From: an uncultured Porphyromonadaceae bacterium
GTDB lineage: Bacteria; Bacteroidota; Bacteroidia; Bacteroidales; Muribaculaceae
Length of the DNA stretch: 43,633 nt
Assembly: GCA_947178165.1 (NCBI GenBank)
Contig: CAMWXH010000012.1
Location: forward strand, 1 to 43,633
Direction of reading: 5' to 3'
Shown: positions 1-43,633 of the stretch, piece by piece
Layout of the letters: each line of letters starts with the position of its first letter
Numbering within the stretch: the first letter of the stretch is position 1
Position numbers and translations under genes: made by a program
The notes under the pieces: model-generated
What the model was told of the DNA's origin: nothing
Seen by the model: the letters and a program-made list of their open reading frames with translations, nothing else
The model's database searches: none

Positions 1-3
1 TAA

Positions 4-44
4 GCCGCCCCCGATGTTTTTGAAGCATCGGGTGCGGCGCTTTT
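4..44 (+). terminator. Intrinsic terminator of an upstream plus-strand gene
   Basis: Inverted repeat: arm 4-16 (GCCGCCCCCGATG) pairs with 26-38 (CATCGGGTGCGGC) except for a 2-nt internal mismatch. The loop is 9 nt and TTTT follows at 41-44. The T run places it as the end of a plus-strand transcript whose gene lies left of the window; bases 1-3 (TAA) could be that gene's stop codon, which cannot be confirmed. Confidence 0.6.
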
Positions 45-93
45 AAATTATCTTGTAGCTTATGAATATTTCAATCTCTAATCAATTTTGATT

Positions 94-139
94 TCACAAA
101 TTACAAATCAATTATAATCTCACAAATTACAAATCAATT
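94..139. repeat. 20-bp direct repeat, two copies, 3' of the first gene
   Basis: TCACAAATTACAAATCAATT occurs at 94-113 and again, identical, at 120-139, separated by 6 bp. The surrounding 41-169 is AT-rich, and I see no gene there. It lies just past the 3' end of the minus-strand gene ending at 170. Function unknown; slippage duplication is the simple explanation. Confidence 0.75.
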
Positions 140-169
140 GTTGATTTCTTCAATCGATATTGAGAAGAG

Positions 170-3100
170 TTATTTCACTATCACCTTGGCTGTGGCTTTG
201 CCGGCCTTTACCATATAGACTCCTGGAGCCACTGACACCTTGAGGGTCGAGGCGGGAACGCCGTTATAAACCGCATGGCCGTCGATGCTGAAGATGGAGA
301 CCTCCTCTCCTGCCACATTTGCTACACAGATGGCAGAGTCTTTGGTATAAACCTTCAATGACTGAACAGCCATCCCACCTATGCCTGAAAGATCAACTTT
401 TGCTACATTTGATGCGCGTGATTCTCCCTTGTCAAACACGGCTGTCACACGGTAACCTTCCTCTGCAGGCGCTGCGTTCTCAAGATATGTGAGGTCGCTC
501 ACCGGCTCGGCATTGAGTTTATCTTTTCCACGATATACGTTGTAGCCCTGAAGCTTGGCAAGATTGATCGGGCCGTTCTTGGTGGTCATCGTCACATCGT
601 CAACGAAGAAGAGGAACTTATTAACCGAGATGCAACGGATTGCAAAATATTTCGATCCCGCAGGAAGCTCAGCCGTAAAGAGAGTCCAGGCAGTGGGCAC
701 ATTCCTGTGTGTTGAAATGAGTTCGAAATCTTTCACGTCGGTTCCCTTGTCAGATACGAGCATCTCAAATGTCTCAAGGGCCGCGGGTGAATAACTGCGT
801 GCATAGAGGCTGACTGTCTGGGCACCCCCTGTCAGTTCGGGCGAAATCATCCAGTCGTCGAGCGTGGTGCCGGTGTCGCCATAAGGATAGACAGCCGTCA
901 TGAACTTATGGCCTGAATATGCCTCGAAGCCTTTCTCATAACCGACAGGTATCACTTCGCTGTCGCCATTGTCGAATACAAAGAAGGAGCCGGGAGTGTA
1001 ACCGAAGGGGAAGAAGAAGTTCTCGAACATACCGGGCTTGTGGCCATCGCCGTCATAGAGTGTCCATTCTCCCACTTTCTCGCGCTCCCAAGATGTGTAG
1101 CTCTCAAAGTTATCTGTCATGGCAACCGGTGTCACGTGAGTGTCGGCCACCTCTTCCCAGCCGAGCTTAACTCCTTCAGATGTCTTTTCAGCCTTGAGGT
1201 TAGCGGGAACCGGATAGTCGGGGAAGACAACTGTGCATACAAGGGTCGGAGTCTTGTCGTCAACGGCATTCTCATCCTTGTCATATTTCACCACTGCATG
1301 GAATTCCACTTCATCATTTTCAAGCATAGAGAAGCTCTGATTGAAACGAACCTTCGCGCTCTCGCCCGGAAGAAGGGCCTTGCCGTCGGCTGTGCCTACA
1401 AGCTCGCCATCACGGTAGAGTTCTACAGTGTAGCTTTCGGCTTTCTCTGTGCCATAGTTAACCACAAGCACGTTGAATGGATTGGTTGAGCCTGCGTTCT
1501 GAAGAGTTGCTGCCTGAATCTCCTTAGCCATAAGGTTATTGTCGAGCACGTTATAGACGAGGAAGTTGTCGAAGAACTCGCGTGACATGCCGTTGCAGAC
1601 AACATTGATTTCAAGACAGATCTCCTGACCTGCAAATTCATCGAGAGGAACGGTGATCTCTTCCCAGTCGCCAACCTTGAGGATATCCTCGTAGCCATGG
1701 AAGGTCTTTATGGTTTTCTCCTCGCCATCCGCAGTGATAGCCAAAACGTTGATTTCGTTGGTATCGTCAATGTGAGTGACATAGTGCCAGAATGAGAATG
1801 TGGGATGCTTCCCTTCATTGATTGCGATTCGGCCTGTGCGGAAACCTGACTTGCCGTTCATAGCCTTTGCCTGATAGCCCACGAAACCGTTGTCGCCATC
1901 CTGAGAACCGACGTAGGTCTGTGAGTTTTCGAATGACGCATCGTTATAATAACCCCAGTAGCTATATTCTTCAGCGTCATACTGAGTCATGCCGCACGCG
2001 CCGTGAGAGGGAGCATTGTTGGGGAATGACTCCTCAAACGGCATCTCGTAGGCCTTTCCTACGGCCACGAGGTTCGATACAGTCAGGCCTGTGCTTCCGG
2101 CATCCGTATAGGCAATGACCGCGAAGTTCATGATGCGCTGTTCTTCGTTGGCAGGAACGGCGGTGTAGGCATATTCAGTTTCTGAAATGCCGGTTGCCAC
2201 CTCAATCTGGTTGCCACGGCGGTCGGTGGTGAGAATAGTATATTTCACAAGAGCCTGATTAAGCTTGTTGCCATCATAATCCACTTCCGACGGAACCCAG
2301 CTGATTACGACCTCGCCAACATCTTCGGTTATCTCTGCTGTGACGCTAACAGGTGGAAGAGGAACGTTGGGGCCTACGTGAACTGTTATCTCGGCCGGGT
2401 TTCCTGCGCCATCCGCGTTATAGGGAACAACCTTATATGTATGCTTACCCATGGTAAGGGCGGGATCTTCATCCAAATAAACCACCGGACGGCCGGGGAT
2501 GATGTTATCCGTGAGGGTTGCTATGAGCTTGTCATCACGGCTTATCTCTATCTTATCGAGCTTGTCGATATATGCACCCGATGCCGCCTGAGATGGAGCC
2601 GTGAAGGAAACCTTCGCGCTCAGTGCGCCGCCGAAGTCGGGAGTGACAGCAAGGTTGCCAACTGCCACCGGGGTGTCAGCGCTTCTCGGAGCCGAGACCT
2701 CAACGTCGTCAACGAAAAGATAGAACTTATATTTGTCGCTTATGGCGTGGATGCCGAAATAATAGACACCGCTCTCCTCGGGAACCACGTATGCATTCAG
2801 CCTGCGCTTCTCGGGATTCTGGTTGGTTATGTCAGTGGGTTCGATCAACCTGGTGTTCATTGCCTCCACCGTGTTCTCCTTTCCGAAGTAAGCCTCTACA
2901 CGCTCGGGATCGCCATAGTTGCTTGCATCGAATGCAAACTCATACTGCTTGCCGGCCTCGAGATAGATAGGAGGAGTAATGAGCCAGTCGTTCTTGGGAT
3001 TCAGCGAGCTGTAATTACAGTTCATCACGCCGTCGTTATATCCGGCCATCCAGTAGTAGCCCCATGTCTTGCCATCTTCATCGGCATCGACGATGTTGAA

Positions 3101-4759
3101 AGCGGCCACGCGGTCGTCGGTATCCTCTTTCTTATTCTGACCATAGTCGAATGTCTCAAGATATGGAGGTATGAAAGCGCCGGTCACAACCTTGTTCGAG
3201 GAAGTCGGATTGGTGACAGTTTCCCCTACGGTTGCATAGACCGTATAATAGTAGGGCACCACCTTATCCCCCTCGGGAATATCCTCAGTGAAGGTGGTTT
3301 CCTTGTAGTTGTCAGCCACTTTCACCTCCCCGGGATAGCGGGTCACGGTGTATGTCAAGGCGTCGGTGTCGATATAACCGCCGTTAGAGCCATGCTCGAG
3401 TGCATCCCAGGTAACGATGAATTTGCCGTCCTCCTCTTTGAGCACCACATTCTTCACTGCCGCCGGAGTGTCGGCACCCACGAAACAGGTCAGCTTCGCT
3501 TTTGCTCCGTTACCCTTATCGTTGCTTGCCACTACCGTGAAATCATACATACCGGCTTTCTCGACCGATACGTTTGCCGAAGCCTCCGCTCCTGCCTCTA
3601 CGGTGCCTGTAGCGAAATCCACACCGTTGATGCGCACCGTGTAGCCGAGCTCTCCGCTGATTGGCGAGCCGTCGAAGGCCATGGTGGGCGCGGTGAACGT
3701 GATCTTACCGCTCAACGAGGGGCCGTCGAACTCTACAGCAAGGTTTTCAGGAGCCGCCGGGGCTTCCATGCTCGATGTGAGCTGGGGCACCCAGAGTCCT
3801 GCCACCTGCTCCCCGCCGGGAAGGTCATAAATCAGGGTGGCTTTAGCTGTCTCCGTATCAATCTCATAGAGCGCGCTCTTATCAATTCCGGGAGTATATA
3901 CATAATAAAGCTTACCGGAATAAGGGTCGAAAGTGGCGGCCGAGAGATAGGCCGGCTTCAAGCCTGTCTCACCCACGAGAGTCATATCGCCTGTGGTCTT
4001 GTCAACAGTATAAAGCTTTCCGCTCATCTCGATGGCATAAAGCACGCCTTTCGGAGAAACGGCGCAGCCGCTCCAGGCGGAGTTGAGCTTCTTGATTGTG
4101 GTGCTCTTTCCGGCTTTGGGATCGAGAACACCGAAGTTCATCACCGTGCCCTGAAGGCTGTAGAAACATCCATAGATATTTTCGGTGTTAGCATCGTACG
4201 ACATACATGTTCCCTGAGAACTGAGGTCGCCATCGGCAACACCTTCCATCTCCCAAGTTTCTGCATTATAGATATAAGTGGATGGAAGCACTGTGGCTCC
4301 GTCATACACCACGAAGCTATTCACAATCAGCTTTCCGTCGGCATAGACCGCCCCGCCGTTGGCATACATTCGGGAATCGGTGTGCTCGGCTTCAAGTTTG
4401 GTCGGCACTCCGCTGGTGGGAAGGGAATAGACCCCGACATTGGCATTATAGGAGGGCCATTGTTTGGATGATAGCACCACGGCGCTCAAGGGGATGCTCG
4501 TTGCCGTAGGCGCCTTTGAGGGAGCCTGCTTCACGGCAGCCTTAGCCCCTGTGTAGGTGGCGGCGCGGTCGGCCATTGCTGCATCTCCTTCATCAGTCTG
4601 GTGCATAACCGGGACCGGGCGGAAGCTCTTTGGCAGCTCGTAGCCTGTACGGCCATGCTCCCTGCTCTTCTTCTCTACAAGTCCCTCTGCAAACAATACG
4701 CCAGTTGTGCCGGTGAGCACAAGGCTCATGGCAAGCGTTTTCAATGTAGTCTTTTGCAT
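170..4759 (-). CDS. Large secreted multidomain protein with cleaved-adhesin-like and Fn3 modules and a type IX sorting C-terminus
   Basis: The 1529-aa product begins with a Sec signal peptide (MQKTTLKTLAMSLVLTGTTG, cleavage near residue 25). Residues about 90-330 have repeated 'GKLYYVYTP', 'GVLYAIEMSGKLYTVD' elements like a beta-propeller. Fn3-like beta-sandwich modules then alternate with three jelly-roll units of the choice-of-anchor J/cleaved-adhesin kind, each showing 'DWLITPPI', 'DDWMISPEL' or similar and ending in 'FFVDDV' or 'LFVDDV'. The last 70 residues look like a type IX secretion (Por) sorting domain, ending 'APGVYMVKAGKATAKVIVK'. I infer outer-membrane export by T9SS and surface attachment or release; ligand unknown. 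The start is supported by the signal peptide and by a promoter-like -7 box 49 bp upstream. It shares an upstream dyad with the 5807-8890 gene. It has no recognised catalytic domain; an adhesin or glycoprotein-binding role is inference. Confidence 0.85.
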   Translation of the reverse strand: MQKTTLKTLAMSLVLTGTTGVLFAEGLVEKKSREHGRTGYELPKSFRPVPVMHQTDEGDAAMADRAATYTGAKAAVKQAPSKAPTATSIPLSAVVLSSKQWPSYNANVGVYSLPTSGVPTKLEAEHTDSRMYANGGAVYADGKLIVNSFVVYDGATVLPSTYIYNAETWEMEGVADGDLSSQGTCMSYDANTENIYGCFYSLQGTVMNFGVLDPKAGKSTTIKKLNSAWSGCAVSPKGVLYAIEMSGKLYTVDKTTGDMTLVGETGLKPAYLSAATFDPYSGKLYYVYTPGIDKSALYEIDTETAKATLIYDLPGGEQVAGLWVPQLTSSMEAPAAPENLAVEFDGPSLSGKITFTAPTMAFDGSPISGELGYTVRINGVDFATGTVEAGAEASANVSVEKAGMYDFTVVASNDKGNGAKAKLTCFVGADTPAAVKNVVLKEEDGKFIVTWDALEHGSNGGYIDTDALTYTVTRYPGEVKVADNYKETTFTEDIPEGDKVVPYYYTVYATVGETVTNPTSSNKVVTGAFIPPYLETFDYGQNKKEDTDDRVAAFNIVDADEDGKTWGYYWMAGYNDGVMNCNYSSLNPKNDWLITPPIYLEAGKQYEFAFDASNYGDPERVEAYFGKENTVEAMNTRLIEPTDITNQNPEKRRLNAYVVPEESGVYYFGIHAISDKYKFYLFVDDVEVSAPRSADTPVAVGNLAVTPDFGGALSAKVSFTAPSQAASGAYIDKLDKIEISRDDKLIATLTDNIIPGRPVVYLDEDPALTMGKHTYKVVPYNADGAGNPAEITVHVGPNVPLPPVSVTAEITEDVGEVVISWVPSEVDYDGNKLNQALVKYTILTTDRRGNQIEVATGISETEYAYTAVPANEEQRIMNFAVIAYTDAGSTGLTVSNLVAVGKAYEMPFEESFPNNAPSHGACGMTQYDAEEYSYWGYYNDASFENSQTYVGSQDGDNGFVGYQAKAMNGKSGFRTGRIAINEGKHPTFSFWHYVTHIDDTNEINVLAITADGEEKTIKTFHGYEDILKVGDWEEITVPLDEFAGQEICLEINVVCNGMSREFFDNFLVYNVLDNNLMAKEIQAATLQNAGSTNPFNVLVVNYGTEKAESYTVELYRDGELVGTADGKALLPGESAKVRFNQSFSMLENDEVEFHAVVKYDKDENAVDDKTPTLVCTVVFPDYPVPANLKAEKTSEGVKLGWEEVADTHVTPVAMTDNFESYTSWEREKVGEWTLYDGDGHKPGMFENFFFPFGYTPGSFFVFDNGDSEVIPVGYEKGFEAYSGHKFMTAVYPYGDTGTTLDDWMISPELTGGAQTVSLYARSYSPAALETFEMLVSDKGTDVKDFELISTHRNVPTAWTLFTAELPAGSKYFAIRCISVNKFLFFVDDVTMTTKNGPINLAKLQGYNVYRGKDKLNAEPVSDLTYLENAAPAEEGYRVTAVFDKGESRASNVAKVDLSGIGGMAVQSLKVYTKDSAICVANVAGEEVSIFSIDGHAVYNGVPASTLKVSVAPGVYMVKAGKATAKVIVK

Positions 4760-4807
4760 GCTGGTTAGTATTTGAATGGATATATTACTTTTTTACAACA
4801 ATTTTCA

Positions 4808-4852
4808 CAAATTTATGCCATTTGTGCTGATTTTTGCTTATCATAGTTTAAG
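4808..4852 (-). promoter_or_regulatory. Activator-type promoter: 16-bp dyad plus TAAATTTG -7 box
   Basis: On the minus strand CTTAAACTATGATAAG (4837-4852) is followed after 21 bp by TAAATTTG (4808-4815), which matches the Bacteroidetes -7 consensus TAnnTTTG. No TTTG -33 box is present at N19-N21. The dyad centre would lie near -41.5 if transcription starts about 5 nt after the -7 box, the class II position of CRP-family activators. The same arrangement precedes the gene at 5807-8890. The binding protein is not proven; the Crp/Fnr gene next door is the obvious candidate. Confidence 0.55.
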
Positions 4853-4943
4853 ATTTCGTGTGCTTTTTCTTTTTTTTGTGTGTTTTCCGTTCAATAAATT
4901 TTACTCTATAGGGATTGTATGTTTATTTAAAACGAATGCATAC

Positions 4944-4972
4944 TTCCCTTATTGCTTTCGCAAATAAGGGAA
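4944..4972 (-). terminator. Hairpin downstream of the Crp/Fnr gene
   Basis: TTCCCTTATT (4944-4953) and AATAAGGGAA (4963-4972) form a perfect 10-bp stem with a 9-nt loop. It is 37 bp past the stop of the minus-strand regulator gene. Only a weak T tract (GTTTTAAAT, some 10 nt after the stem) follows on the minus strand, so it is a moderate terminator or an mRNA-stabilising hairpin. Confidence 0.5.
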
Positions 4973-5009
4973 CGGCGAAGGGTATGATCATGAGGGTCTG
5001 GGGAGGCTA

Positions 5010-5600
5010 TCAGTGGGGGCGTTTCAGGCTCTCCCTTTTAAGCTTGCTCAGATATTCGGGAGTGACGCCAAGATAGGAGGCGATTACCTTCTGAGGCACT
5101 TTCTCAAGGATCTCCGGGCGGTCGGCATAGATGCTCCTGTAACGCTCGGCCGCCGTGCCGTTGTGGATGGCCTTGTTCTTGTGTTCCTGATAGAATAGCT
5201 CTCCATAGGCATAATCGAGCATCCAGAGGGCAAGGTCTTTGCTCTCGTTGATGGCTTTGCGGAAGGCATCGCGCTTTATCACGAGCACCTCGCTCTCGCA
5301 ACAGGCCTCCACCTGATAGTAAGAGGGAAGATCCATCACGAAGGAGTGTTTCGACATGAACACCGTGCCGGCCAGGGCGAACCCGAAAGTACGCTCGCGG
5401 TCACCGTTCATATCAACGAAGCGTATTATCCCCGATTCGACGATAAACACATCGGGCACCATCTCCCCGACGCCTATCATGATATCGCCACGGGAATAGG
5501 TCACTTCCTGTCCGAAATCTATCAATATGTCGATGGCATCGTTAGCCGGGAGATAGCCCAGCTCATTTTTAAGAAGCACTTTGAGTTTTTCCCTGTCCAT
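5010..5600 (-). CDS. Crp/Fnr-family transcriptional regulator
   Basis: The 196-aa protein has the usual Crp/Fnr layout. A cNMP-binding-like beta-barrel spans about residues 20-125, with 'YSRGDIMIGVGEMVPDVFIV' as the first strands and 'GDRERTFGFALAGTVF' in the central part. A connecting helix follows, then a winged helix at the C-terminus with recognition region 'VIASYLGVTPEYLSKLKRES'. There is no Fnr-type N-terminal cysteine cluster, and the cAMP-contacting Arg-Ser pair of E. coli CRP is not evident, so the ligand is unknown. The gene is transcribed alone, with its own promoter at 5660-5690, and sits between two large T9SS-cargo genes that share a 5-N6-5-like dyad. I infer that it controls them. 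The recognition helix ends four residues before the C-terminus, typical of Bacteroidetes members of the family. Confidence 0.9.
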   Translation of the reverse strand: MDREKLKVLLKNELGYLPANDAIDILIDFGQEVTYSRGDIMIGVGEMVPDVFIVESGIIRFVDMNGDRERTFGFALAGTVFMSKHSFVMDLPSYYQVEACCESEVLVIKRDAFRKAINESKDLALWMLDYAYGELFYQEHKNKAIHNGTAAERYRSIYADRPEILEKVPQKVIASYLGVTPEYLSKLKRESLKRPH

Positions 5601-5659
5601 ATCGATTCTTTAATGAATGTAGCGATTTAAGCTTTTCTGGGTAGCGTCACTTATTTATT

Positions 5660-5720
5660 CAAAATTATATATTTCCACCCGAATATGCAACACATAGAGG
5701 CATTTATTAAAGTAGTTTAA
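5660..5720 (-). promoter_or_regulatory. Promoter of the Crp/Fnr gene with an AT-rich dyad upstream
   Basis: Minus strand: TTG (5688-5690), 20 bp, then TAATTTTG (5660-5667), a good Bacteroidetes promoter, giving a leader of about 50 nt before the start codon. Upstream, TTAAA-N4-TTTAA (5707-5720) is a perfect dyad resembling, but not identical to, the 16-bp dyads of the two flanking genes. Autoregulation is possible but speculative. Confidence 0.6.
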
Positions 5721-5748
5721 ATTAAGGCTTCGTTGCAAAAAATCTAAA

Positions 5749-5777
5749 TGGCGTGCCGACATCACATCGGCACGCCA
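5749..5777 (-). terminator. Intrinsic terminator of the 5807-8890 gene
   Basis: Perfect 11-bp stem: TGGCGTGCCGA (5749-5759) and TCGGCACGCCA (5767-5777) with a 7-nt loop. On the minus strand it is followed by TTTAGATTTTTT. It lies 30 bp past the stop codon and separates the large gene from the Crp/Fnr promoter. Confidence 0.85.
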
Positions 5778-5806
5778 ACCTTATGAATCAAAACTACTTC
5801 ACTGTC

Positions 5807-8800
5807 TTATTTCACTGCCACCTTGCGGTTGTTGACAACATATATTCCAGCCGGGAGGCTAACCCTCTTTTCGCCTGCGAAACCTTCGAGACGCAGTACG
5901 GTGCGGCCTAATAGGTCATATACCGTAACATCTGCCTCATTCTCTGCCGAGATCAGGATTCCACCGGCCACAGCCTTTATGCGGAGGGCGCCGGCCTGGA
6001 TAGATTCAACACCTGTTGTGACGCCTGTCATTGTGAAATGATGTTCTGCATTAAGACCCGAGAGGTCGAGATATTCCTCACTCTCATAGTCGTCGAGCTT
6101 ATCCTTGGAAGCCTTCACCTTATACTTCTTGTCGGGCTGGAGCACATTGACAGTATATTGTCCATTCTCATCGGTAGTGGTCTTATACACCACATTCTCC
6201 GGGCTTTCGAGAGTGATAGCCACATCGGCCAACGGCTCCTTCGAAGTAGCGTGGGTAACGGTACCGGAAAGAACGGCGACATCCACACCTGTAGTAAAAC
6301 CAACAGTCATAAAATAATTGTCCTTAGAACCACTTGCTGGTAAAGTTTCAAGATTGGAACTATTCTTGTATTCAATCGCAGAGCCGCTTACATACTGATT
6401 CCAGTAATTCAAGGTTGGATAACCCTCGGGAGGATTGGGAATAAATGATTGTGTCAGTACATTTATACCATCTCCTTCATAAATAAATGGCTCATCAAAT
6501 TCTACAGTGAATAATACACCTCCATCTTGTTTACTAATGCTGACATTGCCATCATAAACTTTCTGCATCATCTCTACATCCGAGAAAGAAGTCCTTCCAT
6601 TTAAGGAAGATTCTGTTACATTCTGAATATATACCTTGAATTCAGCTTCAATAGGGTTCTCTCCCGTATATTTTCCGAAATATGATAAAGCCTTTATTTT
6701 GGTATTTGGGGTCAGACCTTCCGCATAAGAAGCAATCCTATCTTTTGAATATGTCGTTTCTCTAACAACATAACCTCTATATGAAGAAGCTCCTATGGGA
6801 CCATTTGAGGTTCCTGTCTCTGGGCCGACAACATATTGTGACCCCTCAGCTGATTCCTCCTGCACTGTGACCTTAATAGGATCAGTTGCTGTTACCTTAT
6901 CCCCCAATTTAACCTCAACATAGGCTTCGTATTCTCCGGCTTCATGCAACATGCCAGACATTTCGAATGATAGAGTGGCTCCGGGAGCCATATCTTCACT
7001 CTTGGCTACACAGAATTCTTCATCATCCACAAACAGGGTTACAGTATAATCAGTAGCCTCAAGCGCATCACCCGCATTAGATACTTCCACACTTACAACA
7101 AATGGATTATTAACCATTGCTGAGACCGGAATGTTGGAAGAAGCAATTACCAACTCAGGTTCAACCGGCAAAATAGTAAAGCCATAGATGTCATCAATAT
7201 TGAAATCTTTTGCAGTTACCTTCACATACCACTCACCGGCAGGAATATTCTCTACTGCTATAAAACTTCTCTGATATTTTCCTTCAACTCCAGTATCCTC
7301 TGACGGCCTGTATGCATAATCAACATCGTCAGAATCATACGCTATATTCCAGTTTGAACGGTCATTAGAATACTCTACCTTTACTTTGTAATACCTATCT
7401 TCAGCATAGCCGCTAAGCATTAATATCTCTTCGGCATCTACACTCATCTTTGATGTGGTTAAGTAAGATTCTTCTGAATATGAGGTAATGGCGATCTTAT
7501 GACCATCAGTCGCATATTCTTCTGGCATTTCTGTAAATTTCCAGTCACCGGTGGCAATAAAGCCAACCGGAATAGATGAATTCTCAAAACCAATCTGAGC
7601 AACTCCATCTACGGGAACGGCTGCCGTTACGTTTGCATTTATATCATCAATTCCTTTCGCAGTAATCGTCATTTTATTTACAAAAACTCCGGGATCCTCA
7701 TTAATCAAGCTTATGACCACATCAAGACTCTCTCCGGGCACTAAAGTCTTAGACCCAGCGAAATCCACACTGAAATCTGTGCCATCAAGTGTTATCTCTT
7801 CGATGGTTACAGGGGCAAGAGGAGCGGTATTCTTTATGGTGACTGTTTTTTTCTTCTGGCTTTCTTCAGTGACAACGCCCATTGTTAATGTGGCAGTGTT
7901 TAAGTTCCACCCCGCTATCCAATATTCCTCCTCAGTACCGGTAATAAACAAGCCTGCTTTCGGCTCATAAGGAATAAAGGTAAATTCTGCAAGTTTCACC
8001 TCTTTCTTATAATCCTTGCTCATATCGTCAATAACTGATATCTGTTTCCTTGAATAACTATCAGGCTTCGTAATTGACGCATTAATGTTCATTGTTTTGG
8101 TTTCTCCTACAGCCAGTGACTCGGGCAGATTAGTCGAACCGACAAACGTATAATCATCATAGCTAAATGCGTAGCCCCCACTGGGATCATAGCAATGATT
8201 AAGTGCGTAGCCATCTTCACCAGGGGTTAAAGGAGCATCCCCCGTATTGGTGACATCAATATCATACGTAATATGGTAAGCACCATTTTCATCTGAATAA
8301 GCGTTTTTATCAGCAACACGAGGATTACTTACCACAAAAGATTTTGCCAATTCAAGATTAACTTCCTCTGCAGAAAAATCATCTATATAAACCTTGTCAA
8401 GACGCAAACCAATTCTTGCATTTTCCTGGGCTGGGATTTCAACTTTCACCCATTCTTCTGTGGAGAGTTTTGGGATTTCTATTTCCATTTGTGTAAAGGA
8501 ATAGGCATTTTCTCCATTCTTTTTCCCAATAGAGAAAAAGGTTATTGCACCGGTGCTTTCTTTTTGTTTTACATAAACTGATGCAGTTCCAGTAACTGCT
8601 GGAGTGTAAAGAATATCATAATAATAAGATGCCGCTTGTTTTCCTTCGATACATCCACTTCCACCTCGACCTCCATCTGATATCCATGTATATGATCCAA
8701 AAGAATAGGAACTTCCAGCAGTTCCGGATGCACCGGTTACACTGTGAATCCATCCTGCCGGATGAAAGTATTTGTCACTTGTTTTGATTTCATCATCAAA

Positions 8801-8890
8801 ATTATACTCATAATTTTGAATCACCTCCGCGTTGGCCCCAAGGCCTACGAAGCAGAGAGCTGAAAATAAATGTAGTAATCGTTTTCTCAT
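5807..8890 (-). CDS. Large secreted multidomain protein with CARDB-like and carboxypeptidase-regulatory-like domains and a type IX sorting C-terminus
   Basis: I place the start at 8890, not at the further upstream in-frame ATG (8950), because the resulting 1027-aa protein opens with a clean signal peptide, MRKRLLHLFSALCFVGLGANA. The N-terminal part resembles a choice-of-anchor/jelly-roll domain ('YEYNFDDEIKTSDKYFHPAG'). Several Ig-like beta modules follow, then a CARDB-like segment ('NNPFVVSVEVSNAGDALEAT', about residues 600-710) and a carboxypeptidase-regulatory-like domain ('LSGTVTHATSKEPLADVAIT', about 880-960). The last 65 residues are a type IX sorting domain ('VTVYDLLGRTVLRLEGF' ... 'LPAGIYVVNNRKVAVK'). 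It is probably a T9SS-exported surface or secreted protein; no catalytic motif was seen. The gene is monocistronic, with a strong terminator and an activator-type promoter shared with the 170-4759 gene. Confidence 0.85.
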   Translation of the reverse strand: MRKRLLHLFSALCFVGLGANAEVIQNYEYNFDDEIKTSDKYFHPAGWIHSVTGASGTAGSSYSFGSYTWISDGGRGGSGCIEGKQAASYYYDILYTPAVTGTASVYVKQKESTGAITFFSIGKKNGENAYSFTQMEIEIPKLSTEEWVKVEIPAQENARIGLRLDKVYIDDFSAEEVNLELAKSFVVSNPRVADKNAYSDENGAYHITYDIDVTNTGDAPLTPGEDGYALNHCYDPSGGYAFSYDDYTFVGSTNLPESLAVGETKTMNINASITKPDSYSRKQISVIDDMSKDYKKEVKLAEFTFIPYEPKAGLFITGTEEEYWIAGWNLNTATLTMGVVTEESQKKKTVTIKNTAPLAPVTIEEITLDGTDFSVDFAGSKTLVPGESLDVVISLINEDPGVFVNKMTITAKGIDDINANVTAAVPVDGVAQIGFENSSIPVGFIATGDWKFTEMPEEYATDGHKIAITSYSEESYLTTSKMSVDAEEILMLSGYAEDRYYKVKVEYSNDRSNWNIAYDSDDVDYAYRPSEDTGVEGKYQRSFIAVENIPAGEWYVKVTAKDFNIDDIYGFTILPVEPELVIASSNIPVSAMVNNPFVVSVEVSNAGDALEATDYTVTLFVDDEEFCVAKSEDMAPGATLSFEMSGMLHEAGEYEAYVEVKLGDKVTATDPIKVTVQEESAEGSQYVVGPETGTSNGPIGASSYRGYVVRETTYSKDRIASYAEGLTPNTKIKALSYFGKYTGENPIEAEFKVYIQNVTESSLNGRTSFSDVEMMQKVYDGNVSISKQDGGVLFTVEFDEPFIYEGDGINVLTQSFIPNPPEGYPTLNYWNQYVSGSAIEYKNSSNLETLPASGSKDNYFMTVGFTTGVDVAVLSGTVTHATSKEPLADVAITLESPENVVYKTTTDENGQYTVNVLQPDKKYKVKASKDKLDDYESEEYLDLSGLNAEHHFTMTGVTTGVESIQAGALRIKAVAGGILISAENEADVTVYDLLGRTVLRLEGFAGEKRVSLPAGIYVVNNRKVAVK

Positions 8891-9062
8891 ATATGATTGG
8901 TTATTAAGGAAAAACATCCCTGCGAACGCCTTTCCGATGTTGTTTCTCATAAATAAGTTAGCACCACTAATTTTAATAGGTTACACCACTTATTCCGTTT
9001 TCAATTATCATGCCTACCTTACCTTATAGTAATCTTATAGCGGTGGCTTTATACTTTTGTAG

Positions 9063-9107
9063 CAAATTTATCTATTATCTATGGAAAAATTCTTAACATA
9101 GTTTAAG
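9063..9107 (-). promoter_or_regulatory. Activator-type promoter: perfect CTTAA-N6-TTAAG dyad plus TAAATTTG
   Basis: Minus strand: CTTAAACTATGTTAAG (9092-9107) is a perfect 5-N6-5 inverted repeat, followed after exactly 21 bp by TAAATTTG (9063-9070). Dyad (15 of 16 bases), spacing (21 bp) and -7 box (8 of 8) match the promoter at 4808-4852. There is no TTTG -33 element at the normal spacing. The leader to the chosen start at 8890 would be about 165 nt. Confidence 0.6.
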
Positions 9108-9179
9108 TTCGGTGAATTATAGCAATTATTTCTTCAATGTTGATGTTATTTTGCTTGCAAGCCCTTCAATTCTGTGTGT

Positions 9180-9330
9180 TTATCTGCTCTCTCTTTAACG
9201 ATTCCCCCAATCCCTTTATTTCATCTCTTCCCCTCCTTTCATTTCTCTCCTCCCCCTCTCTTCTCCTCCCCTTCGCGGAGCTGTCCTGTTCAAAAGTTCT
9301 GCTTTTGCCTCCCCCTTCTCCCCTCCCTTT
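9180..9330. other. Pyrimidine-rich tract upstream of lysS
   Basis: The plus strand is strongly C/T-rich between about 9180 and 9330, with long CT runs broken by a purine-containing stretch near 9276-9300. It sits between the divergent promoters of the 5807-8890 gene and lysS. It keeps a reading frame open upstream of lysS but codes only low-complexity Leu/Ser/Pro/Phe. I see no gene or hairpin in it. Confidence 0.6.
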
Positions 9331-9359
9331 GCATAATCCCCGTTTTTTTATTAATTTTG
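9328..9359 (+). promoter_or_regulatory. lysS-gpsA promoter
   Basis: TTTG (9328-9331), 20 bp, TAATTTTG (9352-9359): an exact Bacteroidetes sigma-type promoter. Expected transcription start is about 9365, about 24 nt before the lysS ATG at 9389. It lies inside the upstream extension of the reading frame, so it decides the start codon. Confidence 0.8.
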
Positions 9360-9388
9360 CCAAAAATCATGCAGTTAAGTTTTTACTT

Positions 9389-10972
9389 ATGGCAAATCAG
9401 GAATTGACAGAACAAGAGATTGTGAGGCGCAACAGTATGCAGGCCCTCCGCGACCGCGGAATCGAACCTTTCCCTGCCGCCGAGTATATAGTGACAGGCC
9501 ATACGGCCGAAATAAAAGAGAATTTCTCCGACGACCTTACCCCTCCCCGCGAAGTGGCTGTGGCCGGACGCATTATGAGCCGCCGAATCATGGGCAAAGC
9601 CTCCTTCCTGGAGCTTCAGGATGCCGACGGCCGTATCCAGATTTACGTTAGCCGCGATGACCTCTGCCCCGGCGAGGATAAGGATCTGTATAATGTGGTG
9701 TTCAAGAAACTTCTCGACATTGGCGATTTCATCGGAGTGAAAGGTTTTGTGTTCCGCACAAAGACCGGCGAGATATCCATCCATGCTCAGGAGCTCACAG
9801 TGCTTGGCAAGAGCCTGCGTCCCCTTCCAATCGTGAAGATGAAGGATGGCAAGGCTTATGATGCCTTCACCGACCCCGAGCAGCGTTACCGCCGCCGTTA
9901 TGTCGATCTTATCGTCAATCCGGGCGTGAGGGAGATTTTCGTGAAAAAGACGAAGATGTTCAATTCCATGCGTGAATATTTCAATTCGCACGGCTATCTC
10001 GAAGTGGAGACCCCGGTGCTTCAGTCTATCCCCGGCGGTGCCGCCGCACGCCCTTTCATCACCCATCATAATGCACTCGACATCCCCCTTTACCTCCGCA
10101 TCGCCAATGAACTCTACCTCAAGCGCCTAATCGTGGGCGGCTTCGACGGAGTTTATGAGTTCTCGCGCAATTTCCGCAACGAGGGCATGGACCGCACCCA
10201 TAATCCGGAGTTCACATGCATGGAGATTTACGTCCCTTACAAGGATTACAACTGGATGATGGATTTCACCGAGAAGATGCTTGAGAAGATATGCCTCGAC
10301 GTGAACGGATCAACCGAAGTGCAGGTGGGCGACAACGTGATAAGCTTCAAAGCTCCCTTCCGCCGCATCACCATGACTGATGCAATCCTTGAAAAGACCG
10401 GATTCGACATAACAGGGAAAAGCGAGGAGGAACTTCGCGCTTTCTGCAATCAGAATAACATCGAGGTGGAGGATTCGATGGGCAAGGGTAAGCTGATTGA
10501 TGAAATCTTCGGCGAGACCTGCGAGGGCAGCTTCATACAGCCCACTTTCGTGACCGATTATCCTATCGAGATGTCGCCTCTCACCAAGCGTCACCGCGAC
10601 AACCCCGAACTCACCGAACGTTTCGAGCTTATGGTCAACGGCAAGGAGCTGGCCAATGCATATTCAGAGCTTAACGACCCCATCGACCAGTATGAGCGTT
10701 TCGTGGAGCAGATGCGCCTGGCCGACAAGGGCGACGACGAGGCTATGATAATCGATGCCGATTTCATTCGCGCGCTCGAATACGGCATGCCCCCGACTTC
10801 GGGAATGGGTATCGGGATGGACCGCCTTGCAATGCTCCTCACGGGCCAGTCAACAATCCAGGAGGTGCTGCTCTTCCCGCAGATGCGCCCCGAGGTGAAG
10901 GCGAAGTCTGAGGATCAGGAGGAAAACGGTAACGCCGGAAAAGCGGAGTCCAATAATTCCAATCCAGAATAA
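9389..10972 (+). CDS. lysS: Lysyl-tRNA synthetase, class II
   Basis: The 527-aa enzyme charges tRNA-Lys with lysine using ATP in the cytoplasm. An N-terminal OB-fold anticodon-binding domain spans about residues 55-150. The class II catalytic core follows, with motif 1 near '[20 protein letters not shown]', motif 2 '[20 protein letters not shown]' and motif 3 '[17 protein letters not shown]'. The C-terminus carries a short acidic, low-complexity tail. I choose the ATG at 9389 over the first in-frame ATG (9137) because an excellent promoter lies at 9328-9359 and the extra 84 residues are translated pyrimidine tract. Its stop codon overlaps the gpsA start by one base (TAATG), so the two are co-transcribed and probably translationally coupled. 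Confidence 0.97.
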
Positions 10973-11973
10973 TGGAAGCTATAAAGAAAATAGCAGTGAT
11001 AGGAGGCGGGAGCTGGGCCACAGCTCTCGCCAAACTGCTCTTGGCCAATTGCGACCGCATTGTGTGGTATATGCACCGCCAGGACCGTATCGACGATTTC
11101 ATCAAGTCGGGGCACAACCCGGTTTACCTTAGCGATGTGAGCTTCGACACCTCGCGCATCGATTTCACTTCAGATATCGACCGTGCGTGCATGGCGGCAG
11201 ATACTCTCCTCTTCGTCACGCCTTCCCCCTATTTCCGCGATACGGCCGACAAGATTACGGTGAATATCTCGGAGAAGAATGTGGTTTCCGCTGTGAAGGG
11301 GATTGTGCCTGACCATAATATGATCATCACCGATTATATTGTTCAGCAATTCGGCTGCGACCCCGACAACATGCTTGTGATCGGCGGCCCGTGTCATGCC
11401 GAGGAAGTGGCGCTCGAACGCCTCAGCTACCTCACCATCGGATGCCACGACATAGCCAAGAGCCGCGAGTTTGCAGCTTTCCTTGCCGGCAAAAGGATGA
11501 AGACAATAATCTCGACCGATGTCGATGGCATCGAATATGCCGCCGTGCTGAAGAATGTCTATGCCATAATGGCAGGGATAATCAACGGCATGAAGACCGG
11601 CGACAATTTCATGGCTATGATGGTCTGCAATGCCATACGCGAGATGGACCGTTTCATCGATGCCATAGCCCCCATGCCGGCGCGCGACATCGACCGCTCC
11701 GCATATTTAGGCGACCTCCTCGTCACCGCCTACAGCCGGTTCTCGCGAAACCATAATTTTGGCTCGATGATCGGAAAAGGATACAGCGTGAAGGCGGCCA
11801 TGATGGAGATGGCTATGGTAGCCGAAGGATATTACGGCACCAAGTGCATCCATGAGATAAACGCCGCCGGGCCTGACGTGGAGATGCCTATCCTTAATTG
11901 CGTCTATGAGATTCTTTACGAAGGGAAGAATCCACACCGCGCCCTCAAGGGGATAACTGGCTCATTCACCTAA
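10972..11973 (+). CDS. gpsA: NAD(P)-dependent glycerol-3-phosphate dehydrogenase
   Basis: The 333-aa protein reduces dihydroxyacetone phosphate to sn-glycerol-3-phosphate for phospholipid synthesis. It has the N-terminal Rossmann motif 'IAVIGGGSWATALAKLL', the family motifs 'SAVKGI' and 'GGPCHAEEV', and the substrate-binding and catalytic region 'VLKNVYAIMAGIINGM'. A variant of the usual GLGDL(x)TC signature is seen as 'YLGDLLVTAYSRFSRNHNFG'. Length is normal for the family. It starts inside the lysS stop codon (TAATG), so it depends on the lysS promoter. A composite TAGGC/GCCTA repeat fills the gap to pgi. Confidence 0.96.
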   Translation: MEAIKKIAVIGGGSWATALAKLLLANCDRIVWYMHRQDRIDDFIKSGHNPVYLSDVSFDTSRIDFTSDIDRACMAADTLLFVTPSPYFRDTADKITVNISEKNVVSAVKGIVPDHNMIITDYIVQQFGCDPDNMLVIGGPCHAEEVALERLSYLTIGCHDIAKSREFAAFLAGKRMKTIISTDVDGIEYAAVLKNVYAIMAGIINGMKTGDNFMAMMVCNAIREMDRFIDAIAPMPARDIDRSAYLGDLLVTAYSRFSRNHNFGSMIGKGYSVKAAMMEMAMVAEGYYGTKCIHEINAAGPDVEMPILNCVYEILYEGKNPHRALKGITGSFT

Positions 11974-12009
11974 ACCGCACGCCCCGGGGAAACGTTATAA
12001 CTATAAGCC

Positions 12010-12216
12010 GATAGGCTTTATAGGCAATTAAGGCAACTTAGGCCTTGTAGGCAATTTAGGCTTTATAGGCTTTATAGGCAATTTAGGCGTTATGGCCTTC
12101 CGAATGCGGAGCCACGGGGCGGGAGCTTGCAGCTTCCGCAAAATCCGAGGGGCTCGATGCCCCGCAGGATTTTCCGCCTACCCAGCCTAATTAGACTATG
12201 CCGCCTATATCGCCTA
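12010..12216. repeat. Composite TAGGC/GCCTA element 1 (gpsA-pgi gap)
   Basis: Left array of TAGGC-like units spaced mostly 9 bp apart (about 12010-12095), a two-hairpin core (12106-12173), then a short inverted array of GCCTA units (12175-12216). Core hairpin 1: GCGGGAGCT (12119-12127) and AGCTTCCGC (12131-12139). Hairpin 2: imperfect left arm AAAATCCGAGGGG (12140-12152) and CCCCGCAGGATTTT (12160-12173). It fills nearly all of the 296-bp gap between gpsA and pgi. No protein is plausibly encoded. Confidence 0.8.
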
Positions 12217-12269
12217 CCTCTATCCGTAAAAATAGTAGAAAAGCAATTACTAAAAATATAAATAACCCT

Positions 12270-13574
12270 ATGAAAACAATTGATCTTAACATTCAGGATG
12301 CAGTTTATTTCGCAGAGAAAGAATATGAAGCCCTGAAAGATAAATCAGTAGAAGCAATCACTACCCTTGAAGAGGGCACCGGCGCAGGAAACGACTTCCT
12401 CGGCTGGCTCGACCTGCCTTCAAAAACACCAGAAGCCCTCGTTGACCGCATCAACGCCACTGCAGAGCGTCTTCGCGAAAATTGCGACTACGTGGTGTGC
12501 GTAGGCATCGGAGGCTCATATCTCGGAGCCAAGGCCGTAAACTTCGCCCTCGCTGACTCTTTCGCAGATTTCTATGCTCCCAAGCCCAAGGAGCCGAAAG
12601 TGCTTTATGCAGGCCAGAACATCGGTGAAGACTACCTCGCAGAGCTTCAGAAACTCCTTGAAGGAAAGAAATTCGGCATCGTGGTCATCTCCAAATCAGG
12701 CACCACAACTGAGCCCGCTATCGCTTTCCGTCTCCTGAAGAATCAGCTCGAGCAGCAGGCTGGCAAGGAGGCCGCTAAAGACCTCATCGTGGCTATCACA
12801 GATGAGAAGAAAGGGGCACTCCGCACAATGGCCGACCAGGAAGGCTATGAAACATACGTAATCCCCGACAACGTAGGAGGACGCTTCTCCGTGCTCACAC
12901 CCGTTGGGCTCCTTCCCATCGCTTGCGCCGGCCACGACATCAAGAAACTTCTCGCCGGTGCAAAGGATATGGAACAGACCACACTCCATCCTTCTCCCGA
13001 GAATCCTGCACAGGAATATGCCCGTCTCCGCAACGCCCTTTACCAGAGCGGCAAGAAGATCGAGATTCTTGTGAACTTCGATCCCAAGCTTCACTATTTC
13101 TCAGAATGGTGGAAACAGCTCTACGGCGAGAGCGAAGGCAAGGATGGCAAGGGTATCTTCCCTGCATCTGTTGACTTCACAACCGACCTCCACTCAATGG
13201 GACAGTGGATTCAGGATGGCGAGCGCACCATCTTCGAGACTGTGATATCAGTAAAGAAGCCTGCCCTCACCCACCGCATTCCGATGAATGCATCCGACCT
13301 TGACGGCATCAACTACATTGCCGACAAGCGCATCGACGAGGTGAACAAGATGGCCGAGCTCGGCACAAAGATGGCACACGTTGACGGAGGCGTTCCCAAC
13401 ATCAAGATTGAGATTCCCTCGCTCGACGAATATAGCCTCGGACAGCTCATCTACTTCTTCGAGAAGGCATGCGGAATCTCCGGCTATATGCTCGGTGTGA
13501 ACCCCTTCAACCAGCCTGGCGTAGAAGCATATAAAAAGAATATGTTCAAGCTCCTTAAAAAGCCTGGATATTAA
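12270..13574 (+). CDS. pgi: Glucose-6-phosphate isomerase
   Basis: The 434-aa enzyme interconverts glucose-6-phosphate and fructose-6-phosphate. Visible motifs are the sugar-phosphate-binding SIS-type '[19 protein letters not shown]', '[18 protein letters not shown]', '[18 protein letters not shown]', and the C-terminal lysine region '[19 protein letters not shown]'. Length fits the short Bacteroidetes/Firmicutes form rather than the 550-aa E. coli form. I start at ATG 12270 (MKTIDLN) because the in-frame extension up to 12198 translates GCCTA repeat units (PPISPTS). It stands alone between two composite repeats; no clear promoter was recognised, so it may have its own weak promoter or read through from gpsA. 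Confidence 0.96.
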
Positions 13575-13580
13575 TCTAAT

Positions 13581-13852
13581 TAGGTCGGATAGGCCTCTAT
13601 AGGCTTTTTAGGCGAAATAGGCAGTATAGGCGAAATAGGCAGTATAGGCATTTTTGGCTTTTTGCTTCACAGGCCTTCTTGGTTTGCCTAATGCGTAGCC
13701 ACGGGGCGGGAGCTTGCAGCTTCCGCAAAATCCTGTGGGGCTCGATGCCCCACAGGATTTTTTGCCTATCCCGCCTACATCGCCTACTCCGCCTATCCCT
13801 CCTACATCGCCTACTCTGCCTATCCCGCCTCCTATGCCTACCTCGCCTATAC
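13581..13852. repeat. Composite TAGGC/GCCTA element 2 (pgi-recA gap)
   Basis: The most complete copy. Left TAGGC array at about 13581-13650, core at 13693-13761, right GCCTA array at 13762-13852 with about ten units at 9-bp spacing. Hairpin 1: GCGGGAGCT (13706-13714) and AGCTTCCGC (13718-13726). Hairpin 2: AAAATCCTGTGGGG (13727-13740) and CCCCACAGGATTTT (13748-13761), a perfect 14-bp stem with a 7-nt loop. The left and right arrays are complementary, so the whole 270 bp could fold into one long structure. A small hairpin, CTGCAAAA/TTTTGCAG, follows at 13852-13868. Confidence 0.85.
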
Positions 13853-13906
13853 TGCAAAAATTTTGCAGTCTTTTATATTTTTTTATAAAAATAAAAAAGC
13901 CAAAAA

Positions 13907-13938
13907 TTTCATTTGCGCCCTTTTTCATATTATCTTTG
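13907..13938 (+). promoter_or_regulatory. recA promoter
   Basis: TATCTTTG (13931-13938) matches TAnnTTTG and lies 32 bp before the recA start codon. A TTTC at 13907-13910 is at N20; a TTTG at 13912-13915 is only 15 bp away. So the -7 box is firm and the -33 element is weak. No SOS-type operator was recognised. Confidence 0.6.
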
Positions 13939-13970
13939 CATCAGAAAAATAAATTAGAAAAAAAAGAATT

Positions 13971-15179
13971 ATGGCAAAGAAAAAATCAGCACCCAAATCG
14001 CCCAGCGTCCGCATCACCGATGCGGAAGAGAAGCGCAAAGCCCTCGGCGTGACCATGCAGCACCTTGAAAAAGACTTCGGTGCCGGCACCGTTATGCGAC
14101 TCGGCGATGAAGCTGTCCAAGATATTGAGACCATTCCCACCGGCTCCCTGGGCCTTGACTACGCTCTGGGCGTGGGAGGCATCCCCCGTGGCCGCATCAC
14201 TGAAATCTTCGGCCCCGAATCATCCGGCAAGACCACCCTTGCAATTCATATAATAGCCGAAGCCCAGAAACAAGGAGGAATATGCGCCATCATCGATGCC
14301 GAACACGCCTTCGACCGTTTCTATGCCGAGAAACTTGGCGTGGATGTCAACAACCTCTGGATTGCACAGCCCGACAACGGTGAACAGGCCCTCGACATTG
14401 CTGAGCAACTCATCAATTCCGGAGCCATCGACGTGTTGGTCATCGACTCTGTGGCCGCCCTTACCCCCAAGGCTGAAATCGAAGGAGAAATGGGAGAAAA
14501 GAATGTCGGACTCCATGCCCGCCTTATGTCGCAGGCCATGCGTAAGCTCACAGGCACAATCGCTCGCACACGCACCTGCTGCATCTTCATCAACCAGATT
14601 CGTGAAAAGATCGGAGTGATGTTCGGTAATCCGGAAACCACCACCGGCGGTAACGCGCTCAAATTTTACGCTACAGTCCGCATCGACATACGTCCCTCCA
14701 CTTTCATCAAAGATGGCGACACATCGATCGGCCGCCTGATAAAGGTAAAGGTTGTGAAAAACAAGGTCGCGCCTCCTTTCATGCGCGCTGAATTCGACAT
14801 CATGTTCGGCGAAGGGATATCGCGCTCAGGCGAGATAATCGACCTTGGCGTTGACTACGACGTAATAAAGAAATCCGGCGCATGGTTCTCCTACAACGGA
14901 AAGAAACTCGGCCAGGGACGCGACGCCGTGAAACGCGTCATTGAATCGCAGCCCGAGCTAATGGAAGAGCTGGGAAATAAAGTGATGGAAGCCCTTAAGT
15001 CTGGAAAAGCGCCCAGCAAAGGGAAGAAAACAAAGAAAAGCGCATCCGCATCGGAAGGCGAGACCACACGCTCCGAAACCGATGACGACGAGCCGATCGA
15101 CGACGGCTACGAACCCGAAGAAGAAGCGCCGGCAGAAGACCTCTTCGGCGACGACTTCGAATTAGACGTAGAGGAATAA
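13971..15179 (+). CDS. recA: Recombinase RecA
   Basis: This is the 402-aa DNA strand-exchange ATPase for homologous recombination and repair. Walker A is '[10 protein letters not shown]' and Walker B is '[13 protein letters not shown]'. The L1/L2 region and oligomer core include '[20 protein letters not shown]' and '[16 protein letters not shown]'. It is longer than the usual 345-350 residues because of a C-terminal tail (about 345-402) that is first basic ('[13 protein letters not shown]') and then strongly acidic ('[20 protein letters not shown]'). Acidic tails are known to modulate RecA loading. The start ATG at 13971 is 32 bp after a good -7 box. It is transcribed alone; element 3 with its long hairpin follows 24 bp after the stop. 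Confidence 0.98.
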
Positions 15180-15202
15180 AAGCCATCGGCCCGATGGGCG
15201 CG

Positions 15203-15351
15203 GATAGGCACTATAGGCTAAATTTAGGCTTTATAGGCCTTTTAGGCTAAGTAGGCATAATGGGCGGGATAGGCATTCCTATTCCGCCCATTATTATTGC
15301 CTACCACGCCTATTCCGCCCACCACGCCTATATCGCCCACCACGCCTACCA
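15203..15351. repeat. TAGGC/GCCTA element 3 with a 17-bp hairpin (after recA)
   Basis: Left array of TAGGC units (about 15203-15273) and right array of GCCTA/GCCCA units (15278-15351) meet at a hairpin: ATAATGGGCGGGATAGG (15257-15273), loop CATT, CCTATTCCGCCCATTAT (15278-15294). The only imperfection is a G opposite T, a G-U pair in plus-strand RNA. There is no GGGAGC core here. It may serve as the 3' end structure of the recA mRNA. Confidence 0.8.
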
Positions 15352-15420
15352 GGGGCATTAATCCTAACCATAAAAACCCTAATCCCCTCCAAAAAAGTTA
15401 AAATCTTAATTTTCCTAAAA

Positions 15421-15470
15421 ATTTCCTAAACACTCAAAAACTAAATTTAGTTTTTGAGTGTTTAGGAAAT
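15421..15470. repeat. 50-bp perfect palindrome with no spacer
   Basis: The 25 bases 15421-15445 (ATTTCCTAAACACTCAAA...) are the exact reverse complement of 15446-15470, with no loop. It lies in the AT-rich gene desert after recA. No gene is adjacent within 240 bp on the left or 600 bp on the right. The rest of 15352-15640 is AT-rich and holds nothing else I recognise. Confidence 0.9.
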
Positions 15471-15637
15471 GAAAATTATCAAAAATTTCAATTAATTCTA
15501 AACAGAAAAATTATCAAAGCTTCAACGAAGAAACTTGATTAGACTCAATAAAAACACTTGATATTTCAATAAATTCTATCAGAAGACATAAGCTTAACTA
15601 CCAAGCCCTAAGCGATATCATAGCAAAGCCACTAAAT

Positions 15638-15927
15638 AAATGAAGGCTAAAAATTAGGGAAGAAGCTATAAAGATAACACAGAGCTAAAAAGAAAAGGGA
15701 AAAAAGAGATTAGGGAAACAAATCCGAATAAAACCGGTGCAAATACAAAATCGCCAAAAAAAGGAAGAAGGAAAAGACAAGACGCGGATAAAAAGGGTAA
15801 ATAAGGATATAGGAACAATAGGATGGATTGGAAAAGAAAAAGATTAAAGAGCAAAGAGAAGGGAACAATAGATAAGGAGATAAGGAGAAAAGAACAATAG
15901 AAAGAGAATAGAGCAAGAATAAATATT
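15638..15927. other. Purine-rich gene desert
   Basis: About 290 bp in which the plus strand is overwhelmingly A and G (runs such as AAAAAGAAAAGGGAAAAAAG). No supported reading frame: the minus-strand frame across it codes only Leu/Phe/Ser/Ile. No hairpin, promoter or RNA gene recognised. Confidence 0.7.
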
Positions 15928-15959
15928 ATGGAGTAATTAATTAAACGTGGAGGAGGGAG

Positions 15960-16045
15960 CCGTGAGGTTGCCTCCTTCTTCTTTGTAACCCTCACGGGGC
16001 GAGCTTGGATGCTCACCCCGGAGATATTCAGTTTGCTTGTGGAGA
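15960..16045. repeat. Left hairpin/direct repeat flanking higBA
   Basis: CCGTGAGG (15960-15967) pairs with CCTCACGG (15990-15997). The following GAGCTTGGATGCTCACCCCG (16001-16020) recurs at 16878-16897 on the other side of the toxin-antitoxin pair. Similarity continues past it into a TTTGCTTnTnGA-like stretch (to about 16045; counterpart to about 16922). The repeated unit is direct, not inverted. Confidence 0.7.
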
Positions 16046-16103
16046 TTACCCGTATTTGACAAGTAGAAGAAATAATAGGAACAGGAACCCGTCTGGAGAA
16101 AAA

Positions 16104-16457
16104 CTAAAGCACGGCGGCAATATTGCGAATCCGGTCGAGTCTTGCCTTAAACGTGGAGTCTTTATTAAGACGGTTTTTATTATATGCACTCTGCGCATTC
16201 ATCCAAAAATCGGAATCAATACCTAATGCAGCCTCTATAAGCATCGCATATTCGAGGGTGAAATCCCTTTTCCCATTTATCAGTTCATTTAACAATGATA
16301 CTTTCACTCCTATCTCATTGGCGAGTCGGGTTTGCGTGATTCCACGCGTTTCTATCTCCTCCCTCAGAAATTCTCCCGGATGCGTGGGCTCATAAGGGGC
16401 GAGATTATTGGCAATCATATCTGTGGGTATTCCCGGAATGGTTATCATATCAATCAT
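16104..16457 (-). CDS. higA: HigA-type antitoxin, XRE-family helix-turn-helix
   Basis: The 117-aa protein carries the HigA signature 'PTHPGEFLREEIETRGITQT' followed by an XRE helix-turn-helix ('RLANEIGVKVSLLNELINGK') and the family C-terminal 'ALGIDSDFWMNAQSAYNKNR'. It neutralises the upstream toxin and should repress the operon. Its ATG at 16457 overlaps the higB stop by 8 bp, so the pair is translationally coupled, with the toxin gene first, the usual higBA order. A perfect 16-bp palindrome over the operon's -33 box is the likely operator. Length is normal; no damage seen. Confidence 0.93.
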   Translation of the reverse strand: MIDMITIPGIPTDMIANNLAPYEPTHPGEFLREEIETRGITQTRLANEIGVKVSLLNELINGKRDFTLEYAMLIEAALGIDSDFWMNAQSAYNKNRLNKDSTFKARLDRIRNIAAVL

Positions 16458-16767
16458 AATGGTTTGAGAGTTCTATAATATTACATAATGTCAGTATTGA
16501 GGATCCTTGTGTCTCCGTTAAAGTGAATTCTACTCTATACTGGATATTGATTCTAACAGAAAATCTTCCTTTCTTATCCCCTTTTAAAGCTTCAAAATGC
16601 AAAGAATTTAGCTGATATAGAAATTCCGGATTTGGAGCGGCCTGAAGTTGTTCCACACGTCTCTTATACCCCTTTATAATCTCAGGTTGAAACCTATGTC
16701 TTTTATTCGAACATTTTCCATATTCATATAATTCCCGCAAATACTCTTCTTCAAAAGTGACAATCAT
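16450..16767 (-). CDS. higB: HigB-type toxin, RelE/ParE superfamily
   Basis: The 105-aa protein has the compact RelE-like layout: an N-terminal helix pair ('FEEEYLRELYEYGKCSNKRH') and a C-terminal beta-sheet with 'LKGDKKGRFSVRINIQYRVE', corresponding to the HigB 'YSIRINxQWRI' signature. HigB toxins are ribosome-dependent mRNA interferases; that activity here is inferred from family. The first gene of a two-gene operon with higA, it has a promoter and palindromic operator 21 bp upstream. The module lies in a gene-poor region between recA and the pilus locus, bracketed by direct repeats, consistent with acquisition as a unit. Confidence 0.9.
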   Translation of the reverse strand: MIVTFEEEYLRELYEYGKCSNKRHRFQPEIIKGYKRRVEQLQAAPNPEFLYQLNSLHFEALKGDKKGRFSVRINIQYRVEFTLTETQGSSILTLCNIIELSNHYD

Positions 16768-16787
16768 AACCTACATTCATTTAAATG

Positions 16788-16827
16788 CAAATTTAAAATT
16801 AATATTCCAAATTCACAAATTTGTGAA
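16788..16827 (-). promoter_or_regulatory. higBA promoter and palindromic operator
   Basis: Minus strand: TTTG (16816-16819), 20 bp, TAAATTTG (16788-16795). The perfect palindrome TTCACAAATTTGTGAA (16812-16827) covers the -33 element. A dyad in this position upstream of a HigA-type antitoxin operon is best read as the autorepression site. Confidence 0.75.
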
Positions 16828-16867
16828 AAAGATTTTTTACGAACAGCTTTATTTTCCCATATATAAC

Positions 16868-16922
16868 AATCCGGGGTGAGCTTGGATGCTCACCCCGGAT
16901 CCTATTTAATTTGCTTATAGAA
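16868..16922. repeat. Right hairpin/direct repeat flanking higBA
   Basis: CCGGGGTGAGC (16871-16881) and GCTCACCCCGG (16888-16898) form a perfect 11-bp stem with loop TTGGAT. Its right half matches 16001-16022 base for base, and similarity continues to about 16922. The rest of 16923-17048 is AT-rich with one short dyad (CCACTTA ... TAAGTGG, 16990-17012) and no gene. Confidence 0.7.
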
Positions 16923-17048
16923 TGTGTTTATTTATCTCTTGCGGGCCGGATACCCACATACATATAATCAGGAAAATTTTTTAATTTAGCCACTTACTTT
17001 TAACTTAAGTGGAGAAATCATCGTTCAAATACGCATTTGTCAATTGAA

Positions 17049-17093
17049 TTTTAAAAGATAAGGGAGTTAAAGACACTCCCTTATCTTTTAAAA
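17049..17093 (-). terminator. Terminator of the pilus operon
   Basis: A perfect 19-bp stem (17049-17067 with 17075-17093, core GATAAGGGAGT/ACTCCCTTATC) and a 7-nt loop starts 1 bp past the stop codon of the last gene. The minus-strand arm ends in TTTTAAAA, which supplies the U-rich 3' side. Confidence 0.85.
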
Positions 17094-17094
17094 A

Positions 17095-20000
17095 TTAATT
17101 TGGTCTTTCAGACGTTGTTTTACCATCTGTTCCGTAATATATTCGACGATCATTTGAACCACCGAAATCATATTCATCACTTTGGTTTCCTGGCTTCTTT
17201 GTCCCGTCATTCCAATTGGCAAGTGTACTTCTGAACAAGACTTTCTTATAATTATTCTTATCTATGTCACAATACAACCACCCAGTTACAGAACCATTTT
17301 TCTTAAGCTGAGTCATGTTCTTGGATTCACCAGTGTTATCATTCTTTACACACCATAGATAAGTAGGACTCCATCCCAAGTCCTTAACATAAATTCGACG
17401 ATAACCGGCAGTTAAAGTTGGTTCATCTTTATATTCCTTAGCCGAGTTATTATATGTCTTGTTATTCGTCAAGGCAAGATCATCTGTCTTAGCTTTGTCA
17501 TCACTCCACGAACCATTTGTAAATATGACAGCGTTGTAGTCATTTGTATTCTCAAAGGTATATGACCATTTAGTATCATTTACCTTGGTCATTGCTTTAT
17601 GCCCAGAATTTGTAGAGCCAACATACAAATATACGTGCGGAGTAGTCCAACCCTCAGGATTAGTGTAATAGATTGTATAACTCTCTGCACCGCCACCGCC
17701 GGATGGGCCGCCGGATTTGGGAGCGGATGCTTTGCTTGTGAACGTTACACTGAGAACACCGTCGCTGTCGGCAGAATAGAGGCTGCTCTTGAAGCTATGA
17801 GACTTTTCTGCTTCATTATCATACCAGTTAATGGTCTCAGGAATCTCTTCAATCTCTGTTTCCCAGTAACAATAAGTGTCTGAATATCTCTTATATTTAC
17901 CTGACGGCGATCCTATAGTCTGGTCATTGGGATAAGAAGAGTAATCTCCATCCACTTTGTAAACATCACCTGCTGTCCAAACATCCAGTCCTTTCCAACT
18001 TGAGCTGTAAGGCCAATAGATGCGATATTTTATCTTGGCTGCATCCGGACTACTCGGTTTGGCTTTGAACATCTCATAGATTGTGGTCACATATTCAGTG
18101 TCGCTCACTTTCTTGAAGGCATCTTTTCCTCCGGCCGTTTCACCCGACACATTGTTACCATTATTCCATGTGTAGGTGTAGTTAAAGCCCCAGCCTTTCT
18201 CCTTGGTCACGTATGTAATCACATAATAGGTCTTGCCGTCGTAAGTCTCCGTGGCAGTAAGGTTTTCGCCACCCCAGTTCTTGTTCACGAGGGTCTTATA
18301 TGAAGAGCTACCTGCCTTTTCCTGAACCTTCAGACGGAAGCCGGAAGGATCATTAGTGGTGTTCGGCGGAGTCTTCAACACATAGAATTTATATGTGATG
18401 TCGGGACGATTATCGAACGTCACCGGTTTTCCTATCTGAGATATGTAATTATCAGATGTAATTTCTGTAACATTCCCCTCTACAGTGGTAGAGAAGGTCT
18501 GCTCACTCTTATCATTCAAATCATCGATGCCGAACTTGAATATTTCAGCCAATGGCCAGCCGTTATATCGGGCTGCACCCGATTCGTTTCCATCCACACG
18601 ACGCGAGAACGTATAGATCTTACCCGAGTCGGTCACATAATTGAATACAAAGCGCAAATCCTCTTTGTTGGAGTTCGTGACATAATTGAACACATATTCC
18701 GTAGCATCACGGTTATACTCAGGATTATACCAGCTTTTGTTACTGCGCATAGTCTTGGGGTCGCCGATAGCCACGCCGGGCCATGCCATAAGGCCTGCCT
18801 TGATACCATCTTTCTTTCTTGCTCTGGTCATATCCACTGAACCGTCTGCATTTTTGCCATATTCCTCGCCTGCGTCATAGATATAGACGTGAGTTGCACC
18901 CGTCACCTTAAAGGCGATTGTTGACTGGCTCACCTCCTCATCGGCATCATCAATGGCACGGACCTGCATGGCATACTTATCCACATTGCCATGCATATAG
19001 CTATTCGATTCTCCCGAAAGCATCAATGCACGTAGCCAATGGCCAATCTGCGCTTTTTCAAGACCCGGAGCCTCGCTCTTGGTCCAGTAATATCCTGCAC
19101 GGGAGTCCCCCACCATCTTGTGTAACTCATTATGATAATACATCACCTTGGGGAGATAGATCATATTGCCGTTCAGATCCTCCACCTTGGAAGCGTAATA
19201 TGTCTTGCCATCCTTAATCTGCATACCATTATCAAAACCGTAGGAGTTGCGTATAATATCCCACTCTGTTGTGTTTGGAATACGGAACCCGGGAGGACAT
19301 ATCACCTTATGTATGTTGGCATTCACATCACCATAGTTCTCACCCTTTGCAGGAAGGAAGTAACCACCGGTTGCCCCGCTATTGAACTCTCCACCGTCGG
19401 AAATGTAATTGGTCGTCACATCTCCCGATTGCGAGAGGATAGACATGCCGGTAGCCGTTGCGCATATGTTACGGTCGAGCCAATAGCGGTTACCGAAGGA
19501 GCGCACTTCATAATAATACCATCCGGCCTGAGCATCACCTTTCTTCTCGTATGTGAGGGGGGTAGTATCGTCTGAATCTGAAGTTGAAGCTTTAACCCGA
19601 TGGAAAAAGCCGGTATGATAGATATCAATGGGAGGCAACTCAATTCCATTTACCATAATGATCAAATCGCCCACAAAGTAACGGAGTCCGAATGAATCGG
19701 ATCTCGCTTTAAGCGTTATCACATTTCCGGCCACAGTCAGGTCGTCGGGGGAGAAAGTCAGGCCTTCGGTCTTGACAGTTACCTCGTCATCGCTATTATA
19801 GACCTCACTGGTAAGGGTGAGTTTATACTCATATTCCCATTTATCTCCATCTTTGCTACCTCCATAATAATATGGGATATGAAGACCCTGATTACGGATT
19901 CTCCCTTCATTAGCTGCAGAGGAGACACCATAAGTGGTTGTGCTCTTGAGGAAGTTCCAATAGTTGGTGTAACATAGATCATTGGTCTTGGTCACGCTTG

Positions 20001-21570
20001 CATTGTTCTCGGTATCGGAACCACGATAAGATATTTTCAGAGAAGCCGAACATATCTTTGTCGGGTCGAAGTCGCCCGACCATTTTACGTTAACTTCACG
20101 AGTAAGTCCACGCCAAGTGACACGAATCTTACCCTCCATCGTACCCATATCATATTTGGAAGCATTTGAAACAACCAGATGATAACCTACTCCGGAGTTT
20201 GATGTTGATTCAGTGTATTCACTATCGTTCGATTCATTGGCAGATAGTTTGGAAAGGCTTTCAAGTTTAAGCCATTCAGCACCTTCAATCACCTCAATAG
20301 AGAAATCATTGTTAGAATAGGCTTGCTTATTTGTAAAGTCTGCCACTGAAGCGGGATATTCCGAAGAGGAGATTTTGGAGAATAAGGATAAGGAGATATA
20401 ATTCTTTGTGGCATTGAGGTTAGCCTCATATTCCACACCAAGTTCACGCACACCATCCGAGGCAATAGATAGCACTGCCGGCACGTGGTCGTGGATATCG
20501 GTCTCTATTATATCCTGCTGAGGGTTCTGCGCCGCAAGTTCGCGAGAGGCATACCCCTTCCCCTTTACTTTCTTGATTGTCACATCATACTGATGGTTGG
20601 CTGTGAGGAAAAGGTATTCCCATTTATTCTCATCATTCTTTTTGCGAAGGTCAACACGGTAGTAGCATGTCTCGCCGGCATATTCGCCACCTATGATAAC
20701 AAAAGCGCGGTTATCATAGGAAGGATCATTCAGATTTTTGGCATCCGTGTAATTGGGTTTTGGCTGCGCGTAGGCATACACGAAATTCGGATTTTCGGAA
20801 TCACTTGAAGGGGTCTGCTCCTCAGAATTCACTGTTCCGCTGCTGTTTTTGGCAAAACCGGTATTATCAGCTGCGCCAGACACACCCGAAGCTGTGTAAG
20901 CATTAGGAGCCGCACTCCATACGTTATAGCTTGTCAGCACAAAATTCTGCACCGTTTCCTCATCAGTTGCGACAGCAAGGCGAGCCAAGTCGCGACGCAT
21001 AGCAACATTTATCCCCTTATTCAAATCCGCTTTACTGGCCATCGCCACGGAAGCCACATCGCCGGGTGTGCCCAATTCAAAGCTACCGGTCATGACTATG
21101 TTTCGGGCCTGTTTCACCAGATCGGTGGCCGCAACGCCATCCTTATCCTTATAAAGGGCATCTACTGTTGCAGGAGCAGTGGTATAGGTTCGGTTGGCAA
21201 CCACAAAGAGATATACAGAACCATTTTTTAACTGATTCTTTACATCATCATTATATTTTACCTTAAGGGAATTTGAAGCATTACCCTCGCTCTCATCACC
21301 GCCATATCCGAATTTGGCAGTCTGGAGAAGAGTTGCATTGGCATAATTGCTTTCTCCTTTATATATCAAAACCGTTGCAGTCGATATATCATCGCTAAGG
21401 CTATATGCGGCACGGGTTGAAACGTGCTGCGGCTCAGCCACTGCGAGATTGATTTCGGCATAATCACGGTCGGGAACTTGATCCGGACTCATGAACCAGT
21501 CATCTTCGGCACATCCGGAGAAAAGGAGCGCCATCAGACAGCTGCAATATATGGTTAGTTTCTTTATCAT
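17095..21570 (-). CDS. Giant fimbrillin-like lipoprotein with FISUMP-like and CBM26-like modules, putative pilus tip adhesin
   Basis: 1491 aa. A type II signal peptide ends at lipobox FSG-C20, followed by AEDD, an acidic surface-export-like signal. Residues 37-350 resemble a fimbrillin N-domain ('TATVLIYKG', 'SVYLFVVANRTYT'), with putative processing site STR53-A. Beta-sandwich modules follow. About residues 686-875 resemble the FISUMP domain ('RYWLDRNICATATG', 'ICPPGFRIPNTTEWDII', 'YYWTKSEAP'). A CBM26-like segment spans about 885-1010 ('GATHVYIYDAG', 'AGLMAWPGVAIG'). After a GGPSGGGG linker, the C-terminal 195 residues hold two more small modules, the first with a good CBM26 look ('YTIYYTNPEGWTTPHVYLY', 'YNAVIFTNG'). 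Starch or glycan binding is inferred from these resemblances. It is the last gene of the pilus operon, 58 bp after its 1186-aa partner. Confidence 0.8.
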   Translation of the reverse strand: MIKKLTIYCSCLMALLFSGCAEDDWFMSPDQVPDRDYAEINLAVAEPQHVSTRAAYSLSDDISTATVLIYKGESNYANATLLQTAKFGYGGDESEGNASNSLKVKYNDDVKNQLKNGSVYLFVVANRTYTTAPATVDALYKDKDGVAATDLVKQARNIVMTGSFELGTPGDVASVAMASKADLNKGINVAMRRDLARLAVATDEETVQNFVLTSYNVWSAAPNAYTASGVSGAADNTGFAKNSSGTVNSEEQTPSSDSENPNFVYAYAQPKPNYTDAKNLNDPSYDNRAFVIIGGEYAGETCYYRVDLRKKNDENKWEYLFLTANHQYDVTIKKVKGKGYASRELAAQNPQQDIIETDIHDHVPAVLSIASDGVRELGVEYEANLNATKNYISLSLFSKISSSEYPASVADFTNKQAYSNNDFSIEVIEGAEWLKLESLSKLSANESNDSEYTESTSNSGVGYHLVVSNASKYDMGTMEGKIRVTWRGLTREVNVKWSGDFDPTKICSASLKISYRGSDTENNASVTKTNDLCYTNYWNFLKSTTTYGVSSAANEGRIRNQGLHIPYYYGGSKDGDKWEYEYKLTLTSEVYNSDDEVTVKTEGLTFSPDDLTVAGNVITLKARSDSFGLRYFVGDLIIMVNGIELPPIDIYHTGFFHRVKASTSDSDDTTPLTYEKKGDAQAGWYYYEVRSFGNRYWLDRNICATATGMSILSQSGDVTTNYISDGGEFNSGATGGYFLPAKGENYGDVNANIHKVICPPGFRIPNTTEWDIIRNSYGFDNGMQIKDGKTYYASKVEDLNGNMIYLPKVMYYHNELHKMVGDSRAGYYWTKSEAPGLEKAQIGHWLRALMLSGESNSYMHGNVDKYAMQVRAIDDADEEVSQSTIAFKVTGATHVYIYDAGEEYGKNADGSVDMTRARKKDGIKAGLMAWPGVAIGDPKTMRSNKSWYNPEYNRDATEYVFNYVTNSNKEDLRFVFNYVTDSGKIYTFSRRVDGNESGAARYNGWPLAEIFKFGIDDLNDKSEQTFSTTVEGNVTEITSDNYISQIGKPVTFDNRPDITYKFYVLKTPPNTTNDPSGFRLKVQEKAGSSSYKTLVNKNWGGENLTATETYDGKTYYVITYVTKEKGWGFNYTYTWNNGNNVSGETAGGKDAFKKVSDTEYVTTIYEMFKAKPSSPDAAKIKYRIYWPYSSSWKGLDVWTAGDVYKVDGDYSSYPNDQTIGSPSGKYKRYSDTYCYWETEIEEIPETINWYDNEAEKSHSFKSSLYSADSDGVLSVTFTSKASAPKSGGPSGGGGAESYTIYYTNPEGWTTPHVYLYVGSTNSGHKAMTKVNDTKWSYTFENTNDYNAVIFTNGSWSDDKAKTDDLALTNNKTYNNSAKEYKDEPTLTAGYRRIYVKDLGWSPTYLWCVKNDNTGESKNMTQLKKNGSVTGWLYCDIDKNNYKKVLFRSTLANWNDGTKKPGNQSDEYDFGGSNDRRIYYGTDGKTTSERPN

Positions 21571-21590
21571 GGATTTTCTTATTTTTAGGA

Positions 21591-21614
21591 GGCTGTCGCA
21601 TCAAAGCGACAGCC
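21591..21614 (-). terminator. Intercistronic hairpin between the two giant genes
   Basis: GGCTGTCGC (21591-21599) and GCGACAGCC (21606-21614) form a perfect 9-bp stem with a 6-nt loop. On the plus strand it is followed by TTTTT. On the minus strand, the direction of the genes, only CCTAAAAAT follows, so it may attenuate transcription or stabilise the upstream message rather than terminate fully. Confidence 0.5.
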
Positions 21615-21628
21615 TTTTTAATCATCTT

Positions 21629-24600
21629 TTATTTCCTATTTATATTGTTTTTTCGTTCCCTTCTTCTTGCCGAAGGACTCGCTTTGCTTATCCTTATCTG
21701 CTTAGTGGCGCTGTTCCATTCAACAGTATAACTCTCCCCTTCCGAAGCACCATTGACTTTCATATTACCGCTTTCATTACCTATTTTAGTCCAGGTATTT
21801 AGATTAATGGATGAACCATTTGAATACCATGTTTTATTACCATTTTTTTCCTCAATGACCTTAAAGTCATTAGTGCCTATAGAAACATTGTATTGTGTAG
21901 TTACACTTTCAAATGATTTCACTCCTCCACTTTGTGGCCAACCGTTAAATCCACCAGTCACTATCACATTAGCATTCTGCATATTAGAGTTTATACTTTC
22001 AATATTCCAACTATCATTAAGCTGATAATATAGCACTTTTGATGTGGATTTCTGAATGTCTGACTGCAACGAAGAATATTCCGACGATCGACAATTTTCG
22101 CTATTGCTATAACTACAGAATCGTAGTTTGGTATTATCGTCAGGAACCTCATATTTCCACCATCGGTCGGAACCAATAGTTTCCAAGTTCATCTTGATGT
22201 TATTATTGCCACTCATGCCATCTGTTCCACCGCTATAACTAATATAGACATCGCCATTATTAAATTCCGGCACTTTACCATTATGTGCTTTATAATAAAC
22301 TGTTACATAATTTACAACTTTTATTTCCGGTTTACCGGCAGTTGCATTACCATTGGCATCAGTATATGCGGTATATCGGTCTTCAACCATAGAGAAGTCT
22401 TTAAGTTTAAGGGTCAACTTTTTGTCACTTCCACCGACAAGACTAATGTTAAGTTCCTCATCTAAGTCTCCAGGATGATCGAAGTCATAGTAATAATAAT
22501 CTCCGACTTCTGTTAATGCATCTTTTCCTACTCCGACAAAATGACTTTTACCGTTAAACCATAAGTATAGCTGAGTAGTTCCGCTCTTCGGCACATAGAT
22601 CCTGTATGGCATTGGATCTTCAACCACGATCGGATCATCTTCTTCCCCATTCCCTGCGTATGGGTTCTCATCGTAGAAATGGTTGGTGGTATAATCATCC
22701 CCACCATTTTCTTTAAGCACAAACCAACCCTCTTTATCTTCATAGTCGAAGAGAGGCACACCTACGGCTTCTCCTTTTGGAAAACGATAATCACTTCCAG
22801 TATGACCATTAGCCCACATCAAGAGAGTCTTTCCAGGTTCGGCCACACCTGAAAGCTCGTATTTCCACCAAGTTTTTCCATCAATTGTCTCCTTTTGCAT
22901 TATGATACCGGGCCAAAGCTGCACTTTGTTCGGACTTTCTCCGGGCGTAGGATTCCAGGTTGGGGAACAATGCTCATCAGTGCAAATGGATTGTCCTGCT
23001 GCTGTTAAATTCTTATAATGAGCATTATTGAACCCAAACCATTCATATCGGTCAGTATTCAGTTTACTACCACTAACATTACCGGTATTAGGCAAATAAT
23101 TAACGCCACTGAATTGGAAGAAACCACCGTAATCCTTACCATAGTTTCCAGCTGCTGTTGGATCATTCACATTAGCACCTCCATATCCTTTCCAACCTTT
23201 GAATGCAAAACCGGTTGAGAAACAATATTTCAATGCCGCATACCAATTATCACCATTCTTATCACCCACTGTTTTACCTGCATACTTGGCGTTATCGCCT
23301 TTCAAATCTACAGGAAGCTCAAGACACTGGTATGCGTATATATGAGGCTTTGTCCAACTGTCTGTATTCGCTTCCGAATGGAAGTGGATGATGTAGTTGG
23401 AAGTATAAGGTATCACCGTATAACGCACAGTCTTCTTGTGGCCGTTATTCTGCTTCAATTTATTGAAGAGGGTGATATCGTCGGCAGATGCATCAGCCGG
23501 CATCTTCACTTCGTATGTTACCTCAAGATATTTTCGGTCGGCATAGAACGGGATACCCTCGTCGAGCTGATAAACGTTCACACCGTCAACACCGCTTGAA
23601 GTTGCATCCGTAGCGACAGTGGGGACAAATGTATTGGCGATTTCTGCACCTGAATAACTTGTCAGTACATCACCTGAAGCATCTTTCCAGCGAGCAGAAC
23701 CCCAAGTGGATTCCACGTAACCGATATTTGATGCATATTCCACATTATAAAGATATTTGCTATAACCGCCGGCGATAAGCTCGCGGAGATCTACCACGAT
23801 TGTCTGCGGATTGACAGTGAAGCTGGGCTCTGCTTCAATCTCGTCTATATCCACACGTTTCTTGAGATTATTGGCAACCACATGGAAATAGCGGAGCGCC
23901 TTTGATTTGGTTTCATCTTTCCATACCGACAATGGGATTGCGTCGTTAATTTGCACCGTAAACTTACCTTCTTTAAAGCTCTTGGTGAAGATGAAAGCGG
24001 GATATTCGTTATTGTTGCTGTCAACATATTTTGGAGCCTCGAGAGAGAAATTCTCGGCTGTAACGTCAGTGTCAAAAGTCAAGGAATATTTCACGCCCGA
24101 CTTCATGGATGCAATCTTCGAGGCGGAAATGCGGAGATAGAACGGACCGCCCACCTCTGCATCAAGAGCATTGTTGATCCAACTATATACATTCAAAGTG
24201 ATGTTCCCTTTCGAATTGAGCAGATATTCATAATGGCAGCCACGATCGAGCGTGCGGACATTATTTCCATCCTTTTCACCAAGAGGGATATCAACTGTCA
24301 GCTCCGTGTCATTCTCATCTTTGAATTTAATATTAAGTTTCGATTCCTCTCTCTTTGAGAAAGTATTTTCGGGAACATAGAAAGTGTAGGTATGGTCCGT
24401 TCCCTTCAGATTGTTGCCCTTAAGCTGCAATCCAGCCGTGCCACTGGTTGCCAGTTCGGAAGAAGTGGCAAGGATCGGGAAAGTCTTGGCATAGTTGAAA
24501 AGATTGGCCTCGGTGAGAGCGCAGTAGTCACCGGCGGGTTTCTCCACATTCACCGTTACCTTTGCCACACAGAACACAAGGTCGGCATATAAGGTCTTGC

Positions 24601-25189
24601 TTCCATCGAAAAGCTGCGCCTGGTTTGAATTGAAATATTTTTTTTCAGAATTATCGCCATAATAATAAATATTCCCGTTGTCGCAACTCATAGGGAGACC
24701 ATTAGCCGCTCCTGCGGTGGTGTTCGGATAGGCAAACATATCGGTGGTATAATCCAATATCTTACCGGCCAGATTCCCCTTAGAGGGATATGATGACTTC
24801 AAAGCACTCTCTTCATCGCTGTCGAAAATATTGGCTACCACATAGAAGAAATAATTCTTATCCTTCTTAAGATTAGATATAGTATATTTTGTGTAACCAT
24901 TAGCTCCTGCAACGCCATTCTTTAGTTCAAACACCTGCACCGGCTCAGCATTAGCTGTTGCGCCATCGTATGCAAATAGATAGACGGTTGATATTTTTTT
25001 CTCCGCCTCTGTCGGAGCCGACTCCGACATTGCGCGCGTCGTCATATCGCTTGGCAGATATATGTGGAGGCCAGGTTCATTATCCTGACCGCCATTATCC
25101 GGCCGTATATCGAAAATATCGTCCGAGCATCCCTGGAAGCAAAGCAGAAGGGATGCAAGGAGCGATAATATGGAAAATCTTTTCAACAT
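21629..25189 (-). CDS. Giant fimbrillin-like lipoprotein with CBM26-like and SusE/F-like modules, putative pilus tip subunit
   Basis: 1186 aa. Lipobox FQG-C21 is followed by SDD. The N-terminal part (40-345) resembles fimbrillins ('STVYLFAYDG', 'NYFFYVVANIF', 'GCHYEYLLNSKGNITLNVY'), with putative processing site TTR52-A. Beta-domains fill 350-595. A CBM26-like unit at about 598-840 ('TKPHIYAYQ', 'NKVQLWPGIIMQ', 'TWWKYELSG') has a long insertion. Similar units lie at 861-960 ('YRIYVPKSGTTQLYLWFNG') and 960-1065 ('VTVYYKAHNG', 'RWWKYEVPDD'). Residues 1073-1168 resemble a SusE/SusF or CBM48-like domain ('NVIVTGGFNGWPQSGG' ... 'YTVEWNSATKQIRIS'). The protein ends in an odd basic tail, 'SPSARRRERKNNINRK', outside any domain, perhaps from a late frameshift. 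Glycan binding is inferred, not shown. It is third in a tight run: 44 bp after the fimbrillin, 58 bp before the 1491-aa gene. Confidence 0.8.
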   Translation of the reverse strand: MLKRFSILSLLASLLLCFQGCSDDIFDIRPDNGGQDNEPGLHIYLPSDMTTRAMSESAPTEAEKKISTVYLFAYDGATANAEPVQVFELKNGVAGANGYTKYTISNLKKDKNYFFYVVANIFDSDEESALKSSYPSKGNLAGKILDYTTDMFAYPNTTAGAANGLPMSCDNGNIYYYGDNSEKKYFNSNQAQLFDGSKTLYADLVFCVAKVTVNVEKPAGDYCALTEANLFNYAKTFPILATSSELATSGTAGLQLKGNNLKGTDHTYTFYVPENTFSKREESKLNIKFKDENDTELTVDIPLGEKDGNNVRTLDRGCHYEYLLNSKGNITLNVYSWINNALDAEVGGPFYLRISASKIASMKSGVKYSLTFDTDVTAENFSLEAPKYVDSNNNEYPAFIFTKSFKEGKFTVQINDAIPLSVWKDETKSKALRYFHVVANNLKKRVDIDEIEAEPSFTVNPQTIVVDLRELIAGGYSKYLYNVEYASNIGYVESTWGSARWKDASGDVLTSYSGAEIANTFVPTVATDATSSGVDGVNVYQLDEGIPFYADRKYLEVTYEVKMPADASADDITLFNKLKQNNGHKKTVRYTVIPYTSNYIIHFHSEANTDSWTKPHIYAYQCLELPVDLKGDNAKYAGKTVGDKNGDNWYAALKYCFSTGFAFKGWKGYGGANVNDPTAAGNYGKDYGGFFQFSGVNYLPNTGNVSGSKLNTDRYEWFGFNNAHYKNLTAAGQSICTDEHCSPTWNPTPGESPNKVQLWPGIIMQKETIDGKTWWKYELSGVAEPGKTLLMWANGHTGSDYRFPKGEAVGVPLFDYEDKEGWFVLKENGGDDYTTNHFYDENPYAGNGEEDDPIVVEDPMPYRIYVPKSGTTQLYLWFNGKSHFVGVGKDALTEVGDYYYYDFDHPGDLDEELNISLVGGSDKKLTLKLKDFSMVEDRYTAYTDANGNATAGKPEIKVVNYVTVYYKAHNGKVPEFNNGDVYISYSGGTDGMSGNNNIKMNLETIGSDRWWKYEVPDDNTKLRFCSYSNSENCRSSEYSSLQSDIQKSTSKVLYYQLNDSWNIESINSNMQNANVIVTGGFNGWPQSGGVKSFESVTTQYNVSIGTNDFKVIEEKNGNKTWYSNGSSINLNTWTKIGNESGNMKVNGASEGESYTVEWNSATKQIRISKASPSARRRERKNNINRK

Positions 25190-25233
25190 ATCTTGTTTTT
25201 CATTAGTCGTTGGTTAATTCAGTCCTTTCTCTT

Positions 25234-26520
25234 TTATTTGCTTGCGGAAGGAATCGGCGTGTCATATTCAATTACTTCCACCTCTTTACTGCCCCAATCC
25301 TTTACGCCTACGTTAATGATTAGTTCTCCGGTTGAGGCTTCCACTCCGTTGATCACGAATTCGTAGATGTGGTTGCGGATGATGTCCCAGGCATCTTCTC
25401 CTTCTACTGGCTTGCCGTCGCTGCCGTATCTGCGGAATAAGATGGTGTTATCCCTCTCTTCCCCGTCTATTTCATAGACTACCTTAAGTTCTATCTCCTT
25501 ATCGTGATCATGAACCTGCTCGGTCTCAGCATCGTCGCTGTCTATGTTATAGGTGTCAGGAACGTAAAAACGGATCATATCGGAATTGTTTGCATCCTCC
25601 GGAATCTTATCTGTGGCATTTACAGCAGGACAGCCGGAAGTATATGTTTGCTGCGTAAATACATTGCTCCAGTATTTTTTACTTAGCTCACCGATGTTAG
25701 AGCTTTTCTTCCATAGCTTTGGCACAAAATAGCCTTTTTCACTATGGCGCGAAAGCTGGATGCTCTTCAGCTTCATTCCACGGTCGGCAAGGTCTTTATT
25801 GTTTTTGTTCCATTTCACCCTTACCTTTGCCATTGCGCGGAGCATATTGACAGTGAGGTCTCCGTTGCCTGAACCATTCTGTATGGTATATGTCTCGCCT
25901 ATATCTTTTTTACTTATGTCCTTAAAAGAGGCATCGCCTACACCATACATCGGTATGGAATTGAATGCATCATTGCCGTATGGAATGCCGTGGCAGGTGA
26001 AATAGGCAGTTCCGAGCTTGGAGAGATGGTTACTGGCATCCCCGAATTTATTCAAATCATTATCGTTGATGTTGGCAAAAATTACAAGGCGGTATGTTCC
26101 AGTTTCCAGATCTTTTACAGTCTTGTTACCTAATGTCTTCATCTTCCCTGAGATCACATACTTCTCCTGCAAAACGTTTCCCGCTGCATCTTTCTGATGG
26201 ATGATGTTGTTGTCATAAACAGTCATCTCAGCTATCCTCTGATCCAGTTCATTTGAAGCATTTACACTATATATGAACGCCTTCAAATTCTCTATTTTGT
26301 TGTCGAATTCAGTGCCTTTCTTCGATTCATCATCTGTTTCGTCGATATCGGGTTGGATAGGGTCAATGGATCTCGTGCCCGACATATTCGACGACAGGGA
26401 TAGGACGAAGCTCATGGGAACCTCACCCTCCTTGTCCATAGGATTCACCGGTTCTTCACTCTTACAAGCGGAGAGGAGCGCGGCAAGCCCTAAGGCTATG
26501 TATATTTTCTTGAGTTTCAT
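25234..26520 (-). CDS. Fimbrillin-family lipoprotein (accessory pilus subunit)
   Basis: The 428-aa lipoprotein has signal peptide and lipobox 'ALLSAC' (Cys19) followed by KSEEP. It has the two-domain fimbrillin look: 'NKIENLKAFIYSVNASNELD' and 'TGTYRLVIFANIND' in the N-domain, and 'DIIRNHIYEFVINGV' plus 'ELIINVGVKDWG' near the C-terminus, the strand-ending pattern of Mfa/FimA pilins. Putative processing site: GTR50-S. It is probably an accessory or connector subunit, like FimC-E or Mfa3-4 of Porphyromonas; which one cannot be told from sequence. It starts 22 bp after the Mfa2-type gene and precedes the two giant subunits, so it belongs to the same transcript. Confidence 0.85.
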   Translation of the reverse strand: MKLKKIYIALGLAALLSACKSEEPVNPMDKEGEVPMSFVLSLSSNMSGTRSIDPIQPDIDETDDESKKGTEFDNKIENLKAFIYSVNASNELDQRIAEMTVYDNNIIHQKDAAGNVLQEKYVISGKMKTLGNKTVKDLETGTYRLVIFANINDNDLNKFGDASNHLSKLGTAYFTCHGIPYGNDAFNSIPMYGVGDASFKDISKKDIGETYTIQNGSGNGDLTVNMLRAMAKVRVKWNKNNKDLADRGMKLKSIQLSRHSEKGYFVPKLWKKSSNIGELSKKYWSNVFTQQTYTSGCPAVNATDKIPEDANNSDMIRFYVPDTYNIDSDDAETEQVHDHDKEIELKVVYEIDGEERDNTILFRRYGSDGKPVEGEDAWDIIRNHIYEFVINGVEASTGELIINVGVKDWGSKEVEVIEYDTPIPSASK

Positions 26521-26542
26521 AGTTATATGCGCTTAGGGGCTA

Positions 26543-27604
26543 TTACTGAAGATCTCCGTTTTGTTCGTATGGTGCCCATGAGTTGATGAGAATCTGATGC
26601 TCTATCCATGCACCGTCAGAGTCAAGGAAGAACATGAGGCGATAGTTATCCTGACGGTCAAGGTATTCCTGGTTGGTGAAGCCTTCGGCCTCGAATGGCT
26701 TAGCAAGCAGGGCATAGTCTCTCAAGGGGACCTGAAGCACTTTCGTTCCGTCGGTGTTGCGGATTGTGAGCATCGACTGGCGACGGTCCATGAGGCGGCT
26801 CATCTTGAGGTCGGCAACGGCTACTTTCTCATTCACGATTGCTCCGGCACGGGTCTCGTCCATCCCGGCAACAACATTCTTTGTGTTGAATGGCTCGTAG
26901 TTGATAGTCTCATCATCCTTTAGCTCATTGTCGCTACCGAGTGTGCCGTTCGCTTCTTCAATCTTGAAAGTGAAGTCACCTACATTCACATCCTTCCCTA
27001 TCTGCTGGAGCATGATGCGGATGTTATTTGTGTCTTTGGTGAGATTGATCTGATACACGTGGTCGCCCTGATGCTGCATATCGTTATTTGCATAGATCTT
27101 TACACCATAAGATGTTCCGTGATAAAGGTCGTAGAGCTGTTCGGCCGAGTGGTGAGTCCCGTCGGGGTGGATATCCCTCTCCATGCGGCAGAGAAGCTCC
27201 TGGCGCGTGGTCACGCCAATCTCGGTGTCGGAAACGATGAAGGATTCGGAGCGTGTGCCGTCGTTGTCGAGGCCGCACCATGCCACGATGGTGTATTCGC
27301 CCGGCTCCACGCCTGTGAGTGGCAGCGTGTAGCCCTGCATTGCGAGTGCGTCGCCTTTCTCAGCGAACTGGAAGGCGAGCTTGTCGTTCTGGTCGAAGCC
27401 ATAGATGGCAACTGAATGTACGTTGCCGCGGAAGGCGTCGGCGCCTACCATATTCGTATCCCACTGGAAGCGGACGGCGTGACGCGTCTCACAGGGGGCG
27501 AGGTCATCATAGATTAGGTTGTTGTCGCAAGATGTGAACAACGATGCCGCGCCAAGGAGGGCGCATGCTACCTGCCAATTAAGGTAATTCTTCACGTTAA
27601 ACAT
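26543..27604 (-). CDS. FimB/Mfa2-family fimbrial anchor lipoprotein
   Basis: The 353-aa lipoprotein has lipobox FTS-C26. The motif 'YDDLAPCETRHAVRFQWDTN' right after the N-terminus, followed by 'VHSVAIYGFDQNDKLAFQF' and 'EPGEYTIVAWCGLDND', is characteristic of the FimB/Mfa2 family, which anchors the pilus and ends polymerisation at the outer membrane. Late strands include 'DNYRLMFFLDSDGAWIEHQI' and 'INSWAPYEQNGDLQ'. Unlike the five pilins it has no separate TR-A/S maturation site around residue 50 (its 'CETRHAV' belongs to the family motif), which fits a non-polymerising anchor. It leads the run of four genes down to 17095. A GxxExxY cassette and a repeat-rich 1.4 kb separate it from the fimbrillin gene upstream. 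Confidence 0.88.
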   Translation of the reverse strand: MFNVKNYLNWQVACALLGAASLFTSCDNNLIYDDLAPCETRHAVRFQWDTNMVGADAFRGNVHSVAIYGFDQNDKLAFQFAEKGDALAMQGYTLPLTGVEPGEYTIVAWCGLDNDGTRSESFIVSDTEIGVTTRQELLCRMERDIHPDGTHHSAEQLYDLYHGTSYGVKIYANNDMQHQGDHVYQINLTKDTNNIRIMLQQIGKDVNVGDFTFKIEEANGTLGSDNELKDDETINYEPFNTKNVVAGMDETRAGAIVNEKVAVADLKMSRLMDRRQSMLTIRNTDGTKVLQVPLRDYALLAKPFEAEGFTNQEYLDRQDNYRLMFFLDSDGAWIEHQILINSWAPYEQNGDLQ

Positions 27605-27690
27605 TCTATATAAGCGAGTTAAGTTACAGTATTATTTTTATTATTGTATTTGTTTCAAGTTCTGATGAGGAGATCATTCTTTAAAGAAAT

Positions 27691-27832
27691 CTCTTCTCTG
27701 CGGTATCTGCGCCTCTGCGTGAGACCATATATTTTTTCTCCTGAGAGAAGTTGTCTTTATCCTAATCTCTTGCGAGATTTATTTTTTTCCTCACGCAGAG
27801 GCGCAGAGTACACAGAGGGCGCTCGCGCTTGG
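27691..27832. repeat. CGCAGAGG-type inverted repeat, copy A
   Basis: Left arm at about 27692-27726 (CTGCGCCTCTGCGTGAGACC) and right arm at about 27789-27832 (CCTCACGCAGAGGCGCAGAG and a GGGCGCTCGCGCTTGG tail), with an internal AATCTC-TTGC-GAGATT hairpin between. It lies between the Mfa2-type gene and the GxxExxY gene. Same orientation as copies B, C and D. Confidence 0.85.
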
Positions 27833-27862
27833 ATGAGATTTTACCTGAAGTGGTTGGAATGC

Positions 27863-28261
27863 TCATTGAATAGACAAATTATAATTATTGACTATTCTTT
27901 TTACACCATCAATGAGTTTATTTACATTAAAATTTATCAATAAACCCACTCTTTTATCTGTTAGGCGAAGATAAGTTTGCAATTGTTTATAAAATACATT
28001 ACTTACCTCTGCTACAGATTTTAATTCCACTATCACTTTATCATTAACTATTATATCCGCTTCATACCCTTTATCCAATTCAATACCCTTGTAATGAATA
28101 GTGATAGGCTGATGTGCTTGAATCTTCAGACCTTGTTCTTTTAATTCGTATTCCATGGCTGCTTGATATGCGCTTTCTAACAATCCTGGGCCAAGAATTT
28201 TATGAACCTCTATTGCTGATCCAATGATTCGTTTAGTTAATTCATCATGTGATAATTCCAT
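27863..28261 (-). CDS. GxxExxY protein, PD-(D/E)XK nuclease-like
   Basis: The 132-aa protein has the naming motif 'GPGLLESAY' (G-x-x-E-x-x-Y) and a nuclease-like core 'EADIIVNDKVIVELKSVAEV', where Asp, Glu and Lys fit the PD-(D/E)XK pattern. The C-terminal 'YLRLTDKRVGLLINFNVNKL' is also typical of the family. The biological role of this family is not settled; a DNA-acting enzyme is plausible from the fold. It is flanked at 30 bp and 15 bp by copies A and B of a long inverted repeat and sits between genes of a pilus operon with which it has no evident functional link. This suggests an inserted cassette. Confidence 0.9.
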   Translation of the reverse strand: MELSHDELTKRIIGSAIEVHKILGPGLLESAYQAAMEYELKEQGLKIQAHQPITIHYKGIELDKGYEADIIVNDKVIVELKSVAEVSNVFYKQLQTYLRLTDKRVGLLINFNVNKLIDGVKRIVNNYNLSIQ

Positions 28262-28276
28262 CTTTTTATTATTTTT

Positions 28277-28410
28277 TCTCTCTGCGGTCTCTGCGCCTCT
28301 GCGTGAGACCCTTTTCTCGAAAGAGAAATTTTTATTTTTAATCTCTTGCGAGATTCATTTTTTTCCTCACGCAGAGGCGCAGAGATCGCGGAGGGCGTTC
28401 GCGCTTCGGA
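28277..28410. repeat. CGCAGAGG-type inverted repeat, copy B
   Basis: Left arm 28279-28310, AATCTC-TTGC-GAGATT hairpin within 28340-28356, right arm 28365-28408. A short left-arm fragment (CTCTCTGCGGTCTCT) recurs at about 28442-28458. It begins 15 bp upstream of the GxxExxY start codon. Copy A lies on the other side of that gene. Confidence 0.85.
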
Positions 28411-28573
28411 GAGGCTTCATCTCGTTTGAGTTTTTTTTATTTTCTCTCTGCGGTCTCTATATCATGAGAGCTGTGGATATAAAAAAGACCCTGAGAGTGA
28501 AGGAAAACGGTGATTGAGTTTTTATGGTTCTTAATTAATCTCTGCGTTTTTAACAAGTTAAGCCTTTTCTCCA

Positions 28574-28649
28574 GTAGGGACGCATCCTGATGCGTCCGGC
28601 CTCTGACGGGTTTCATCCAGCCTGCGGTCGCGACAGGTCGCGACCCTAC
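28574..28649. repeat. Bipartite REP-like element (GTAGGG ... CCCTAC)
   Basis: 76 bp bounded by GTAGGG (28574-28579) and CCCTAC (28644-28649). Inside are two hairpins: ACGCATC-CT-GATGCGT near 28580-28595 and GGTCGCGAC-AG-GTCGCGACC near 28626-28645. Similar GTAGGG-with-GTCGCGACC elements are scattered in many bacterial genomes; only one copy is in this window. Confidence 0.75.
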
Positions 28650-28653
28650 AGTT

Positions 28654-29037
28654 TGATGTCCCGGTTTGGGGCTACTGCTTTTGTTAAAAATAACAAAAAT
28701 TATATTAAAAAGTTAAAGTAAGTGAAAGAGAAATTTTAAAAAATTTTCTTTTCACTTTCCTCTTAAAAACTCAGTGAAGTTTCCTACGCTTCAGAGCTTA
28801 CTCCGGAAAAATAAAATTTGATTTCGACCGGGTGCTCTCTCAGACGCAGCAAACGTCCACCCATCGTTTTCTTTTGAATCAACCCCTCCCGGTCGCGAGC
28901 CGGAAAGGAGTCTTTTCAATTGGTAAGTAAGGAGGGGATCAAGCCTCCTTACCTTTTCGATTACTTTTGGAGCTTTGAATCTTCAAAAGCTGTATTACTT
29001 TCTCCATTAATGATTCACAAGGAATCTGAAGAAGAAA
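28654..29037. other. Gene-free stretch downstream of fimbrillin 2
   Basis: Holds no supported gene. A hairpin, GTAAGGAGG (28927-28935) with CCTCCTTAC (28944-28952), lies 92 bp past the fimbrillin stop and resembles the one at 30997-31022. The motif GGAAAGGAGTCTTTTCAA (28903-28920) has a close match, GGAAAGGTCTTTTCAA, at about 35698-35713 in the leader of the DUF3575 gene. Between 28780 and 28905 the sequence is less AT-rich than its surroundings and may be the remnant of a leader, small RNA or gene; I cannot assign it. Confidence 0.45.
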
Positions 29038-29043
29038 CATTAC

Positions 29044-30738
29044 TTATTCAAATTTTACGCCTTGAGAATAAACAGCCCAGTTAAGGATGTTAATTTTTGC
29101 ACCAAGATATGATTCATCAGGAGTACCAGGATCAAAAGATTCAGGTTTTTCAGGAATGATAGGCTTATCAGGATCAAAGATAGGAGTACCCATACCTGCT
29201 ACAGTCTGAAGGTCAAGATTGTAAACGTGGTTACGTACAACTCCGGCAACACCTACATCATCAGGTTTAATTTCTTTAAAGTAGTAGCATTTACCATCAG
29301 CCCATTTCTTAACCCAATATTTCATAGCTTTACCCTGGTAACCAGTTGCTGTCTTAAGGTAGTTATTAACTGTGGTCAAGTTTCCTTCTACTGGAGCAGT
29401 TGTTCCATCTGTGGGATTATATTTACCAATTGTGAGTCCAGTTACTAATTGAGCATATCCTCTATAAGAAGCTCTATTGGGAGTTGTATTATCACCAATA
29501 GCAGTTGGTGCGGCAGCGAAAGTTATATCGGCAGGCTCGATCTTTGTCCAACCTCCTTTACCATCAGATTTCAAATAGTTATCATCATAAAGCATATTGG
29601 CAATCTGAACCTTGATACCATTGGTTGCGCTTTCAGTATAGAACTTACCATTGAAGCCGAGTTCATAAAGTGTCAAACCTGTAGTAGAACCCTTCTTGCA
29701 AAGTTGAGCTGTAATAAGGACACAAGTATTCTGTCCGTTAGTGTTAAGGGTGTTTTCGTAGAGATAATAGGGATTTGATTTAGTTCCCTTGTTCATATTA
29801 AATCCAGTTACAATTGTATTGTAATCACGGTTCTTAAGTTTTCCAGAAAGACCATCTGCAGGAGTAGCCCAATGAGAACGGTATGTTTCGTGAGCAACGA
29901 AACCGGTTTTAAAGTTAGTAGGCCATGTATATGAAGTCTGATCCACATCTTTTACCAAATAAGTTTCTGTAGCTTCATTAGCCATCTCGATACCAGTAAC
30001 AACAACATCAAGTTCTGTATCTGAGCCATCAATTGAAGGCTTGAGGGCAGTTGCTTCAGGATCATATCCAAAAGAGTTCAAGAATGTCCAAGTAACTTTG
30101 GCAAGAACACGCTCTACATAAATATTCTGTGCGTTGGACTCAGCCTCTGACTGGGTGGGATATACTTTCCCTTTGAAAGAAGTGGTATATGTAGGCGTTT
30201 TACCAAAAGCAGAAGAAGACATTACAAAAGCTCCACTTGTTTGAGCTGCGAAGTTGTAATCCTTGGTATTGTTTGTATATGTCTCAACTTTTTTTCTTAC
30301 ACCGTCAATGTCAAGATTGGAAGTTTTACTTATAGTGAAGTCTCCTGGATTAAGGATACACATTACTTCACCAACAGTCTTTTGAGTCTCACCACTTTCA
30401 GCCTTTGGAATTGAAATTGAAACTGCAGTGGTAGAGGTTTTTGTGATGTCGTTAGTGCCGTTATCCCATTTTTTAGGTATGAAAGTAACAACATCCAACA
30501 CTTTTTTACTTGCATCATCGAACACAATAAGCATTGCATTGGTAACAGCACTCTCTGCATCTGTACCAATTTCATCTACAGTCGCACGTGTACCATCAGG
30601 AGTTGCCAGAGTAACACCGATGTAACCGATTTCGGCCGGGCCATTATTGATTTCAACCACCTGCGGCTCATCGTTGTTGGAGCAGCTTGCGAGAGTCATG
30701 GCTGCGCAAAGGGCTGCTAATCCATAAATCTTTTTCAT
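29044..30738 (-). CDS. Mfa1-family fimbrillin 2 (major subunit type)
   Basis: The 564-aa lipoprotein has lipobox LAS-C19, then SNNDEP. The putative maturation site is GTR51-A. The N-domain begins 'AEIGYIGVTLATPDG', followed by 'ESAVTNAMLIVFDDASKKVL'. The C-terminal part shows the Mfa1-family pattern 'GVAGVVRNHVYNLDLQTVAG', 'GTPIFDPDKPIIPEKP' and final strands 'AKINILNWAVYSQGVKFE'. It should be the shaft-forming or an alternative shaft subunit of the pilus. Its first 25 codons and the 85 bp before its ATG are nearly the same as in the 31096-33099 gene, while most of the mature protein differs; a downstream hairpin is also alike. So it is a diverged duplicate. Repeat copy C lies 84 bp upstream. 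Confidence 0.9.
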   Translation of the reverse strand: MKKIYGLAALCAAMTLASCSNNDEPQVVEINNGPAEIGYIGVTLATPDGTRATVDEIGTDAESAVTNAMLIVFDDASKKVLDVVTFIPKKWDNGTNDITKTSTTAVSISIPKAESGETQKTVGEVMCILNPGDFTISKTSNLDIDGVRKKVETYTNNTKDYNFAAQTSGAFVMSSSAFGKTPTYTTSFKGKVYPTQSEAESNAQNIYVERVLAKVTWTFLNSFGYDPEATALKPSIDGSDTELDVVVTGIEMANEATETYLVKDVDQTSYTWPTNFKTGFVAHETYRSHWATPADGLSGKLKNRDYNTIVTGFNMNKGTKSNPYYLYENTLNTNGQNTCVLITAQLCKKGSTTGLTLYELGFNGKFYTESATNGIKVQIANMLYDDNYLKSDGKGGWTKIEPADITFAAAPTAIGDNTTPNRASYRGYAQLVTGLTIGKYNPTDGTTAPVEGNLTTVNNYLKTATGYQGKAMKYWVKKWADGKCYYFKEIKPDDVGVAGVVRNHVYNLDLQTVAGMGTPIFDPDKPIIPEKPESFDPGTPDESYLGAKINILNWAVYSQGVKFE

Positions 30739-30821
30739 GTTAGAGTTTTTTGAGTTAAAAGTATGTTTATTTATATAATTTTTCTTTTTAATTATCTCGC
30801 GAAGAAAAGAAGTTAAGAAGT

Positions 30822-30966
30822 TTTTCTCTGCGGATCTCTGCGCCTCTGCGTGAGACCCTATCTATATATCTTTTCTCTATGGAGATACTTTTGTTAAATC
30901 TCTTGCGAGATTTGCGTTCCTCACGCAGAGGCGCAGAGATCGCGGAGGGCGCTTGCGCTTGGGAGG
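30822..30966. repeat. CGCAGAGG-type inverted repeat, copy C
   Basis: Left arm at about 30825-30857, AATCTC-TTGC-GAGATT hairpin at 30898-30913, right arm 30919-30964. It ends 84 bp upstream of the fimbrillin 2 start, the same distance and orientation as copy D has to fimbrillin 1. The rest of 30739-31095 holds an AT-rich leader and the hairpin at 30997-31022. Confidence 0.85.
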
Positions 30967-30996
30967 TTATTTTTCTTTGCGTTCTTTTTTTGGTAA

Positions 30997-31022
30997 GTGG
31001 CGGAGCGGTCAGGCTCCGCCAC
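30997..31022 (-). terminator. Hairpin downstream of fimbrillin 1
   Basis: GTGGCGGAGC (30997-31006) and GCTCCGCCAC (31013-31022) form a perfect 10-bp stem with loop GGTCAG, 74 bp past the fimbrillin 1 stop. T runs follow it on the plus strand (TTTTATTTTT). On the minus strand the next bases are TTACCAAAAAAA, so as a terminator for the minus-strand gene it is not ideal. It shares the frame GGTAAGT...CTTTT with the hairpin at 28927-28952. Confidence 0.5.
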
Positions 31023-31095
31023 CTTTTATTTTTCAGATTGGATTCTTTTCAGAGCGGATTAGCACTGAATGATATTCCTTTCTGAGAGAAATCTA

Positions 31096-33099
31096 TTAAT
31101 AGTTATCCTGGCCATTGTTGAAGTCAACATCCTGGTGGTAAGAACCCCAAGAGAGGATGTGGATATCGCAAGCCATTTTCCAAGGCTCGTCCTTAGGATC
31201 AATGTGAGGAGGAGTTACAGGAACAATAATCTCTGTGGGATCAAATACTGGAACGCCAAGACCTACCATTGTTCTGAGAGTGAGGTCATAGATGTGGTTA
31301 CGAACTACACCATATTCTCCAACTTTCTCCATCACAACTTTATCACCATCCATTACATCATCACCATTTTCATCAGTAACTTTTCTTTCAAGTGCCTGAC
31401 CGGTGATAAGCTCTACGTAGTAATAGCATTTACCATTATTCCATCTCCAAACCTGATAATCGGGAGTCTGAAGGTGACCGTTAAATGTATCTTTAGTTAC
31501 ATCAGTAAAGTTTGTACCACCATCCACAGTTTTTACGATAGAGCGTTTTGTATAGTTAACTGCAGAAGTAAGCTGAAGATAGCCGTCGTAACCAAGATTG
31601 TTGGCTGAAACGAAGTCAACATCACCTACATTGATGCTTACATATTTGTAAGTAGCTGGTTTCTCACCTTCTGCCGGAGTCACTTCCTCTTTAACCATAT
31701 AACCTTCGCGCTGGAGAAGATCAAGAAGCACTTTCTTTGCAGACTCCATAGTATAGTACTCACCATTTCTAAGAACACGTACCAGATCTACAGTTTCATT
31801 TGTGCCATGCTTTACGAGTTCTGCAGAAACCACGAGAGCAGTTTTATTGCTGCCATTAGTGTTTTCGTTGATATAGTTATTCACAAACTTAGGCTGAGAA
31901 GAGGCACCTGAAGTAAAGGTGAAGGGAGTGAAGCCCACATTGTAAGAATGATTTACGAAATCAGAAGTGGTTTGTTCAGAAGATTTTCTTGAAGCATTCG
32001 CAGTAGCTGCTGTATTGAATGCCCAGTGTGAACGATGGAAGCCGGAAGCATTCCAATCCTTGAACGGATTTGTAGTGCTGAAAACACCAACTGTAGGAAC
32101 TGCAGCATCTGTACCCATATTCTTAACGAGATATGACTTCTTAGCCACGTTAGCAATTTCGATACCGGTTACCTTGATATCAAATTGGGTGAGCGCATAT
32201 TCATACAGGCCAGTTTTTTCATTATAAGTACCGATTTCAACAGCAGCACCTGTTTGAGCTTTGTTAGCATCTGTGGGGCTGACAACATAAGTGCTTACAA
32301 AGTTATCAGCAAAAGCAGCGTCAACACGTGATACCACACGCTCAACATAAATGCTTACTGGAGTCTCGGCAGCGTTAGCCGCATTATTCTTGATCTTGCT
32401 ATTACCATTTGCATCTAAGCAACTTGAAGTATAAACGAGTTTCTCGCTTCCGGCAGTTGTGTCGTCCCAATAAACAGAATTGGTCATCACGAACTTATTG
32501 ATGGAAGTAAGGTTGGTTGCGTAATCATTTACCACCTTAACAACATCATCGATAGTCTTAATCACTTTGTCATTCGTATCACCATCTTTAAGAGAGCCAT
32601 CCAAATAGTCATCAAGGTTACCGGGGTTGAGAACGGCAATCACCTGAGTGATTTTGTCAACCTTAGCTTTAATAGTGGCAGCATCATCCTCTTTTCTTTT
32701 ATTCTCGTCCGCATCTGTTGATGGAGTATAGTCAACTTTAACATCCACCATAACGTGATAGTCACGTTCTACATTTTCATAAGGTGTAGTGTTCGGATCA
32801 GGAGTAGTGGTTGCTGTGAGATCCACACTCTTTGAAATACCTACGAAGTTACCCTCAGCATCAAAATAGATGAAAGATGCTTTAGATGCCTTGCTCTCAG
32901 CTTCTGTACCATACACGAAGTTATCGTGGTCTGCACGAGTGCCTTTATTGGCGTTAGCGATGTTCACTGAAAGATAGCCACCTACAGCAGATGCAGTGCT
33001 GTCAACTGAGCTACCGGGAACGATGGGCTCATCGTTGTTGGAGCAGCTTGCCAGCGTCATGGCTGCGCAGAGGGCTGCAAATCCATAAATCTTTTTCAT
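31096..33099 (-). CDS. Mfa1-family fimbrillin 1 (major subunit type)
   Basis: The 667-aa lipoprotein has signal peptide MKKIYGFAALCAAMTLASC and lipobox Cys19, then SNNDEP. The putative maturation site is GTR55-A. Fimbrillin N-domain strands include 'GGYLSVNIANANKG' and 'ITQVIAVLNPGNLDDYL'. Mfa1-type C-terminal features are 'YGVVRNHIYDLTLRTMVGLG', 'VPVFDPTEIIVPVTPP' and 'ACDIHILSWGSYHQDVDFNN'. It is expected to be cleaved after Arg55 at the surface and to polymerise by donor-strand exchange, as known for type V pili. It lies 295 bp downstream of the DUF3868 gene, with repeat copy D in the gap. It may be transcribed from its own promoter, which I could not identify. The near-identical 5' end shared with fimbrillin 2 suggests duplication or gene conversion. 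Confidence 0.9.
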   Translation of the reverse strand: MKKIYGFAALCAAMTLASCSNNDEPIVPGSSVDSTASAVGGYLSVNIANANKGTRADHDNFVYGTEAESKASKASFIYFDAEGNFVGISKSVDLTATTTPDPNTTPYENVERDYHVMVDVKVDYTPSTDADENKRKEDDAATIKAKVDKITQVIAVLNPGNLDDYLDGSLKDGDTNDKVIKTIDDVVKVVNDYATNLTSINKFVMTNSVYWDDTTAGSEKLVYTSSCLDANGNSKIKNNAANAAETPVSIYVERVVSRVDAAFADNFVSTYVVSPTDANKAQTGAAVEIGTYNEKTGLYEYALTQFDIKVTGIEIANVAKKSYLVKNMGTDAAVPTVGVFSTTNPFKDWNASGFHRSHWAFNTAATANASRKSSEQTTSDFVNHSYNVGFTPFTFTSGASSQPKFVNNYINENTNGSNKTALVVSAELVKHGTNETVDLVRVLRNGEYYTMESAKKVLLDLLQREGYMVKEEVTPAEGEKPATYKYVSINVGDVDFVSANNLGYDGYLQLTSAVNYTKRSIVKTVDGGTNFTDVTKDTFNGHLQTPDYQVWRWNNGKCYYYVELITGQALERKVTDENGDDVMDGDKVVMEKVGEYGVVRNHIYDLTLRTMVGLGVPVFDPTEIIVPVTPPHIDPKDEPWKMACDIHILSWGSYHQDVDFNNGQDNY

Positions 33100-33185
33100 G
33101 TTAGAGTTTTTTGAGTTAAAAGTATGTGTTAATTAAAAAATTTTTTCTTTTTTATTCTCTCGCGAAGAAAAGAAATGAAGAAAGT

Positions 33186-33320
33186 TCTTCTCTGCGAATC
33201 TCTGCGCCTCTGCGTGAGACCCTTTTCTCGAGAGAGAAATTTTTTTTAATCTCTTGCGAGATTTATTTTTTTCCTCACGCAGAGGCGCAGAGAGCGCGGA
33301 GAGCGCTTGCGCTTGGGAGG
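33186..33320. repeat. CGCAGAGG-type inverted repeat, copy D
   Basis: Left arm 33187-33221, AATCTC-TTGC-GAGATT hairpin at about 33248-33263, right arm 33273-33318. It ends 87 bp upstream of the fimbrillin 1 start. Arms and internal hairpin match copies A-C closely. Confidence 0.85.
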
Positions 33321-33367
33321 TTTTATTCTCTCGCAAAGAGAAGAAGTGACTAAGCTCTGTCTCTTCT

Positions 33368-33389
33368 GCGGAAGCTCGGAGGCTCCCGC
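33368..33389 (-). repeat. GGGAGC-type hairpin right after the DUF3868 gene
   Basis: On the minus strand GCGGGAGC, loop CTCCGA, GCTTCCGC: the hairpin-1 motif of the composite element, here without arrays. It begins 4 bp past the stop codon at 33394. Its one imperfect pair is G-U in minus-strand RNA, that is, in the sense transcript. Confidence 0.7.
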
Positions 33390-33393
33390 CACC

Positions 33394-34878
33394 TTATATT
33401 TCTGTATTGAGTAGTTTGTAATGCTTGCCTGCGTTGTCTGTGATATTCTTTATCTGTTTTTCGGCTGCCTGTGCCTGAGGGAGCTGACGGAGGCCTGATA
33501 AAATCTGGTTGGCCTTTGCATAGTCTTTCTCCATTGCGGCGAGGGTGGCCCTTGCATACTGTGCTTCTGTGGAATCTCCAGCCTTGGCGAGGTATTTGGC
33601 CGCCGCTTCGAGGTCTCCTCTCATGAGGGCCGCGTTGCCGGCATTGAGGTTGGCCACGGGATCATTCGGATAAAGCTGCACTGCGAGGTCGAATGTCTCA
33701 TTATATTCTTTGCTTCCCGGCTCAAGGCTCTTTGCTAATACAAACAATTCTGAGAGCGAAAGGTTCTGGGGAGCGGTCTTCATTATCTTAGAAATTTCTT
33801 CCGGGGTCTGATATGAGCGCACCGTGAAGTTCACTGCATAGTCTGAATGACGCAATCCGGGATAAACTTCCGCCAAGAGGAACTGGTAGTCTTTGGGGAA
33901 TTTGGTCTTGATTGCCAGCTCGCGCGCGTCATCTTTTCCACGATATGCGGGGTCGGTGATGATTGCCAAGATACCCTCGGCATTCGTAAGGTTGCGCTTT
34001 CCGGCTTCGCTCTTCACATATTCTTCGAGACCGGCCCAATCCTCAGGTGTATAGGAGGTTGTGATGACGTTGCTCTTGAATTTATAAAGGTTGCGGACAT
34101 AGTCGGCGAGTGTCTGCGTACGTCCCTTTGCGAGTCGTTCATTGTTGGCGTAAGTACCTTCGGGCGATGCGTAACCCTTGATGTGGATGCTTTTGAAGGT
34201 GAGGTTTTCATCAGCTCGGACGGAGTCGATCGTAGCGAGAATCTTCTTCAGCTCCTGCGGGTTGCGACGGTAGTCGGGATAGATCTCTATCTTGTTGACA
34301 GGGAAGTCGATATATGCGCGTGCATTAATCTGACGTTCCTTGATTGCCTCAGCCTTGGGAGTGACATAGATCACATCGGCTGTATATGACCTCGGCACGA
34401 GGTCGATCTGTGCTACCGGCACATAGAAGGCGGGTCCATACTTGGAGCAGCATCCTCTCTCCTGGGCTTCCATCTCCACCTTGGCATCTTCCATCCATTT
34501 GGCGTAAGGGAAATCCTCCTTATACACTATAGGCTCCTTTATCTGTCCTGCACGGTAAGCTACCGGTTCGATGGTGTTTTTGTCGCCGCGGACGTGGCTA
34601 TAGAATCGGTTCTTGCCGGCCACTGCGAAGGGGCGCATGCGGAGAGTGTCGGTTCCGTTCACTATCATCGGCGTATATACCATCTCACGGTTGGTGCTCA
34701 TGCGGAGCTTAGCCGCGTCGAGAGTCATATTGAGGAGGAGACGGTCGCCATCCTTGCGGAGATCGAAGCTTTCCACTCCCAACTTAGGATCCACCTTGGC
34801 CGTCTTGCTGTCAGCAGCAGCGCCGAGGGCCGACCCGAAAATCAAAGCTGAAATTAAGGTGAGTTTTGCTGTTTTCAT
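33394..34878 (-). CDS. DUF3868-type periplasmic/outer-membrane protein with OmpA-like and TPR regions
   Basis: The 494-aa protein has signal peptide MKTAKLTLISALIFGSALGA. The N-terminal half (about 25-200) resembles DUF3868, with strands such as 'GVESFDLRKDGDRLLLNMTL'. An OmpA-C-like domain follows, with the signature 'SIHIKGYASPEGTYANNERL' and 'AKGRTQTLADYV' (about 235-275), which in related proteins binds peptidoglycan. The last 110 residues form TPR-like helices ('PVANLNAGNAALMRGDLEAA'). DUF3868 and DUF3575 proteins are regular partners of fimbrillin genes in Bacteroidales; a role in anchoring or assembling the pilus is inferred. It starts 15 bp downstream of the DUF3575 gene, so the two are co-transcribed. 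Confidence 0.82.
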   Translation of the reverse strand: MKTAKLTLISALIFGSALGAAADSKTAKVDPKLGVESFDLRKDGDRLLLNMTLDAAKLRMSTNREMVYTPMIVNGTDTLRMRPFAVAGKNRFYSHVRGDKNTIEPVAYRAGQIKEPIVYKEDFPYAKWMEDAKVEMEAQERGCCSKYGPAFYVPVAQIDLVPRSYTADVIYVTPKAEAIKERQINARAYIDFPVNKIEIYPDYRRNPQELKKILATIDSVRADENLTFKSIHIKGYASPEGTYANNERLAKGRTQTLADYVRNLYKFKSNVITTSYTPEDWAGLEEYVKSEAGKRNLTNAEGILAIITDPAYRGKDDARELAIKTKFPKDYQFLLAEVYPGLRHSDYAVNFTVRSYQTPEEISKIMKTAPQNLSLSELFVLAKSLEPGSKEYNETFDLAVQLYPNDPVANLNAGNAALMRGDLEAAAKYLAKAGDSTEAQYARATLAAMEKDYAKANQILSGLRQLPQAQAAEKQIKNITDNAGKHYKLLNTEI

Positions 34879-34893
34879 TGCTGTTGCTCTGTT

Positions 34894-35487
34894 TTAGAAA
34901 ATATATACAAGATTGATGGCCGCCTTGGTGAGGCCGATGTAATTCTTCGTGAACCCTTCCTGGAGCTTGCTGCCGCATTCGGCGCAGGGATAGACGTCGC
35001 TCTTTGAATAGATATATCCGGCTCCTATCTCAGCTTCGATGTTCCAATGCTCGTTGAGCACCCATGCATAACCGTAGGCGATGCCGGCACCGGCCATCCA
35101 GCCTTGGTAGCGTTTTGTGGAGAGGTCGTCGAGACCGAGGAAGATGTATTTGAGGTTATTGTTGACGTTGCCTACATTGAACTGACCGCCGAGGGCGTGG
35201 ATTGCTACGAAGTGACCCTGGAAGCGTTCGCAGAACCAGTATCTTGCTTCGGGCTGAACTTCCCAATGGCGCCAGCGCTTGCCGGAAACGGTCCAGGCGT
35301 TCAGCTGTCCGGAGATATCCATGCTCCATTTTGGGGCCATGCCGAATTCGATGCCTAAGTTAGGATTTAGCCCCGCATCATAGAGAAGGTTGGTCTTGAT
35401 TGCGAAGTCATCTCCTGCGCGGGCCTCGCGCGGCAACAGCAGCGCCATCACTGCCATTAACATCAGGATGAGTGTAGGTCGTCTCAT
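34894..35487 (-). CDS. DUF3575-family outer-membrane protein
   Basis: The 197-aa protein has signal peptide MRRPTLILMLMAVMALLLP (cleavage near ARA-G). The mature part has alternating beta-strands ending in an aromatic residue ('AAINLVYIF' at the C-terminus), as expected for a small outer-membrane barrel. The motifs 'AIKTNLLYDAGLNPNLGIEF' and 'WRHWEVQPEARYWFCERFQG' are typical of DUF3575. Family members accompany DUF3868 and Mfa/Fim genes; the exact role is unknown. It is the first gene of the operon, with a promoter about 310 bp upstream and a long leader. Confidence 0.85.
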   Translation of the reverse strand: MRRPTLILMLMAVMALLLPREARAGDDFAIKTNLLYDAGLNPNLGIEFGMAPKWSMDISGQLNAWTVSGKRWRHWEVQPEARYWFCERFQGHFVAIHALGGQFNVGNVNNNLKYIFLGLDDLSTKRYQGWMAGAGIAYGYAWVLNEHWNIEAEIGAGYIYSKSDVYPCAECGSKLQEGFTKNYIGLTKAAINLVYIF

Positions 35488-35794
35488 AATTCTTCTTTTC
35501 GTGTTGCCGGAGCTGTGTCGCCTCCGGAGAACATGTAATTATTTATTATGACGTGTTGAGTTAAGCTCTATTCGTCGGGTTGGTTTAAATTATGGGTCTG
35601 AATGGGCGTGCGACTCACTGCCGCACGAATCAAATAATCACCTTGCGTTGCTTTGCTTTGATCCTGTCTCCGAGTTAAGCCTTGACGGAGCGAGGGAGGA
35701 AAGGTCTTTTCAACCGGGTCTTCATCTTAGCAGTCTTAAGAATTATGATATGTTTTTCATAATTTTAAAGAGTGTTAGCCGAAGTTATTCGGTG
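35488..35794 (-). promoter_or_regulatory. Long untranslated leader of the DUF3575-DUF3868 operon
   Basis: About 300 nt separate the promoter from the DUF3575 start. The leader begins with a 5-bp hairpin (CCGAA-TAAC-TTCGG) and has a possible short open frame near 35701-35751 on the minus strand coding MKTRLKRPFLPRSVKA. It contains TTGAAAAGACCTTTCC, also found with a 2-base insertion near 28903-28920. No known riboswitch was recognised. A regulatory leader is inference. Confidence 0.4.
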
Positions 35795-35825
35795 CAAAGT
35801 TAATACAATAACAAAGAAACACAAA
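35795..35825 (-). promoter_or_regulatory. Promoter of the pilus operon (DUF3575 onward)
   Basis: Minus strand: TTTG (35822-35825), 19 bp, TAACTTTG (35795-35802), an exact Bacteroidetes promoter. I see no inverted repeats flanking it, so no evidence of a phase-variable switch. Confidence 0.8.
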
Positions 35826-35934
35826 CTTTTTATCATGAAATTTTAAACTTTTTTTCAAAAAAATTAAAAATATGTTTTATAGCATGATTTTTAGGCATTT
35901 TTATCCGCGTGGAGGGAGATTCTGAGCTTCCGCG

Positions 35935-36250
35935 GGGTAGGCGGTATAGGCAATGGGGCGGGAGCCTCCGAGCTTCCGCAGGGTTGGCGGTATAGGCGAG
36001 GTAGGCGGTATAGGCGAGGTAAGCGGTATAGGCGAGGTAAGCGGTATAGGCAAAAAATCCTGCGGGGGATTTAACCCCGCAGGATTTTGCGGAAGCTACA
36101 AGCTCCCGCCCCATGGCTCCGCATTAAGGAGGCCTATAAAAGCCTATCTCGCCTATTAAAGCCTATTTTGCCTACTCTGCGGAAGCTCGGAGGCTCCCGC
36201 CACATCGCCTACCTTGCGGAAGCTCGGAGGCTCCCGCCACATTGCCTATC
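35935..36250. repeat. Composite TAGGC/GCCTA element 4 (upstream of the pilus promoter)
   Basis: A TAGGC array with an 18-bp unit (TATAGGCGAGGTAAGCGG, about 35990-36053) leads to an inverted core: AAAATCCTGCGGGG (36054-36067) with CCCCGCAGGATTTT (36075-36088), then GCGGAAGCT (36089-36097) with AGCTCCCGC (36101-36109). A GCCTA array follows (36130-36177), then two more GGGAGC-type hairpins (36179-36200 and 36216-36237). Another GGGAGC hairpin lies at 35958-35979. It fills the gap between the promoter region and the 560-aa gene's stop at 36253. Confidence 0.85.
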
Positions 36251-36252
36251 CT

Positions 36253-37935
36253 TTAAAGATAGGAGAGGTTATATTTCGAGAATTCAAGGTCGGTCTTGGC
36301 GCGCTTGAGCATTTTGGGATCAAGCTTGGAAACCTGACGGAGATTGTTCATCACCATGGCTTCATTATTGGTGCGCGCGCCGAGCACGGCATTCAGATAG
36401 TAGGTAGTGGCATCGGGGTTCTTTATGCCTCCGAGGGTTGCCTTGGCTGTGGTGTAGTCCTGTGCAAGGATCTGCGCAAGGGCGGCGTTGTTGGTCTTGG
36501 AATCGCCAAAAGCGTTGATAGCCTTGGCTACATCGCCATGCGCGAGGTGATACACACCCATTGCGTCGGCTGCCTCCGGCACGCCGGCCGCCGCTCCTAT
36601 CTGAGAATTAGCCTGGCTGTAGTCACCCTTGATCATGGAGATAAGGCCGAGGTTCATCTCAGGCTCCTTGGCAGAGGGATTGAGGCGCAGCGCGTGACGG
36701 AAGTTGGCTTCCGCACCGTCATAGTCACCCTCTACATACTGAGTGAGACCGAGGTCGTTGAAAGCGCGGTAATCTTTGGGGAATGTCTCGCAAGCCTGGT
36801 TATACACCTCCATCTTCTTGGTGTTGTCGTTGGTGAGGGTTGCTATATAAAGCATCTCATCGGCCGTCAGCTTGGAGGGGTCGGTGTTGAAGAGGTTGAT
36901 AAGCTCCTGGTCGCTCTTACCAATCACGTTGATCTGCGCCATCACGCGCGAATAACGGAGCTGGGGAAGGATCTGGTCGGCAAGTTCGTTGAATACAGCC
37001 GAGAGGTTGCGTATCTCCTGCTCACGCTGCACGGGATCGGGATACATGCGGAGCACCGAGAGGATAAGATCCTTATCCTGGATGTTGCTCTTCTCCACAA
37101 GTTTCTCGAAGCCTTCCCAGTCTTCGGGAGTGAAAGAAGATGTCAGCTCTCCGAACTCGGAAATCTTATCTTTCTTGAGCTGGTTCTCTATGAGGTTGGT
37201 GGTGTTGAGCTCACGTTTCTCGGCAAGCTGGGTGTTAAATTCGAGCGTACCTTCGGGAGAGGCATAAGAATTTACGGTGATGCCGGCTATCTCCTGATTG
37301 GGAGCCGCGTTGGCTTCCTGGAGACGTTTGTTGAGGTCGATATAATCAGGCTTATCGGTCTGGTTGGCGCGAATGTTGGCCTGATTGATGAGGAAGTGGA
37401 TGTCGGCGCTATATTTCTCCGTGATCACTTTCTGGAAATTGTCTTTTGCCACGGCAGGCACTACGGTCTTGGCAGAGGCAAGGGTGGAAGTTGCCACCAC
37501 ACCGAAACCAACCTTCACCGGAGGAAGGCTGTAAAGCTTTCCGTTCTGGTCAACGGCGAAAGAGAGGTAAAGGTCGCTCTTGGCCATATCGGGCTGATAG
37601 GCCACGCTGAAAGGGATAGCCACTGTGCCTCCGTCGGCGAAGCTTACCACCTGACCGTTGGCGCGCACATTCTCACCTTGAATGATAACGGGAGCGGCAG
37701 TGACCTCGCCATTCTCCCAGCGGATTACGGGAGTGGCGGTGACTTTCGCATTCTTGACCATAAATTTGGCCGGTATGCGACCGTTGATGGTGCCCGGCAC
37801 CTGTTCCCCGACAGTTGCAAGAGGGGTCGGGGCGGTGGTAAAGAAATCGCTGCGGAACTGACCAAGCTTCTTGCTGCAGCTTGTAGTGCCGAGAAGGGCC
37901 ATGCCGAGAGCGATATAAATGATCTCTTTTTTCAT
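36253..37935 (-). CDS. Lipoprotein with OmpA-like and TPR regions, probably pilus-associated
   Basis: The 560-aa lipoprotein has lipobox GTTS-C20. The first 170 residues form beta-structure with internal similarity ('KVTATPVIRWENGEVTAAPV'), like the N-domain of DUF3868-type proteins. An OmpA-like motif 'ITVNSYASPEGTLEFNTQLA' is centred near residue 225. The second half is TPR-like ('ANFRHALRLNPSAKEPEMNL', 'AADAMGVYHLAHGDVAKAIN'). The layout repeats that of the DUF3868 protein at 33394-34878, so the two may be distant paralogues. It is transcribed from its own promoter (37963-37994) and is separated from the pilus operon by composite element 4. Whether it takes part in pilus assembly or in envelope structure is open. 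Confidence 0.75.
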   Translation of the reverse strand: MKKEIIYIALGMALLGTTSCSKKLGQFRSDFFTTAPTPLATVGEQVPGTINGRIPAKFMVKNAKVTATPVIRWENGEVTAAPVIIQGENVRANGQVVSFADGGTVAIPFSVAYQPDMAKSDLYLSFAVDQNGKLYSLPPVKVGFGVVATSTLASAKTVVPAVAKDNFQKVITEKYSADIHFLINQANIRANQTDKPDYIDLNKRLQEANAAPNQEIAGITVNSYASPEGTLEFNTQLAEKRELNTTNLIENQLKKDKISEFGELTSSFTPEDWEGFEKLVEKSNIQDKDLILSVLRMYPDPVQREQEIRNLSAVFNELADQILPQLRYSRVMAQINVIGKSDQELINLFNTDPSKLTADEMLYIATLTNDNTKKMEVYNQACETFPKDYRAFNDLGLTQYVEGDYDGAEANFRHALRLNPSAKEPEMNLGLISMIKGDYSQANSQIGAAAGVPEAADAMGVYHLAHGDVAKAINAFGDSKTNNAALAQILAQDYTTAKATLGGIKNPDATTYYLNAVLGARTNNEAMVMNNLRQVSKLDPKMLKRAKTDLEFSKYNLSYL

Positions 37936-37962
37936 AATTAGCTAATTTACTCTTTGAGGGTG

Positions 37963-37994
37963 TAAAGGTAGTAAATATTTTTTTGATAGGCAAA
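37963..37994 (-). promoter_or_regulatory. Promoter of the 560-aa lipoprotein gene
   Basis: Minus strand: TTTG (37991-37994), 20 bp, TACCTTTA (37963-37970), one base off TAnnTTTG. The -33 box lies inside the first TAGGC unit of element 5 (TAGGCAAAT on the plus strand). Confidence 0.6.
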
Positions 37995-38064
37995 TTGGGC
38001 AGGATAAGGGGTATGGGCTTTTATAGGCAGAGTAGGCAGGATAGGCTTTTATAGGCGTGGTAGC
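37986..38064. repeat. TAGGC array, element 5 (half element)
   Basis: About eight TAGGC-like units without core or inverted right array, in the divergent gap between the 560-aa lipoprotein gene and polA. It overlaps the -33 box of the former. Confidence 0.7.
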
Positions 38065-38082
38065 AATTTTATCTGTGTTATG

Positions 38083-38300
38083 TCTGGATTTAGAAGTAAA
38101 TTTATAGATATCTGGATTTAGAAATAAATTATAGGTATCGCGGATCTTTTTAATCGCATGGCGATTATGGACGCGGATTAGCGCGGATAAGACGCGGAAA
38201 GTGTTGAACCTAACACATCCGCGATTCCTGAAAATCTTTTATCCTAATTTTCCGAACGCAGGATTTTTGCAGGATAGCGGTCGCAGATAGGACGCAGATC
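38083..38300. repeat. Tandem pair and degenerate GCGGAT-type repeats upstream of polA
   Basis: 38083-38110 and 38111-38137 are near-identical direct repeats beginning TCTGGATTTAGAA. After them comes a short hairpin AATCGC-ATG-GCGATT (38152-38166) and GC-richer text with GCGGAT, GCGCGGATAA, GACGCGGA and GACGCAGAT units. No gene is supported between 37936 and 38374. Confidence 0.6.
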
Positions 38301-38343
38301 TTTTCTCCTTTTTCCTTCTGCTTTCCATCCTAAAATTTTTTAT

Positions 38344-38351
38344 TATTTTTG
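38344..38351 (+). promoter_or_regulatory. polA promoter -7 box
   Basis: TATTTTTG (38344-38351) fits TAnnTTTG and lies 23 bp before the polA ATG. No exact TTTG -33 box is present; CTTT at 38321-38324 is at N19. Confidence 0.45.
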
Positions 38352-38374
38352 TAAAATCAAAAATAATATTCCCT

Positions 38375-41149
38375 ATGGAGCAGAAACGCCTTTTCCTTTT
38401 GGATGCATACGCGCTTATCTTTCGCGCCTATTATGCACTTATCAAGATGCCCCGAATCACACAGGCCGGTTTCAACACATCGGCTATATTCGGTTTTGTG
38501 AATACACTGGAGGAGATTCTTCGCAAGGAGAACCCTACTCATATTGCCGTGTGCTTCGATCCGCAGGGTCCCACTTTCCGTAATGAGGCATACGAGAATT
38601 ATAAGTCGGAGCGAGAGGCGACCCCGGAGGATATACGCTTATCCATACCTATTATAAAGGAGATCGTAAAGGCTTACAACATCCCTGTGGTGGAAGTGGA
38701 GGGTTTCGAGGCCGATGATGTGATAGGCACCCTCGCCCGCCGGGCCGAGAAGGAGGGGTTCACTACCTATATGATGACTCCCGATAAGGATTACGGCCAG
38801 CTTGTGTCGCCCTCCATACTCCAATATAAGCCGGCCTACCGCGGCCAGGATTTCGAACTCCGGGGAGAGGAGGAGGTATGCGGCCGCTACGGAATAGAGC
38901 GTACCGAGCAGGTGATCGACCTGTTAGCTCTCATGGGCGACAAAATAGACAATATCCCGGGATGTCCTGGCGTAGGCGAGAAAACGGCTGTGAAACTGAT
39001 TCAGGAATTCGGCTCGGTGGAGAATCTGTTGGATAACACCTCCTCGCTCAAGGGGGCGCTGAAAAAGAAGGTGGAGGAGAATGCGGAGCAGATACGTTTC
39101 TCTAAATTCCTTGCCACCATACGCACTGATGTGCCGGTGGATGTGAATCCCGACGACCTTAAACGCAAAGGGGAGGATAAGGATAAGCTTTTCGCTATTT
39201 TCAAGGAATTGGAATTCAGAAGCCTTATTGACCGAGTGGGAAGGAGGATTTCTTCTAATGGCGCTCCTTCTGCGCACGCTCCCGCGGCTAAGGCCTCGCA
39301 GCCTTCGCTCTTCGATGAGGGAGAGATAGGAGGGATGCCTACTTCGCCTATCACCACCAGCTATTCCCTCCTCAGCGGAGCTGAGGAGCTTAACCAGCTT
39401 TCAGATGAAATTCTGCCTCTGAAGGAGTGCGGGGTGTTCCTTCTTGCCGATGGAGAGAATGATGCCACCTCATCATGGGTTGGGACTGCCATAGCCACCA
39501 AGCCGGGAAAGGCTTACTATATCCCGGCCGATTTCAAGGAGGGATGCGAGTTTGTGCTCGACCTTCTGGCACGCAAGGATATAATGAAGGTGAGCGGCAA
39601 CACCAAGCGCGATTATGTTGTTGCCTCACGTCGCCGCACGGACGATGCTCCAGCGGTGGAGAACTATTATGATGTGGCTTTGGCGCATTACATTCTCCAG
39701 CCGGAGATGCGCCATGGCATCAGCGACCTCGCGTCGCAGTATATCAACGTCGCCCCCCTGCCCCTCCCCCAGCCCGCGGCAGGAGCAAAAAAGACGGCAA
39801 AATCTTTTGTGGCCGCAAATATCGATAGCTCAGTCCTTGCACCCTGGGCCTGCGAACAGGCCGACATGGCTCTGAGGCTGAAAGAGCCGATGGAACAACT
39901 TCTCGCACAAGAGAGCGAAGATATGCGCCGCCTCCTGTATGATGTGGAATTTCCATTGGTGAGGGTGCTTGCCGATATGGAGCTGACGGGCGTAAGGCTC
40001 GACGTGAATGCCCTCAATGAAGCCGCCAAAGAGATGGAGGGGAGAATATCCGAACTGGAGAAGGAGATACATGAACTGGCCGGAGAGGAGTTCAACGTCG
40101 GTTCGCCGGCGAAGGTGGGCGAGATACTTTTCGACCGCCTGCAGCTCGACCCGAAGGCTAAGAAAACAAAGACAGGGCAATATTCAACTTCAGAGGATAT
40201 ACTGGAAAAGATTGCCCCGAAGCATCCCATAGTGGGGAAGATAATAGAGTATCGCGCCCTCCGCAAATTGCTTAACACTTATCTCACTGCCCTCCCGGCG
40301 AATATAAATCCGGAGACAGGGAAGGTGCATACAAACTATAACCAGACAGTGACGGCCACCGGGCGCATCTCTTCATCGGCTCCCAACCTTCAGAACATCC
40401 CTGTACGCGATGACGAGGGACGCGAAATCAGGCGCGCCTTCATAGCCGATCCGGGGCATCTCTTCCTCTCGGCCGACTATTCGCAGATTGAGCTTCGCTT
40501 GGTGGCAGATTTCGCCGATGATGAGATCATGCTCGATGCATTCCACCATAACAAGGATATCCACGCCATCACGGCAGCCAAGATCTATCACAAGACACCG
40601 GAGGAGGTGACAGCCAATGAACGTCGTCACGCCAAGACAGCCAATTTCGGCATCCTCTACGGCATATCGGCTTTCGGCCTGGCTTCACGATTGGGGATTC
40701 CGCGCGGAGAGGCGAAGGAGCTTATAGACAATTATTTCTCCACTTTCCCAACCATACATAAATATATGTCGGATTCCGTGGAATTGGCCCGCGAGCATGG
40801 TTATGTCGTAACCCGGATGGGGAGGAAACGCATGCTTCCCGATATCAACAGCCGCAATCCGGTGGTGAGGGGTTATGCCGAAAGGAATGCCATCAATGCT
40901 CCGATACAGGGTTCGGCGGCCGACATAATCAAGGTGGCGATGGTGAGCATTGCCAAGGAGATGCGCGACCGCGGGCTGAAGTCGAAGATGATAATGCAGG
41001 TACACGACGAACTGAATTTCGATGTAGTGCCTGAGGAATTGCCGCAGATGCAGGAGCTCGTGGAACGGCTGATGCCGGCCGCCTATAAGGGGCGCGTGCC
41101 TCTCACTGCGGAATGCGGAGTAGGAAGCAATTGGCTCGATGCCCACTAA
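38375..41149 (+). CDS. polA: DNA polymerase I
   Basis: 924 aa. The 5' nuclease domain (about 1-290) contains 'AVCFDPQGPTFRNEAYENYK' and 'EVEGFEADDVIGTLARRAEK'. A 3'-5' exonuclease-like domain (about 340-510) follows, then the polymerase domain with motif A 'LSADYSQIELRLVADFADD', motif B 'RRHAKTANFGILYGIS' and motif C 'MQVHDELNFDV'. It fills gaps and removes RNA primers in replication and repair. The exonuclease domain looks impaired. D359-G-E361 may stand for the ExoI D-x-E, and N410/D413 fits ExoII, but the ExoIII region reads 'WACEQADMALRL', so Tyr and Asp of Y-x-x-x-D are Trp491 and Gln495. Proofreading is therefore probably weak or absent. The gene is monocistronic, with a terminator 94 bp past the stop, and adjoins a candidate origin. 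Confidence 0.97.
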   Translation: MEQKRLFLLDAYALIFRAYYALIKMPRITQAGFNTSAIFGFVNTLEEILRKENPTHIAVCFDPQGPTFRNEAYENYKSEREATPEDIRLSIPIIKEIVKAYNIPVVEVEGFEADDVIGTLARRAEKEGFTTYMMTPDKDYGQLVSPSILQYKPAYRGQDFELRGEEEVCGRYGIERTEQVIDLLALMGDKIDNIPGCPGVGEKTAVKLIQEFGSVENLLDNTSSLKGALKKKVEENAEQIRFSKFLATIRTDVPVDVNPDDLKRKGEDKDKLFAIFKELEFRSLIDRVGRRISSNGAPSAHAPAAKASQPSLFDEGEIGGMPTSPITTSYSLLSGAEELNQLSDEILPLKECGVFLLADGENDATSSWVGTAIATKPGKAYYIPADFKEGCEFVLDLLARKDIMKVSGNTKRDYVVASRRRTDDAPAVENYYDVALAHYILQPEMRHGISDLASQYINVAPLPLPQPAAGAKKTAKSFVAANIDSSVLAPWACEQADMALRLKEPMEQLLAQESEDMRRLLYDVEFPLVRVLADMELTGVRLDVNALNEAAKEMEGRISELEKEIHELAGEEFNVGSPAKVGEILFDRLQLDPKAKKTKTGQYSTSEDILEKIAPKHPIVGKIIEYRALRKLLNTYLTALPANINPETGKVHTNYNQTVTATGRISSSAPNLQNIPVRDDEGREIRRAFIADPGHLFLSADYSQIELRLVADFADDEIMLDAFHHNKDIHAITAAKIYHKTPEEVTANERRHAKTANFGILYGISAFGLASRLGIPRGEAKELIDNYFSTFPTIHKYMSDSVELAREHGYVVTRMGRKRMLPDINSRNPVVRGYAERNAINAPIQGSAADIIKVAMVSIAKEMRDRGLKSKMIMQVHDELNFDVVPEELPQMQELVERLMPAAYKGRVPLTAECGVGSNWLDAH

Positions 41150-41164
41150 TCCTTGTAAATAAAC

Positions 41165-41610
41165 TGTTGATAAGTATGCCGCAAGTATGATGATAACGGC
41201 GCAATAAGTGGTATATAAGTAAGTTAGGAATAACTTTGGAATAAGGCGACTTTTTACAGGTCGCCTTCATTTTTATTATGCAAATAATATTGGAAGGGGT
41301 TATTGAGGAGTTATAGGCATCTTTTTCAACACAAATTCCGGCTTTTATCAACATCTTAATCGCCATTTGAAGGGTGATTTTATTAACATCCGCAGTTATC
41401 GACAGGGTGTAAGTAAAGTTGGCAATTCTTCTGAAAATCAGTCTTAGCGATTGTTGACAAAGTGTAGATAAGCGGTTGTGCGGCATCAATAACCCTTATT
41501 TCCAAATTTTTTGAGGAAAAGTTATTGGAGTTATCGACAGGATTTATTGTTGATGTTTAATTTTTGAGATTTTTTCATTCTTTTAAAATTTATAGAGAAA
41601 ATTAAAAATT
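41165..41610. other. Candidate chromosomal origin (oriC): DnaA-box-like cluster plus AT-rich region
   Basis: Seven 9-mers resemble the DnaA box TTATNCACA. They are TTATCAACA at 41165-41173 (minus) and 41345-41353, TTATTAACA at 41380-41388, TTATCGACA at 41396-41404 and 41531-41539, TTGTCAACA at 41452-41460 (minus) and TTATCTACA at 41463-41471 (minus). Then comes an AT-rich stretch (41555-41612) suited to unwinding. No protein is plausible here. dnaA itself is not in the window. Cumulative GC skew was not computed. Confidence 0.5.
41243..41267 (+). terminator. polA terminator
   Basis: AAGGCGAC (41243-41250) and GTCGCCTT (41260-41267) form an 8-bp stem with a 9-nt loop, followed by CATTTTTATT. 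It is 94 bp past the polA stop. Confidence 0.75.
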
Positions 41611-41726
41611 ATAGGCGGGGGAGGCGGAATAGGCATAGTGGGCGAGATGGGCATTATAGGCATTATAGGCGGAGTAGGCATTTAGGCATAGTGGGCGCCC
41701 CGTGGCGGGAGCCTCCGAGCTTCCGC
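41611..41726. repeat. TAGGC array with hairpin, element 6 (oriC-nadA)
   Basis: TAGGC/GGGC units at 9-bp spacing (about 41611-41695), then one GGGAGC-type hairpin: GCGGGAGC (41705-41712), loop CTCCGA, GCTTCCGC (41719-41726). No AAAATCC hairpin and no inverted right array. Confidence 0.75.
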
Positions 41727-41762
41727 AGTGAAAGCATTATTGCGCATAAAAATCAAGAATAA

Positions 41763-41794
41763 TTTGGATATTATGGCGATTTGAATTTTCTTTG
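41763..41794 (+). promoter_or_regulatory. nadA promoter (likely)
   Basis: TTTG (41763-41766), 20 bp, TTTCTTTG (41787-41794), which differs from TAnnTTTG only at its second base. It lies 22 bp before the chosen nadA start. Confidence 0.5.
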
Positions 41795-41816
41795 CAGAAA
41801 AGCATTAAAAAAGGAT

Positions 41817-42734
41817 ATGAAAGAGGAGATAAAAAGGCTGAAAAGAGAGAAGAATGCCCTCATTATGGCTCATTATTATCAGCGCGACGAGATTCAGGAG
41901 ATAGCAGATTTCATAGGTGATTCGTTAGCCCTTGCCCGTAAGGCGGCTGAGACAGATGCTGATATCATAGTGATGTGCGGAGTGCATTTCATGGGCGAGA
42001 CAGCCAAGATTCTCTGTCCCGACAAGAAGGTGCTCGTGCCCGATATGCAGGCCGGCTGTTCGCTTGCCGACAGCTGTGATCCAGAGGAGTTCAAACGTTT
42101 CATCGAGCGGCATCCGGGGCATACGGTGATAAGCTATGTCAACACTTCGGCCGCCGTGAAGGCTCTTACGGATATAGTGGTGACTTCAGGCAATGCCCGC
42201 AAGATTGTTGAGGCAATCCCAAAAGATGAGAAGATAATATTCGGCCCCGACCAAAATTTAGGAGGTTACATCAATAGCGTTACAGACCGCGAGATGATGT
42301 TATGGCCCGGTGCCTGCCATGTTCACGACCGTTTCTCTTTGGAGAAGATATTGGATCTTAAGAAAGAGCATCCCGGTGCGAAAATACTGGTTCATCCTGA
42401 ATGCCGGAAGCCATTGCAATTGGTGGCCGATAAGGTTGGTTCTACGGCGGCTCTGCTCGATTTTGCCACAAAGGATGATGCGAAGGAATATATAGTGGTT
42501 ACCGAGAGCGGAATTTTGCGAGAGATGCGCCTCAAATGCCCGGAGAAGGTGTTTCTGCCTGCTCCGGCCGAGGATTCGGAATGCCAATGCAACGAATGCG
42601 ATTATATGAAGATGAATACGCTTGAGAAAGTGTATAGATGCTTGCGCGATGAGAGCCCGGAGATTTTTGTTGATCCGGAGATTGCCAAAGAGGCAATCAA
42701 GCCGATCGAGAGGATGCTGGAGATGAGCAAATAA
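41817..42734 (+). CDS. nadA: Quinolinate synthase A
   Basis: The 305-aa iron-sulfur enzyme condenses iminoaspartate with dihydroxyacetone phosphate to quinolinate in NAD synthesis. Typical motifs: 'ALIMAHYYQRDEIQEIADFI', 'IVMCGVHFMGETAKIL', 'DMQAGCSLADSC', 'GPDQNLGGYI', 'WPGACHVHDRF', 'HPECRKPL' and the C-terminal 'CQCNECDYMKMNTLEKV', which together supply the cluster-binding cysteines. I start at ATG 41817, preceded by AAAAAAGGAT and a promoter 22 bp upstream, rather than at the in-frame TTG at 41781. No nadB or nadC lies next to it in the window. The stop codon is within a strong hairpin (42725-42755). Confidence 0.96.
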   Translation: MKEEIKRLKREKNALIMAHYYQRDEIQEIADFIGDSLALARKAAETDADIIVMCGVHFMGETAKILCPDKKVLVPDMQAGCSLADSCDPEEFKRFIERHPGHTVISYVNTSAAVKALTDIVVTSGNARKIVEAIPKDEKIIFGPDQNLGGYINSVTDREMMLWPGACHVHDRFSLEKILDLKKEHPGAKILVHPECRKPLQLVADKVGSTAALLDFATKDDAKEYIVVTESGILREMRLKCPEKVFLPAPAEDSECQCNECDYMKMNTLEKVYRCLRDESPEIFVDPEIAKEAIKPIERMLEMSK

Positions 42735-42755
42735 AGCTTTGGGCTTTATTTGCTC
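42725..42755 (+). terminator. nadA terminator hairpin overlapping the stop codon
   Basis: GAGCAAATAAAGC (42725-42737) and GCTTTATTTGCTC (42743-42755) pair perfectly over 13 bp with loop TTTGG. The TAA stop codon (42732-42734) is inside the left arm. A second small stem, CCCGA/TCGGG (42757-42774), follows; there is no long T run. Confidence 0.65.
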
Positions 42756-42796
42756 ACCCGACCCAAGGCTCGGGCACGATGAACAAACGTACACCC

Positions 42797-42892
42797 GCAC
42801 CCGGAGACAAACGGGCATTTGCACCCGGAGACAAACAGGCATTTGCACCCGGAGACAAACAGGCATTCGCACCCAGAGACAAACGGGCACCG
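42797..42892. repeat. 24-bp tandem repeat, about four copies
   Basis: Units start at 42797, 42821, 42845 and 42869, each beginning GCACCCGGAGACAAAC or one base different (the fourth has CCCAGAG), the last one cut short. Being a multiple of three, it keeps frames open on both strands (HPETNRHL-like and VCLRVQMP-like repeats). It lies between nadA and the trmH-like gene. Confidence 0.85.
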
Positions 42893-42944
42893 GGAGGCAA
42901 AAAAACGGGGAAATAAAAGGGAAATAAAAAGGGAGAAAGCAGAG

Positions 42945-43466
42945 ATGAAAAAGAAGAGCATAATAGAGCTTACCCGCTGCGATGTGGAGGGGTATCGGGA
43001 ACTGGAGAAGCTTCCGGTGAAGGTTATGTGTGATAATGTGCGGTCAATGCATAATATAGGGGCTATTTTTCGTACGTCGGATGCTTTTCTTATAGATGAG
43101 GTTATCCTCACAGGGATCTCGGGACGGCCGCCGCATCCTGAAATTGCCAAGACTGCTTTGGGGGCTGAAAATTCGGTTAAGTGGAGCTATGCCGAGGATT
43201 CCCTTTCCGAAGCTCTGCGCCTTCAGGCGGCCGGCTGGCGAATAGCTGTGCTGGAACAGGCTCATGGCAGCTTGCCTCTGCAGGAGTTCCACCGTGTTCC
43301 CGGGGAGAGGATTGTGCTTGTGGTGGGGAATGAGGTGGAGGGTGTTGACCAAAGGATAGTGGATATGGCTGACATCTGCCTTGAGATTCCACAGCATGGC
43401 ACGAAGCATTCGCTGAATGTCTCTTGCAGCGCGGCTATTGCGCTCTGGCAGATAGTTTCTTCTTGA
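42945..43466 (+). CDS. TrmH/SpoU-family RNA 2'-O-methyltransferase
   Basis: The 173-aa SPOUT-class methyltransferase has motif 1 region 'MHNIGAIFRTSDAFLIDEVI', motif 2 'RIVLVVGNEVEGVDQRIVDM' and motif 3 'EIPQHGTKHSLNVSCSAAIA', the trefoil-knot SAM site of the family. It is expected to methylate the ribose of a tRNA or rRNA nucleotide; which one cannot be read from sequence. The protein is short, with no N-terminal substrate-binding domain. I start at ATG 42945, preceded by GGGAGAAAGCAGAG, because the upstream in-frame extension translates the 24-bp tandem repeat. It lies 210 bp after nadA. Confidence 0.93.
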   Translation: MKKKSIIELTRCDVEGYRELEKLPVKVMCDNVRSMHNIGAIFRTSDAFLIDEVILTGISGRPPHPEIAKTALGAENSVKWSYAEDSLSEALRLQAAGWRIAVLEQAHGSLPLQEFHRVPGERIVLVVGNEVEGVDQRIVDMADICLEIPQHGTKHSLNVSCSAAIALWQIVSS

Positions 43467-43480
43467 TCTTTTAGGGGATG

Positions 43481-43567
43481 GGCGATTTAGGCTTTTATAG
43501 GCGGGTAGGCATTATGGGCATTATAGGCAATTTAGGCTTTCATAGGCGGGGTAGGCATTTAGGCTCT
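43481..43567. repeat. TAGGC array, element 7 (after the trmH-like gene)
   Basis: About eight TAGGC/GGGC units at mostly 9-bp spacing directly after the methyltransferase stop. No core hairpin or inverted array is seen before the window ends; the last 66 bases are AT-rich with nothing recognised. Confidence 0.7.
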
Positions 43568-43633
43568 TTTAGCTTTTTTGGAGAGATTTTAGCTATAATT
43601 TTTTAGAAAAAGGGAGCTAAAAGAGGGAAAATT

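Follow-up and report, generated by a model that had tools for sequence, protein, structure and literature searches.

What would a pilus bind if its two largest subunits carried starch-binding-type modules? A C-terminal ligand domain is described as typical of type V tip pilins, and little is said to be known of what gut type V pili bind (PMC12632263); FimA pili have host proteins as their described ligands (PMC7616799). The window analyzed here, the whole 43,633-nucleotide stretch of DNA from an uncultured member of the Muribaculaceae (contig CAMWXH010000012.1), encodes two lipoproteins at positions 17095-25189 of the minus strand, TIP1 (1,186 aa; 21629..25189) and TIP2 (1,491 aa; 17095..21570). 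A first-pass annotation had delimited both ORFs correctly and proposed, from sequence alone, that each joins a fimbrillin-like N-part to C-terminal modules resembling CBM26 and SusE/F or CBM48, in a pilus that captures alpha-glucans or host glycans. Our conclusion, reached in the absence of binding data, is that the likely explanation is a type V pilus whose tip binds alpha-glucans.

Layout of the type V pilus locus

The TIP1 and TIP2 ORFs close a type V pilus locus (35487 to 17095) and lie downstream of its Mfa2-type anchor gene, with all of the features described here on the minus strand. Its first gene encodes a 197-aa DUF3575 protein (34894..35487; Pfam E = 1.2e-69), upstream of which is a Bacteroidetes-type promoter-like match (35795-35825), itself weak evidence given 3 matches in the window versus 0.88 expected. 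The next genes are a 494-aa DUF3868/OmpA-like gene (33394..34878; Pfam OmpA E = 4e-4 and DUF3868 E = 7e-4, both below cutoff), at a place where many related loci have ~480-aa genes, and two fimbrillins that are candidate shaft subunits, one of 667 aa (31096..33099; Fimbrillin_C E = 4.4e-10) and one of 564 aa (29044..30738; Fimbrillin_C E = 1.2e-11), both above cutoff. These are followed by the Mfa2-type anchor pilin of 353 aa (26543..27604; PF08842 E = 1.1e-54) and a 428-aa Mfa1/FimA-like subunit (25234..26520), whose matches to Pfam Mfa2 (E = 0.0024), Pfam FimA (E = 0.009), and the NCBIfam Mfa1 family (E = 2.8e-10) all fall below cutoff.

The gene order Mfa2, Mfa1-like, TIP1, TIP2 recurs in Muribaculaceae, Bacteroides, and Barnesiella, and in most related loci an anchor gene of the Mfa2 type precedes the tip genes, usually with genes of fimbrillin size upstream. 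The window meets four criteria for a type V pilus locus, with an Mfa2/FimB-type anchor gene, two fimbrillin shaft subunits, Arg-site lipoprotein pro-subunits, and, at a modest score, homology of TIP1 to tip or accessory pilins. An Mfa2-type anchor, fimbrillins, and large accessory Arg-site lipoproteins are shared with FimA-E and Mfa1-5 of Porphyromonas gingivalis and with Bacteroides type V pilins; unlike the known type V pili, the window's tip-type proteins bear CBM26 and related starch-binding-type modules. Gene order and family membership are shown, whereas the tip position of TIP1 and TIP2 is inferred and rests on gene order, length, and lipoprotein form.

The proposed fimbrillin-like N-part and maturation site held. 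TIP1 has a lipobox with Cys21, maturation Arg52, and a pilin-like N-part (residues 22-590; 23420..25126), the family profile of which matched PDB structures of Mfa4 of P. gingivalis (4rdb, E = 0.0012; 5dhm, E = 0.039) and a putative cell adhesion protein (4gpv, E = 0.036). Mfa4 is an accessory pilin of P. gingivalis. Matches came from family profiles alone; no significant PDB match resulted when proteins were searched singly with phmmer. C21 and R52 are invariant in 19/19 TIP1 homologues, and with a loose regular expression the lipobox pattern was found in 42 and the Arg site in 44 of 47 homologues. Display at the cell surface is inferred.

A split CBM26 and a C-terminal module in TIP1

The four motifs quoted in the first-pass annotation were all found, with unequal weight. 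WPGIIMQ (TIP1 residue 759) belongs to a CBM26 that is split in two. The conserved first half (residues 595-627; 23309..23407) contains HFHSEANTDSWTKPHIYAY (residues 602-620), with W612, Y618, and Y620, and aligns with residues 8-26 of BhCBM26 (2c3g). The second half (residues 751-846; 22652..22939), with W759-P-G, W774, and W822, aligns with the CBM26 of Amy13K (6b15) and was modeled mostly at pLDDT 75 to 96. Between the halves lies an insert of ~123 aa (residues 628-750; 22940..23308) that carries an FKGW motif and two conserved cysteines (736 and 741). Left in place, this insert reduces the match to only 9.5 bits in Pfam; once it is deleted, TIP1 scores 29.7 bits against a cutoff of 28.1, and four homologues without their inserts score 40 to 52 bits, such that 5/5 tested proteins exceed the CBM26 cutoff. 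Because the insert breaks the alignment, hhalign of the intact TIP1 core against CBM26 recovered only the first half (P = 0.057). The top two matches of the core profile against the whole PDB were both CBM26 structures, those of Amy13K and BhCBM26, one for each half, at weak E values of 0.016 and 0.06.

Conservation of the aromatic platform is shown. Among 50 TIP1 homologues, mostly just 30-45% identical, Y618 is present in 50/50 and Y620 in 49/50, and the W759 position is aromatic in 50/50; these residues rank among the most conserved in TIP1 and meet the CBM26 criterion of an aromatic Tyr/Trp platform. When the model of the TIP1 C-part was searched against the PDB with Foldseek, the listed matches with probability >0.5 were all alpha-glucan-binding modules, amylases, or alpha-glucan-degrading enzymes, and no match reached E <= 0.001. 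A plain fimbrillin or Ig fold in the TIP1 C-part, named beforehand as the refuting outcome, was not obtained by structure prediction.

The SusE/F- or CBM48-like assignment of NVIVTGGFNGWPQ (at about residue 1073) rests on homology alone. This motif opens a module of ~100 aa (residues 1071-1168; 21686..21979) that is SusE/F- or CBM48/53-like and has homologues among the repeats of ~512-aa proteins; these proteins also match CBM26 above cutoff or CBM53/CBM48 below it, and one such repeat protein scores 20 bits for CBM53 (cutoff, 27.6) and 15.4 bits for CBM48 (cutoff, 22.4). TIP1 residues 1071-1168 have no Pfam match of their own and do not meet the criterion for CBM48 or CBM53.

Modules of TIP2

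TIP2 combines a FISUMP (Fib_succ_major-like) domain with CBM26 modules, as judged by Pfam and NCBIfam. The FISUMP domain (residues 746-875; 18946..19335) is conserved among TIP2 homologues and modeled at pLDDT of about 82-97, and it matches TIGR02145 (E = 8.2e-6) without reaching the cutoff in TIP2 (26.6 versus 41.65 bits) or in the paralogue from the starch locus described below (29.3 versus 33.9 bits). Next is a conserved unit (residues 883-1005; 18556..18924; HVYIY...WPGVAIG) that includes AWPGVAIG (residue 929) and belongs to a family-wide GATHVYLY...WPGxxIGN pattern in which H, V, Y, P, and G are near invariant. In pairwise hhalign comparisons with CBM26, this unit gave P = 0.003 versus 0.29-0.48 for five control regions, at a probability of only about 11%, and its Pfam score of 14.2 bits is below the CBM26 cutoff. 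The claim that AWPGVAIG marks a CBM26 was thus only partly upheld, and we regard the unit as a divergent module that is no more than CBM26-like.

The claim held for YTIYYTNPEGWTTPHVYLY (residues 1298-1316), which lies in a terminal CBM26 (residues 1300-1354; 17509..17673) that scores above the Pfam cutoff (32.2 versus 28.1 bits; E = 1.2e-7). The Tyr pair is kept there, but GHK occupies the WPG position, such that the platform Trp is absent and the platform criterion is not met; homologous TIP2s retain WPG. This module may not bind, a possibility on which there are no binding data, and because of the missing Trp we consider TIP1 the likelier binder of the two. The TIP2 profile (A3) had no matches in the PDB. 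An AlphaFold2 model of TIP2 residues 640-1491 was confident for the FISUMP region, partly so for the next module, and of low confidence past about residue 1175; its Foldseek matches were mostly antibody Ig noise, and the model was discarded as fold evidence because it is uninformative beyond the FISUMP region.

A referee may ask whether the likeness to CBM26 arose by convergence, as a superficial resemblance in a beta-sandwich that has WPG and YxY motifs. The 9.5-bit score of unbroken TIP1, the weak PDB matches, and the lack of a Foldseek match at E <= 0.001 would fit that view. The five TIP1 cores with the insert removed all exceed the Pfam cutoff, however, as do TIP2, the paralogue (1e-14), and homologous TIP2s (about 1e-16), and we consider convergence all but excluded.

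A paralogous pilus set within a starch locus

The same genome encodes a paralogous set of Mfa2, Mfa1-like, TIP1, and TIP2 genes elsewhere (C9), and its location in a Sus-type starch locus is shown. The order there is SusC, SusD, SusE/F (3xCBM26), GH13, pilus genes, and GH97, on a single strand with gaps of <=149 bp; no other GH97 occurs in the genome, and the Mfa2 proteins of the two loci share 80% identity. Tip genes adjoin similar starch genes in two species beyond the window's genome: in one, the genes after TIP2 are GH97, a CBM26 protein gene, and GH13, and the other (HAN060) has the different arrangement TIP1-TIP2-regulator-SusC-SusD-SusE/F(4xCBM26)-GH13-GH97, with no Mfa2 gene within the sequence inspected. 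GH13 labels from one reference were partly unreliable, and a weak 684-aa "GH13" upstream in one locus (L061; 2.5e-11) was excluded from the starch context.

The window's locus, like most TIP1 loci, has no adjacent starch genes; its annotated neighbors include no SusC-SusD pair with GH13/GH97, and the criterion for a Sus-type starch polysaccharide utilization locus is satisfied by the C9 paralogue and not by the window's locus. Across 33 genomes, proximity of TIP1 to GH97 was not significant within 18 kb (3 observed versus 1.16 expected; P = 0.11) or within 6 kb (2 versus 0.39; P = 0.06). Distance to GH97 was therefore dropped as statistical support, and only direct adjacency on the same strand is improbable by chance. 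The TIP1 core profile matched in 36 and GH97 in 82 of 101 sampled genomes of the genus; starch use therefore does not require TIP1, and the notion that these tips are indispensable to all starch users is rejected.

Proteins of this kind could instead be SusE/F-like glycan-binding lipoproteins with pilin-like N-domains that work with SusCD at the outer membrane and are not pilus tips. In the Bacteroides starch utilization system, SusE and SusF are likewise lipoproteins of the cell surface that bear starch-binding modules in tandem; their genes accompany those of SusC, SusD, GH13, and GH97, and the proteins remain at the outer membrane, whereas modules on pilin-like proteins are expected to be carried away from it. 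In favor of this alternative, TIP1 and TIP2 are both lipoproteins, paralogues occur inside or beside Sus operons, and the HAN060 tip genes lack Mfa2 in the inspected sequence. We consider it very unlikely, given that an Mfa2 anchor precedes the tip genes in the window and most related loci, with fimbrillin-sized genes usually upstream, and that the Arg maturation site is invariant and the N-part Mfa4-like.

A second alternative is that the CBM26 fold has been repurposed: the insert would change the site, and the tip would bind some other ligand, such as a protein or a glycan of host or microbial origin, or would serve as a structural spacer. The insert does separate the platform halves and carries its own conserved FKGW, C736, and C741; the Trp is lost from the terminal CBM26 of TIP2; most loci lie away from starch genes; and FimA pili of P. 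gingivalis bind host proteins through FimCDE (PMC7616799). It is possible that the insert covers or alters the binding face. Against repurposing, conservation of the platform aromatics is among the highest in the protein, which is unexpected under relaxed selection, and the paralogue lies within a starch locus. A precedent is Sas20d1 of Ruminococcus bromii, in which a Tyr/Trp pair on a CBM26-like face forms a maltotriose platform with extra elements beside the site, as in TIP1, and Sas20 CBM26-like modules with such elements still bind maltooligosaccharides (PMC9112005). Sas20d1 differs in being a Gram-positive amylosome protein whose extras are two loops and a helical bundle, with no insert between platform Tyr and Trp. 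On this evidence we regard repurposing as unlikely, and neither domain nor context specifically supports the host glycan or mucin ligand that was offered as an alternative. The alpha-glucan capture idea is supported by the profile tests, the starch-locus paralogue, and the second arrangement in another species, and glucan binding itself remains an inference.

Proposed function of the tip

In the preferred reading, an alpha-glucan-binding pilus, TIP1 and TIP2 would be tip or near-tip subunits with pilin-like N-parts and C-parts of tandem modules of starch-binding ancestry, namely CBM26 (one enlarged by the insert) and CBM48/53- or SusE/F-like units. They would arrive at the cell surface as lipoproteins, be cleaved after the conserved Arg, and join the Mfa2-anchored shaft by strand exchange, also inferred. 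Displayed at the tip, several weak sites may jointly grip starch or another alpha-1,4-glucan and so bring the cell to its food; a purpose in adhesion or capture is likewise inferred. In some species the tip genes are built into the starch utilization operon itself. The modules resemble known CBM26 modules (BhCBM26, Amy13K, R. bromii amylases and Sas6, and Lactobacillus amylovorus amylase) in sequence family, Tyr/Trp platform, and tandem layout; they differ in residing on pilins rather than on amylases or dockerin proteins, and in the split of the TIP1 module.

A bolder reading, somewhat less likely than not, is that in some Muribaculaceae the type V pilus belongs to the starch utilization system, its genes being co-transcribed with SusC/D/E, GH13, and GH97. 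Such a pilus would be a nutrient-capture organelle whose CBM26-array tip catches distant starch granules and keeps them in place for the Sus machinery; on this view the window locus, which has a shaft of its own, would be a stand-alone relative. A pilin/amylase cluster of Bifidobacterium globosum, in which pilin-related and starch-active proteins are up-regulated on resistant starch (PMC13271388), differs from the window in its Gram-positive pilus type (isopeptide-forming pilin-related proteins) and in that the reported starch modules are on the amylases.

Sequence family, residue conservation, and operon context converge on a single ligand class, the alpha-glucans. In one Muribaculaceae genus, about a third of the 101 genomes sampled have the tip family, which occurs in Bacteroides and Barnesiella as well. 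If our reading is correct, this would be a Bacteroidales pilus that serves feeding on dietary starch, beyond host attachment alone, and pilus genes would form part of some polysaccharide utilization loci.

Pilus locus and inferred position of the tip-type proteins

The interval from 35487 to 17095 on the minus strand of contig C12, part of a 3.17-Mb draft genome, likely represents a single pilus locus. It encodes a DUF3575 protein (34894-35487), a DUF3868/OmpA-like protein (33394-34878), two fimbrillins with Fimbrillin_C (31096-33099 and 29044-30738), an Mfa2-type anchor (26543-27604; E=1.1e-54), an Mfa1-like protein (25234-26520), and the lipoproteins TIP1 (1186 aa; 21629-25189) and TIP2 (1491 aa; 17095-21570), with gaps of 22-58 bp separating the last four genes. 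A small PDDEXK_3 (GxxExxY-type) gene (27863-28261, minus strand) lies between the fimbrillin genes and mfa2. Two strong hairpins immediately downstream of TIP2 (16868-16901 and 17049-17093) are likely the locus terminators. Elsewhere in the window, two large choice-of-anchor-domain proteins (170-4759 and 5807-8950, minus strand) have weak T9SS sorting tails, below cut-off.

The best PDB match of the TIP1 family profile was PG49, the Porphyromonas gingivalis 32-kDa antigen (4rdb, E=0.0012), known as the Mfa1-fimbria accessory pilin Mfa4; 5dhm and a putative cell adhesion protein (4gpv) also matched. C21 and R52 were unchanged across 19 TIP1 homologues. Genome-wide searches recovered 49 loci, distributed over Muribaculaceae, Barnesiella, and Bacteroides (B. 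caecigallinarum among them); in most, Mfa2, Mfa1-like, TIP1, and TIP2 follow one another in that order. Based on this recurrent order and on C-terminal ligand-binding domains being a general feature of tip pilins (PMC12632263), we infer that TIP1 and TIP2 occupy the pilus tip. In a record titled Lachnospiraceae (L062, NALB_7961_29), the pilus operon with TIP1/TIP2 is typical of Bacteroidales, and the contig is probably mis-binned.

Starch-binding-type modules

Residues 595-843 are the best-conserved block of the whole of TIP1, ahead of the pilin part (alignment of 19 homologues). We consider this block likely to be a CBM26 with an insertion: a W..PHIYxY strand, ∼123 residues, and then WPGIxM...GWW. 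Intact TIP1 scored only 9.5 bits against Pfam CBM26, since the model is unable to span the insert; after deletion of the insert, the window protein reached 29.7 bits and four homologues 40 to 52 bits (cut-off, 28.1). When a profile from 50 TIP1 homologues was searched against all PDB sequences, the two best matches were CBM26s: that of Amy13K from Eubacterium rectale matched the second half (6b15, E=0.016) and that of a Bacillus halodurans amylase the first (2c3g, E=0.06). These E-values are weak, yet each match is a starch-binding module from the family to which Pfam had already pointed.

The aromatic residues of the putative binding platform are strongly conserved. Among 50 proteins, mostly 30 to 45% identical to window TIP1 across the core region, Y618 was present in all, Y620 in 49, and W at position 759 in 45 (F or Y in the other 5). 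In the 2c3g chain, the positions aligned with the two tyrosines are 23 and 25. In the CBM26-like starch protein Sas20d1, the maltotriose platform consists of a Tyr and a Trp with a spacing of twelve residues (PMC9112005), and W32L, at what we assume to be the counterpart of the WPG Trp, abolishes starch binding by LaCBM26 (PMC6260227). Affinity for granules is weak with one CBM26 (Kd, about 27 uM) and far higher with a CBM25/26 tandem (0.63 uM) (PMC3398936), which gives an array of modules its logic.

In an AlphaFold2 model of TIP1 590-1186, pLDDT across the CBM26 core was mostly 75 to 96 and fell at its edges and within the insert. Foldseek against PDB gave this model no match at E<=0.001; all matches listed with probability >0.5 were alpha-glucan-binding modules, amylases, or alpha-glucan-degrading enzymes (CBM41s, the AmyP starch-binding domain, beta-amylase, SpuA, and Klebsiella alpha-amylase), the part of the model covered by each not being shown. 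This was the structural check proposed by the first-pass annotation, which had read the two lipoproteins as pilus subunits with starch-binding-like modules. That claim held in essence, with CBM26 above the Pfam cut-off in TIP2 and in insert-deleted TIP1.

In TIP2, its 'AWPGVAIG' unit resembles CBM26 only distantly. This 'GATHVYLY...WPGxxIGN' unit occurs throughout the TIP2 family directly after a FISUMP-like domain (itself below cut-off) and resembled CBM26 by hhalign (P=0.003, versus 0.29 to 0.48 for controls); Pfam did not call it CBM26 (14.2 bits). The TIP2 model was informative solely for the FISUMP region and, in part, the module after it. Near the TIP2 end lies a real CBM26 (32.2 bits) that retains the Tyr pair and has GHK in place of WPG. 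WPG is kept in the TIP2 homologues of three related loci (L064, L065, and L066; CBM26 E about 1e-16), and the window module may have decayed. Lacking WPG, it is a poorer candidate binder than TIP1.

Counterparts of the final ∼100 residues of TIP1 ('NVIVTGGFNGWPQ...') are present in ∼512-aa proteins from relatives, one of which has an above-cut-off CBM26 and another sub-cut-off CBM53 and CBM48 matches. Two such proteins (L034:1357-2895 and L035:1360-2898) have ∼100-aa repeats related to this module, one of the two also having a CBM26, and could be free starch-binding proteins. Unclassified 'YRIYWPYSSSW'-type modules in TIP1 (∼860-960; 22310-22612, minus strand) and TIP2 (∼1165-1300; 17667-18078, minus strand) are found repeatedly in tip proteins and might be a further binding module.

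Genomic context

Genomic context provides the main new evidence. A CBM26 search of the window's genome gave 16 matches, several on contig C9, where one strand encodes SusC, SusD, a SusE/F-like lipoprotein with three CBM26s, GH13, Mfa2, Mfa1-like, TIP1 (CBM26, E=1e-14), TIP2 (CBM26 and FISUMP), and the genome's sole GH97. Neighboring genes here are separated by -4 to 149 bp, and the stretch from SusC to GH97 showed no strong terminator on the minus strand; the Mfa2 is 80% identical to that of the window. Downstream of TIP2 in the related genome G015 come GH97, a CBM26 protein, and GH13. The order in HAN060 is TIP1-TIP2-DUF6377 regulator-SusC-SusD-SusE/F(4xCBM26)-GH13-GH97. The same partners thus occur in two arrangements, with the tip genes on the upstream side (HAN060) or between GH13 and GH97 (window's genome).

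Most TIP1 loci, including that of the window, lie away from starch genes; the TIP1 core profile matched 36 of 101 sampled genomes of the genus and GH97 82. In 33 genomes of the genus, TIP1 lay within 18 kb of GH97 no more often than chance would give (3 observed, 1.16 expected; P=0.11). Direct same-strand TIP-GH97 adjacency was commoner than chance (0.005 expected; found in two species), possibly reflecting a single ancestral event.

Other pilus genes occur in this genome. An operon on contig C16 (L014:6242-13223), with the genome's best Mfa2 match, is divergent from an adjoining GH31 that carries a CBM26 at its N terminus; the operon's accessory proteins had no CBM match. A third TIP1-bearing operon on contig C1 (L100:3693-13208) encodes a 325-aa Mfa2, a 920-aa TIP1 with CBM26 below cut-off, and a 1393-aa protein that has TIP1 module 950-1068 in common (48% identity). 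On contig C7 (16392-18347), an adjacent Mfa2 pair has in-frame stops, and these genes are apparently decaying.

The literature searched, which left most subscription journals uncovered, contained no description of a type V pilus that carries starch-binding modules or lies within a starch locus. A Muribaculaceae survey reported FimA/Mfa genes as well as an enrichment in CBM26, unconnected in the relevant passages (PMC4936053), and pili are not mentioned in work on the starch loci of this family (PMC8636109). We conclude that the window locus encodes a type V pilus whose tip-type proteins, placed there by inference, carry CBM26-type modules; alpha-glucan binding by these proteins is unproven and, in our judgment, likely.
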